From the NCBI GenBank assembly GCA_017303535.1, contig JAFLCO010000008.1:1-39447 (forward strand): a DNA stretch of 39,447 nt, written 5' to 3'. The stretch comes from Planctomycetota bacterium (GTDB lineage Bacteria; Planctomycetota; Planctomycetia; Pirellulales; PNKZ01). Shown piece after piece: positions 1 to 39,447 of the stretch. Positions within the stretch are counted from its first letter, which is position 1. Each line of letters starts with the position of its first letter. The notes below the pieces were generated by a model. It searched no databases and was not told the DNA's origin. It saw only the letters and a program-made list of their open reading frames with translations. The position numbers were made by a program, and so were the translations under genes.

Positions 1-849
1 GGAACGCCGAAGGACAGCAAAGAAACCACCACGGCCACGGCGTCCGCGGTCGCCGCTCTGCGTACGTCGCTCGGCGGCTTGTCGAACCCGCCGCTCGATT
101 TGGCCGAGTTGCTGCCGATCTCCGTCGGCGCGCCGGCCCCCGACTTTCTGAAGTTCGCCACCTCGACGAAGACGGTCATCCTGCCGCAACTGGTCGGCAA
201 AGCCTCGCTCACCGTGAAGGTGACGAAGCTCAATAAGTTTGATGCTCCGATCAAGTTCGCGATCGAAGGCTTGCCCTCGGGCGTAACGGCGAAGATCACG
301 GACATCGAAAAGGGAAAGACCGAGACGACGATCGAGTTCAGCACCTCGCGCACCGCGGCCCCACTCGATCAAACGTTCCGGCTCACGGCGTCGGCCGTGC
401 TCGTCGATCAACCGAAGACGTTCGTCGTCGAAGATCTCACGCTGCGGATTGCGCCGCCGATCGAAGCCGCGTACACCGCGCCCGCCGCGCTCGTGCCCGG
501 CTCTAAGCAGCCGCTGAAGATCGCGCTGACCCGGCATGCCAAAGCCGCGCCGATCACGCTCCGCTGGAAGTCGCTCCCGCCGGGCGTTACGGGCGCGAAA
601 GAGTGGAAAGTCGAGGCCGATAAAACGGCCGGCGACACCGAACTCACCGTCGATTCCAAGGCTCCGCTCGGTCCGTCAGTCGGTCGCCTCACCGCAATCA
701 CTGAAGTCGACGGCCGCACCGCCGTCGTCGACCTCGACCCGATCGAACTGGTCGTCGGCCCGTCGCAAGCCAAGCCGATCGCCAAGCCGGAACCGGTGAA
801 GCCCGAGGCGGAAAAGAAGACCGCGCCGAAGCAGACCGCCGCCAAGTAA
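1..849 (+). CDS. Ig-like/pre-peptidase-type secreted protein, C-terminal part (5' truncated by window edge)
   Basis: The frame is open from base 1 and ends at a TAA at 847-849, so this is the last 282 residues of a longer protein. A TTG at 79 could be read as a start, but the same frame continues upstream without a stop. The visible part has two or three beta-rich, Ig-like modules of about 100 residues (repeated phrases such as GLPSGVTAKI and SLPPGVTGAKEW), with no catalytic motif. It ends in a Lys/Pro/Ala-rich tail (KPEPVKPEAEKK). It lies 58 bases before a DUF1549/DUF1553 gene on the same strand. In planctomycetes such Ig-like or PPC proteins often accompany DUF1549 and DUF1501 genes, so an extracytoplasmic structural or binding role in one operon is inferred. 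The exact family cannot be named from this fragment. Confidence 0.8.
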   Translation, partial: GTPKDSKETTTATASAVAALRTSLGGLSNPPLDLAELLPISVGAPAPDFLKFATSTKTVILPQLVGKASLTVKVTKLNKFDAPIKFAIEGLPSGVTAKITDIEKGKTETTIEFSTSRTAAPLDQTFRLTASAVLVDQPKTFVVEDLTLRIAPPIEAAYTAPAALVPGSKQPLKIALTRHAKAAPITLRWKSLPPGVTGAKEWKVEADKTAGDTELTVDSKAPLGPSVGRLTAITEVDGRTAVVDLDPIELVVGPSQAKPIAKPEPVKPEAEKKTAPKQTAAK

Positions 850-907
850 GTCGTTGACACAGCATCGAACAATCGTCGTCGGAATTGTGCCGCAGGAGTA
901 CCGCACG

Positions 908-3466
908 ATGCAGGGAATTATGAACAACTTAGTTCGTGCTACCGTCCTCTTGGCGATCGTCGCGAGCCTTTCGACCGTGGCCCGCGCCGAAAGTTCGGCA
1001 GCCACGAAGGCCATGAGCATGAAATCGGCCGACGCCGCCGGCATGGGCATGGACTCCATGTCGATGCGGGCCACGGAAACCAAGTCGATCGCGCCGATCG
1101 TCGTCGGCAAGCCCACGCGCATTGAAGTGAAGCCGGAGATGATTCTCTTCGCCACTCCGATGCAATACATGAACATCGTCGTCAGCGGATTCTACGCCGA
1201 CGGCCGCGTGCAAGACCTCACGCGCGTCGCCACGCTCGCAACCGCCGATGCCCGCGTAGCCCGCATCCAAGAAGGAATCGTGCTTCCCGTCGGCGACGGC
1301 AAGACCTCGGTCACCGTGAGCGTCGGCGATTTCAAAGCCTCGATCCCGGTCGAAACCGTCGGCCACGGCAAGCCGGAGCAGGTGTCGTTCTTAAACTCCG
1401 TGCAAGCCGCGCTCACCAAGCAAGGCTGCAACCAAGGAGCTTGCCACGGTTCGCCGAGCGGCAAAGGAGGGTTCCGCCTCTCGCTGCGTGCCTACGATCC
1501 GGTGCTCGATATTGAAACCCTCGTTCGCGAAGCCTACACGCGACGGATCGACCTGATGGATCCGGCCGGCAGTTTGCTGTTGCTCAAGCCGCTGATGGAA
1601 GTGGCTCACGGCGGCGGTCGCCGCATCAAGAAAGACGACTACAGCTACGGGATGCTTCGCGACTGGATCGCGCAAGGCGCGAAGGTCGACGCCGACGGCG
1701 CCGCGACCTGCGTGAAGATCGAAGTCTATCCGAAGAACCGCGAATACCTCCGGCCGGCTCACGTGCAGCAATTGCTCGTGCTCGGCCATTACAGCGACGG
1801 CTCGGTTCGCGACATCACCAAACTCGCCGACTACCTCAGCAGCGACGAAGCCGTGGCCACGGTCGATCCCGACGGGTTCGTCGTCAGCCGCGAACGGGGC
1901 GAGACCACGGTGCTCGTCCGCTACCTCGACAAGATGGAGACCACGGCGCTGACGTTCCTCGAAAACGTGCCGGGCTTCCAATGGTCGAATCCGCCGGAGA
2001 GCAACTTCATTGACAAGTTCGTCTTCGAAAAACTCAAGCGCCTGCAGATCGCCCCCTCCGAAGTTTGCAATGATGAAGAGTTCGTCCGCCGCGTCTACCT
2101 CGACGTCATCGGCCGGCTGCCGACGATCGCCGAGACCGAAGCCTTCCTAACGAACAAAGCTTCGGAGAAGCGCTCGCTGCTGATCGAGCAGCTTCTGGCG
2201 AGCGACGAATTTCCCTCGTTTTGGGCTCTGAAATGGGCCGACCTGTTGCGGGTGCGCAAGACCAAAATCTCCGAGCCCGGCGTGCATAAGTTCCATCATT
2301 GGATCGAGCAGGCCGTTCGCGAGAATATGCCGTACGACGAGTTTGCTCGTCGCTTGGTCACCGCTTCGGGCAGCACGCTCTCAAACCCGGCTGCGAATTT
2401 CTATCGCACCTCGGCTGACGTGAACGATTGCACGGAAACGGCATCGCAGCTGTTTCTCGGCGTGCGGATTCAGTGCGCGAAGTGCCACAATCATCCGTTC
2501 GAACGTTGGACGCAGGACAACTACTACGGCATCGCGGCCTTCTTCCAACGCGTGCAGCGCAAGAAGACGACCGATGCCGATGACCTGGTCGTCTGGACGG
2601 CCCGCACCGGCGAAACCACGCAGCCGCGTACCGGCAAAACGATGAAACCTTGGGCGCCGCTGAAGGGCGAACTCGATCTGCCGGGTGAGGACGATCGGCG
2701 CGACGCTTTCGCCGCTTGGCTTACCGATCCGAACAACCCGTTCTTCGCAAAGGTCGAGGTGAACCGCATCTGGGGGCACCTGACGGGCCGCGGCATTATC
2801 GAACCGGTCGACGACTTCCGCGAGTCGAACCCGGCCGCACATCCGGCCTTGCTCGAAGCCCTGGCCAAAGACTTCGTCGCTCACGGCTACGATCGCAAGC
2901 ACGTGATGCGGACGATTCTCAACAGCCGCACCTATCAGCTCAGCTCGCGCCGCAACGAGTTCAACAAAGACGACGTCAAGTATTTCTCGCACAGCAAGAC
3001 TCGCATGCTTTCCGCCGAACAACTGCTCGACGCCATCTGCCAAGTGACGGGCGTGCCGGAGAAGTACGCCGGTTTGCCGGCCGGGACGCGAGCCGTGGAA
3101 CTGCCGAGCCCGGACGTCGACAACTACTTCCTCAAAGTGTTCGGACAGCCGGCCCGTGAAACGGCCTGCGCCTGCGAACGGGCCGGCGAATCGAATCTGT
3201 CGCAAGCCCTGCAGATGATCAACGGACCGCTGGTGCACGGCAAAATCAAGGACGAGAAGAATCGGGCCCGCGTGCTGGCGGCGTCCGGCAAGTCGCATTC
3301 GGACGTTATTAAGGAACTGTATCTGGCCGCGTTCTGCCGCGTGCCGAGTGCGCCTGAATTGAAGGCGGCCCTTGATCACATCGCCAAGAGCGGCGACGCT
3401 CAGCGAGGTTTGGAAGACGTCTGCTGGGCGATTTTGAACACGAACGAGTTTTTGTTTCAGCACTAA
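908..3466 (+). CDS. BIG2/DUF1549/DUF1553 domain secreted protein with haem-type Cys motifs
   Basis: About 852 residues. I chose ATG 908 because AGGAG lies at 894-898, and the protein then opens with a signal peptide (MNNLVRATVLLAIVASL, cleavage after ARA). A TTG 18 codons upstream would spoil this. In order: Met/Ser-rich segment, Ig-like BIG2 region, a C-x4-CH motif (C174, C179, H180) inside KQGCNQGACHGSPSGKGGF, a second Ig-like region, DUF1549 (about 380-590) with the haem-type motif CAKCHNHPFERW at 523-534, then DUF1553 to the end (FFAKVEVNRIWGHLTGRG, LNTNEFLF). DUF1549/DUF1553 proteins are abundant in planctomycetes and their function is not established; covalent haem binding by CxxCH is inferred. 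The gene follows the Ig-like protein and precedes a cytochrome c-WD40 gene, probably as one operon. Confidence 0.93.
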   Translation: MQGIMNNLVRATVLLAIVASLSTVARAESSAATKAMSMKSADAAGMGMDSMSMRATETKSIAPIVVGKPTRIEVKPEMILFATPMQYMNIVVSGFYADGRVQDLTRVATLATADARVARIQEGIVLPVGDGKTSVTVSVGDFKASIPVETVGHGKPEQVSFLNSVQAALTKQGCNQGACHGSPSGKGGFRLSLRAYDPVLDIETLVREAYTRRIDLMDPAGSLLLLKPLMEVAHGGGRRIKKDDYSYGMLRDWIAQGAKVDADGAATCVKIEVYPKNREYLRPAHVQQLLVLGHYSDGSVRDITKLADYLSSDEAVATVDPDGFVVSRERGETTVLVRYLDKMETTALTFLENVPGFQWSNPPESNFIDKFVFEKLKRLQIAPSEVCNDEEFVRRVYLDVIGRLPTIAETEAFLTNKASEKRSLLIEQLLASDEFPSFWALKWADLLRVRKTKISEPGVHKFHHWIEQAVRENMPYDEFARRLVTASGSTLSNPAANFYRTSADVNDCTETASQLFLGVRIQCAKCHNHPFERWTQDNYYGIAAFFQRVQRKKTTDADDLVVWTARTGETTQPRTGKTMKPWAPLKGELDLPGEDDRRDAFAAWLTDPNNPFFAKVEVNRIWGHLTGRGIIEPVDDFRESNPAAHPALLEALAKDFVAHGYDRKHVMRTILNSRTYQLSSRRNEFNKDDVKYFSHSKTRMLSAEQLLDAICQVTGVPEKYAGLPAGTRAVELPSPDVDNYFLKVFGQPARETACACERAGESNLSQALQMINGPLVHGKIKDEKNRARVLAASGKSHSDVIKELYLAAFCRVPSAPELKAALDHIAKSGDAQRGLEDVCWAILNTNEFLFQH

Positions 3467-3532
3467 GTTGTTTCAGCATTAAGTCGAACGCGCCGAGCGT
3501 GTCGCTGATTTCGTGAGAACGTGAGCTTTATC

Positions 3533-5071
3533 ATGCAAGTTGCTTGTCGATATTTGTGCCTCGCCGTGGCGAGTGTGATGTTTGTTTCGTCCGCCGGTGC
3601 CGCTGATACGCCGGCGAAATCGCAAGCGAAGAGCGAAGCCAAGCCTGCCGCGAAGGCCGAAGCAAAACCTGCCGCGAAGGCGGAAACGAAACCGGCCGCT
3701 GCTGCTGCGACTTCGAAGCCTGCGGCGACCACGTCTGCCGCAAAGCCGACCCCCGTTGCCGCTGCGAAGCCCACAGGCACTGCAAAGCCGGTCAGTTTCA
3801 AGGCCGACATTGCTCCGCTACTCGTGAAGAATTGCTTGGCCTGCCACGGCGCTTCCGACGCCAAAGGCGACTACCAACTCCACACGTTCACCGCCTTCAG
3901 CAAGCCCGGCTCCAGCGGCTTGGCGCCCGTCACCGCCGGCAAGCCGGGCGACAGCGAAGTGCTGCGGCTGCTCACCTCGGAGGACTCCGAAGAGCGAATG
4001 CCGAAAGACGGCGACCCGCTCACGAAAGACCAGATCGCGCTCGTCACGCGCTGGATCAACGAAGGTGCGAAGTACGACGCCGCCGACGCCAAGGCGGATC
4101 TCGTCTCGATCGTTCCGCGCAAGCCGCATCCGAACCCGCCGGAAGCCTATCGCGCGGCCGTGCCGGTGACGGCGCTGGCCTTCTCGCCCGACGGCAAGGA
4201 ACTCGCGATCGGCGGCTACTACGAGATCACCATCTGGAACACGGCCGACGGCAAACTGCTCCGCCGCATTAAGGATGTCGAGCAACGCACCTTCGGCCTC
4301 GCCTACAGCGCCGACGGAAAGCTCTTGGCGGCAGCCGGCGGCACGCCCGGCGTTTCCGGGGAAGCGGCCCTCTATGATCCGGCCAAAGGCACGGTGGTCC
4401 GTCGCCTTGGCACGATGGCCGACGTCGCGCTCGGCTGTAGCTTCTCGCCCGACGGCAAACAGATCGCGTTCTGCTCGGCCGATCGTTCGATCCGCACGTA
4501 CGACGTCGCCTCCGGCAAGGAGTCGCTCCTGATCGAAGATCACGCCGATTGGGTAATGACCATCGCCTGGAGCGCCGACGGCGCGAAGCTCGTCAGCGGT
4601 GCTCGTGATAAAACCTCGAAGGTGTTCGACGCCAAAACGGGCGACTCGCTCACGACCTACCCCGGCCACAGCGAAACGGTTCTCTCGGCCGTGTTCGCTC
4701 CCGACGGCAAGACCGTGCTCAGCGGCGGCGCCGACAAGAAGATCCACGTTTGGAATCCGGCCGACGGTAAGCAGTCGGCCACGATTGCCGGTTTCGGCGG
4801 CGAAGTCTACCGCGTGCAGATCGTCGACAATGAAATCTGGAGCTGCTCGGCCGACAAGACCGCCAAGCGCCACAAGCTCGCCGATCGGGCTCTCATTCAA
4901 AGCCTCACCGGCCATGCCGACTACGTCTTCAGCCTGGCCGTACACCCGGGCACCAAGCGGCTCGCCACCGGCGGGTTCGACGGCGAAGTCAAGCTCTGGG
5001 ACACAGCCACGAACAAACCGATCCTCAGCTTCCGCGCGGCCCCCGGCCTGACGATCGCCGCCGCGAAGTAG
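3533..5071 (+). CDS. Planctomycete-type cytochrome c domain plus WD40 repeat protein
   Basis: 512 residues from ATG 3533; a GTG four codons earlier (3521) is possible but adds nothing to the signal peptide (MQVACRYLCLAVASVMF, cleavage near AGA). After it comes a 60-residue low-complexity Lys/Ala/Pro linker (SEAKPAAKAEAKPAAKAE). Next is a cytochrome c domain with CLACH at 101-105 and the distal RMPKDGDPLT segment, which carries a candidate Met axial ligand. From about residue 200 to the end there are about seven WD40 blades, recognisable by recurrent FSPDGKELAIGG and KLWDT phrases. The design suggests a haem electron-transfer module tethered to a propeller used for protein contacts, in the periplasm or cell surface. 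It is the third gene of the leftmost operon, 66 bases after the DUF1549/DUF1553 gene. The physiological partner is unknown. Confidence 0.93.
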   Translation: MQVACRYLCLAVASVMFVSSAGAADTPAKSQAKSEAKPAAKAEAKPAAKAETKPAAAAATSKPAATTSAAKPTPVAAAKPTGTAKPVSFKADIAPLLVKNCLACHGASDAKGDYQLHTFTAFSKPGSSGLAPVTAGKPGDSEVLRLLTSEDSEERMPKDGDPLTKDQIALVTRWINEGAKYDAADAKADLVSIVPRKPHPNPPEAYRAAVPVTALAFSPDGKELAIGGYYEITIWNTADGKLLRRIKDVEQRTFGLAYSADGKLLAAAGGTPGVSGEAALYDPAKGTVVRRLGTMADVALGCSFSPDGKQIAFCSADRSIRTYDVASGKESLLIEDHADWVMTIAWSADGAKLVSGARDKTSKVFDAKTGDSLTTYPGHSETVLSAVFAPDGKTVLSGGADKKIHVWNPADGKQSATIAGFGGEVYRVQIVDNEIWSCSADKTAKRHKLADRALIQSLTGHADYVFSLAVHPGTKRLATGGFDGEVKLWDTATNKPILSFRAAPGLTIAAAK

Positions 5072-5102
5072 TCGTCATGTTCGTTTCAAGTCATCTCGCG
5101 TA

Positions 5103-5139
5103 GGGTGGCTGGGGCATAGCGCAGCGGTGCCCCAGTTAC
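5103..5139 (+). repeat. Dispersed palindromic repeat, family II, single copy at a convergent junction
   Basis: The sequence from GGGTGGCTGGGGCATAGC to GTTAC contains the stem CTGGGGCA/TGCCCCAG. The same unit, with two mismatches, occurs in reverse orientation at 21625-21662. It lies between two convergent genes and could act as a bidirectional terminator. Confidence 0.75.
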
Positions 5140-5164
5140 ATGAGACGGTGGCCAAGAAAGGCTT

Positions 5165-5542
5165 CTAGCGCGACGGCGGCCCCAGCGGAGCAAACCACTT
5201 CGGCGGCGGCACGAACCTCATTTGCGCGACGAGCAACAGCACGCCAATCAAAATCACGAGCACCGGCAGCTCCGTATCGAGGGCCAGCTTGCCCGACTGC
5301 CGCAAGATCGACAGCACGCTGCACGCAATAAAAAACGGGCCGAACACGACGCTGAATTTGTCGAGCCCGCCGCTTAAGACGAAGGTCAACACGCCGACGG
5401 TCCCGAGCCCCAGCGTCCAGATCCAATTCACGCCGAGTCCGACGCCGCGCGCGCTCAACAGCCACGCAACGCCGAGCACAATGATGAGCACCGCCAACAC
5501 AAACGGGCCTTTGCCGGCGGCCGGAGCTTCCTTCTCAACCAT
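5165..5542 (-). CDS. Small four-helix membrane protein of unknown function
   Basis: 125 residues. ATG at 5542 is preceded by AGGTGA on the minus strand. After a short charged N-terminus (MVEKEAPAAGKG) there are four hydrophobic segments, roughly residues 13-29, 37-58, 62-80 and 88-106, the first two joined by a Gly-rich turn. The C-terminus is Pro-rich (VPPPKWFAPLGPP). The arrangement resembles LiaI/LiaF-type or DUF5668-like small membrane proteins, but there is no diagnostic motif and I do not assign a family. It runs opposite to the cytochrome-WD40 gene, and the next minus-strand gene ends 65 bases upstream of its start, so co-transcription with the carboxypeptidase is possible. Confidence 0.8.
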   Translation of the reverse strand: MVEKEAPAAGKGPFVLAVLIIVLGVAWLLSARGVGLGVNWIWTLGLGTVGVLTFVLSGGLDKFSVVFGPFFIACSVLSILRQSGKLALDTELPVLVILIGVLLLVAQMRFVPPPKWFAPLGPPSR

Positions 5543-5607
5543 GAATCACCTCATGCGATGGGAAAACGGGTTCGATGTTGCTGCAATAGATAAACGATAA
5601 CTCGGTG

Positions 5608-6852
5608 CTATTCGCCGGCCGCCGATCGCGGCGACTCGCGAAGGTATTTTTCGATCGCCAAGCCGAGTTGCCGACCGACCGTCGTATAGCCGGCGGTCGT
5701 GCCGTGCTCGGTGTTCCAAGACGTTTCGAGCGTCACGGCCACCACGTGCGGACGGCAGTTCATCGTCACCCAGTTCTTGCTGATCGCCTGCCACTGCGGC
5801 GAGTAGGCGGCTCCGCTCGGCTTGGTGTTCGGGCTCAGCACCAGCGGACCGACGATCTCACCTTTCGCGGCCGCGACGAATGTCGCCAGGTTACGCCGCC
5901 CCGTCGGGTTGAGTTCCTCGTCGGGCGACACGAAGAAAAACGGCCGAAGATCGCTCGGGGCGGGATTATGCAAATCGACGAACAAGTCGAACCGGCCGGC
6001 TTTATCGAGTTCGGCGATTCGCTTTTGCGCCGCGGCGACTTCCGGAAAATGCGGCGCGGCCGACCAATCGCGATTGTGGTCCTGCGGCACTTGGTTCTTC
6101 CCGCCGTTGCCGGTGGCCACGCTGTCGACGTCCATCACCGGCACGAACGTGACGATCGCTTGCCGGCGAAGTGCCGCGGCCCGCGGGTCGTCGCTGGTGA
6201 GCCAGTCGATGAAACCGACGCCGACCCAACTCCCGCCCGATTCCCAAGCGTGCTGCCGCGCTTGAATCCACAGTCCGAATCGCGACGCATCGTCGACGTC
6301 GGCCGACTTCTCATCGACGACGATCGCCGGCACGCCGCGCCCTGCGCGCGACTTGGCGAGTTCGAACTTCGCGACGTACGGATGCTCGGCGGCCAAACGG
6401 TCGACGAGTTCATGGGCGTCGCCGACGTCGAACACCGGCCCCCACGCGAACCAGGCCGACTTCGCGTTAATCCGCGCCGCGTAACTTTTGCGACCCTCTT
6501 TGGCGACGCCTTTCTCGGTTTGCAGCCATGTCTTCCCGCCGTCGATGCTGTAGGCCGCAAAGCCGGGCTGGGCCCACGACGCCGAAAGGTTCCCCGGAGC
6601 CCGATCGACCTCGATCGTCAACGTGCGCCCCGGTTCGATGCCGTCGACTTGAAACGACCACCAGCACGGCCAACCGCGCTTCGGATCGCCGGCCGGGCGC
6701 ATTTGAATGAGGCCCGATTCTTGATGGACGGCGATCACCTCGGCCGAAGCGTTCTCAAAATCGGTGCGTACGGAAAGTTCCGCGCGTGCGACACTCGTTC
6801 CTATAGCGAGAACGACGAGCGTGTTAAGAATGCCGGCAGGCGTGCGGTTCAT
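5608..6852 (-). CDS. M14-family zinc carboxypeptidase, secreted
   Basis: 414 residues from ATG 6852, which gives a signal peptide (MNRTPAGILNTLVVLAIGTS, cleavage after ARA). A longer frame begins at 6909 but adds only a basic tail before the signal. Residues about 25-150 form a beta-rich N-terminal domain as in M14 enzymes of the cytosolic carboxypeptidase type. The catalytic domain follows. The zinc motif HxxE is H201-A-W-E204 in QARQHAWESGGSW, the third zinc ligand is H295 in VDLHNPAP, and the catalytic Glu is likely E376 in LETSWNTEHG. All expected catalytic residues are therefore present. Predicted to trim C-terminal residues from peptides or modified proteins outside the cytoplasm. It is divergent from the DUF1990 gene, with a short shared promoter region. 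Confidence 0.9.
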   Translation of the reverse strand: MNRTPAGILNTLVVLAIGTSVARAELSVRTDFENASAEVIAVHQESGLIQMRPAGDPKRGWPCWWSFQVDGIEPGRTLTIEVDRAPGNLSASWAQPGFAAYSIDGGKTWLQTEKGVAKEGRKSYAARINAKSAWFAWGPVFDVGDAHELVDRLAAEHPYVAKFELAKSRAGRGVPAIVVDEKSADVDDASRFGLWIQARQHAWESGGSWVGVGFIDWLTSDDPRAAALRRQAIVTFVPVMDVDSVATGNGGKNQVPQDHNRDWSAAPHFPEVAAAQKRIAELDKAGRFDLFVDLHNPAPSDLRPFFFVSPDEELNPTGRRNLATFVAAAKGEIVGPLVLSPNTKPSGAAYSPQWQAISKNWVTMNCRPHVVAVTLETSWNTEHGTTAGYTTVGRQLGLAIEKYLRESPRSAAGE

Positions 6853-6976
6853 GTTTCGTCTCGACAAATTCACGTTCAGGAGTGCGGCGCCCTTCGCTCG
6901 CGGCGACATGTTGCACTACTATACCAGAAGCGCCCCGCCGTTTTTGGCCGGCCGCCGCTATCAAGATCAGTCGCTC

Positions 6977-7540
6977 ATGCACACGCTCGCTTGGCCGTCG
7001 GCCGCGGAGATTCGCAAGTTCCTCGCCTCGCAGATGGGCGCGCCGTTGACGTACTCGGCCGTGGGTGCGACCGCCACCGGCGACTATCCGTCGGGCTTTG
7101 ACGTCGATCACCGCCGCGCGGAGATCGGCCTCGGCGACGACTGCTTCCGCCGAGCTTGCGAGGCCCTACGCGGCTGGCGGCAGTTCGATCTCGGCTGGGT
7201 TCGCGCGATGCCGACCGATACGCCGCTCGCAACCGAAGCGCTGGTCGCCGTCTCGGCCAAGTTCGGAGGCGTTTGCACCACGAACGCCGCGCGGATCGTC
7301 TACGTCGTCGATGAGCCGTACCGTTTCGGCTTCGCCTACGGCACGTTGCCCCGGCATGTCGAACAGGGCGAAGAGCGGTTCCTCGTCGAACTCGTCGACG
7401 GCCGAGTTTATTACGACATCCTCGCCTTCTCACGCCCGCGGCACGTTTTGGCGCGGCTCGGTTATCCGCTGATGCGGCGTTTGCAGAAGCGCTTCGGCCG
7501 CGACAGCGCCGCGACGATGCGACGAGCGGTCGGCTCTTGA
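6977..7540 (+). CDS. DUF1990 family protein
   Basis: 187 residues from ATG 6977. An ATG at 6908 in the same frame gives 23 more residues, but those look unlike the family, and neither start has a strong ribosome site. Family features are clear: the N-terminal LTYSAVGATATGDYPSGFDV, then DHRRAEIGLGDDCFRRACEA, WRQFDLGWVRA, and the beta-rich C-terminal half with FAYGTLPRHVEQGEERFLVE. DUF1990 proteins occur in bacteria and plants and have no proven biochemical function; a lipocalin- or START-like ligand-binding fold has been suggested. There is no signal peptide, so it is probably cytoplasmic. It is transcribed away from the carboxypeptidase and converges on a DUF1501 gene. Confidence 0.88.
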   Translation: MHTLAWPSAAEIRKFLASQMGAPLTYSAVGATATGDYPSGFDVDHRRAEIGLGDDCFRRACEALRGWRQFDLGWVRAMPTDTPLATEALVAVSAKFGGVCTTNAARIVYVVDEPYRFGFAYGTLPRHVEQGEERFLVELVDGRVYYDILAFSRPRHVLARLGYPLMRRLQKRFGRDSAATMRRAVGS

Positions 7541-7542
7541 AA

Positions 7543-7623
7543 AGCGAGCGGCGGGGTTTATCCCCGCCGTCTGGTTCGCATTGCTCAATTCGCGGACGGC
7601 GGGGATGAACCCCGCCGCTCGCT
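7543..7623. terminator. Long near-perfect inverted repeat at a convergent junction (family IV pair)
   Basis: Two 29-base arms, 7543-7571 and 7595-7623, pair with one mismatch around a 23-base loop. Each arm is itself a hairpin (GGCGGGG-ttta-tCCCCGCC). It fills the gap between the stops of the DUF1990 and DUF1501 genes. A diverged single arm is at 30616-30646. Use as a bidirectional terminator is inferred. Confidence 0.75.
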
Positions 7624-7632
7624 GAAGCGCCC

Positions 7633-9048
7633 TTAAAACAGCTCCCGAATCACGTCCCCTTGTTCGATCACGCGCGTCGGCCGACCGGTGAAGTCGTTGA
7701 AGGCGATTTCCTTGTCGACCCCAAGAATGTCGAAAATCGTCGCATGCAGGTCGCCCGGCGTGAGCGGGTGATCCTTCGGGCGTTCGCCGCGGGCATCGGT
7801 GCTGCCGATCACACGGCCGCCCTTTACGCCGCCGCCGGCGATGAGCACGCTCAGCGCGTTGCCCCAGTGGTCGCGGCCCGGCGTCCCCATGCTTCCCGGA
7901 GGTCCGCCGTTGCCGCCGTCGTTCATCTTCGGCGTGCGGCCGAATTCGCCGCAGAGCAGCACCAGCGTCGTGTCGAGCAAGCCGCGCTGGTCGAGGTCTT
8001 CGATCAGGGCCGAAGTCATTTGGTCGATGATCGGCAGGTTGCGGTGATAGCCCGATTGCAGGTTCCAGTGATGGTCCCAACCGCCGGAATGCACGGAGAC
8101 GAACGTCGTGCCCGCCTCAACAAGCCGACGGGCAAGTAGTGCGCTCTGGGCCCACGAGTGCCGGCCGTAGCGGTCGCGGGTCTTGTCGCTTTCCTTGGAA
8201 ATATCGAAGGCTTCCGTGGCCCGCGCGCCGGTCACCAGTTCGTAGGCTTGCGTGTCGAAACGATCGGCGGCCTCGAGGGCACCGCTGTTGTCGATTTCGC
8301 GGCGCATGTTGTCCATCGCGCTCAAGAGCGAGCGTCGGTTTTGCAATCGCGGCAGATCGAGCCCGGCCACCTGCGAGAGGTTCTGCACCTTGAACGTCTT
8401 GCCGTTCGGGTCGCCGCCGGTGTCGAACGGGTCGTACTGTTTGCCGAGGTAGTGGCCGCCGAAATAGCCGGGCCGCAAACCGATGCTCATCGCGTGCGGC
8501 ACCGCCACGTGAGCGGGCATCGCCGGATGCCGAGGGCCGGTCATCTTCACGGCCGCCGCGCCGATGAACGGATGCTTTCCGGCGTTGGCCGCGCCGCTCA
8601 CGCCACCCTTACCGGTCAGCATGTAGTGGCCGCCGGTGAAGTGGTCGCCGTTGTCATGATGGATCGAACGGATCACCGAGAACTTGTCGGCGATCTTGGC
8701 CTGCAGCGGAAACAACTCCGTCATTTCCATGCCGGGCACGTTGGACTTGATCGGGCTCCAAATGCCGCGGTACTCGGCCGGGGCCTCGGGCTTCATGTCG
8801 TAGGTGTCGATGTGGCTCGGTCCGCCGTCGAGCCACAAGAGAATGACGCTGGTGTTCTTCTTCCCGCCGGCGGCTTTGCCCATAGCGCTCGCCGTCGCGG
8901 CGGCCGAAGCTTCCTTGGCCCGCAGGATGTCGGCCAGCCCGAGCGACCCGATGCCGGCCATGCCGATCTGGAGGAAGCTGCGGCGGCTGACACCGTCGCA
9001 GTAGGGCGCACGACGGGAGGCGGTTGAATCGCAAGCGATGCGAAACAT
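7633..9048 (-). CDS. DUF1501 family protein, Tat-exported (solitary copy)
   Basis: 471 residues. ATG at 9048 has GAGG upstream on the minus strand. The N-terminus holds a twin-arginine signal, SRRSFLQIGMAGIGSLGLAD, at about residues 21-40, so export in folded form is expected. DUF1501 proteins are related to sulfatase/alkaline-phosphatase-type folds. The typical segments are present: LWLDGGPSHIDTYDMKPEAP near the N-terminus, SVHSGGWDHHWNLQSGYHRN, GEFGRTPKMNDGGNG and GRDHWGNALSVLIAGGGVKG. The family has no settled function; many planctomycete copies sit beside DUF1549/DUF1553 genes. This one does not: its upstream neighbour is 1.17 kb of non-coding sequence, and its nearest possible partner (908-3466) is on the other strand. 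Confidence 0.92.
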   Translation of the reverse strand: MFRIACDSTASRRAPYCDGVSRRSFLQIGMAGIGSLGLADILRAKEASAAATASAMGKAAGGKKNTSVILLWLDGGPSHIDTYDMKPEAPAEYRGIWSPIKSNVPGMEMTELFPLQAKIADKFSVIRSIHHDNGDHFTGGHYMLTGKGGVSGAANAGKHPFIGAAAVKMTGPRHPAMPAHVAVPHAMSIGLRPGYFGGHYLGKQYDPFDTGGDPNGKTFKVQNLSQVAGLDLPRLQNRRSLLSAMDNMRREIDNSGALEAADRFDTQAYELVTGARATEAFDISKESDKTRDRYGRHSWAQSALLARRLVEAGTTFVSVHSGGWDHHWNLQSGYHRNLPIIDQMTSALIEDLDQRGLLDTTLVLLCGEFGRTPKMNDGGNGGPPGSMGTPGRDHWGNALSVLIAGGGVKGGRVIGSTDARGERPKDHPLTPGDLHATIFDILGVDKEIAFNDFTGRPTRVIEQGDVIRELF

Positions 9049-9282
9049 GGCGGAACCTCAAAACGTTAGGCGGGGCGGGAACTCGGGCGGAGCCGAACGT
9101 CGGAAAACCAGCGGTCTCAGGCGGGCGGCACGGACGAGGGCGGCAGGCAGGCGGGATTCATCCAGCAATTCTTATATGACCGAGAATATCCGGCGGTTAC
9201 GGGAAAAGTCAAAAAATATGGAGTTTGGCCGCCGGCAGGACGGAAAGCGGGCGAAAACTACGCGAATCGCGCGGTGAGCGGC

Positions 9283-9396
9283 GTCTTAGCCCCCGTCGAT
9301 AGCGGCGCAGCCGCGTACGCCGGGGGCGGCGTCAAACGATCGACGGCGTTGATAACTCGATCGACGCTGCCCCGGGCGACTCGCCCGGGCTAAGAC
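9283..9396. repeat. Composite palindromic element with terminal inverted repeats
   Basis: The 114-base segment is bounded by a 10-base perfect inverted repeat, GTCTTAGCCC at 9283-9292 and GGGCTAAGAC at 9387-9396. Inside are GCCCCCG/CGGGGGC, a repeated GATCGACG, and a compact CCCGGGCGA/TCGCCCGGG hairpin. The plan is that of a REP doublet or a very small MITE. No coding capacity. Confidence 0.55.
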
Positions 9397-9427
9397 TCAA
9401 ACCAATTCGCGGAACAGAAATCACCAT

Positions 9428-9455
9428 CTGTAGGCGTCGCCCTCCGTGGCGTTCC
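9428..9455 (+). repeat. Dispersed repeat, family III, single arm
   Basis: CTGTAGG....GCCCTCCGTGGCGTTCC differs at three of 28 positions from the left arm of the perfect inverted repeat at 33263-33336. It is a lone half-element. Confidence 0.6.
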
Positions 9456-9499
9456 GCCCGTCGAATTGGGAATCGACTTTCGATTGCCTGGAAATTGTA

Positions 9500-9601
9500 G
9501 GTGCGTGCATCCGACCCCCTTGTGCACGCACCCTTAGTTCTAAGTGACGTCGTGCGTGCAAAACGGACCTCGTTGCACGCACCTCCGCCGGTTTGCACGC
9601 A
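9500..9601. repeat. Cluster of five TGCGTGCA/TGCACGCA sites forming two hairpins
   Basis: GGTGCGTGCA (9500-9509) pairs perfectly with TGCACGCACC (9523-9532), and GTGCGTGCAA (9552-9561) with TTGCACGCAC (9573-9582). A further TTTGCACGCA lies at 9592-9601. It may be a protein-binding array or a pair of RNA hairpins; no function is known to me. Confidence 0.5.
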
Positions 9602-9771
9602 GTAACCGTAGCGCGGTTGTAAATGCAATTCGGTTGTCAATAAGTTAGGAAACCGAACAGAAATCGGAGATCGCAGATTGGGCCGCGGGGAAAGACTCCG
9701 GTCGCTAACGCTCCCGGCTCGCTGTCGAGGTCGATGGTGATTTAGGAACATGGAAGTATTCGGCCCCATAA

Positions 9772-9804
9772 ATGCCCCCTTGCTTGCGCGGCGGGGCTAG
9801 TGTG
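9772..9804 (+). repeat. Dispersed repeat, family I, single copy
   Basis: The unit reads TGCCCCCTTGCTTGCG followed by CGGCGGGGCTAGTGTG. Bases 9773-9808 are identical over 36 bases to 18735-18770; related copies are at 17721-17812 and 18666-18697. Confidence 0.75.
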
Positions 9805-9839
9805 TGGTGGTTGTGATTTACGGCCATCCGGCCTGGATT

Positions 9840-9864
9840 GCCCCCGGTTTAAAGAACCGGGGGC
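9840..9864. repeat. GC-rich hairpin
   Basis: GCCCCCGGTT (9840-9849) and AACCGGGGGC (9855-9864) form a perfect 10-base stem with a five-base loop. There is no T-run, and no gene ends immediately before it. Confidence 0.55.
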
Positions 9865-9937
9865 TAAAGTCGGCGCTGTGTGCGCGCTGCGGCGCACCCC
9901 GTAGTTTCCCAAATTCTCCCGGCCGATTCCAATCAAC

Positions 9938-9975
9938 TTTTGGCCGGCCGGATCAAGTCTGCCGGCCGGCCAAAA
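9938..9975. repeat. 14-base perfect inverted repeat
   Basis: TTTTGGCCGGCCGG (9938-9951) pairs with CCGGCCGGCCAAAA (9962-9975) around a 10-base loop. Outside the stem, CAAC and GTTG also match if a four-base bulge (TTAA side) is allowed. It lies about 250 bases before the repeat-protein gene. Confidence 0.55.
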
Positions 9976-10222
9976 TTAAGTTGAATTCGACCAGTGTTGC
10001 GCACCGGCGACAGCCGGCCGGGCTTTGATCGACGCCTCTTGCCTCCGGCCGCTCTTCGGCCGAACATGAGCCGAAATGCGACCGTTTTTGCAGCTTCCGA
10101 CATCCGGCATGTGAAATGCTTTGAACGCCCGGCGTCGGGCTGCTCCAATAGGGATGTCGCGTGCGGACCGACCCATCCGCCCAGATTTGACTCCTGGATC
10201 TGCCCCTGTGGAGACAATTGCC

Positions 10223-11254
10223 ATGACCCGCTCGTCGCCGCTGTTCGTCACCTTGCTCGTTGTCGCCGGTTCGACTTCTTCCGCCTTTGCCCAAACCGAA
10301 AACGGCGCTACCGCCCCGCCTGCCAACGGCAGCCTGCCGCCGGCCGCTCGGCCCGGCTACCACTACGTCGCGCGGCAGATTTCTGAAGTCGTCGAGGAAG
10401 AGCAGCGCGTGACCGTGGAAAAGCCGGTCGTCGTCACGGAGTACCAAGAACAAGTTCGCACCGTTCGCAAGCCGGTCTTCGTGCAAGAACTGCGCGAGGA
10501 GCGGCGCACAATGCAGAAGCCGATCGTCGAAACGGTGTATAAGGAAGAAGTGACGACCGTAGAGCGCCCGGTGACGGAAACCGTCTATCAAGAGCAGGTC
10601 CGCACGGTGCAGAAGCCGGTCTATGAAACGGTCGAGCAAGAGCAAACGTCGACCGTTTACGAACAACAAACCGTTTGGACCAGTCGCTATTCCGGCGGCC
10701 TCGTGATTCAAACGCCGACGACCATGAGCGTGCCGCGGACCGTCGTGACGCGCGTCCCGACGCAAACCGTGCGGTACGTCAACGAACAAGTCGTCGAACG
10801 CGTGCCGCATACGCAAGAGCGCCTCATCGCCGAGCAAGTCGTTCGTAAGGTGCCGGTCGAACAAACCCGGTATGTCGAAGAGACGGTCGTCGAAAAAATT
10901 CCCGTAAGCGTCCAGCAATTCGAGGAAGAGCAAATCGTCGAGCGCATTCCGGTGCAGGTGCAGAAGGTCATCACCGAAGAAGTCGTTCGCAAGGTACCGG
11001 TGATGAAGCAGAAGACGGTTTACGAAGAACGGCCGATTGATGCTGCGGCGCCTCAAGCGAGTGCTCCGGCCGTCAACGGCCATTCGGTCTACTCTTCGGC
11101 GCCGACGGCCGACCAACGCCCCGCGCTGCCGGCCACGTTCGCCGACCCGAACCAGCCGACGCCGACCACCGCGCAAAAGCCGCTGGTGATTGAAAACGCT
11201 CGCGTCGTCATCAACGGTTCGGAAGTGTCGATCACGTCGGAACCGAAGAAGTAG
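10223..11254 (+). CDS. Secreted tandem-repeat protein (YTV-like repeats)
   Basis: 343 residues from ATG 10223 (GGAG at 10210-10213), opening with a signal peptide (MTRSSPLFVTLLVVAGS, cleavage after AFA). After a short linker there are two blocks of roughly 16-residue repeats. Block one has five to six units like EQVRTVQKPVYETVEQ. Block two has five units like EQVVRKVPVEQTRYVE and EQIVERIPVQVQKVIT. A Tyr/Gln/Thr-rich spacer (YEQQTVWTSRYSGG) separates them, and an Ala/Pro-rich tail ends the protein. The regular Val/Thr/Glu/Lys alternation suggests extended beta structure. Short YTV-type repeats are known from Rhodopirellula proteins of unknown function, and this looks like that class. An envelope or surface structural role is inferred. 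A clear terminator follows at 11287. Confidence 0.88.
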   Translation: MTRSSPLFVTLLVVAGSTSSAFAQTENGATAPPANGSLPPAARPGYHYVARQISEVVEEEQRVTVEKPVVVTEYQEQVRTVRKPVFVQELREERRTMQKPIVETVYKEEVTTVERPVTETVYQEQVRTVQKPVYETVEQEQTSTVYEQQTVWTSRYSGGLVIQTPTTMSVPRTVVTRVPTQTVRYVNEQVVERVPHTQERLIAEQVVRKVPVEQTRYVEETVVEKIPVSVQQFEEEQIVERIPVQVQKVITEEVVRKVPVMKQKTVYEERPIDAAAPQASAPAVNGHSVYSSAPTADQRPALPATFADPNQPTPTTAQKPLVIENARVVINGSEVSITSEPKK

Positions 11255-11286
11255 ACCGTAGCCGAATTCAATAGTCCCAAGTAGAG

Positions 11287-11330
11287 TGCTCCGAGCGTGG
11301 CTTGCCGCCGCGCTCGGAGCATTTTCGTTT
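11287..11330 (+). terminator. Rho-independent terminator of the repeat-protein gene
   Basis: GCTCCGAGCG (11288-11297) and CGCTCGGAGC (11311-11320) form a perfect 10-base stem, followed by ATTTTCGTTT. It lies 33 bases after the stop at 11254 and before ATG 11352, so the next gene is probably transcribed separately. Confidence 0.85.
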
Positions 11331-11351
11331 CTACTTGCCGTTGGTCGCCTC

Positions 11352-12875
11352 ATGCCCTTTCGTTTTGCTCTCGTGGTCGGCGTTGCGATACTGTCGGGAT
11401 TCGGCTTCGGCGTTGCCTTGGCGAACGCCGCGGAAGCGGACGTGATCGACATCGGCGCTCGGCGCGAGTTGTTTCTCGACCTGCGGCTCATCGATTCGTT
11501 TACCGGCGTGCGGCATGTTTTACAGCTGCCGCGCGACGAAGGGCCCGTGCTGGCCCGCGACGAAGCGTGGGAAGACGAGCGGCCTTCGTTCGTGTTCGGC
11601 ACGATCTTGCGCGACGGCGACCGGTACCGCATGTACTACCGCGGTCACCACGGCGGCGCGGAAATCACTTGCCTCGCCGAATCGCCCGACGGCCGCACTT
11701 GGACCAAGCCGAAGCTCGGACTCATCGAGCGCGGCGGCACTCGCGACAACAACATCGTGCTCGACGATCAACTCCTCACGCACAACTTCGCCCCGTTTAT
11801 CGACGAGAACCCCGCCGCGCCGCCCGAAGAGCGCTATAAGGCGATCGCCGGCGCGCCGCGCAATTCCAAAGCCGATCCGAAAACCACCGGCCCGCGAGCT
11901 TTGGTTTCCGCCGACGGTCTGCACTGGCGGCTGAAGCAAGAGATGCCGGTGCTCTCGATGGCGACGGTGCTCGCGTCGCTGGAGGGCTTGCGCGAGGCGA
12001 TGCTCTTCGATTCGCAGAACGTTGTGTTTTGGTCGACGATGGAACGCCGGTACGTGATGTACTTTCGCGTTTACAAAGACGGCCTACGCCGCGTGGCTCG
12101 CGCCGAAAGCGATGACTTCGTGAATTGGACGAACCTGGAACTCGTCGAATACGGCGACGGCGCCGCAGGCCCCGGCCTCGTGCAGGATCTCTACATCACG
12201 CAGCTCAGCCCGTACTATCGCGCCCCGCATCAATATGTGGGCATCGGCGCACGACTGCTGAGCAAGGCGGAACGCCGGATCGTCACCGATGAACAAGCCG
12301 CGGCGATGCAGCTCGACATGCGTCAGGCCCACGGGCTCTCCGACGCCGTGCTGATGTCTTCGCGCGGCGGTCCGACGATCGATCGGCCGTTTATGGAGGG
12401 TTTCCTGCGGCCGAGCGAGCGGCTCGAAGATTGGGTAGCCCGCAGCAACTACCCGATGCGCAACATCGTGCCGACGGGGCCGCTGGAGATGTCGTTCTAC
12501 GTGCAACATCACAACGGCCAGCCGTCGGCTCACGTGCGCCGGCATAGCCTGCGGATCGACGGTTTCACGTCGCTCCAAGCGCCGTACTCCGGCGGCGAGA
12601 TCCGGACGAAGCCGCTGAAGTTCGCCGGTCGCCGGCTGCTCTTGAACTTTGCGACGTCGGCGGCCGGCGACATTTCCGTGGAGCTTCAAGACGCCGCCGG
12701 ACGGCCGATCCCCGGGTTCGCCCTGGCCGACGCCGTGAAAACGGTCGGCAATGAACTCCAGCGCGCCGTGCGCTGGAAATCAGGCGACGACGTTTCTCCA
12801 CTGGCCGGCCGGTCCGTTAGGCTGCGCATCGTGATGCGCGACGCGGATTTGTACGCCTTTCGCTTCGGCGAGTAG
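11352..12875 (+). CDS. Secreted beta-propeller, glycoside-hydrolase-like protein of unknown activity
   Basis: 507 residues from ATG 11352. The longer frame from GTG 11286 would start inside the preceding terminator. The signal peptide is MPFRFALVVGVAILSGFGFG, with cleavage near ANA. The sequence then runs GARRELFLDLRLIDSFTGVR, a style of opening common in planctomycete and verrucomicrobial proteins related to GH32/GH43 five-bladed propellers. Blade-like phrases follow: YRMYYRGHH, CLAESPDGRTWTKPKLGL, LVSADGLHWRLKQEMPVL, YVMYFRVYK and SDDFVNWTNLELVEY. The C-terminal 120 residues form a beta-sandwich-like segment (GGEIRTKPLKFAGRRLLLNF). Carbohydrate binding or hydrolysis is inferred from this resemblance; I cannot assign catalytic acids. 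Confidence 0.85.
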   Translation: MPFRFALVVGVAILSGFGFGVALANAAEADVIDIGARRELFLDLRLIDSFTGVRHVLQLPRDEGPVLARDEAWEDERPSFVFGTILRDGDRYRMYYRGHHGGAEITCLAESPDGRTWTKPKLGLIERGGTRDNNIVLDDQLLTHNFAPFIDENPAAPPEERYKAIAGAPRNSKADPKTTGPRALVSADGLHWRLKQEMPVLSMATVLASLEGLREAMLFDSQNVVFWSTMERRYVMYFRVYKDGLRRVARAESDDFVNWTNLELVEYGDGAAGPGLVQDLYITQLSPYYRAPHQYVGIGARLLSKAERRIVTDEQAAAMQLDMRQAHGLSDAVLMSSRGGPTIDRPFMEGFLRPSERLEDWVARSNYPMRNIVPTGPLEMSFYVQHHNGQPSAHVRRHSLRIDGFTSLQAPYSGGEIRTKPLKFAGRRLLLNFATSAAGDISVELQDAAGRPIPGFALADAVKTVGNELQRAVRWKSGDDVSPLAGRSVRLRIVMRDADLYAFRFGE

Positions 12876-13079
12876 GGCCGGCTTCAGCAGCGGCAAAAGC
12901 CGTACGTTCGGGAATATCAAATCCTTCGCTGTTGACCCTGGATTTTTGGGGCGGTAACGTATCAAGATGTTCTTATGTTCGGGTCGATGCTTTAGGTAGC
13001 GATCAGCCTGTAAGAACTCCCGCCTGCGATCGACACCCCGCCTGCCCACCCGCCTTTATTCCGTTCGTGGAGGTCTCTC

Positions 13080-15119
13080 GTGCCCCACGCCGTTTTCTGT
13101 TTTCGCGCTGCGCTTTGCGCTCGGGCCGTTCGTTGGTCCGGCGCGGTCGCGTCGTTTGTCTTGCTCGCCGGTCCCGCCTTGCACGCGGCCAATAACTTGC
13201 CGAGCCCCAAGCCGGCGGCCAAGGCGGAGAAGATCGTGGCCGCGAAGGCTTCGCTCGCGTCCGAGATTGATCGGCTGATCGCCGCCGAACGACTCGCGCC
13301 GCTCGGCGCCTTGGCCGACGACGGCGAGTTTCTTCGCCGCGTGATGCTCGATTTGCACGGCATCATTCCGAGCGTCGAAGAGGCCCGTGAGTTTCTGGCC
13401 GATAAATCGCCCGACAAGCGCGAGCGGCTCGTCGACGAACTCTTAGCCGGCCCGCGGTTCGCCCGCCACATGGCGACGGTGCTCGACGTGATGTGGGCCG
13501 AGCGCCGCGGCGACAAAGTCGTGAAGGCCGCGGAGGGGTACGAGTGGTTGTACGAATCGCTGGCCAAGGGGCGGCCGTACAACGAGATCGTTCGCGACAT
13601 TCTCACGGCCGACGACCAAAAGCCGGAACTGCGGCCGGCGTCGAAATTCTTTCACGATCGCGATTGCGAGCCGAACCAGATCACGCGCGACGTGAGCCGG
13701 ATGTTCTTCGGCATGGATATGCAGTGCAACCAGTGCCACGACCATCCGACCGTCGATGATTACGCCATCGGCGACTACTACGGGCTGTACGCGCTCGTCA
13801 GTCGCACGTACTTGCACACTGACAAGAAGACGAAGGCCAAGGTCATCGCCGAAAAGGGAGAAGGGGAGGCGAGTTTCAAATCGGTCTTCACCGGCGAGGC
13901 GGCCGATCGGGTCGTGCCGCGATTGCCGCGCGGCGCGGCCTTGAAAGAGCCCGAGGTGAAGAAGGGCGACGAGTATCTCGTCAAACCGGATAAGGGCGAG
14001 AAACCGGTTCCGAAACATTCGCGGCGCGCGCTCTTGGCGACCGCCGCGACCGATGGGACCAATCCGATCTTTGCTCGCAACGCGGTGAACCGGCTGTGGG
14101 CGCACGTGTTCGGTCGCGGACTCGTGCATCCGGTCGACTTCATGCATCCGGAGAATCCGCCCGGCTATCCGGCGGTGCTCGACCGGCTGACGGCCGAGTT
14201 TCAGAGCGGCGGCTACGACATTCGCCCGATCATTCGCACGCTGGTGCTCACGCGGACCTATCAAACGACGTATCTTCTGCCCGATGCCACGGCGCTGCGG
14301 CGCGGTGAGGCCGCCAAGCGGCTGAAGACTTGGGAAGCGGAACAGGTGCGCCTTGAAACGTCGCTCAAGGAAGCTGAAGCCGCAGCCGCCAAAGCCGAGG
14401 GCGTGAAGCGCGAGGAGGTGTTGGCGCAGGCCCGCGCGTTGCGCACGCTGCTGCGTGCCCGTGAGCGGCGGATCGACGAGGCGCGGCAGGTCGCGGCCTT
14501 CGAGAAGATCGCATCAACCGATAAGGCCGGCGCGGCCCGCGCGTGGGAGTTGCTCGTCACGCGCTGGACCGAACAAGGGGACGTGCCGCTCCTGAAACCG
14601 CTCGGGCCCGAAGCGTTCGCCTCGAGCATGTTGCAGGCGACCGGTTTCGTGACGATCAGCGAGAGCAAAGCTCTGGCGACGTTGAAGAAGAGCCCGCCGA
14701 AGGAACTGGTGAAGCTGTCCGAAGCCGAGCGGCCGCGGATGGAATCAATGTGGGTCGATCGGCAAACGTTCGACCCGCTGAAGAGCAATTATGCCCGCTT
14801 CGTGGAACTGTACGGCGAAGCGACCGGCGGCGACTTCTCGGCGACGCTCAATCAAGCCCTCTTCTTCGGCAACGGCGGCGTGGTCGACGGCTGGCTCTCG
14901 CCGAAGTACGAGAACCTCGCGGCGCGGCTCGTTGCCGAGAAAGACGCCGCGCGGCTGGCCGACGAAATGTATCTAGCCGTGTTCACGCGGTCGCCGACCG
15001 ACGAAGAGCGGGCCGACGTCGCCGGTTTTCTCCAAGGTCGCGAGAAGGAAAAGCTCGACGCCGTGAAAGAGATGCTCTGGGCTTTGCTCTCCAGTAACGA
15101 ATTTCGATTCAATCACTAA
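13080..15119 (+). CDS. DUF1549/DUF1553 protein with haem-type motif and inserted coiled coil
   Basis: 679 residues starting at GTG 13080; GGAGG at 13069-13073 and an immediate signal peptide (VRWSGAVASFVLLAGPALHA) support this start. A possible promoter, TTGACC at 12932 with TAACGT 17 bases on, precedes it. DUF1549 spans roughly 57-240, including FLRRVMLDLHGIIPS and the CxxCH motif CNQCHDHP at 216-223. DUF1553 begins near 315 (NPIFARNAVNRLWAHVFGRG). Residues about 410-500 are a highly charged Ala/Glu/Arg coiled coil between RTYQTTYLLPD and PLGPEAFASSML, which I take as an insertion into the usual DUF1553 layout. It has no BIG2 domain, unlike the 908-3466 paralogue. It heads an operon with a DUF1501 gene (23-base gap) and a WD40 gene. 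Haem binding is inferred. Confidence 0.93.
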   Translation: MPHAVFCFRAALCARAVRWSGAVASFVLLAGPALHAANNLPSPKPAAKAEKIVAAKASLASEIDRLIAAERLAPLGALADDGEFLRRVMLDLHGIIPSVEEAREFLADKSPDKRERLVDELLAGPRFARHMATVLDVMWAERRGDKVVKAAEGYEWLYESLAKGRPYNEIVRDILTADDQKPELRPASKFFHDRDCEPNQITRDVSRMFFGMDMQCNQCHDHPTVDDYAIGDYYGLYALVSRTYLHTDKKTKAKVIAEKGEGEASFKSVFTGEAADRVVPRLPRGAALKEPEVKKGDEYLVKPDKGEKPVPKHSRRALLATAATDGTNPIFARNAVNRLWAHVFGRGLVHPVDFMHPENPPGYPAVLDRLTAEFQSGGYDIRPIIRTLVLTRTYQTTYLLPDATALRRGEAAKRLKTWEAEQVRLETSLKEAEAAAAKAEGVKREEVLAQARALRTLLRARERRIDEARQVAAFEKIASTDKAGAARAWELLVTRWTEQGDVPLLKPLGPEAFASSMLQATGFVTISESKALATLKKSPPKELVKLSEAERPRMESMWVDRQTFDPLKSNYARFVELYGEATGGDFSATLNQALFFGNGGVVDGWLSPKYENLAARLVAEKDAARLADEMYLAVFTRSPTDEERADVAGFLQGREKEKLDAVKEMLWALLSSNEFRFNH

Positions 15120-15142
15120 ACTCTCCGACGAAGGAGATTGCG

Positions 15143-16447
15143 ATGCGCTGCGACTATTCTTGCCAATCGGCCGAGCACGGGCTCACGCGCCGCGGGTTCT
15201 TGCGCACGGCCGGCGGTGCGGGACTGGGGGCGTTGGCGATCGGCGGCATCACGGGCACACCCGGCGGCGCGAGCTGGTTGTCCCCCGCCGTGGCCGCGGA
15301 GATGAGCAAGTCGCAAAAACGCATCCTCACGATCTTTCTGCACGGCGGCGTAAGCCAGCTGGAAACGTGGGACCCGAAGCCGAACACCGACACCGGCGGG
15401 CCGTTTCGCCCGATCAGCACCAGCGTGCCGGGCATTCAAATCTCGGAACTGCTGCCGCACACCGCCAAGCAGATGCACCATCTGAGCTTGGTGCGCAGCA
15501 TCAACACGAAGAACAGCAGCCACGGGCCCGGCGCCGTGCAAATGCAGACCGGCCACAACGAGATGGGGGCGCCGCATCCGCACCTGGGCGCCGTGGTCGC
15601 CAAGGCGCTGACGCCGGAGAAGTTCGCGCTGCCGGGCCACATTCTCATCCGCGGCGGCGGCAGTAGCCGATCGAGCGCCGCATTTCTCGGCCCGCGCTAC
15701 GGCAGCGTGGTGTTGGAAGACGGCAAAGCGCCGCAATACTCGGAGCGACCGTCGGCCCTCTCGCTCACGAGCGACGAGCGCCGTCAAGAATTCCGCCGCT
15801 TGGCGAACGATCGCTTCGCCGACAAACGCCGCACGGCCGACACCGACGCCTACACGTACAGCTACGATCAAGCGATGCAGCTCATGGCGCAGCGCGACGT
15901 GTTCGACGTCGCCAAGGAGCCGGCCCGCGATCAGGAGCGTTACGGTTCGCACGAGTTCGGCAAGCACTGCCTGCTCGCACGGCGGTTGCTGGAGAAGGGC
16001 GTGCCGTTCGTGCAGGTGAACCACTCCAACTACGACACGCACTTCGAAAACTTCGACTATCACATCGAACAGCTCGGCGAGTTCGATCGGCCGTTTGCGA
16101 CGCTGATCAGCGACTTGGCGGTAAGCGGCCTGCTGAAGGATACGCTCGTCGTGGTGATGTCGGAGTTCGGACGGACGCCGAAGATCAACAGCCGCTATGG
16201 TCGCGATCATTGGGGCACGGCGTGGAGCGTCTGCCTCGGCGGCGCAGGCTTGCAAGCCGGCGCGGTGATCGGCAAGACGAACGACAACGGCACCGCGGTC
16301 GTCGATCGCGAGATCGACCACGGGCACTTGTTCCATACGTACTTGCAAGCCGTGGGCATCCCGAGCAGCGACGCGTTCACGATCGCTGGCCGGAAGTTTC
16401 CGATCGCCGATCCGGCCAAGGGTCCGATCAAGGAGCTGTTGGCGTAA
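15143..16447 (+). CDS. DUF1501 family protein, Tat-exported
   Basis: 434 residues; ATG 15143 follows GAAGGAG. The Tat signal LTRRGFLRTAGGAGLGALAI is near the N-terminus. Diagnostic DUF1501 segments are ILTIFLHGGVSQLETWDPKP, GNTGG-type spacing before VPGIQISELLPHTAKQM, NHSNYDTHFENFDYH, SEFGRTPKINSRYGRDHWG and GGAGLQAGAVIGKT. The fold is related to the alkaline phosphatase/sulfatase group, but the reaction is unknown. Its gene lies 23 bases after a DUF1549/DUF1553 gene and its TAA overlaps the ATG of the next gene, so the three products are probably made together. It is a paralogue of the solitary copy at 7633-9048. Confidence 0.94.
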   Translation: MRCDYSCQSAEHGLTRRGFLRTAGGAGLGALAIGGITGTPGGASWLSPAVAAEMSKSQKRILTIFLHGGVSQLETWDPKPNTDTGGPFRPISTSVPGIQISELLPHTAKQMHHLSLVRSINTKNSSHGPGAVQMQTGHNEMGAPHPHLGAVVAKALTPEKFALPGHILIRGGGSSRSSAAFLGPRYGSVVLEDGKAPQYSERPSALSLTSDERRQEFRRLANDRFADKRRTADTDAYTYSYDQAMQLMAQRDVFDVAKEPARDQERYGSHEFGKHCLLARRLLEKGVPFVQVNHSNYDTHFENFDYHIEQLGEFDRPFATLISDLAVSGLLKDTLVVVMSEFGRTPKINSRYGRDHWGTAWSVCLGGAGLQAGAVIGKTNDNGTAVVDREIDHGHLFHTYLQAVGIPSSDAFTIAGRKFPIADPAKGPIKELLA

Positions 16448-17628
16448 TGGCGGACAAGAAGAAGGACGACAAGGCGAAGCCGGCGGCCAAGACGCCGGAG
16501 CCGGTCAAAAAGCCGGTTGCCAAGGTTAGCGACTCTTCGAAAAAGACCGACCCCGCGAAACCGCCAGGGGATGCGGCGGCGAAGGGTGATGTGAAGTCGC
16601 CGGATGCCGTCGATCCGACGCTCGTCCACATGGCGGCGGCTTGGAAGTACTCACGACCGCTCACGGCCTGCCGCTACTCGCCCGACGGCAAGTACGTGTT
16701 CGTCGGCACGGAAGACTACACCGTGCAGCGCATTCGCCTGAGCGACGGCCGGCTGACGCCGCTGGTCGGGCATGAAAGTTGGGTCCGCGCGATCGGTTTC
16801 ACGCCCGACGGCCGCACGACGCTCACCGCCGGCTACGACGGCCGGATTCTTTGGTGGGACACGGCCGCCGAGAAGCCCGCGCCGCTGCGAAAGGTGCAAG
16901 CGAGCGACGGCTGGATTCGCGCCTTGGCCGTCAGTCCCGACGGCCGCTACGTCGCCACGGCCGCCAACGACGGGCACGTTCGCCTGCACAACATCGCCGA
17001 TGGTCGGCTGCGGGCCACGGGTCGCCGGCACGATTCGCACGTGTACCACGTGGCGTTTCATCCGGCCGGCGGCGAGCTAGCGTCGTGCGATCTCAAGGCC
17101 CAGTGCAAGGTCTGGGACGTTTCGCAACTCGCCAAAGAAAGCGACGCCTACGCCGCCGACTTGAAACTCGTGCGCGAGTTTCCTTTCGCGCCGATTTACA
17201 AATACGATACGCAGTTCCGCGCCGATATCGGCGGCGCGCGGAGTATGGCCTTCGGCGACGGCGGCAAACTGCTGGCGGCCGGCGGCGTGACGAACGTCAC
17301 CAACGCGTTCGCCGGCATCGGCAACGCAGCCTGGGTCGCCGTTAACTTCGCCGACGGCAAGCAGGCCACCGTGCATACGAGCAAAGAAAAGATCAACGGC
17401 ATGGGCTGGGGGCTCGCCTGGCACCCGGCGGGCTATTGGGTGGCGGCCGGCGGCGGCAATCAGGGCGGTTTCCTCTACTTCTTTAAGCCGGGCGCCGACG
17501 CCGAGTTCTTCAAGTTCAAACTCCCTGACACGGCCCGCGATCTCGCTCTTGCCCCCGACGGAAAAAGCGTCGCCGTCGCCCACTTCGACGGCAATCTCCG
17601 CGTGTATCGGTTAGGCCCGAAGATTTGA
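16447..17628 (+). CDS. WD40 repeat protein with Lys-rich N-terminus, no signal peptide
   Basis: 393 residues. The ATG at 16447 overlaps the preceding stop as TAATG, so translation is coupled to the DUF1501 gene. The same frame is open further upstream within the DUF1501 gene, but those codons give an Arg-rich shadow. The first 60 residues are a disordered Lys/Ala/Pro segment (MADKKKDDKAKPAAKTPEPV). Then come about six or seven WD40 blades (CRYSPDGKYVFVGTEDYTVQ, ILWWDTAAEK, VSPDGRYVATAANDGHVRLH, CKVWDVSQLA, and LAPDGKSVAVAHFDGNLRVY at the end). Unlike 3533-5071 there is no cytochrome domain and no signal peptide, so it looks cytoplasmic despite its exported operon partners. It probably provides a protein-binding surface; partners unknown. 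Confidence 0.92.
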   Translation: MADKKKDDKAKPAAKTPEPVKKPVAKVSDSSKKTDPAKPPGDAAAKGDVKSPDAVDPTLVHMAAAWKYSRPLTACRYSPDGKYVFVGTEDYTVQRIRLSDGRLTPLVGHESWVRAIGFTPDGRTTLTAGYDGRILWWDTAAEKPAPLRKVQASDGWIRALAVSPDGRYVATAANDGHVRLHNIADGRLRATGRRHDSHVYHVAFHPAGGELASCDLKAQCKVWDVSQLAKESDAYAADLKLVREFPFAPIYKYDTQFRADIGGARSMAFGDGGKLLAAGGVTNVTNAFAGIGNAAWVAVNFADGKQATVHTSKEKINGMGWGLAWHPAGYWVAAGGGNQGGFLYFFKPGADAEFFKFKLPDTARDLALAPDGKSVAVAHFDGNLRVYRLGPKI

Positions 17629-17720
17629 TCACCACAGAGGCACAAAGACGTCAGGAGACTGTGGGGACGGCGGCCAGGGACTGAGGAGACGGGAAATGAA
17701 AACGTGGAGCGGCTCGCCAT

Positions 17721-17812
17721 CACATACTAGCCCCGAAGCGCAAGCGAGGGGGCATGGTAACGTTGACCGTTGAAGTCGCATGTCCCCTTGCTAGCGCGGC
17801 GGGGCTAGTGTG
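17721..17812. repeat. Dispersed repeat, family I, inverted pair at a convergent junction
   Basis: The arm at 17721-17756 (CACATACTAGCCCCGAAGCG...) is an imperfect reverse complement of the arm at 17779-17812 (...CGGCGGGGCTAGTGTG). Together they can form a long hairpin between the WD40 gene and the TauE/SafE gene. A terminator role on both strands is inferred. Confidence 0.75.
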
Positions 17813-17834
17813 GAGTGGTCGGTCGTAAGGTAAT

Positions 17835-18581
17835 TCAAAACGCCCCCAGCATTCGCAGCGCCGCGATCGCCGCGAAGAGCAGCAGTAAACTGTCGAACAG
17901 TTTTTGCGGCACGATCTTCACCAGCCGCCGGCCCACGAGTAGGCCGACGACGACGCACGGCGCGAGCAGTGCGTTAACCGACAACGTCTCGGGGCCGATC
18001 AGTCCCAGACCGGTGCTGAACGGAAGTTTGAAAACGTTGATAATCAGGAAGAACCAGGCCGACGTCCCGACGAATTCGTACTTCGGCAGGCTCACGGCCA
18101 ACAGATAGATGGCGACGATCGGACCGGCGGCGTTGGCCAACATCGTCGCGATGCCCGCCGTCAAGCCGAGTGCGACAGCGAAACCTCGCGCATGCGGTAC
18201 ATGGGCGAAGGCGTCGGGCCGCCACATCCGGCCGAGTTGCAACAGGGCCAGCCCCAGCACGATCAGGCCAAGGATCGGCGTTAAAGTCGCGTCGTTCAAA
18301 TGCTTCATCATCTGCCAGCCGATCACGACGCCGATCATCGCCGGCGGCAGAATCTTCAGCACGTAGTCCCAACGGGCATGTTGCCGAAACGCGGCGACGG
18401 CCGAGACGTCGCCGACCACCAACAGCGGCAAGAGCAGTCCGGTCGACTTCATCGGTCCGAACAGCCAGGCGAAGATTACGATATGAAACAGCCCGACGCC
18501 GGCGAAGCCCGACTTGCTGAAGCCGATTCCCATAGCGGCGACCGCGGCCCAGCACCACTGTGATGTCGAAAGATCGGGCAT
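17835..18581 (-). CDS. TauE/SafE family sulfite/anion exporter-like permease
   Basis: 248 residues; ATG at 18581. The protein is almost wholly hydrophobic, with about seven or eight membrane segments. It shows the two related halves typical of TauE/SafE: an N-terminal AAMGIGFSKSGFAGVGLFHI and a central ALGLTAGIATMLANAAGPIV. Members of the family move sulfite, sulfoacetate or other small organic anions across the inner membrane. The substrate cannot be read from the sequence. The two sulfatases downstream make a sulfur-related role tempting, but they are not in the same transcription unit. It converges on the WD40 gene and is divergent from the phosphoesterase gene. Confidence 0.9.
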   Translation of the reverse strand: MPDLSTSQWCWAAVAAMGIGFSKSGFAGVGLFHIVIFAWLFGPMKSTGLLLPLLVVGDVSAVAAFRQHARWDYVLKILPPAMIGVVIGWQMMKHLNDATLTPILGLIVLGLALLQLGRMWRPDAFAHVPHARGFAVALGLTAGIATMLANAAGPIVAIYLLAVSLPKYEFVGTSAWFFLIINVFKLPFSTGLGLIGPETLSVNALLAPCVVVGLLVGRRLVKIVPQKLFDSLLLLFAAIAALRMLGAF

Positions 18582-18665
18582 GAAGATGCTTGTGCGAGGT
18601 GCGTGGTTCTTGGTGCTTGGTTCGGTCGGTCGGAGCGGCCGAGTTTAAAGCGGCCGACCATATCG

Positions 18666-18766
18666 CACTAGCCCCGCTGCGCAAGCAAGGGGACATGAGA
18701 ATGTCGAATGCACTCGGCATTCTGTATCTTTCCGTGCCCCCTTGCTTGCGCGGCGGGGCTAGTGTG
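18666..18766. repeat. Dispersed repeat, family I, inverted pair in a divergent promoter region
   Basis: The left arm at 18666-18697 (CACTAGCCCCGCTGCGCAAG...) and the right arm at 18734-18766 (...CGGGGCTAGTGTG) are near-perfect reverse complements around 36 bases. The pair lies between the start codons of the TauE/SafE gene and the phosphoesterase gene. Confidence 0.75.
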
Positions 18767-18831
18767 TGGTAGTGCGTCGATCATAATAGGCGGCCCGCCC
18801 CTGCTTCCGCCTTTTGCCGCGAGTCGATGCC

Positions 18832-20034
18832 ATGCACCTCTTGGTTGCCTTTGCGCTCCTTGCCGTTTGTCCATCGTTTGCATTCGCCGTAGATCCGGCC
18901 GTGCCCGAGGTGCGCGGAGAGTCGAACGTCACGCGTGTCTGGCTCTCACAGTCCTCGCCCGACGCACGGCGAGTGACGATTTCTTGGCAATCGACGGCGA
19001 ACGAAGATTCGCACGTCGAGGTCTGCGCAACGGCCGATGGCGCGGGAGCCGTGCGCGCCAAGACCGACGAGAAAGTGCGGCACCACACGGTCGAGGTCAC
19101 GCCGCCGGTCGAGCACGGCCCGTGGTTCTATCGGGTCGGCGGCGCGGGCAGGCTCTCGCCGTGGATCAAGGCCCGAGGTGTTGATGCCGACAAATTCCGC
19201 GCGGTCGTCATCGCCGATCTCGGCTTCGCCAAGCAACCGTGGGCCGAAGCCGTGCTGCGTGAAGATCCGCACCTCGTGCTCACCGCCGGCGACAACGTGC
19301 CGCAACTGCACGAAGGAGGCAAGCCGGCCGACAAGGACGCCGTGGCGGCCTTCGAGCGGTTGATCGATTTGGCGCCGCGGTTGTTCGAGTCGGTCCCGTT
19401 TCTGCCCGTGCTCGGTAATCACGATCGCGAGATTCGTCCGCGCGGGCCGAAGCCGCCGGCCGAGCCGGTGTACGATGTCGCAGCAACGGCCTTTCGCAGG
19501 TTCTTCGCGCTGCCGGGCAACGAAACGTTTTGGCATCACGACGTGCCGGCATTCGGCGTACGGCTCGTGGCGCTGGACTTGAACCACGTGCAAGACTTCG
19601 GCACCACGTGGCAGACCTGCTCGCCGTTTGGAGTCGACTCCGAGCAACTGGCTTGGTATCGAGCGACGATCGAGAAATCGCGCGAGCCGTACGTCGTGAC
19701 GATCTACAACGAAAAGCACTCGGTCGTCCGTGGGCTCGCCGGCGGTGCGTGGACGCCGCTGGTGCGGCAAAGCTCGGCCGTCGTCACGGGCTTCGGCTAT
19801 TTCGCCGAGCGGTTTACGTTCGAGGGAACGCCGTTTTTCAATACGTCCGTCTCCGGCCGCGGAGACAAATACCCCGACCCGAAATCGGAAGTGCTCAAGA
19901 GCGAAGACAATCTGCTCCTACTGACGTTTCGCAAAGACGGGCCGGCCACGGCGCGGCTAACGAGCTTGTCCGGCGCAGTGCTCGACGAAGTCACGCTTCC
20001 GCGACGCCAGGTCGACGACGGGCCTTCCCGGTAG
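18832..20034 (+). CDS. Purple-acid-phosphatase-like metallophosphoesterase, secreted, with degenerate last motif
   Basis: 400 residues from ATG 18832, giving the signal MHLLVAFALLAVCPSFAFA. A TTG six codons upstream (18814) is an alternative. Residues 20-115 form an FN3-like domain (VTRVWLSQSSPDARRVTISW), as in purple acid phosphatases. The metallophosphoesterase core then shows DLG (D129, matching the DxG of purple acid phosphatases), GDN (D154) and LGNHDRE (N196, H197). The expected GHxH motif is represented by G320-F-G-Y323 in VTGFGYFAERF, so two metal-binding histidines are missing, and GDxxY lacks its Tyr. A hydrolytic function is therefore doubtful. An exported phosphate-ester-binding protein or an altered enzyme is equally possible. 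Confidence 0.85.
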   Translation: MHLLVAFALLAVCPSFAFAVDPAVPEVRGESNVTRVWLSQSSPDARRVTISWQSTANEDSHVEVCATADGAGAVRAKTDEKVRHHTVEVTPPVEHGPWFYRVGGAGRLSPWIKARGVDADKFRAVVIADLGFAKQPWAEAVLREDPHLVLTAGDNVPQLHEGGKPADKDAVAAFERLIDLAPRLFESVPFLPVLGNHDREIRPRGPKPPAEPVYDVAATAFRRFFALPGNETFWHHDVPAFGVRLVALDLNHVQDFGTTWQTCSPFGVDSEQLAWYRATIEKSREPYVVTIYNEKHSVVRGLAGGAWTPLVRQSSAVVTGFGYFAERFTFEGTPFFNTSVSGRGDKYPDPKSEVLKSEDNLLLLTFRKDGPATARLTSLSGAVLDEVTLPRRQVDDGPSR

Positions 20035-20143
20035 TCTGCCGCTTTTCCTTTGCGGCTGGTGACAAAAATCGACCGGACGCGATAATCGGCCCCTGTCGCG
20101 CGTCGTGAGTTCGCGGTGGTCTTTGTTTAGCGGAGTTTTTGCG

Positions 20144-21577
20144 ATGCGAATGTCTCGTCTTGGTTTATTGGGCCTGCTCGCCGTGGCGGCGATCGTTACT
20201 TCAGCGTCGTCGGCCGTCGCTGCCGAAGATGCCTCACGGCCGAACGTCGTCGTCTTTTTGGCCGATGATCTGGGCTGGGGCGATCTTGGTTGTTACGGGC
20301 ATCCGCGGATCAAGACGCCGAACTTGGATAAGTTCGCCGCGCAGGGTTTGCGGTACACGCAGTTCTACTCGGCCAGCGCCGTTTGCTCGCCTTCGCGCTC
20401 CGCGATTCAGACCGGCCGGACGCCGTATCGCAACGGCGTGTTCACCTGGATTCCCGAGAACCGCGAGATTCATCTCCGCACGAGCGAGATCACCGCGGCC
20501 AAGCTGTTGCAGGCCCGCGGCTATGCTACGCTGCACACCGGCAAGTGGCACCTCAACGGCTACTTCAACGATCCGCGCCATCCCCAGCCGAATGATCACG
20601 GTTACGATTGGTGGCTCGCCACGCAAAACAACGCCGGCCCGAGCCATAAAGACCCCGCGAATTTCGTGCGCAACGGCAAGCCGGTCGGCCAGTTGAAAGG
20701 CTTCTCCGCGCCGCTCGTGGCCGACGAGGCCATCGCTTGGCTGAAGAAAGAGCGCGACGCGCAGAAGCCGTTTTACATGACGGTCTGGACGCACGAGCCG
20801 CATCTGCCGATCGAGAGCGATCCGCAATTTATGGACCTCTACAAAGACATTGAGGACCCGGACCAACGGCAGCATCACGGCAACGTGACGCAACTCGACT
20901 TCGCGTTCGGCAAGCTGATGCGAACTCTCGACGAGTTGAAGCTCACGGACAATACGTTCGTCGTCTTCACCTCGGACAATGGCCCGGAAGGAGACGGCAA
21001 CACGAAGCGGACCCGCGGCAGCACCGGCGGCCTGCGCGGTCGCAAACGTTCGGTCTATGAAGGAGGCATCCGCGTGCCGGGCATCGTCCGTTGGCCGGGG
21101 CATGTGCCTGTGGGGAAGACCTGCGATATTCCCGTCATCGGCTCCGATATTTTCAGCACCGTCTGCGAGATCACCGGCACGCCGTTGCCGAAGGATCGCG
21201 TGCTTGACGGCGTGAGCATGACGCCGACGCTTGCAGGTTCGGTGCCCGAGCGGCCGGTACCGTTTTACTGGCGGTGCAATATTGCTCCGGAGAAAGTGAA
21301 GACGGCCATGCGCATCGGCGATTGGAAGATTCTCGCGCCGGAGGACCTGTCGTCGTTTGAACTGTACAACGTGCAGGCCGATCCGCACGAGACTCGCGAA
21401 CTCTCGGCGGCCGAGCCCGCGAAGTTCGCCGAGATGCAAGCGGCGCTCAAGAAGCTCAACGCCGAGATCGAAGCGGAAGGCCCGACGTGGTGGAAGGGTT
21501 ATCAAGCGGGCGGCCAAAAGAAACAGCCTGCAAAGCGACAGGCTGCTGTGAAGGCGAAAGCGACGCCGGCCAACTAG
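20144..21577 (+). CDS. Formylglycine-dependent sulfatase (arylsulfatase type), secreted
   Basis: 477 residues. ATG 20144 has GGAG at 20132-20135 and begins a signal peptide (MRMSRLGLLGLLAVAAIVTS, cleavage after AVA). A weaker upstream frame start at 20105 would put 13 residues before the signal. Catalytic landmarks are all visible: the calcium-site pair in VVFLADDLGWGDLGCYG, the CxPxR motif CSPSRSAIQTGR with C81 as the formylglycine precursor, TGKWHLNG with the Lys/His of the active site, WTHEPHLP, and VFTSDNGPEGDG with the second calcium pair DN. The C-terminal subdomain ends in a Lys/Gln-rich tail. It probably removes sulfate from a polysaccharide or aryl ester outside the cytoplasm. It converges on a second, unlike sulfatase. 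Confidence 0.95.
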   Translation: MRMSRLGLLGLLAVAAIVTSASSAVAAEDASRPNVVVFLADDLGWGDLGCYGHPRIKTPNLDKFAAQGLRYTQFYSASAVCSPSRSAIQTGRTPYRNGVFTWIPENREIHLRTSEITAAKLLQARGYATLHTGKWHLNGYFNDPRHPQPNDHGYDWWLATQNNAGPSHKDPANFVRNGKPVGQLKGFSAPLVADEAIAWLKKERDAQKPFYMTVWTHEPHLPIESDPQFMDLYKDIEDPDQRQHHGNVTQLDFAFGKLMRTLDELKLTDNTFVVFTSDNGPEGDGNTKRTRGSTGGLRGRKRSVYEGGIRVPGIVRWPGHVPVGKTCDIPVIGSDIFSTVCEITGTPLPKDRVLDGVSMTPTLAGSVPERPVPFYWRCNIAPEKVKTAMRIGDWKILAPEDLSSFELYNVQADPHETRELSAAEPAKFAEMQAALKKLNAEIEAEGPTWWKGYQAGGQKKQPAKRQAAVKAKATPAN

Positions 21578-21588
21578 CTTGAAGCGTC

Positions 21589-21662
21589 GGGTGGCTGGGT
21601 CTGGAGCGTACTCGCGAAGACCCAGTAACTGGGGCACCGCTTTGCTATGCCCCAGCCACCCG
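21589..21662. repeat. Dispersed repeat, family II, inverted pair between the sulfatases
   Basis: GGGTGGCTGGGT at 21589 opens one element, with AGACCCAG closing its own hairpin (21617-21624). The second, at 21625-21662, reads GTAACTGGGGCACCGC to GCCACCCG and matches 5103-5139 in reverse with two mismatches. It fills the gap between two convergent genes. Confidence 0.75.
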
Positions 21663-21682
21663 TGACAACGTCCTCGCATTGG

Positions 21683-23173
21683 CTACTTCGGAACTTCGGC
21701 CCAACCCGGGGTGCCGAACCAGTCGTGCATTTCTTTGGCGAACGGCGCCACGACTTCCGGCGGTTCGGGCACGTGTCCCCGATCGCCGGTCTCGGCCATC
21801 CACACGTCGAGCGCCGCGCGCATCCGCACGGCCGCCTCGCGGTGTTCCGCGTCGGGCGAGTCGATCAAGTTGCGCAATTCATGCGGGTCCGTGCGAAGGT
21901 CGTAGAGCTCCTCGCACGGGCCGCGCCGTTCCATGAGTTCTTTGGCCGGGCCTGCGAGTTCGCCGCGGCCGTGAAGTTCGCGCATCAGCCCCATGATCGG
22001 GAAGCACTTCTCTTTGTAGCGGTTGAGCGAAGCGAACGTCGGACCGGTGCTGAACGTGCGGATGTAGTGGAAACGCTCGTCGTGAACCGAGCGAATCCGT
22101 TGCAAGGTTTCATCCAATCGATCACGGGCCGCAAACGCGAACCGCCGCGGCGGCAACGTTTCCGGTCCGAGAAAGCTGCGGCCGTGAAACGTGGCCGGCC
22201 GTTCGAGGCCTGCGACGAAAAGCGTGGTCGCGGTGACGTCGAGCAGGCTGAGGATCGAAGCATCGACCGTGCCGGGGTTGTAGCGTTCCGGCACGGCGAC
22301 GTTTTTTGGCCAGCGGACGATCAGCGGGACGCGGAGCCCGTTGTCATAGCACCAATGGATGCCGCGGGCTTCGAGCCGGCCGTTGTCGCCGAAGAACAGC
22401 ACGACGGTGTCGTCCCAGCGACCGTCGGCCAGGAGTTTGTCGAGGACGAGGCCGAACCGCCGGTCGAGGCCTGAGACGGAGTTCAAGTAGCGAGCCCACT
22501 CGGCGCGCACGGTCGGATGGTCGGGATAGTACGGCGGCGGCGTGATCTCGCTCGGCTTGGCGAACTGTTCATGCTCGCGCTCGCCGACCCACTCGACGCG
22601 CGGATGTTTCCACGACTGTCGATCGTAAATGTCGTACTCGTTTTCAGGGGCGTTGACGACCGCGAAGAACGGCCGATCGCGCGGCAGCGACGCCCAGTCG
22701 CCGCTGGTGTCTTCGTAGATCGGACCTTCGTTGACGAAGTTCAAGTCGAGCTTGCCGGTGCCGACGACGTGGCCGTCGATCGTCTTGATGTTGGCCGTAT
22801 AGTAGCCGGCGTCACGCAGTCGATGCGTGACCGGTCGCACGCCGTCGGGAAGGCGGAACTGGTCGGAGCGATGCGATCGCATCGGGTGCGTGTCGGTCGA
22901 CGTTTGATAGAGGCCGGTAAAAAACGCCGAGCGGCTCGGCGCGCAGGCCGGGTTGGTCGCGAAGACGTTGGTGAACCGCATCCCATGGGCCGCCAACCGA
23001 TCGAGATTCGGCGTGCGAACGTGCGGCAGGCCGTAACAACCGAGGTCGTGCGAAAGATTCTCGCCGACGAGCCACACAATGTTCGGCCGTGCGGGCGCTT
23101 TCGAGTCGGCCGCAAATGCCGACGACGACAACGCAGCCAAAAAAAACGCCCAGCTCAAGATTCTTAACGACAT
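21683..23173 (-). CDS. Formylglycine sulfatase, N-sulfoglucosamine sulfohydrolase-like, secreted
   Basis: 496 residues from ATG 23173, the start that puts a signal peptide first (MSLRILSWAFFLAALSSSAF). A frame 38 codons longer gives an Arg-rich chain. The formylglycine motif is CAPSRSAFFTGLY with C77. The region PMRSHRSDQF and DAGYYTANIKT resembles the heparan N-sulfatase branch. Further landmarks are FAVVNAPENEYDIY, VVLFFGDNGRLEARG with the DN calcium ligands, and CYDNGLRVPLIVRWPK. One oddity: the usual N-terminal Asp-Asp (or Glu-Asp) calcium pair is E38-N39 in WLVGENLSHD. Its role is probably desulfation of sulfated glycans in the periplasm or outside. It differs clearly from the sulfatase at 20144-21577, so the pair is not a recent duplication. 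Confidence 0.92.
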   Translation of the reverse strand: MSLRILSWAFFLAALSSSAFAADSKAPARPNIVWLVGENLSHDLGCYGLPHVRTPNLDRLAAHGMRFTNVFATNPACAPSRSAFFTGLYQTSTDTHPMRSHRSDQFRLPDGVRPVTHRLRDAGYYTANIKTIDGHVVGTGKLDLNFVNEGPIYEDTSGDWASLPRDRPFFAVVNAPENEYDIYDRQSWKHPRVEWVGEREHEQFAKPSEITPPPYYPDHPTVRAEWARYLNSVSGLDRRFGLVLDKLLADGRWDDTVVLFFGDNGRLEARGIHWCYDNGLRVPLIVRWPKNVAVPERYNPGTVDASILSLLDVTATTLFVAGLERPATFHGRSFLGPETLPPRRFAFAARDRLDETLQRIRSVHDERFHYIRTFSTGPTFASLNRYKEKCFPIMGLMRELHGRGELAGPAKELMERRGPCEELYDLRTDPHELRNLIDSPDAEHREAAVRMRAALDVWMAETGDRGHVPEPPEVVAPFAKEMHDWFGTPGWAEVPK

Positions 23174-23366
23174 ATTGCGAGATCGCTCGGAAACAGAGGG
23201 CGAAACGTCGGGCCGCCCGCATTTTAGCCGCCCGCCCCGGCGTCGTCGCCGTACCGGATTTTCGCGGCGGCTTCGCAGAAATCTCACGATCGCACAAGGT
23301 TAGAATATTTGCGTCGTTTCTCGCGAAATGACGCGACTTTCGGCCAAAACAAAAATCTCATACGGA

Positions 23367-23448
23367 TCCTTATTGACAACAGAGTTGCAATTACAGAAAG
23401 TACGCACATGCAACTAAGTTGCAATTACGAATCGGTCGTCAATAAGGA
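23367..23448 (+). promoter_or_regulatory. Leader of the prepilin gene that could hide its ribosome-binding site
   Basis: TCCTTATTGAC (23367-23377) is a perfect 11-base reverse complement of GTCAATAAGGA (23438-23448), and the right arm contains most of the AAGGAG ribosome site of the gene at 23457. Between the arms, AGTTGCAATTAC occurs twice (23383-23394 and 23417-23428). This is compatible with a hairpin that limits translation or with an operator; neither is shown. Confidence 0.45.
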
Positions 23449-23456
23449 GTTTCGCC

Positions 23457-24254
23457 ATGTCGCTGGTCGCTCGTTTCGGTTCGCGTCGCCAAGAAGGCCG
23501 TCGCGGTTTGACGTTGATGGAACTCGTGGTCGTGATGGTTATTCTCGCCGCGCTGGCCGGCATCCTGTTGCCGCTGTTGCCCGGCATGGTGAAGCGGGCT
23601 CACACGTCGACTTCGGCGACGAACGTGTCGGAAGTCGCCAAGGCCATTCAGACGCATCAGGCCCTGTATCTTTCGCTGCCGAACAATCTTGATTCGCTCG
23701 TCGATGCGACCGGCGCGTACGTCGACTACTTGCCGGCAACCGGCGGCACGGACCTCGCCACGCTGACGCTCGACGACGACCTCGCCGAAACCCTCGAACA
23801 CGCGGGCATCACTACGATGGCCCAAATGATCGACACGCCCGCCGCGCCGATCGGCGATTTCAACCCGACGTTCTTCCCGTACGGCACGAACAAGGCCGTC
23901 GTGCCGACGTCGACCGCGCTGGCCGACGGCGTCGTGATCGCCTCGGTGACCGGTACGGCCGCCAATCGCTTGTTCGGCGCGCCGCTAACGGCGTCGTACG
24001 CCGTGTTCGGCGTCGGGTCGCGGACTTCGATGCAAGGCAAGTCGCTGCAAGAAGCGCCGGTTCACTTCGGCGATCACGAAGATGGCGCTCCGCACTTGGC
24101 CTACGCCCGCTACGGCGTGGTGTTTCAACTGACCGACGCCGCCACGAACCCATTGGATGCGGCCCGCATGGTCGGCATCATCGCGTTCCATGAAGACGAC
24201 GTCGTCAGCCTGAACGACCACCTTTCGGAATACTGGTCGATGAACAAGAACTAG
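23457..24254 (+). CDS. Type II secretion/type IV pilin-like prepilin protein
   Basis: 265 residues; ATG 23457 with AAGGAG at 23444-23449. The N-terminus is a class III signal: a basic leader (RRQEGRRG) cleaved after G17 before LTLMELVVVMVILAALAGI, with the conserved Glu at mature position 5 (E22). This is the signature recognised by prepilin peptidase (PilD/GspO). The 235-residue globular part has GspG/GspH-like features only at the start (helix, then SATNVSEVAKAIQTHQALYL). The rest matches no family I recognise. It probably forms or caps a pseudopilus in a type II secretion-like apparatus. No other secretion gene is nearby, so it is an isolated pilin-like gene, common in planctomycetes. A strong terminator follows. 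Confidence 0.88.
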   Translation: MSLVARFGSRRQEGRRGLTLMELVVVMVILAALAGILLPLLPGMVKRAHTSTSATNVSEVAKAIQTHQALYLSLPNNLDSLVDATGAYVDYLPATGGTDLATLTLDDDLAETLEHAGITTMAQMIDTPAAPIGDFNPTFFPYGTNKAVVPTSTALADGVVIASVTGTAANRLFGAPLTASYAVFGVGSRTSMQGKSLQEAPVHFGDHEDGAPHLAYARYGVVFQLTDAATNPLDAARMVGIIAFHEDDVVSLNDHLSEYWSMNKN

Positions 24255-24281
24255 CCTGCGTGATTCCCGGCCAGGCTCCCG

Positions 24282-24319
24282 AACCCGGGCGACGCACGAC
24301 GCGTCGCCCGGGTTTTTTT
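24282..24319 (+). terminator. Rho-independent terminator of the prepilin gene
   Basis: AACCCGGGCGACGC (24282-24295) and GCGTCGCCCGGGTT (24301-24314) form a perfect 14-base stem with a five-base loop, followed by a T-run. It lies 28 bases after the stop codon at 24254. Confidence 0.92.
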
Positions 24320-24449
24320 GTCGACTTTTCCAGCCGGAAATGTCGGCTATTAAGGCACCGAGGTGCTGCCCGCGGTCCGAAGTTTGCACCGTCCGCGCAA
24401 ACATGGCAGAATTTTTTCAGCGCCTTCGAGCCGACCTCGTTAAACTCCG

Positions 24450-25316
24450 ATGATCGCCGACGTCTTGCCCGAACTCGCCTGGATGCCGCGGACCCATGCC
24501 GGTCGACCGGCCGCCGTATTGCCCAAGTCGTACTCACGAGGGGGCGTTTCTCCCGGCACGCTTCGTTTTAGCGAGCGAACCATTCGGCAAGTTGCCGCGG
24601 AGCGCGGGCCGCGGATGTCGGCTTTCGGCATGTGCTGCAAAGCGCTGGTCCGCGAAACGTGGCTGCGGCACGTGCGGCGAATCGACTTTCGCACCGCCAC
24701 GAACGACAAAGCCTGCGCGGCGTACGAGGCGATGACCGTCGCCGAATTCGCGGACATCAATCGCAAGCAGGCCTGGGCCAACTGGCGCACAATCCCGCGA
24801 AACCTTTCCGGCCGTATGCCCGCCACACCGGTTCGGGCCGTCGACCTTTGCTGCGGCATCGGTGAATCGACGGCCGTGCTGGCCTGCTACGCTCCGCGCG
24901 GTTCGCAGATTCTCGGTTTGGAGTACAACCGGCGATTCGTCGACGACGCCCGTCGCGCCCGCTACACGACGATCGACGGGGCGCCCGCCGCGGTCACCTT
25001 CCGAGCGCAAAGCGTGCTCGATGAATTTCGCGATGTGCGAGGAGCCCGCGTCGCTTCGTCGTCGATTGATTTGATCAATGCCTGCGGCGCCGTCGGTTGC
25101 CACTTTGCGCCGGCCGATGCGCTGCGGTTGGCTCGTGAGTGTGCGCGCGTGCTGAAACCCGAAGGTTTGGCTCTGCTCGACAGCGGATACGACGGTTTGG
25201 ACGCCGCCGCGCTCGACGAGATCTTCACGACCCACGGCTTTACGATCGTCGGCCGCGCGGTCAGCTGCCCGCTCGATCGCCGAGCCCAACTGTGCCTGAA
25301 GCGCAACTCTCTGTAG
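24450..25316 (+). CDS. Class I SAM-dependent methyltransferase
   Basis: 288 residues from ATG 24450, which lacks a clear ribosome site; ATG 24483 is an alternative. Residues 1-125 are a family-specific N-terminal region rich in Arg and Ala, with MSAFGMCCKALVRETWLRHV. The Rossmann domain starts at 131 with motif I, VDLCCGIGESTAVLA. LGLEYNRRFVDDARRA follows as the acidic motif II position, then SSSIDLINACGAVGCHF (motif IV) and ECARVLKPEGLALLDSGYDG (motif V/VI). The substrate is unknown. Cysteines at the motif I position (VDLCCGIG) are unusual but tolerated in the family. It is separated from the prepilin gene by that gene's terminator and converges on the DksA-like gene. Confidence 0.85.
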   Translation: MIADVLPELAWMPRTHAGRPAAVLPKSYSRGGVSPGTLRFSERTIRQVAAERGPRMSAFGMCCKALVRETWLRHVRRIDFRTATNDKACAAYEAMTVAEFADINRKQAWANWRTIPRNLSGRMPATPVRAVDLCCGIGESTAVLACYAPRGSQILGLEYNRRFVDDARRARYTTIDGAPAAVTFRAQSVLDEFRDVRGARVASSSIDLINACGAVGCHFAPADALRLARECARVLKPEGLALLDSGYDGLDAAALDEIFTTHGFTIVGRAVSCPLDRRAQLCLKRNSL

Positions 25317-25338
25317 GGAATAATCGTAGCGAATAATC

Positions 25339-25388
25339 CCTTCTCCCCTCGTGGGAGAAGGTGCGGCGAAGCCGCGGATGAGGGGGCC
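25339..25388. terminator. Palindrome at a convergent junction
   Basis: CCTTCTCCC (25339-25347) pairs with GGGAGAAGG (25353-25361), and a second small stem, TGCGGC-gaa-GCCGCG, follows. Together they resemble a hairpin repeat found between genes in many bacterial genomes. It sits between the methyltransferase and the DksA-like gene and could terminate both. Confidence 0.6.
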
Positions 25389-25414
25389 GAATAACAAGCC
25401 GCGCTCCTTATCAC

Positions 25415-26152
25415 CTACCGCGGCTTCGAGCGTTTCCCCGCCGGCGTGCCGCCGACCGCTCCGCCCGAGCGCCCGGCTTGCGGTTCGTCGGCCGCATCGG
25501 CATCCCGCGCATCGCGGGCGTCGAAGTTACCGCTCCCCATCGCTTCGTCGAGGTCGGTGACGTCCGGATCGCCGCGCCCCTCGTTGCTGCCGGCCAATCC
25601 GCCGAGCGCCGTTCCGCCGCTGGCCGTCCCTGCGGCATGTTGGTCGCCGCGTACGCCGCGCGGCGCGGGATCCGGCTCCCATTCATTGGAGTTGGCGTAG
25701 CGCCGAGTTTCGTTCATATCGCCTTCCGGAGCCAGCGTATCTTGCGGCCCGCGCGGGCGGCCGGCGTTGAAGTCGGCGGCGACTTCCGACGCTTGTGCCG
25801 CCGCGCAAGTCACGCAATAGCGCGCGTAAGGGATCGCTTCTAAACGCTCGTCGGGGATCTGCTTCCCGCAATACTCGCACGCGCCGTAGAGATCGTTGTT
25901 GATCCGCTCCAAGGCCGCACGCACTTCGTTAATCAGGTGCTCGCCGTTTTCCAAGAGCAGCGCGTTCATGCCGTGCAGATACTCTTCGGTTCCCATATCG
26001 GCCAAGTGCATGGGGGCGTTGGTCAGTTCGCCGCCGGCTTGTCCGCCGCTGGGGGAGCGTGCTTGCTCGGCCACCGATTCCACCTCCGGTCGCATTCGCA
26101 AGGCCATGGCTTCCAAACGACCCCGATACCGCTGTTGATCTTGGCGTTGCAT
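25415..26152 (-). CDS. TraR/DksA family zinc-finger protein with long disordered tail
   Basis: 245 residues. ATG at 26152 has AGAGG upstream on the minus strand; a frame 17 codons longer adds only Arg-rich residues. An N-terminal helical region (MQRQDQQRYRGRLEAMALRM) leads to the family segment HLADMGTEEYLHGMNALLL. The C4 zinc finger is CEYCGKQIPDERLEAIPYAR followed by YCVTCA, with all four cysteines present. Typical DksA is about 150 residues. Here about 110 residues follow the finger, acidic and Gly-rich (GDPDVTDLDEAMGSGNFDAR), ending in a basic GKRSKPR. DksA binds the RNA polymerase secondary channel and tunes transcription with ppGpp. Whether this member does so is inferred, because the classic DxxDxA tip is not evident. 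Confidence 0.9.
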   Translation of the reverse strand: MQRQDQQRYRGRLEAMALRMRPEVESVAEQARSPSGGQAGGELTNAPMHLADMGTEEYLHGMNALLLENGEHLINEVRAALERINNDLYGACEYCGKQIPDERLEAIPYARYCVTCAAAQASEVAADFNAGRPRGPQDTLAPEGDMNETRRYANSNEWEPDPAPRGVRGDQHAAGTASGGTALGGLAGSNEGRGDPDVTDLDEAMGSGNFDARDARDADAADEPQAGRSGGAVGGTPAGKRSKPR

Positions 26153-26280
26153 GTGAACCTCTGCAGCCGACGTCGTGTTTTCGTCGCGGCGACGCGATCG
26201 CATGTCGCAGCCGCCGACGGTCGACGAAGAGGTGCAAACGCCGCGCCGCCGAAGCTCCCGACGGCAATAGCCCCGCCGCT

Positions 26281-27921
26281 CTACTTAGCGGCGGCTTGCC
26301 GCAGATCGAGCTGATGCGCGCGATACAAACAAGCAACGTCCGGCGGCAAGTCGAGATACGTCGCTCGATACGTCTTCACGGCTTTATCGCCTGCGGCGTC
26401 CCGCTCTTTCGCGTCTTTCGTCGCCGCAGCTTGAGCTTCGTACGTGCGGCCTAAGTTGTAGCGGGCGCCGGCCGTCCACCCGCCGTTGGCCTTGTCTTTA
26501 AGCACCATTTCGAAGTACGTCGCGGCCGCTTCGTAGTTGGCCATGTCGTACGCGACGAGGCCCAGCCAGTAGGTCGCGTGTTGCTTCATACGGTGCAACT
26601 GCTCCCAGTCGAGCGTTGGCAAACCGAGGCTTTCCAAATCACTCTCGGCCAGTCGCGCGACTTGGTACCAGCTGTAGATCATGAGCTTTCGCAAGCTCGG
26701 GTCGGTCTCTTCCATGTTCTCGTAATACTTACCGGAGACATGACGAACCCGGGCTCGCCAGAGCGGCGGCGTACCCATGATCCGCCCGGTTTCTAAGTTG
26801 CGCGGGCGGCGGCTGAAGGCGAGCAACCGCTTGCTCAGCGCTTCATAGGTCGACTTCTCACGCGTGGCCTCGAACCGCAGATCACGCAGCGGCCACGGCT
26901 TGACGGCGTCGACCTGCTTTCCCTTTGCAAACTTCGCCGCCAAAGACTTGTCGTCGATCGAAAGCACCATCTTGTCCGTGGTCACGAGCATCGCCTCAAG
27001 TTCGGCGAACGCCGACGACTTGTAGCACGCCGACGCGTCGAACAGTGCCGTCACCTTTTGGAGGTCGACCGCCTTCACGGGGTAGGGGTGTTCGGCGTCG
27101 ATGTCCAGCGCCCGGAGCAGCTTGTCGTCGGCCGCTACCGCTTCCAACGTGGCGACGCCCTCTTTGCCGGCCGGGATCGGTACGCCCCAGGTCGGATCGA
27201 AGAGATACGACTTCGGAGCCGTGGCACCGTCGCCGGCGACGACCAGCGCGGCCGTCCAGATCTTCGGGCCGGCGGCCGATTTCAGATCGGCGTCGCTCAC
27301 CGCGCCGGGCACCAGCAGCGCAACATCGAGACCTTGCTGACGGGCCAAAAGTTGAAATACCCAGGCCCGATCCAAGGCCGTGCCGCGACCGTAGATCAAC
27401 ACATGCCACGGCAGCAGCGGCAGCCGCTCGTCGGCCGAGGCGTCGTCGGGCACCAGTTGAATATTGCGAACCGTCCAATCGAACAAGCGTCGCGCACGTT
27501 CCAGCGGATCGGTCGCGTCCCCCACGGCAAAGCGAGCCGCGTCGCGCAGCCAGACGGCTTCGCGAAGAATCTTGCCGTCGTCCGGCGTGAGTTCAACTTT
27601 CTGCTTACCGTCGGCCGCCAACAGCGCAAGGCCTTCGTTCAATCGCCGCACGGTTTGCTTGACCGCTTCTTCCGTGGAAGTTTCGCGGAAGTCGCTGCCG
27701 CCTTCGACGAAGTGGTCGAGGTTATTTAACATGTCGGCGCCGCTGGAGAGCAGCTGGCGACCGAGTTCCTCACGCTGCGATTTTTGGGCGACTTCGTTCT
27801 GCACGTTCAGCGAAGTCGAGCCGCCCCGATCGTTGCAGCCGACCATGAAGCAACACACCGCAGCGAGCCACGCGCGTACGCAACCGAGCGGCATCGACAA
27901 CAGACCGTTTCGTTCAAACAC
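26281..27921 (-). CDS. Lipoprotein with degenerate transglutaminase-like domain and C-terminal TPR-like helices
   Basis: 546 residues from GTG 27921, eight bases inside the end of kdsA, with GGAG seven bases upstream. An ATG at 27894 is a second choice. The N-terminus has a lipoprotein signal ending FMVGC (C29). Residues about 140-245 resemble a transglutaminase core ([15 protein letters not shown]), but where the catalytic Cys is expected the text is [20 protein letters not shown] (about 177-196), and the His region reads WTAALVVAG. Only the Asp of LFDPTWG remains. A non-catalytic binding role is therefore likely. The last 150 residues are TPR-like helices ([35 protein letters not shown]). 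Overlap with kdsA implies coupled translation and an envelope function. Confidence 0.87.
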
Positions 27922-28747
27922 CGAACTGCTCCACGCAACGTCGTAGGATTAACAGCCGCTCGAGCATCGCTTCGAATTGCGCGAGCGGGACCATATTCGG
28001 CCCGTCGCTCGGCGAGCGGTCGGGCTCCGGGTGAGTTTCAAAAAACAAACCGTCGCAACCGACGGCGATTGCGGCCCGCGCGAGCGGTTCGACCATGGCC
28101 CGGTTGCCGCCCGTCGTACTTCCCAAGCCGCTCGGTTGCTGCACGCTATGCGTGGCGTCGAACACCACGGGCACGCCGAGCGAGCGCATGATGCCGAGCG
28201 ACGAGAAGTCGTTCACGAGCCGGCCGTAGCCGAAGAAGGTTCCCCGTTCGCACAAGAGAATATTACGGCAGCCGGACGACTCGAGCTTGGCGACCACGTG
28301 CCGCATGTCGGTCGGTGCCATGAACTGCCCTTTCTTGACATGCACGGCCCGACCGGTGGCCGCGGCCGCCGCAAGCAGGTCGGTTTGGCGCGCCAGAAAC
28401 GCCGGAATCTGCAGCACGTCGCAAACCTCGGCGGCCGGCGCGGCTTGAGCGGCCTCGTGAATGTCGGTCGTCACCGGGAGGCCGGTCGCTTGCCGCACGC
28501 GATCGAGCATCGCCAGGCCGGCATCGAGCCCGAGACCGCGAAACGAATCGCCGCTCGTGCGATTGGCTTTGTCGAACGAGGCTTTGAACACCAGCGATAC
28601 GCCGTGGCGACGAGCGACGTTGGCCAAGTGACCGGCGATCTCGAGCGCGAGTTCCTCGGTTTCCAACACGCACGGCCCTGCCACAAGCAGCAGCGGACGA
28701 CCGGGCCCGACTTCGTACGGACCGACTTGAGCGGGAAGGTTTGGCAA
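27914..28747 (-). CDS. kdsA: 3-deoxy-8-phosphooctulonate (Kdo-8-phosphate) synthase, metal-dependent type
   Basis: 277 residues. It condenses phosphoenolpyruvate with arabinose-5-phosphate to give Kdo-8-phosphate, a cytoplasmic step of lipopolysaccharide core synthesis. The start is TTG 28747: GAGG lies eight bases upstream and an in-frame TGA sits just before it. Family motifs are [59 protein letters not shown] and [10 protein letters not shown]26 in AGPC, where E. coli has Asn, marks the metal-dependent class. The other metal ligands are also in place: His in DATHSV, Glu in FFETHP and Asp in PSDGPN. The stop overlaps the start of the lipoprotein gene. I see no other Kdo or lipid A gene in the window. 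Confidence 0.96.
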
Positions 28748-29244
28748 CGAACGACCTCAGAACAAAGGATCGGATGGCCGCCGTCGAAGTGCAAAGCCGG
28801 TCGGCTGCGACCGAATATATCGCTCTCGGGCGACGCTGATAACCACCGCTAACGTCGTTCTAACAACTTGCTACACAAAGGGATGCAATAGCCGCGTCTT
28901 GAAATGAGATGAAGACGCCTGTGCCGACTTGGAGCCAAGTCTCAATTCGAGAGAAACGTACGATCCTGACGTCGGGCCGGGGCAAAATCGAGCAACCTGC
29001 CGGCCTTTGTTTCCCGCGACCTTTCGTTGACCAATATGAGATTCGCGACGCAATGCGAAATGGCGACACGAGTTGCAACACGACTTTTGTCATAATGCGT
29101 CGCTCGGTACAGGCCCTGCATTACATAACCAGCGTGGTACGCGAGACGACCGTTCTCACAAACCATGACTGGCCCGTGGGGCCTCCGACGAATTTTCGGT
29201 CGAGCGACTAACTTGCCCCTAGTTGTTCGGCTTTGCCACTGCGG
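28748..29244. other. Non-coding stretch between two minus-strand genes
   Basis: About 500 bases of lower GC than the surroundings, with no convincing gene. A 100-codon open frame at 28909-29211 (+) has no ribosome site and no family resemblance, and ends inside a palindrome. The kdsA promoter should lie at its left end. GGGGCCTCCGACG at 29178-29190 is a perfect 13-base reverse complement of 29253-29265. CATAAT at 29091 is a possible plus-strand -10 box. Confidence 0.5.
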
Positions 29245-29269
29245 AAAAGGGCCGTCGGAGGCCCCTTTT
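29245..29269 (-). terminator. Rho-independent terminator of the methyltransferase gene
   Basis: On the minus strand AAAAGGGGCC-tccgac-GGCCCTTTT forms a stem with one bulge, ending in a T-run, 12 bases after the methyltransferase stop. It is symmetrical, so it may also work on the plus strand, where TTTTATTTT follows. Confidence 0.8.
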
Positions 29270-29280
29270 ATTTTCTTCGT

Positions 29281-30039
29281 TCAAGTCTTAACGGCGACGA
29301 CGCGCAGCCGGCGATAGTCGGCCAGCCACTGCCCGTCGCGATAGAGCTGCGGGCGAAGTTCGTCTTCCAGCCGCGCGAAGAACTCTTCCTGCCGTTCGCT
29401 CGGCATCTGCGTCACTTCCGGCGCAAACATGCGCACCCAATGTCGCACGCCGTCTTCGTGTTTGAGCGGCGTCGGCCGATCGAAGAGCCAGGCCGTGCGA
29501 GTTTCCAAGCCGCCGGCTTCCAGCAGGCTCGTGTATTCCGCGACACTTGGGAAGTACCAGTCGGGCACCGTGGCCGTCGGGCAAAACTCGGGCTGCAGCT
29601 TTCGCAGCGCCGCCACGATCTGGCCGACGTTTCCGCGCCCGCCGAACTCCACGACCATCCGCCCGCCCGGCTTGAGCGCCTCGCGCATGGTTTGCACGGC
29701 GGCTTCCGGCGGACGTACCCAATGCAGCACGGCGTTGGAGAACAGGGCATCAAACGGCTCGGCCGTCCGATACTCGCGAACGTCGGCCACCTCGAACGTA
29801 ACGCCTGCATGCGTCGCGCGAGCCTTGTCGATCATCTCCGGCGAACTGTCGATGCCGACGACTTCGGCGCCCGCCGCGGCGATCTCGGCCGACAGATGAC
29901 CGGTGCCGCAACCGATGTCGAGCACGCGCTGGCCTGGTTGGGGCGCGAGCAATTCGACCAGCGACGCGCCGCTCTGCCAGACGAAGGCGTGGCGATCGTC
30001 GTACAGTTTCGCGTCCCAAGCGGCCGTGCGGTCCGACAT
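29281..30039 (-). CDS. Class I SAM-dependent methyltransferase, trans-aconitate methyltransferase-like
   Basis: 252 residues. ATG at 30039 is preceded by GAGGAAG on the minus strand. The N-terminus, WDAKLYDDRHAFVWQSGASL, and motif I, VLDIGCGTGHLSAEIA (about 38-53), are typical of this branch. Motif II is VVGIDSSPEMIDKARA, motif IV is FDALFSNAVLHWVRPPEAAV and motif V/VI is LKPGGRMVVEFGGRGNVG. The pattern GHLSAEIA with NAVLHWV is what is usually annotated as trans-aconitate methyltransferase or a generic methyltransferase. The substrate cannot be fixed from sequence. It is soluble and cytoplasmic. It stands alone on its strand, divergent from a DoxX gene. Confidence 0.92.
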   Translation of the reverse strand: MSDRTAAWDAKLYDDRHAFVWQSGASLVELLAPQPGQRVLDIGCGTGHLSAEIAAAGAEVVGIDSSPEMIDKARATHAGVTFEVADVREYRTAEPFDALFSNAVLHWVRPPEAAVQTMREALKPGGRMVVEFGGRGNVGQIVAALRKLQPEFCPTATVPDWYFPSVAEYTSLLEAGGLETRTAWLFDRPTPLKHEDGVRHWVRMFAPEVTQMPSERQEEFFARLEDELRPQLYRDGQWLADYRRLRVVAVKT

Positions 30040-30185
30040 TGTTCTTCCTCAAAATACCGAGAGTCTGCTACGTTTATCCCTCGGGCCCTCACGTTCGACA
30101 AGCGGCGACGGACTTCGGTTCGCCGTTTGCTGCCGTCAGGCGGCGGCCGTCGAAAGCCCGACCTTCAGCACCAGGAGTTTGCGCG

Positions 30186-30608
30186 ATGCGGTTCATTCAA
30201 GCGTTGTTGTCGTTCGTCGGTCGAGCGCTTCTGGTCGCAATCTTCTTGGCTTCGGCCCTTAACCACGTGCAAAAGTTCAACGGCATCACCGAGGCCGTCG
30301 CGGCTCAAGGGGTACCCGAACCGAAGATCGCCCACATCGTCGCGGTCGCCTTCATGTTCATCGGCGGCGTGAGCGTACTCTTGGGCTTTTGGGCGCGACT
30401 CGGCGCGCTGCTGCTGGCCCTCTTTCTCGGCGCGGCGACGTTCTACTTCCACGCCTTCTGGAAACTGCCGACGGACTCCCCCGAGTTTGAACAGCAGATG
30501 ATCCACGCGATGAAGAACGTCGCTATCCTCGGCGCGATGGTGATGATCATCGCCAACGGCCCCGGCGCCGGCGCGGTCGACAAACGCAAAGTGACGCTGG
30601 AAGTTTAG
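30186..30608 (+). CDS. DoxX family membrane protein
   Basis: 140 residues from ATG 30186, with AGGAG at 30173-30177. The same frame is open back to 30039, but those codons lie in the shared promoter region. It has four membrane helices: residues about 8-25, 50-70, 75-95 and 115-135. Family landmarks are the opening GRALLVAIFLASALNHVQKF, then VPEPKIAHIVAVAFMFIGGV and LLALFLGAATFYFHAFWKLP. DoxX proteins are inner-membrane proteins named after a thiosulfate:quinone oxidoreductase subunit. Most bacterial members have no proven reaction and are often tied to redox or thiol stress. Divergent from the methyltransferase and convergent on the TPR membrane protein. Confidence 0.9.
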   Translation: MRFIQALLSFVGRALLVAIFLASALNHVQKFNGITEAVAAQGVPEPKIAHIVAVAFMFIGGVSVLLGFWARLGALLLALFLGAATFYFHAFWKLPTDSPEFEQQMIHAMKNVAILGAMVMIIANGPGAGAVDKRKVTLEV

Positions 30609-30615
30609 GTTTCCG

Positions 30616-30646
30616 AGCGAGCGGCGGGCTTTACGCCTGCCGTCTG
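30616..30646 (+). repeat. Dispersed repeat, family IV, single arm at a convergent junction
   Basis: AGCGAGCGGCGGGCTTTACG... matches the left arm at 7543-7573 with about four or five differences and can fold on itself. It lies eight bases after the DoxX stop, before the convergent gene ending at 30682. Confidence 0.6.
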
Positions 30647-30681
30647 CGATCGTCGCTTTACCGCAACGCGACCCCGGACTT

Positions 30682-33144
30682 TTACGGCTCGCGATACACA
30701 CGGCCTTGGCGATAGAGGGCCGCGCGGGCGGCGAGCGGTTGTTGCTCTTCGGCGGTTGCTCCCGCCGCGGCGGCTGCGGCGGCGGCCTGCTCGGCGGTGG
30801 CCGCGGCTTCCTCAAATCGTCCGGCCAGCGCGAGCGCCGCGCCTAAGGCATCGAGTGCGGCGGGATGCGAGTTGTTCGTTTGCTCGCAAGCTTGCTGAGC
30901 CAACTGCAGCGCTTCGGCGGCCGTTTGCGGACCGGCGAGCGAACTCGTCGCCAAGAGCCACGCTAAGTCGCGGCGGGCGGCGAAGTTGTCCGGTTCCAAT
31001 TCCAGCACGCGGCGATAGGCCTGCGCCGCTTCGTCATGCCGCTTGGCCAGCGACGTGGCCAGCGCCAAGTTGGCGTGCATCCGCGCGTCGTCGGGAGCCA
31101 ATTCCGCGGCCTTACGGAAGTGGGGCAGGGCGGCGTCGACTTCGCCGAGCGTCATCCGCGCGACGCCCAAGTTAGAATGCACGGAGATTCGGCCCGGTTC
31201 CAGTTGGCCGGCTCGCTCGAGAAGTTCGACGGCGCGGCGAGCGTCGCCGCCGCGCAAGGCCGTGAGACCGGCGTCGGCCAAGCGTTCGGCGTCGTTCGGC
31301 TTGTCGCGCAGGACTTGTTCCCACACTTTCAGCGAGCGGCCGATCTCGTCGACTTCGTACCAGGCGTGGGCCGCTTCAAGCCGCACGTCTGCGGACAGGG
31401 CCGTGGCTTGATCGATCTGCAAATCGAGCCGGCCCTGCTGCGCCGTGTCGCCGCGTCGGCGAGCAGCGCTCCACAAGTAGATGCGGCTGCGGCAGAGCAA
31501 CGCCGCGACTTGACTGTCGGCGTCGAACGCGTGGTCGAGCAGCAGCCCTTCGAACTCGCGCAACTTCGCTTCCGCGCCCGCCTCGCCGAGGTGGTGCAGG
31601 GCCTGCGCTTCGCCAAGCAGCGAACGATACCATTCGTTGGCGATACGCGGCGCGAGCGCATGGCCGCGGCGATAGCATTCCAGAGCGCCGTGCCAATCTT
31701 CGCGTTCGGCGAGCACGTCTCCTTTGCGAACCCAGGCTTCGTAAAACTGCGGCTCAATTTCCAACGCGCGATCCATCAGCTGCAGCGACTCGACGGTTCG
31801 CCCTTGCCCGTCGCGGATGCCGCCGAGATTGCTCAGGGCCAGGAAGGCGTCGGGATGCTGAGCCAGGGTGTCGAGCCAGATCAGTTCTTCCTTCTGATAA
31901 AGGGGCGCGCGGGCCCACGCAAAATAGCTTGAAGCGGCGACCGCCGCGCCGGCGACGACCGCCACGACGGCGCGAAGGTTCGGCAAGCGAGCGACCAGCC
32001 GCTCGCCGCACCACGCCACAAACACCAACAGCGCGGGGAGCGATTGGTACACGTAGTGATCGCCGACGTACGAATAGCGCCAGTAGAAGACGTCGGCCAA
32101 GCCGAGCGACGGAAACATTGTGACGAGGTACGTCGTCCAAGCGGCGAAAGGAATCCAGCCGAGCCGGTTGCGATAGCGCCACGTTCCCCACAAGAGCCCC
32201 AGCGCCGCAAGGTTCGGCAGCCAACTGACGAGGCTCGTCGCATCGACCTGCCAGCGCGGGTAGACGAAGTTCAGCGAGTCGACGCGGAAGGTTTGCAGGA
32301 CGTAGAACCAGGCGGCCCAGCCGAGCGAGGCCAAGCGCTGGGCCAAGTCTTGGTTGCGAACGTCGAGACCGCCGATGAGTTTCTGTTGGTAGATGATGCC
32401 GACGACGCCCAGCACCAGCGACGACGCGAAGTACGGCCAAGTTCGCCGCGCGATCGTGCGCAAGTTGCGTTCGCCGTGAAACCATTCGAAAAGTACCAAC
32501 AGCGGCGGCAGCGTGATTAGCACCGGTTTGCCGGCCAGCCCGAGAAAAAACCAGAGCGGGCCGCGCCAGCGTGCGGCCTTCGACCGGCCGTCGCGAGCGC
32601 CGAGATAGTCGTAGGCGGCGGCGAATCCGAAGAGCGTGCCGAGCAACGTCTTGGCCTGCGAGATCCAGGCGACCGTCTCTAGCTGCAGCGGATGCACGGC
32701 GAAGAGCAGCACGACGAAGTACGGATACGGCGCCCGGAGGCGGCGCAGCAGGGCGTAGAGCATGCCGACGGTCGCGAGATGCAGCACCACGTTGGCGACG
32801 TGATACAGGGGCGTTTGCTCGCCGACGAGGCTATGAATGAGCCAGAAGTGCGTGTAGGTCAGCGGGTAATAGTCGGGCGGGTCGTTCGTGAACCAGGCAC
32901 GATAGATGCCGTCGGGTTGGCGAAGCAATTCGTTCGCGGAAATGTAGATGCCGTGATCGTCCCAGATCAGCGCGCCGTCGATCGCCGGGGCGTAGATGAC
33001 GCAGACGGCCGCGACCAACAGAGCCCACCGGCCGTAGCGAAACCAAGGGCTGGTCGTGAAGCCGGCGGCGTCGACGGTCGCCGGTCGCGGCGCGGCGGCG
33101 GACTTCGAACGGGCAGGGCGGTTAGCGAACGCGGCGGCTTTCAT
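30682..33144 (-). CDS. Large inner-membrane protein: GT-C-like N-terminal half, TPR C-terminal half
   Basis: 820 residues from ATG 33144. After a disordered basic N-terminus there are 10 or more hydrophobic segments up to about residue 410. The segment GALIWDDHGIYISANELLRQ carries the Asp-Asp pair expected in the first loop of GT-C glycosyltransferases, and FAVHPLQLETVAWISQAKTL is typical of the TMTC-like family. Residues about 430-800 are TPR repeats: DAFLALSNLGGIRDGQGRTV, YEAWVRKGDVLAEREDWHGA, HSNLGVARMTLGEVDAALPH and MHANLALATSLAKRHDEAAQ. An Ala-rich helix follows near the end. Family members are candidate lipid-linked-sugar glycosyltransferases whose TPR part contacts protein substrates. 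The actual substrate is unknown. It is divergent from the flavin reductase gene. Confidence 0.9.
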   Translation of the reverse strand: MKAAAFANRPARSKSAAAPRPATVDAAGFTTSPWFRYGRWALLVAAVCVIYAPAIDGALIWDDHGIYISANELLRQPDGIYRAWFTNDPPDYYPLTYTHFWLIHSLVGEQTPLYHVANVVLHLATVGMLYALLRRLRAPYPYFVVLLFAVHPLQLETVAWISQAKTLLGTLFGFAAAYDYLGARDGRSKAARWRGPLWFFLGLAGKPVLITLPPLLVLFEWFHGERNLRTIARRTWPYFASSLVLGVVGIIYQQKLIGGLDVRNQDLAQRLASLGWAAWFYVLQTFRVDSLNFVYPRWQVDATSLVSWLPNLAALGLLWGTWRYRNRLGWIPFAAWTTYLVTMFPSLGLADVFYWRYSYVGDHYVYQSLPALLVFVAWCGERLVARLPNLRAVVAVVAGAAVAASSYFAWARAPLYQKEELIWLDTLAQHPDAFLALSNLGGIRDGQGRTVESLQLMDRALEIEPQFYEAWVRKGDVLAEREDWHGALECYRRGHALAPRIANEWYRSLLGEAQALHHLGEAGAEAKLREFEGLLLDHAFDADSQVAALLCRSRIYLWSAARRRGDTAQQGRLDLQIDQATALSADVRLEAAHAWYEVDEIGRSLKVWEQVLRDKPNDAERLADAGLTALRGGDARRAVELLERAGQLEPGRISVHSNLGVARMTLGEVDAALPHFRKAAELAPDDARMHANLALATSLAKRHDEAAQAYRRVLELEPDNFAARRDLAWLLATSSLAGPQTAAEALQLAQQACEQTNNSHPAALDALGAALALAGRFEEAAATAEQAAAAAAAAGATAEEQQPLAARAALYRQGRVYREP

Positions 33145-33262
33145 CCTTGCGAATCTAGCAGCCGCCCGGGCCGCCGCATGTTAGGGGGCGATGAGAATTT
33201 GTTGACAAAACTATGCGTGGGGCGGATCGACGATCAACGAGCGCCCGCAGTACGATGTTGCG

Positions 33263-33336
33263 CTGTAGGGAACGCCCTCCGTGGCGTTCCGTGATTTGCC
33301 TTGTGCTCGGAACGCCACGGAGGGCGTTCCCTACAG
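33263..33336. repeat. Perfect 28-base inverted repeat, family III, before the flavin reductase
   Basis: The arm 33263-33290 (CTGTAGGGAACGCCCTCCGT...) is an exact reverse complement of 33309-33336, with an 18-base loop. It ends 18 bases before ATG 33355. A single arm with three differences is at 9428-9455. Confidence 0.85.
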
Positions 33337-33354
33337 TTTCCCGGAGTAGTCGAA

Positions 33355-33933
33355 ATGCCGTCCAAAATCCTCGCCTTCGCCGGAAGTCTCCGCAAAGACT
33401 CGTTCAACAAGAAACTCGTCCGCATCGCCGTCGAAGGAGCGCGTGCCGCGGGGGCGGAAGTGACGCTCATTGAGCTAAATGACTTTCCGCTGCCGATTTT
33501 TGATCAGGACCTAGAAGCAACGTCCGGCATGCCCGAGGCGGGGCGGAAGTTGAAGCAACTGTTTCTGGAGCATGACGGGCTCTTGATTGCGTCGCCGGAG
33601 TACAACAGCTCCATAACGCCGCTCTTGAAGAACACGATCGATTGGGTCTCGCGCGTGACCGAACCAGGTGAGCCGGGCCTCAAGGCGCTGGCCGGCAAAA
33701 CGGCGGCGATCATCGCGGCTTCGCCCGGTGCGCTCGGCGGCCTCCGCGGGCTGGTGACGCTTCGCAGCATCTTGGGGAACATTCAGATCACGGTGCTGCC
33801 CGATCAGATCGCCGTGCCGCAAGCCGGCGACGCGTTTAACGACGACGGCTCGCTGAAAGACCCCAAAAAGCAGGAGGGGGTGCGAGCGATCGGGCGGAAA
33901 CTCGCGGAAGTCGCGGCGAAATTGAAGAGCTAG
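33355..33933 (+). CDS. NADPH-dependent FMN reductase family protein
   Basis: 192 residues from ATG 33355 (GGAG at 33343-33346). The same frame from 33301 would be translated from inside the palindrome. The flavodoxin-like fold is recognisable. FAGSLRKDSFNKKLVRIAVE holds the FMN-phosphate loop GSxRxxSxNxxL. ASPEYNSSITPLLKNTIDWV is the PEYNxSxxxxLKNxIDW signature, and GKTAAIIAASPGALGGLRGL follows. Such enzymes are cytoplasmic dimers that reduce FMN, quinones, azo compounds or metals with NAD(P)H. The substrate of this one is not determinable. It stands alone, 129 bases before the cytochrome-copper gene, and its 5' region carries the long palindrome at 33263-33336. Confidence 0.94.
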   Translation: MPSKILAFAGSLRKDSFNKKLVRIAVEGARAAGAEVTLIELNDFPLPIFDQDLEATSGMPEAGRKLKQLFLEHDGLLIASPEYNSSITPLLKNTIDWVSRVTEPGEPGLKALAGKTAAIIAASPGALGGLRGLVTLRSILGNIQITVLPDQIAVPQAGDAFNDDGSLKDPKKQEGVRAIGRKLAEVAAKLKS

Positions 33934-34062
33934 CATCGCGACATGGATGACCTCGCATTCGTCGCGGAAAAGCCGCATCGGCCGGGATTTCGAAACCGGC
34001 TATGATCGGCCGGGGTAGAATCGTCGCACCTGCCGCTCTCGTTCGTCCTCAGGAATCCGTCC

Positions 34063-35622
34063 ATGTTGTCGCTTGTTGGCTTCGTCGCTTCCGCACTCTT
34101 GGCCGCCGCACCTTCTTCGACCGCCGGCGAGGCGCCGACTTATTCAAAGCACGTCGCTCCGATCTTGTGGAAGAATTGCGCCGGTTGCCATCGGCCGGGC
34201 GAGGTCGGGCCGTTTTCGTTGCTCACCTATGAAGACGCCGCCAAGCGGGCCGACTTCTTGGTCGAAGTGACCGGCGATCGCCGCATGCCGCCGTGGAAGG
34301 CCGAGCCGAACTTCGGCAACTTCCACGACTCGCGCACGCTGAGCGAAGCCGATTTGGCGACCTTGAAGCAATGGGCGGCCGCCGGTGCGCCGGAAGGTAA
34401 CAAGGCCGACCTGCCCGCGCCGCCGAAGTTCGTCGATGGCTGGCAAAACGGCGAGCCGGACCTCGTGCTCGAGATGCCCGAGGAGTTTGAAGTGCCGGCC
34501 GACGGCCCGGACATTTATCAATGCTTCGTGTTGCCGATTCCGACGACCGAACATCGCACCGTGGCCGTCGCCGAGTTTCGGCCGGGCAATCGCAGCGTCG
34601 TCCATCACGCGATCATGTTCCTCGACGGCAACGGCGCCGCGCGGGCCAAAGATGCGGCCTCGCCCGACGAGCAAGGTTATCGCAGCTTCGGCGGACCGGG
34701 CATCTTGCCGACGGGCGGGCTCGGCAGTTGGGCGCCGGGTTCCAATCCGCGCAAGCTCCCGAAGGGCATGGGGAAGTTTCTCCGGCACGGCAGCGACATG
34801 GTGCTGCAGATTCACTATCACCCCAACGGCAAGCCGCAGCGCGACCGCTCGAAGGTCGGCATCTACTTCACCAAGGAGCCGGCGACGACGCTCGTCGGCG
34901 GCTTGGCCCTGATGAACACGAAGATCGCCATTCCGCCGGGCGAGAAGGCGTACAAGATCACGGCCAAGAGCGAACCGATGGCCGCCGACGTTTACCTGCT
35001 CGGCCTGGGCCCGCACATGCACTTGCTCGGCCGGCAAATGAAGATCACGGCCGCCACGCCGAAGGGCGAAACGATCCCGCTGATCTGGATCAAAGATTGG
35101 GACTTCAACTGGCAACTCGGCTACGGCTATTCCGCGCCGGTGAAGCTGCCGCAAGGTTCCGTGATTCACATCGAGGCGACGTACGACAACTCGGAAGACA
35201 ATCCGCACAACCCCAGCTCGCCGCCGAAGCTCGTGACCTGGGGCGAAGAGACGACCGACGAAATGTGCATCTGCAGCTTCTTGCTGTTCACCGACACGCG
35301 GGCCGACCTGATGAAGATCGCCAACATGAAGGCGGCTCGCTGGGGCGCGGCCTTGGCCGGCGGCGTAGAAGCGAAAGATCTGATGGAGCCGGAGACGGCC
35401 GGCGCCGTCGAAGCAATCACGCGCGACGAGATCGTGGAAGAGGTCTTAAACCGCGGCTTCCGCATCCCGAAGCAATTCGAGACGCAACTCGGCGTGTTCG
35501 ACACGGACTCGAACAAACAACTCAGCCGCGCCGAATTCGACGCGATCCCCGGCCCGATCCGGGATCTGATCCGCGCGGCGGTGAAGGAGAAGGTCAAAGA
35601 AGCGACGGAGAAGAAGTCGTAA
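34063..35622 (+). CDS. Cytochrome c - copper type II monooxygenase-like fusion, secreted, with EF-hand-like end
   Basis: 519 residues; ATG 34063 with AGGA at 34051-34054, followed by a short signal peptide (MLSLVGFVASALLAAAPSS). A mono-haem motif CAGCH is at 39-43, with RMPPWKAEP as the likely Met axial site. The rest resembles peptidylglycine hydroxylating monooxygenase. HH at 181-182 (SVVHHAIMF) and H251 (LQIHYHPNG) match the CuH ligands; H318 and H320 (GPHMHLLGRQM) and M401 (TTDEMCICSFLLF) match the CuM ligands. The full set is present. Near the C-terminus DTDSNKQLSRAEF is a single EF-hand-type loop. It probably uses electrons delivered through its own haem to hydroxylate an unknown substrate outside the cytoplasm. 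It converges on the unknown operon. Confidence 0.92.
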   Translation: MLSLVGFVASALLAAAPSSTAGEAPTYSKHVAPILWKNCAGCHRPGEVGPFSLLTYEDAAKRADFLVEVTGDRRMPPWKAEPNFGNFHDSRTLSEADLATLKQWAAAGAPEGNKADLPAPPKFVDGWQNGEPDLVLEMPEEFEVPADGPDIYQCFVLPIPTTEHRTVAVAEFRPGNRSVVHHAIMFLDGNGAARAKDAASPDEQGYRSFGGPGILPTGGLGSWAPGSNPRKLPKGMGKFLRHGSDMVLQIHYHPNGKPQRDRSKVGIYFTKEPATTLVGGLALMNTKIAIPPGEKAYKITAKSEPMAADVYLLGLGPHMHLLGRQMKITAATPKGETIPLIWIKDWDFNWQLGYGYSAPVKLPQGSVIHIEATYDNSEDNPHNPSSPPKLVTWGEETTDEMCICSFLLFTDTRADLMKIANMKAARWGAALAGGVEAKDLMEPETAGAVEAITRDEIVEEVLNRGFRIPKQFETQLGVFDTDSNKQLSRAEFDAIPGPIRDLIRAAVKEKVKEATEKKS

Positions 35623-35669
35623 TCATCTGGTCCGCGGCCCTGTCCGAAGCCCGTCTCTCGGCGCAAAAC

Positions 35670-35703
35670 AAGCGGGCGGCGGAGTTGATCCCGCCGCCCG
35701 CTT
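35670..35703. terminator. Bidirectional terminator-like hairpin
   Basis: AAGCGGGCGGCGG (35670-35682) and CCGCCGCCCGCTT (35691-35703) form a perfect 13-base stem with an eight-base loop between two convergent genes. Short T-rich stretches are weak on both sides. Confidence 0.7.
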
Positions 35704-35754
35704 CAACTTTGCATTCTGTCGGCGTTTTGCCGCCGCGGATCGCCGCCTGTCGAA

Positions 35755-37395
35755 CTACTTCGACGTTGAGTGCCCCTCTTCCGATCCCACTTCCTTTTTC
35801 TTGGGTTTGGTCTCGGGTTCCGCTCCGGAATCCGTGGCTTCGCCGGTCGGAATGCTGTCTTTCGCCTTGATGTACTTCTCAGGTTTGTCCGTCATCCGAT
35901 AAGCCGTGCCGAAGCCGTGTTTATTCGGCGCGGCCTTCAGGCCCGGCTCGTTGATGATCCAATACGCGGTCTTCGTCGACTTTGAAACGCGGATCGGCTT
36001 GCCGTCCAAAGACAGGTAGTTCGTCTTGTCCCAAGCCGGGTACTCGTCGACGACCGTATGGCTCAGGTCTTTGCCCGAGGTCCCGAGCACGGCGTCGTAC
36101 TGCATGCCGTTCACTTCCAAAATCGTGTGCGCGTTGGAAACGCCGTCGTCGGCGCCGCCGGTGAAGAGCACTTGGCCGGTGAGCGTGTCGGAGTCGTCGA
36201 AAACGTTGCCGCCGAAGCTCGACGACAGCAGACCGCCGGGGAACTTCGACATCTTGTCGGTGAGCACCATGCCTTTGAAGACTTTGTGCTTGCACTTCAC
36301 GTCGGGACCGAGGGTCGAGCCGATGAGCGTCGTCATCAGGCTGACGAGCACGTCGCACTGAGTGCCCGGGCCGTCGGGATGGCGATCCAATTGGTCGGTG
36401 TCGACGGGCGTGGTATCCCCTTTTTTCTTCTTCAGCTCTTTTTCCGACTCGATCGCCTTGGCGATTCCCTCCTTGCGTTCTTTCACCGCCTTGACTTGGT
36501 CGTCCTTCGTCGATGCCAACATGTTGGGCACGGGCGTAAGCGAATTCGTGTAGTAGGTCAGTCCTAGCGTTCCGTCGGGAGCGAGAACTTCGGCGAATAA
36601 GGAGTCGATGACCGAGGCCTCTTTGTTGGGCGCCGGACGCTCGCGCAACTTGGCTTTCTCGAGAAACGGCAGCAGCGGCGTGGTTTTCGCCAGTTCCGTC
36701 CATTCGGGCCCGCCGGCCTTCAGCGACTCGCGAAGTTTCGGATCGCTGAGAATCTTCGTCTTCGCATCGACCGACTGGCCTTGAACGAACGTCTTGATGA
36801 ACTCGCTCGGCTTTTTCTTCGCCATCGCCTGCAGGTCTTCGGGGGCGAGGCCCGACTTGTAGTAGCTGTTGAGCTTGTCGCCGTTGCCTTCTTCAAAAAT
36901 GCGTCGCGCAAGTTTCGACTCGCGGTCTTTCGGCATGTGCGCGTTCTTCCCTTCAAGCATCACCTTTACGATCTCTTCTTCGACCTCGTCCGGGAACAGG
37001 TCGTAACAGAGATCGGCGATTTCGTGCTGCCCGCGCATCTTCTTCCAGCAATCAACGACCATGTCCTTGTTGGGCTTGTCCGACAGGATTTTCTTAACGA
37101 CCTCGACGTTCGTCTCCGGCTTGCTGCATTTGGTCATCCAGAATTTGAGTTCTTCCGGTTCGTCCCAATGCTTCACGAGCTTGTATTGAATGAGTTCCTT
37201 CATGTAGTCTTCGTCGATATAGGTGAGATCATCGACGGCTTGCTTAAGCTTCTTTTCGACGTCGTCGTCGCTCCCTTTCTTCAGCGACTTAATCGCTTTT
37301 TCAATGTCGGTCTTGGTCTTTACGAGATCCTTTCTCGTTTGCTTCGGCTTCAGAAACGCGTATTTGAACTTTTTGATCTTGGCGGTCTTGCTCAT
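35755..37395 (-). CDS. Lys-rich cytoplasmic protein with possible Cys-His-Asp (papain/transglutaminase-like) triad
   Basis: 546 residues; ATG at 37395 with GGGAAG upstream on the minus strand. No signal peptide or membrane segment. Residues 1-330 are helical and highly charged (KKFKYAFLKPKQTRKDLVKT, KKGSDDDVEKKLKQAVDDL). From about 335 the character changes to a mixed alpha/beta domain with C347 in GTQCDVLVSLMTTLIG, H423 in SNAHTILEVNG and D434 in MQYDAVLG. This Cys...His...Asp order and the AHxxLEV-x-YD phrase are what a papain-fold or transglutaminase-like enzyme shows. I recognise no named family. The C-terminal 40 residues are disordered and Lys/Glu-rich. It is the second gene of a two-gene minus-strand operon, 74 bases after the repeat-protein gene. 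Enzyme or effector activity is inference. Confidence 0.82.
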   Translation of the reverse strand: MSKTAKIKKFKYAFLKPKQTRKDLVKTKTDIEKAIKSLKKGSDDDVEKKLKQAVDDLTYIDEDYMKELIQYKLVKHWDEPEELKFWMTKCSKPETNVEVVKKILSDKPNKDMVVDCWKKMRGQHEIADLCYDLFPDEVEEEIVKVMLEGKNAHMPKDRESKLARRIFEEGNGDKLNSYYKSGLAPEDLQAMAKKKPSEFIKTFVQGQSVDAKTKILSDPKLRESLKAGGPEWTELAKTTPLLPFLEKAKLRERPAPNKEASVIDSLFAEVLAPDGTLGLTYYTNSLTPVPNMLASTKDDQVKAVKERKEGIAKAIESEKELKKKKGDTTPVDTDQLDRHPDGPGTQCDVLVSLMTTLIGSTLGPDVKCKHKVFKGMVLTDKMSKFPGGLLSSSFGGNVFDDSDTLTGQVLFTGGADDGVSNAHTILEVNGMQYDAVLGTSGKDLSHTVVDEYPAWDKTNYLSLDGKPIRVSKSTKTAYWIINEPGLKAAPNKHGFGTAYRMTDKPEKYIKAKDSIPTGEATDSGAEPETKPKKKEVGSEEGHSTSK

Positions 37396-37469
37396 GGCTT
37401 ATCTTCCCGAAAATCGAATGTGCTCATAAATCGGACGAACGGCGGCGCGGCGAACCTCGGCTCGGCGAA

Positions 37470-38930
37470 TTACGGCCCAAACGCCGTGGCCAGCACTTGG
37501 TCCATCTTCTTCAGCGCCGGTTCCAGCGTCTCGCGGATCGTCACCTTCACCTCGAACGGGTTGTCGTCGCAGGCTTCGACTTGGTCGTCGGTATCGATGT
37601 GGTCGCGGAACTCTTCGATCAGAGTTCGCGCTTTGTTGATCGGCCCGGTCTTCTTGTCGGCGGCGGCCCTGTCGACGTCGAGAATCGCGGCCTGCAGCGG
37701 CACGCGGTGGTCGCCCGTCACGGCGTTGAGGCTGAATTCGGCGATCCGCTTCAGCTCCTCGTCTTCTTCGTTGATCAGCGCCACGCGCAGTTTCTCGAAT
37801 TGAGCGTTCACGACGTCGATCGCGTCGCCCCAGCCGGTCTTCGCTTCTTCCCACTTTTGGGCAAACTGCGGATGCAGCGTCCGCGAGTCGTCGCCCAATT
37901 GGCCGAGCAGCGCTTCGACCTGATCCAGCAACGGATGGGCTTGCGCAAACTGCTTTTGCTTGGCCGCGTTGCCCGCCTCGCCCGCGAGCTGCTGGATTTG
38001 CTGGGCGGAGTTCACGCCGCGCGAGACCGCTTCTTTGATCTTCGGCAGCAGCGTCTTCAAGCGATTGTTGAACGCGGCGCCCGGGTCTTCCGTCGTCGGG
38101 CCGCGTTGCTCGAGTTCCTTGACCGCCTGCTTGAGCAGCGGCTCGATCTGGTCCAACACGCCCAAGCCGTGTGCGAATTTCTTATCGCGGCCGGCCGTGC
38201 CTGCTTCGGCGACGAGCGTTTTCAATTGCTGCGTCGACGCTAAGTCGGCGGCCAACACCTTGTCGATATCCGGCTTGAGCACCTTCAGTCGGCCGGCGAA
38301 CGTCATCGCAAGTTCGGCCGCCGACGGCCCGGGATCAGCGGCCGTGTTCGGGCTGTTGCTCTTCACGATCCGTTCGATCTCGTCGATCTTCTTCGCGCCT
38401 TCGACGAAGTCGCCCCCTTGCAGCAGCAAGCGGGTTTCCTTGATCAATGTCGTCAGCGTCTGGATCTGCGCCTGATTCGCCGGGTTCTCGACGTAGAGCG
38501 CGATCGGCTCTTCCAACTTCATAAACCGCGCGACGTGCGGGTTCTGCAGATCATCGTCGTCGAACGGAATCGCCGGCGACTCCGGCACGACCTGAAACGT
38601 CGGCTTGCACTTCAGTCCGGCATGTTCTTCCAAGAAGTCGCGCAGTACCACTTCTTTCACCGGCGGCTTGTCGTAACCGTCGGCCTGCGCGAGGTTGAAC
38701 ACGAGGTCCATGCCCTTGCCCGTGATCACGCCGAAGTACGGGTCTCCCTTGAAGCCGTCTTTCTTCGCGTCGTTCAGCTCATTCTTTTTGACCGGCTTCT
38801 TCTTCACCGAAAGAAACACGACCTTCGGGCCTTTGCAGACCAAAAGAAAGCTTCGCGACTTTCCTTTCTTGACGTCGTCCAAGAACTTGGCCGTGTTTTC
38901 ACCGAGAGGTTTTTCGTCGACGCCGGGCAT
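37470..38930 (-). CDS. Cytoplasmic protein with tandem ~75-residue helical repeats, function unknown
   Basis: 486 residues from ATG 38930 (GGAG upstream on the minus strand; a GTG five codons earlier lacks one). Residues 1-135 look globular (KSRSFLLVCKGPKVVFLSVK, YFGVITGKGMDLVFNLAQ). Then come helical repeats: a partial one near 151-190, and two clear ones at about 211-270 and 287-343. The latter two share F-x-x-RLK-x-L-x-P-x-I-x-K, QQL-x-x-L-x-x-EAG, a KKFA/KQFA turn, and LDQ-x-E-x-LL. A C-terminal domain (about 356-486) includes IAEFSLNAVTGDHRVPLQAA and DDNPFEVKVTIRETL. Proteins with this repeat-plus-tail plan occur, without known function, in planctomycetes and some proteobacteria. It heads the operon with 35755-37395, whose product may be its partner. 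Confidence 0.85.
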   Translation of the reverse strand: MPGVDEKPLGENTAKFLDDVKKGKSRSFLLVCKGPKVVFLSVKKKPVKKNELNDAKKDGFKGDPYFGVITGKGMDLVFNLAQADGYDKPPVKEVVLRDFLEEHAGLKCKPTFQVVPESPAIPFDDDDLQNPHVARFMKLEEPIALYVENPANQAQIQTLTTLIKETRLLLQGGDFVEGAKKIDEIERIVKSNSPNTAADPGPSAAELAMTFAGRLKVLKPDIDKVLAADLASTQQLKTLVAEAGTAGRDKKFAHGLGVLDQIEPLLKQAVKELEQRGPTTEDPGAAFNNRLKTLLPKIKEAVSRGVNSAQQIQQLAGEAGNAAKQKQFAQAHPLLDQVEALLGQLGDDSRTLHPQFAQKWEEAKTGWGDAIDVVNAQFEKLRVALINEEDEELKRIAEFSLNAVTGDHRVPLQAAILDVDRAAADKKTGPINKARTLIEEFRDHIDTDDQVEACDDNPFEVKVTIRETLEPALKKMDQVLATAFGP

Positions 38931-39216
38931 AGGAAAGCTCCGCACAAAGAGATAGAGGGCGCAAAGAGAAGAGAAGCGGGCCGCATCGCCGACGACCGGT
39001 GCTATTCGGTGTCGCTGCGACCGTTGCGCGCACGTGCGATTTTGCGCTTGCCGAACACGAATGCAAGGAAATGCCGGCTGTCAGCCGGAAATTTAATACC
39101 TGATTAAGAATCGATTCCCACTTCTTGGCGATGCGGTGGTCGACGCAACTAGGGCAATTCGGATCGGAACAGCTATTTTCGTTGCTTAAACTACCTAGTC
39201 GGTAAAGATCGAAGGC
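38931..39216. other. Divergent intergenic region
   Basis: It should carry promoters for the minus-strand operon (starting at 38930) and the plus-strand gene at 39217. The small hairpin CCGGCTGTCAGCCGG is at about 39070-39084. I see no gene. Confidence 0.4.
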
Positions 39217-39447
39217 ATGCCCTCAACCCGCCATTCGATCGAACCGACAATCTGCTGCACTTTGGCAACGGCGTCGCTGGTAAGCTATGCCGGCCATCTC
39301 TCGCACCAGTACGGTATGCGAGACGGCGACTTTTTCGGTGCCGCAATACAGACTTACCCGTACTTCCTGTTAACGCCTATCCTGGCGCTCTCTGGTATCT
39401 ATACCGGCGGAATTCGTTCACGCTACGGGCTGTGGGCGACTACGGTC
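39217..39447 (+). CDS. Start of a membrane protein (3' truncated by window edge)
   Basis: From ATG 39217 the frame runs open for 77 codons to the end of the window. An in-frame TAG at 39196 rules out a start much further upstream. GAAGG lies immediately before the ATG, closer than ideal. The visible protein has a polar start (MPSTRHSIEP), a short hydrophobic stretch with TICCTLATASLVSYAGHLSH, a loop YGMRDGDFFGAAIQ, and a clear membrane segment YPYFLLTPILALSGIYTGG. No family is recognisable from this piece. The gene is transcribed away from the unknown two-gene operon. Confidence 0.5.
   Translation, partial: MPSTRHSIEPTICCTLATASLVSYAGHLSHQYGMRDGDFFGAAIQTYPYFLLTPILALSGIYTGGIRSRYGLWATTV

Follow-up and report, generated by a model that had tools for sequence, protein, structure and literature searches.

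CTAG-footed REP pairs and a flanked HUH/Y1 transposase gene in a Planctomycetota genome, with a composite repeat that carries single REPs

In the Pseudomonas REPIN/RAYT system (Bertels and Rainey 2011, PMC3116915), REPs form inverted doublets that fold into one long hairpin, the RAYT gene is flanked by its own REPs, the REPs persist in the genome, and singlets are read as decayed remnants. The TnpAREP proteins of E. coli, Stenotrophomonas and Marinomonas (PMC8266576; PDB 4er8) have an HUH/Y1 fold and use the foot of the REP as guide; the E. coli protein tolerates no GTAG change, S. maltophilia cleavage is reduced with CTAG, and A3G4 of the foot has been proposed to pick CT. GTAG and CGTC super-families of tetranucleotide-tagged, often dimeric palindromes were described by Di Nocera (2013, PMC3733652), who mentioned Planctomycetes; 'CTAG' and four Planctomycete genus names do not occur in the main text of that paper. 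The TnpAY1 class 3 of Quentin et al. (2018, PMC6006769) has mainly Planctomycetes as hosts and atypical, weak structures in high copy. Its foot, CnGA, came from few genes (10 members, 5 of them without motifs, the sample being enlarged to 24). Class 3 TnpA had been described on a small number of genes, and their target structures were poorly defined. In the open literature, with subscription journals mostly outside the scope of the search, no title or abstract described CTAG REPINs in Planctomycetes. The repeats described here are likewise tetranucleotide-tagged palindromes, often dimeric, and resemble the Pseudomonas system in their doublets, in a transposase gene flanked by its own REPs and in the persistence of the REPs. 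In contrast to that system, they have a CTAG foot, a short and weak hairpin with a GCAA loop and apparently another class of TnpA, and their singlets are about as conserved as the arms of pairs and lie mostly in a composite repeat.

The whole stretch of DNA analysed, called the window, is 39,447 nt long and lies on contig C552. The genome, from a Planctomycetota bacterium (G000), has 6.58 Mb in 573 contigs. The original prediction, made from the letters of the window, had placed in it five copies of a CTAG-ended repeat, including two inverted pairs. All five copies were found at the predicted places, with no match in 100 shuffles, and both inverted pairs were present (REPIN 1 and REPIN 2, Table 1). 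The ends said to be common to the copies were so in general, except that the copy at 17721-17756 ended in CTAGTA instead of CTAGTGTG. The identity of 9773-9808 and 18735-18770 over 36 bases was exact, with a difference at the 37th base. It had been taken to mean that the copies are recent or under conversion, but copies genome-wide average 87-90% identity and many have identical 28-mers, so it points neither to a recent event nor to a local one. The five copies in the window lay between its main ORFs, and the ORFs on either side of REPIN 1 were named by eye as WD40-like and TauE/SafE-like. REPINs had folds of -33 to -36 kcal/mol with z-scores of -6.9 and -8.4 (REPIN 1: -33 kcal/mol, z -6.9). 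The hairpins of single REPs were weak, with the foot unpaired, and their stability was not above that of shuffles (z -1.1, -1.1 and +0.6).

Table 1. Repeat features of the window, in window coordinates
Feature	Position	Strand	Remarks
Doublet of second REP family (GCGAGCGGCGGGG..)	7543..7623		flanks RAYT-like gene elsewhere in G000
Composite repeat copy	9282..9950	+	dispersed, non-coding, ~670 bp in window
143-nt core, subfamily A	9498..9640	+	two covarying hairpins and a fifth half-site
Core hairpin 1	9501..9531	+	GTGCGTGC/GCACGCAC, 15-nt loop
Core hairpin 2	9554..9580	+	GCGTGC/GCACGC, 15-nt loop; covaries
Single CTAG REP	9772..9804	+	match at 9775-9802 (+); fixed module of composite repeat, not REPIN half
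REPIN 1	17721..17812		REP (-) 17725-17752, ~30-nt loop, REP (+) 17783-17810; CTAG feet outward
REPIN 2	18666..18766		REP (-) 18666-18693, 43-nt loop, REP (+) 18737-18764
GTAG-footed REP doublet (CTGTAGGGAACGCC..)	33263..33336		29-nt copy, 90%, in composite at 9428-9456

The unit had been expected to recur in the genome, and a pattern drawn from the window copies (three mismatches or fewer) gave 126 copies in G000, in 66 + 60 places, against none for the same pattern read backwards. With a second consensus there were 125 copies in G000, and copies were also found in two genomes of the same genus, G003 and G002, in which a wider pattern gave 42 and 19 copies, respectively. Neither the second consensus nor the wider pattern found a copy in G001. 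In 1,357,275 bp of G000 sampled mostly for repeat content, 138 copies made up 34 close pairs and 70 singlets. The sample was selected, in that 80 of its 100 regions, like the window, carry a REP or a core of the composite repeat because they were chosen for it; 20 'arbitrary' contigs came from outside the match list, and their zero copies therefore prove nothing.

The two REPs were arranged -+, with the CTAG feet outward, in all 34 close pairs. Over the 68 pair arms the four foot letters were C in 68, T in 67, A in 64 and G in 66, so that the foot was CTAG and not the canonical GT[AG]G. Outward of CTAGTR, conservation faded over some 15 nt. In 26 of the 34 pairs (17 expected) one arm had A as its terminal letter and the other arm G, which means that the two ends of a pair differ; the CTAGTA end of the copy at 17721-17756 falls under this regular difference. 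Loops were mostly 15-50 nt long; four measured 87-118 nt, and at least three of these contained, as judged by eye, a further inverted repeat. REPINs with such an extra repeat lie at L081 (from 9762), L092 (from 4601) and L102 (from 10090), with repeats of the types ACCACAGAG..CTCTGTGGT and GAGATCGC.., and a sequence resembling them was seen near position 17630 of the window.

A search of G000 with PF01797 found four genes. One of them, at G000:C290:24048-24536, has an inverted CTAG-REP doublet on each side, at a distance of 10 nt upstream and of 28 nt downstream, and is thus the flanked Y1_Tnp/RAYT-type gene that the idea of mobilised REP doublets called for. Its 162-aa HUH/Y1 product contains the motifs NHVH, WWT and YVLNCQ, and scored 25.5 bits against PF01797 (cut-off 23) and 17.6 bits against NCBIfam NF047646 REP_Tyr_transpos, under the cut-off of 80. 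By its printed motifs the protein would go with class 3 TnpA, whose signature NHVH, W[TA] and Y----Q (PMC6006769) it carries, rather than with the classical RAYTs. We did not file the CTAG repeats under the type described there, because the protein motifs are the same but the foot in that report is CnGA. An AF2 model of a relative from Blastopirellula marina (pLDDT 91.6) matched 2xm3, 2vih and 4er8 (ISDra2, IS608 and the REP-bound transposase 4er8) with E 1.4e-4 or better; together with the PF01797 match, this model predicts an HUH/Y1 TnpA fold for the C290 protein. The protein ends right at the glutamine of Y----Q and sits on a branch of length 1.07 in the protein tree (median 0.41), and for these two reasons it may be inactive.

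In IS200/IS605 elements tnpA is the repeated mobile unit, whereas in G000 one close copy of the C290 gene was found. The next relative of its protein in the same genome, with 35% identity, is encoded by a RAYT-like gene at G000:C229:955-1434 and is flanked by a second REP family (GCGAGCGGCGGGG TTTAT CCCCGCCGTC), copies of which lie in the window at 7543-7573, 7591-7621 and 30616-30646. From the flanks of C290 and C229, two REP families of the window each have a gene of their own in G000, and the pairing of the second family with a RAYT-like gene recurs in G002 and G003. The PF01797 search also contained an ordinary IS200-type TnpA of 148 aa at G000:C454:636-968 (L031). The presence of this strong match (6.5e-23) would allow the repeats to be MITE-like IS200/IS605 derivatives mobilised by it, but C454 was not among the matches listed for the unit, which flanks the C290 gene instead, and we consider such an origin very improbable. 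RAYTs at C71 and C112 were rejected as partners of the CTAG REP, since by eye no copies were seen beside either.

The reading of the repeats as REP doublets mobilised by a RAYT was supported for the four paired copies and for the transposase. It needs qualifying as to the CTAG foot, the 'class 3' TnpA and the copy at 9772, which lies in a composite repeat. We consider it highly probable that the repeat is the REP unit in a REPIN/RAYT system of a Planctomycetota type. In the proposed mechanism, the single-copy HUH/Y1 transposase encoded at C290 would recognise a weak hairpin in single-stranded DNA, CCCC..GC-GCAA-GC..GGGG, with the unpaired CTAG foot in front of it. Two REPs facing each other over a loop, mostly 15-50 nt, would let a single strand fold into a long hairpin with CTAG at its outer ends, and the enzyme, by analogy with TnpAREP, would cut at CT dinucleotides and move or copy the pair. 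We infer the cutting, the strand transfer and the present activity of the C290 system.

An alignment of nine proteins was used as query and gave 97 relatives of the C290 protein, almost all from Planctomycetota, of which 80 were kept. The hairpin core CCCGNNGCGCNNGCGNNGGG (two mismatches or fewer) occurred within 400 bp of the gene at 50 of these 80 loci, at 33 of them on both sides; the same pattern and distance gave no hairpin core at the remaining 30. There were 175 matches at the 80 loci against 4.7 expected. The feet included CTAG, CCAG, CAAG, GTAA, CCAA and TTAG, among others, and over 41 loci gave the consensus NNAR, which is neither GTAG nor CnGA, the third letter being A in 153 of 169. 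Within loci, the fraction of copy pairs with identical feet was 0.551, compared to 0.074 after shuffling (maximum 0.126 of 2000), and a common foot was found on both sides of the gene at 31 of 34 loci.

The doublets on both sides of the C290 gene, and the same hairpin, with locus-specific feet, next to 50 of the 80 related genes from the phylum, argue against inert or regulatory hairpins (terminators or mRNA stabilisers) that were spread by general recombination and lie beside a transposase by coincidence. Such roles have been hypothesised for REPs (PMC3733652), and some REP sites are orthologous in sister species although the gene is missing there, but this explanation appears improbable.

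For the REPIN/RAYT reading, the relation of foot and protein was examined on a tree of 66 proteins. Fifteen of the 80 loci had been dropped as they had no open frame with an HUH motif; 58 of the 65 open frames selected for that motif also had Y----Q. The foot test comprised 33 of the 41 loci, with eight left out, and the C290 foot was entered by hand as CTAG because the CCCG pattern falls one base off on CCCCG. The last foot letter, G or A, changed twice on the tree (300 shuffles: mean 8.2, minimum 5), compared to 16 changes for the first two letters (mean 20.9, minimum 16). The whole foot tracked the tree weakly, with 17 changes (mean 23.4, minimum 19). By these counts the last letter goes with the protein and the other letters are labile. 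If A3G4 picks CT, as proposed in PMC8266576, the clade with A-ending feet should cut elsewhere, and the prediction is that NNAG leads to CT and NNAA to TT. The class 3 repeats found here have one hairpin core across Planctomycetota and a foot that varies between loci, its last letter tracking the protein tree, and they offer dozens of natural guide variants for the question of how the foot selects the cut. What makes the CTAG REPIN variant of real interest is that its guide foot is free to vary.

The copy at 9772, which had been listed with the paired copies, was not half of a pair but a module of a composite repeat. The sequence at 9282-9950 recurred in the first sampled set at 38 further places, 33 in G000 and five in G002; four weak ones were omitted from the composite analysis, as was one of 33 core sequences. 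With the window copy as query, no composite was found in the REP regions of G003. Hairpin modules follow one another along the composite, mostly in the same order. They include a GTAG REP, a TTAG-footed pair whose loop contains the CTAG REP, and a core of 143 nt. A fuller consensus had two more hairpin modules than the window copy, in which the left TTAG hairpin is absent; strict TTAG patterns were found in 43 composites on the left in 15 and on the right in 20. A known RNA was rejected as the identity of the composite, as nothing in the window matched Rfam at gathering thresholds, and 9000-10200 had no match at E<=1. In core hairpin 1, A-U was replaced by G-C in nine and U-A by C-G in three of 32 copies. 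With a covariance model of the core, G000 gave at least 56 places, G002 gave 15 matches (some being the opposite strand of one site) and G003 gave 41 diverged matches, whereas nothing matched in the 54 other genomes; the core is restricted to the genus.

One CTAG REP, in a single orientation, was found 277-524 nt downstream of 43 of the 45 cores of type A or B, and none of the 45 had a CTAG REP pair. These singlet REPs have thus multiplied along with the composite, and those like 9772 would mostly be its passengers and not products of RAYT insertion or pair decay. Mean conservation was 0.870 for singlets in composites, 0.896 for singlets elsewhere and 0.885 for pair arms, all three groups having been found under one mismatch limit. 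Hitch-hiking in a larger repeat is a second route by which REP singlets become common, other than REPIN decay. Taken further, the whole family might spread within the composite, REPIN pairs being composites reduced to their REP part. This would fit the 44 of 70 singlets that lie by A/B cores, and the 11 C-type cores, of which three had a pair at one offset (-96) and one had a singlet. In contrast, 31 of the 34 pairs have no core nearby and no A/B core has a pair; moreover, G003 has 42 REPs and 41 cores, and the 38 composite copies that a search with the composite of the window retrieved include no G003 REP region. We give a spread of this kind very little credence and retain the REPIN/RAYT reading for the pairs.

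Among 49 cores, 34 were of subfamily B, 12 of A and three mixed or unclear. Independent parallel changes were rejected as the source of the A and B alleles: with 46 of 49 cores purely A or B, and three changes of the A/B state on a tree of the other core columns against a minimum of eight in shuffles, A and B are inherited subfamilies. A role of the composite as a regulon leader, with a promoter-like right end firing into the left-hand gene, was not adopted. By crude gene calls, with both genomes summed, the left-hand genes pointed away in 31 of 46 called cases and the right-hand genes showed little bias (39 of 70 minus); a promoter scan at the right end of the window copy found none. Two TTGCAATTACA/TTATTGACAA-like repeats, inverted with respect to each other, lie at 23367-23448 of the window; as a pair they are similar to the composite core's outer stem.

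Of 20 core regions of G003, seven could be placed close to the core against the sampled G000 sequence. A core was present at the matching place in six of them (window/L281, L087/L295, L108/L292, L104/L290, L088/L296 and L101/L284) and not in L289/L085. Five of these six orthologous core loci were of type A/B in G000 and of type C in G003. Near the core generally one flank alone aligns and the G000 sample is enriched for cores, so the subtype difference is suggestive; it could be accounted for by conversion among the copies or by a targeted replacement, but not by ordinary random insertion. The composite is a stranger object than the REPINs. Tentatively, and with the odds against it, it may be a new kind of dispersed non-coding element, with a structure-conserved 143-nt core, co-changing recognition sites (subfamilies A, B and C) and places conserved in sister species. 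In this view it would spread as its younger subfamilies replace older ones there, in a homing-like or conversion-like manner, and the REPs of several RAYT systems would be its passengers. The core at L295 of G003 has a left flank that matches L087 and a right flank that matches L132, both of G000; this is either a rearrangement that broke at the composite or a chimeric assembly.

Several REP sites are common to G000 and G003, with flanks alignable on both sides (REPIN 1 at 17.7 kb of the window being one), and the CTAG REP family is consequently older than the split of the species. A RAYT flanked by CTAG REPs was not found in G003 (99% complete, 42 copies) or G002 (19 copies), which indicates that REPINs persist without the gene; a gene of the C290 type was either lost from these genomes or missed. 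One site has the full pair in G000 and its left arm only in G002 and G003. At another, G000 has a REPIN, G003 a 16-nt spacer and G002 a different spacer without a REP. We infer mobility of the REPINs from sequence, with this one occupied/empty site seen. At L088 (about 1740-13450, G000:C290), the flank to the right of the element runs in the opposite orientation to that in G003, with breakpoints near the composite's CTAG REP and at the REPIN beside the RAYT; given putative contig joins, the inversion looks as if it were REP-mediated.

Copies of the GTAG-footed REP (CTGTAGGGAACGCC..) were found in G003, G006, G010, G028 and other genomes. The window also contains a 37-nt hairpin repeat (GGCTGGGGCA..TGCCCCAG) in two copies, at 5103-5139 and 21625-21661, which are 95% complementary and lie 16 kb apart.
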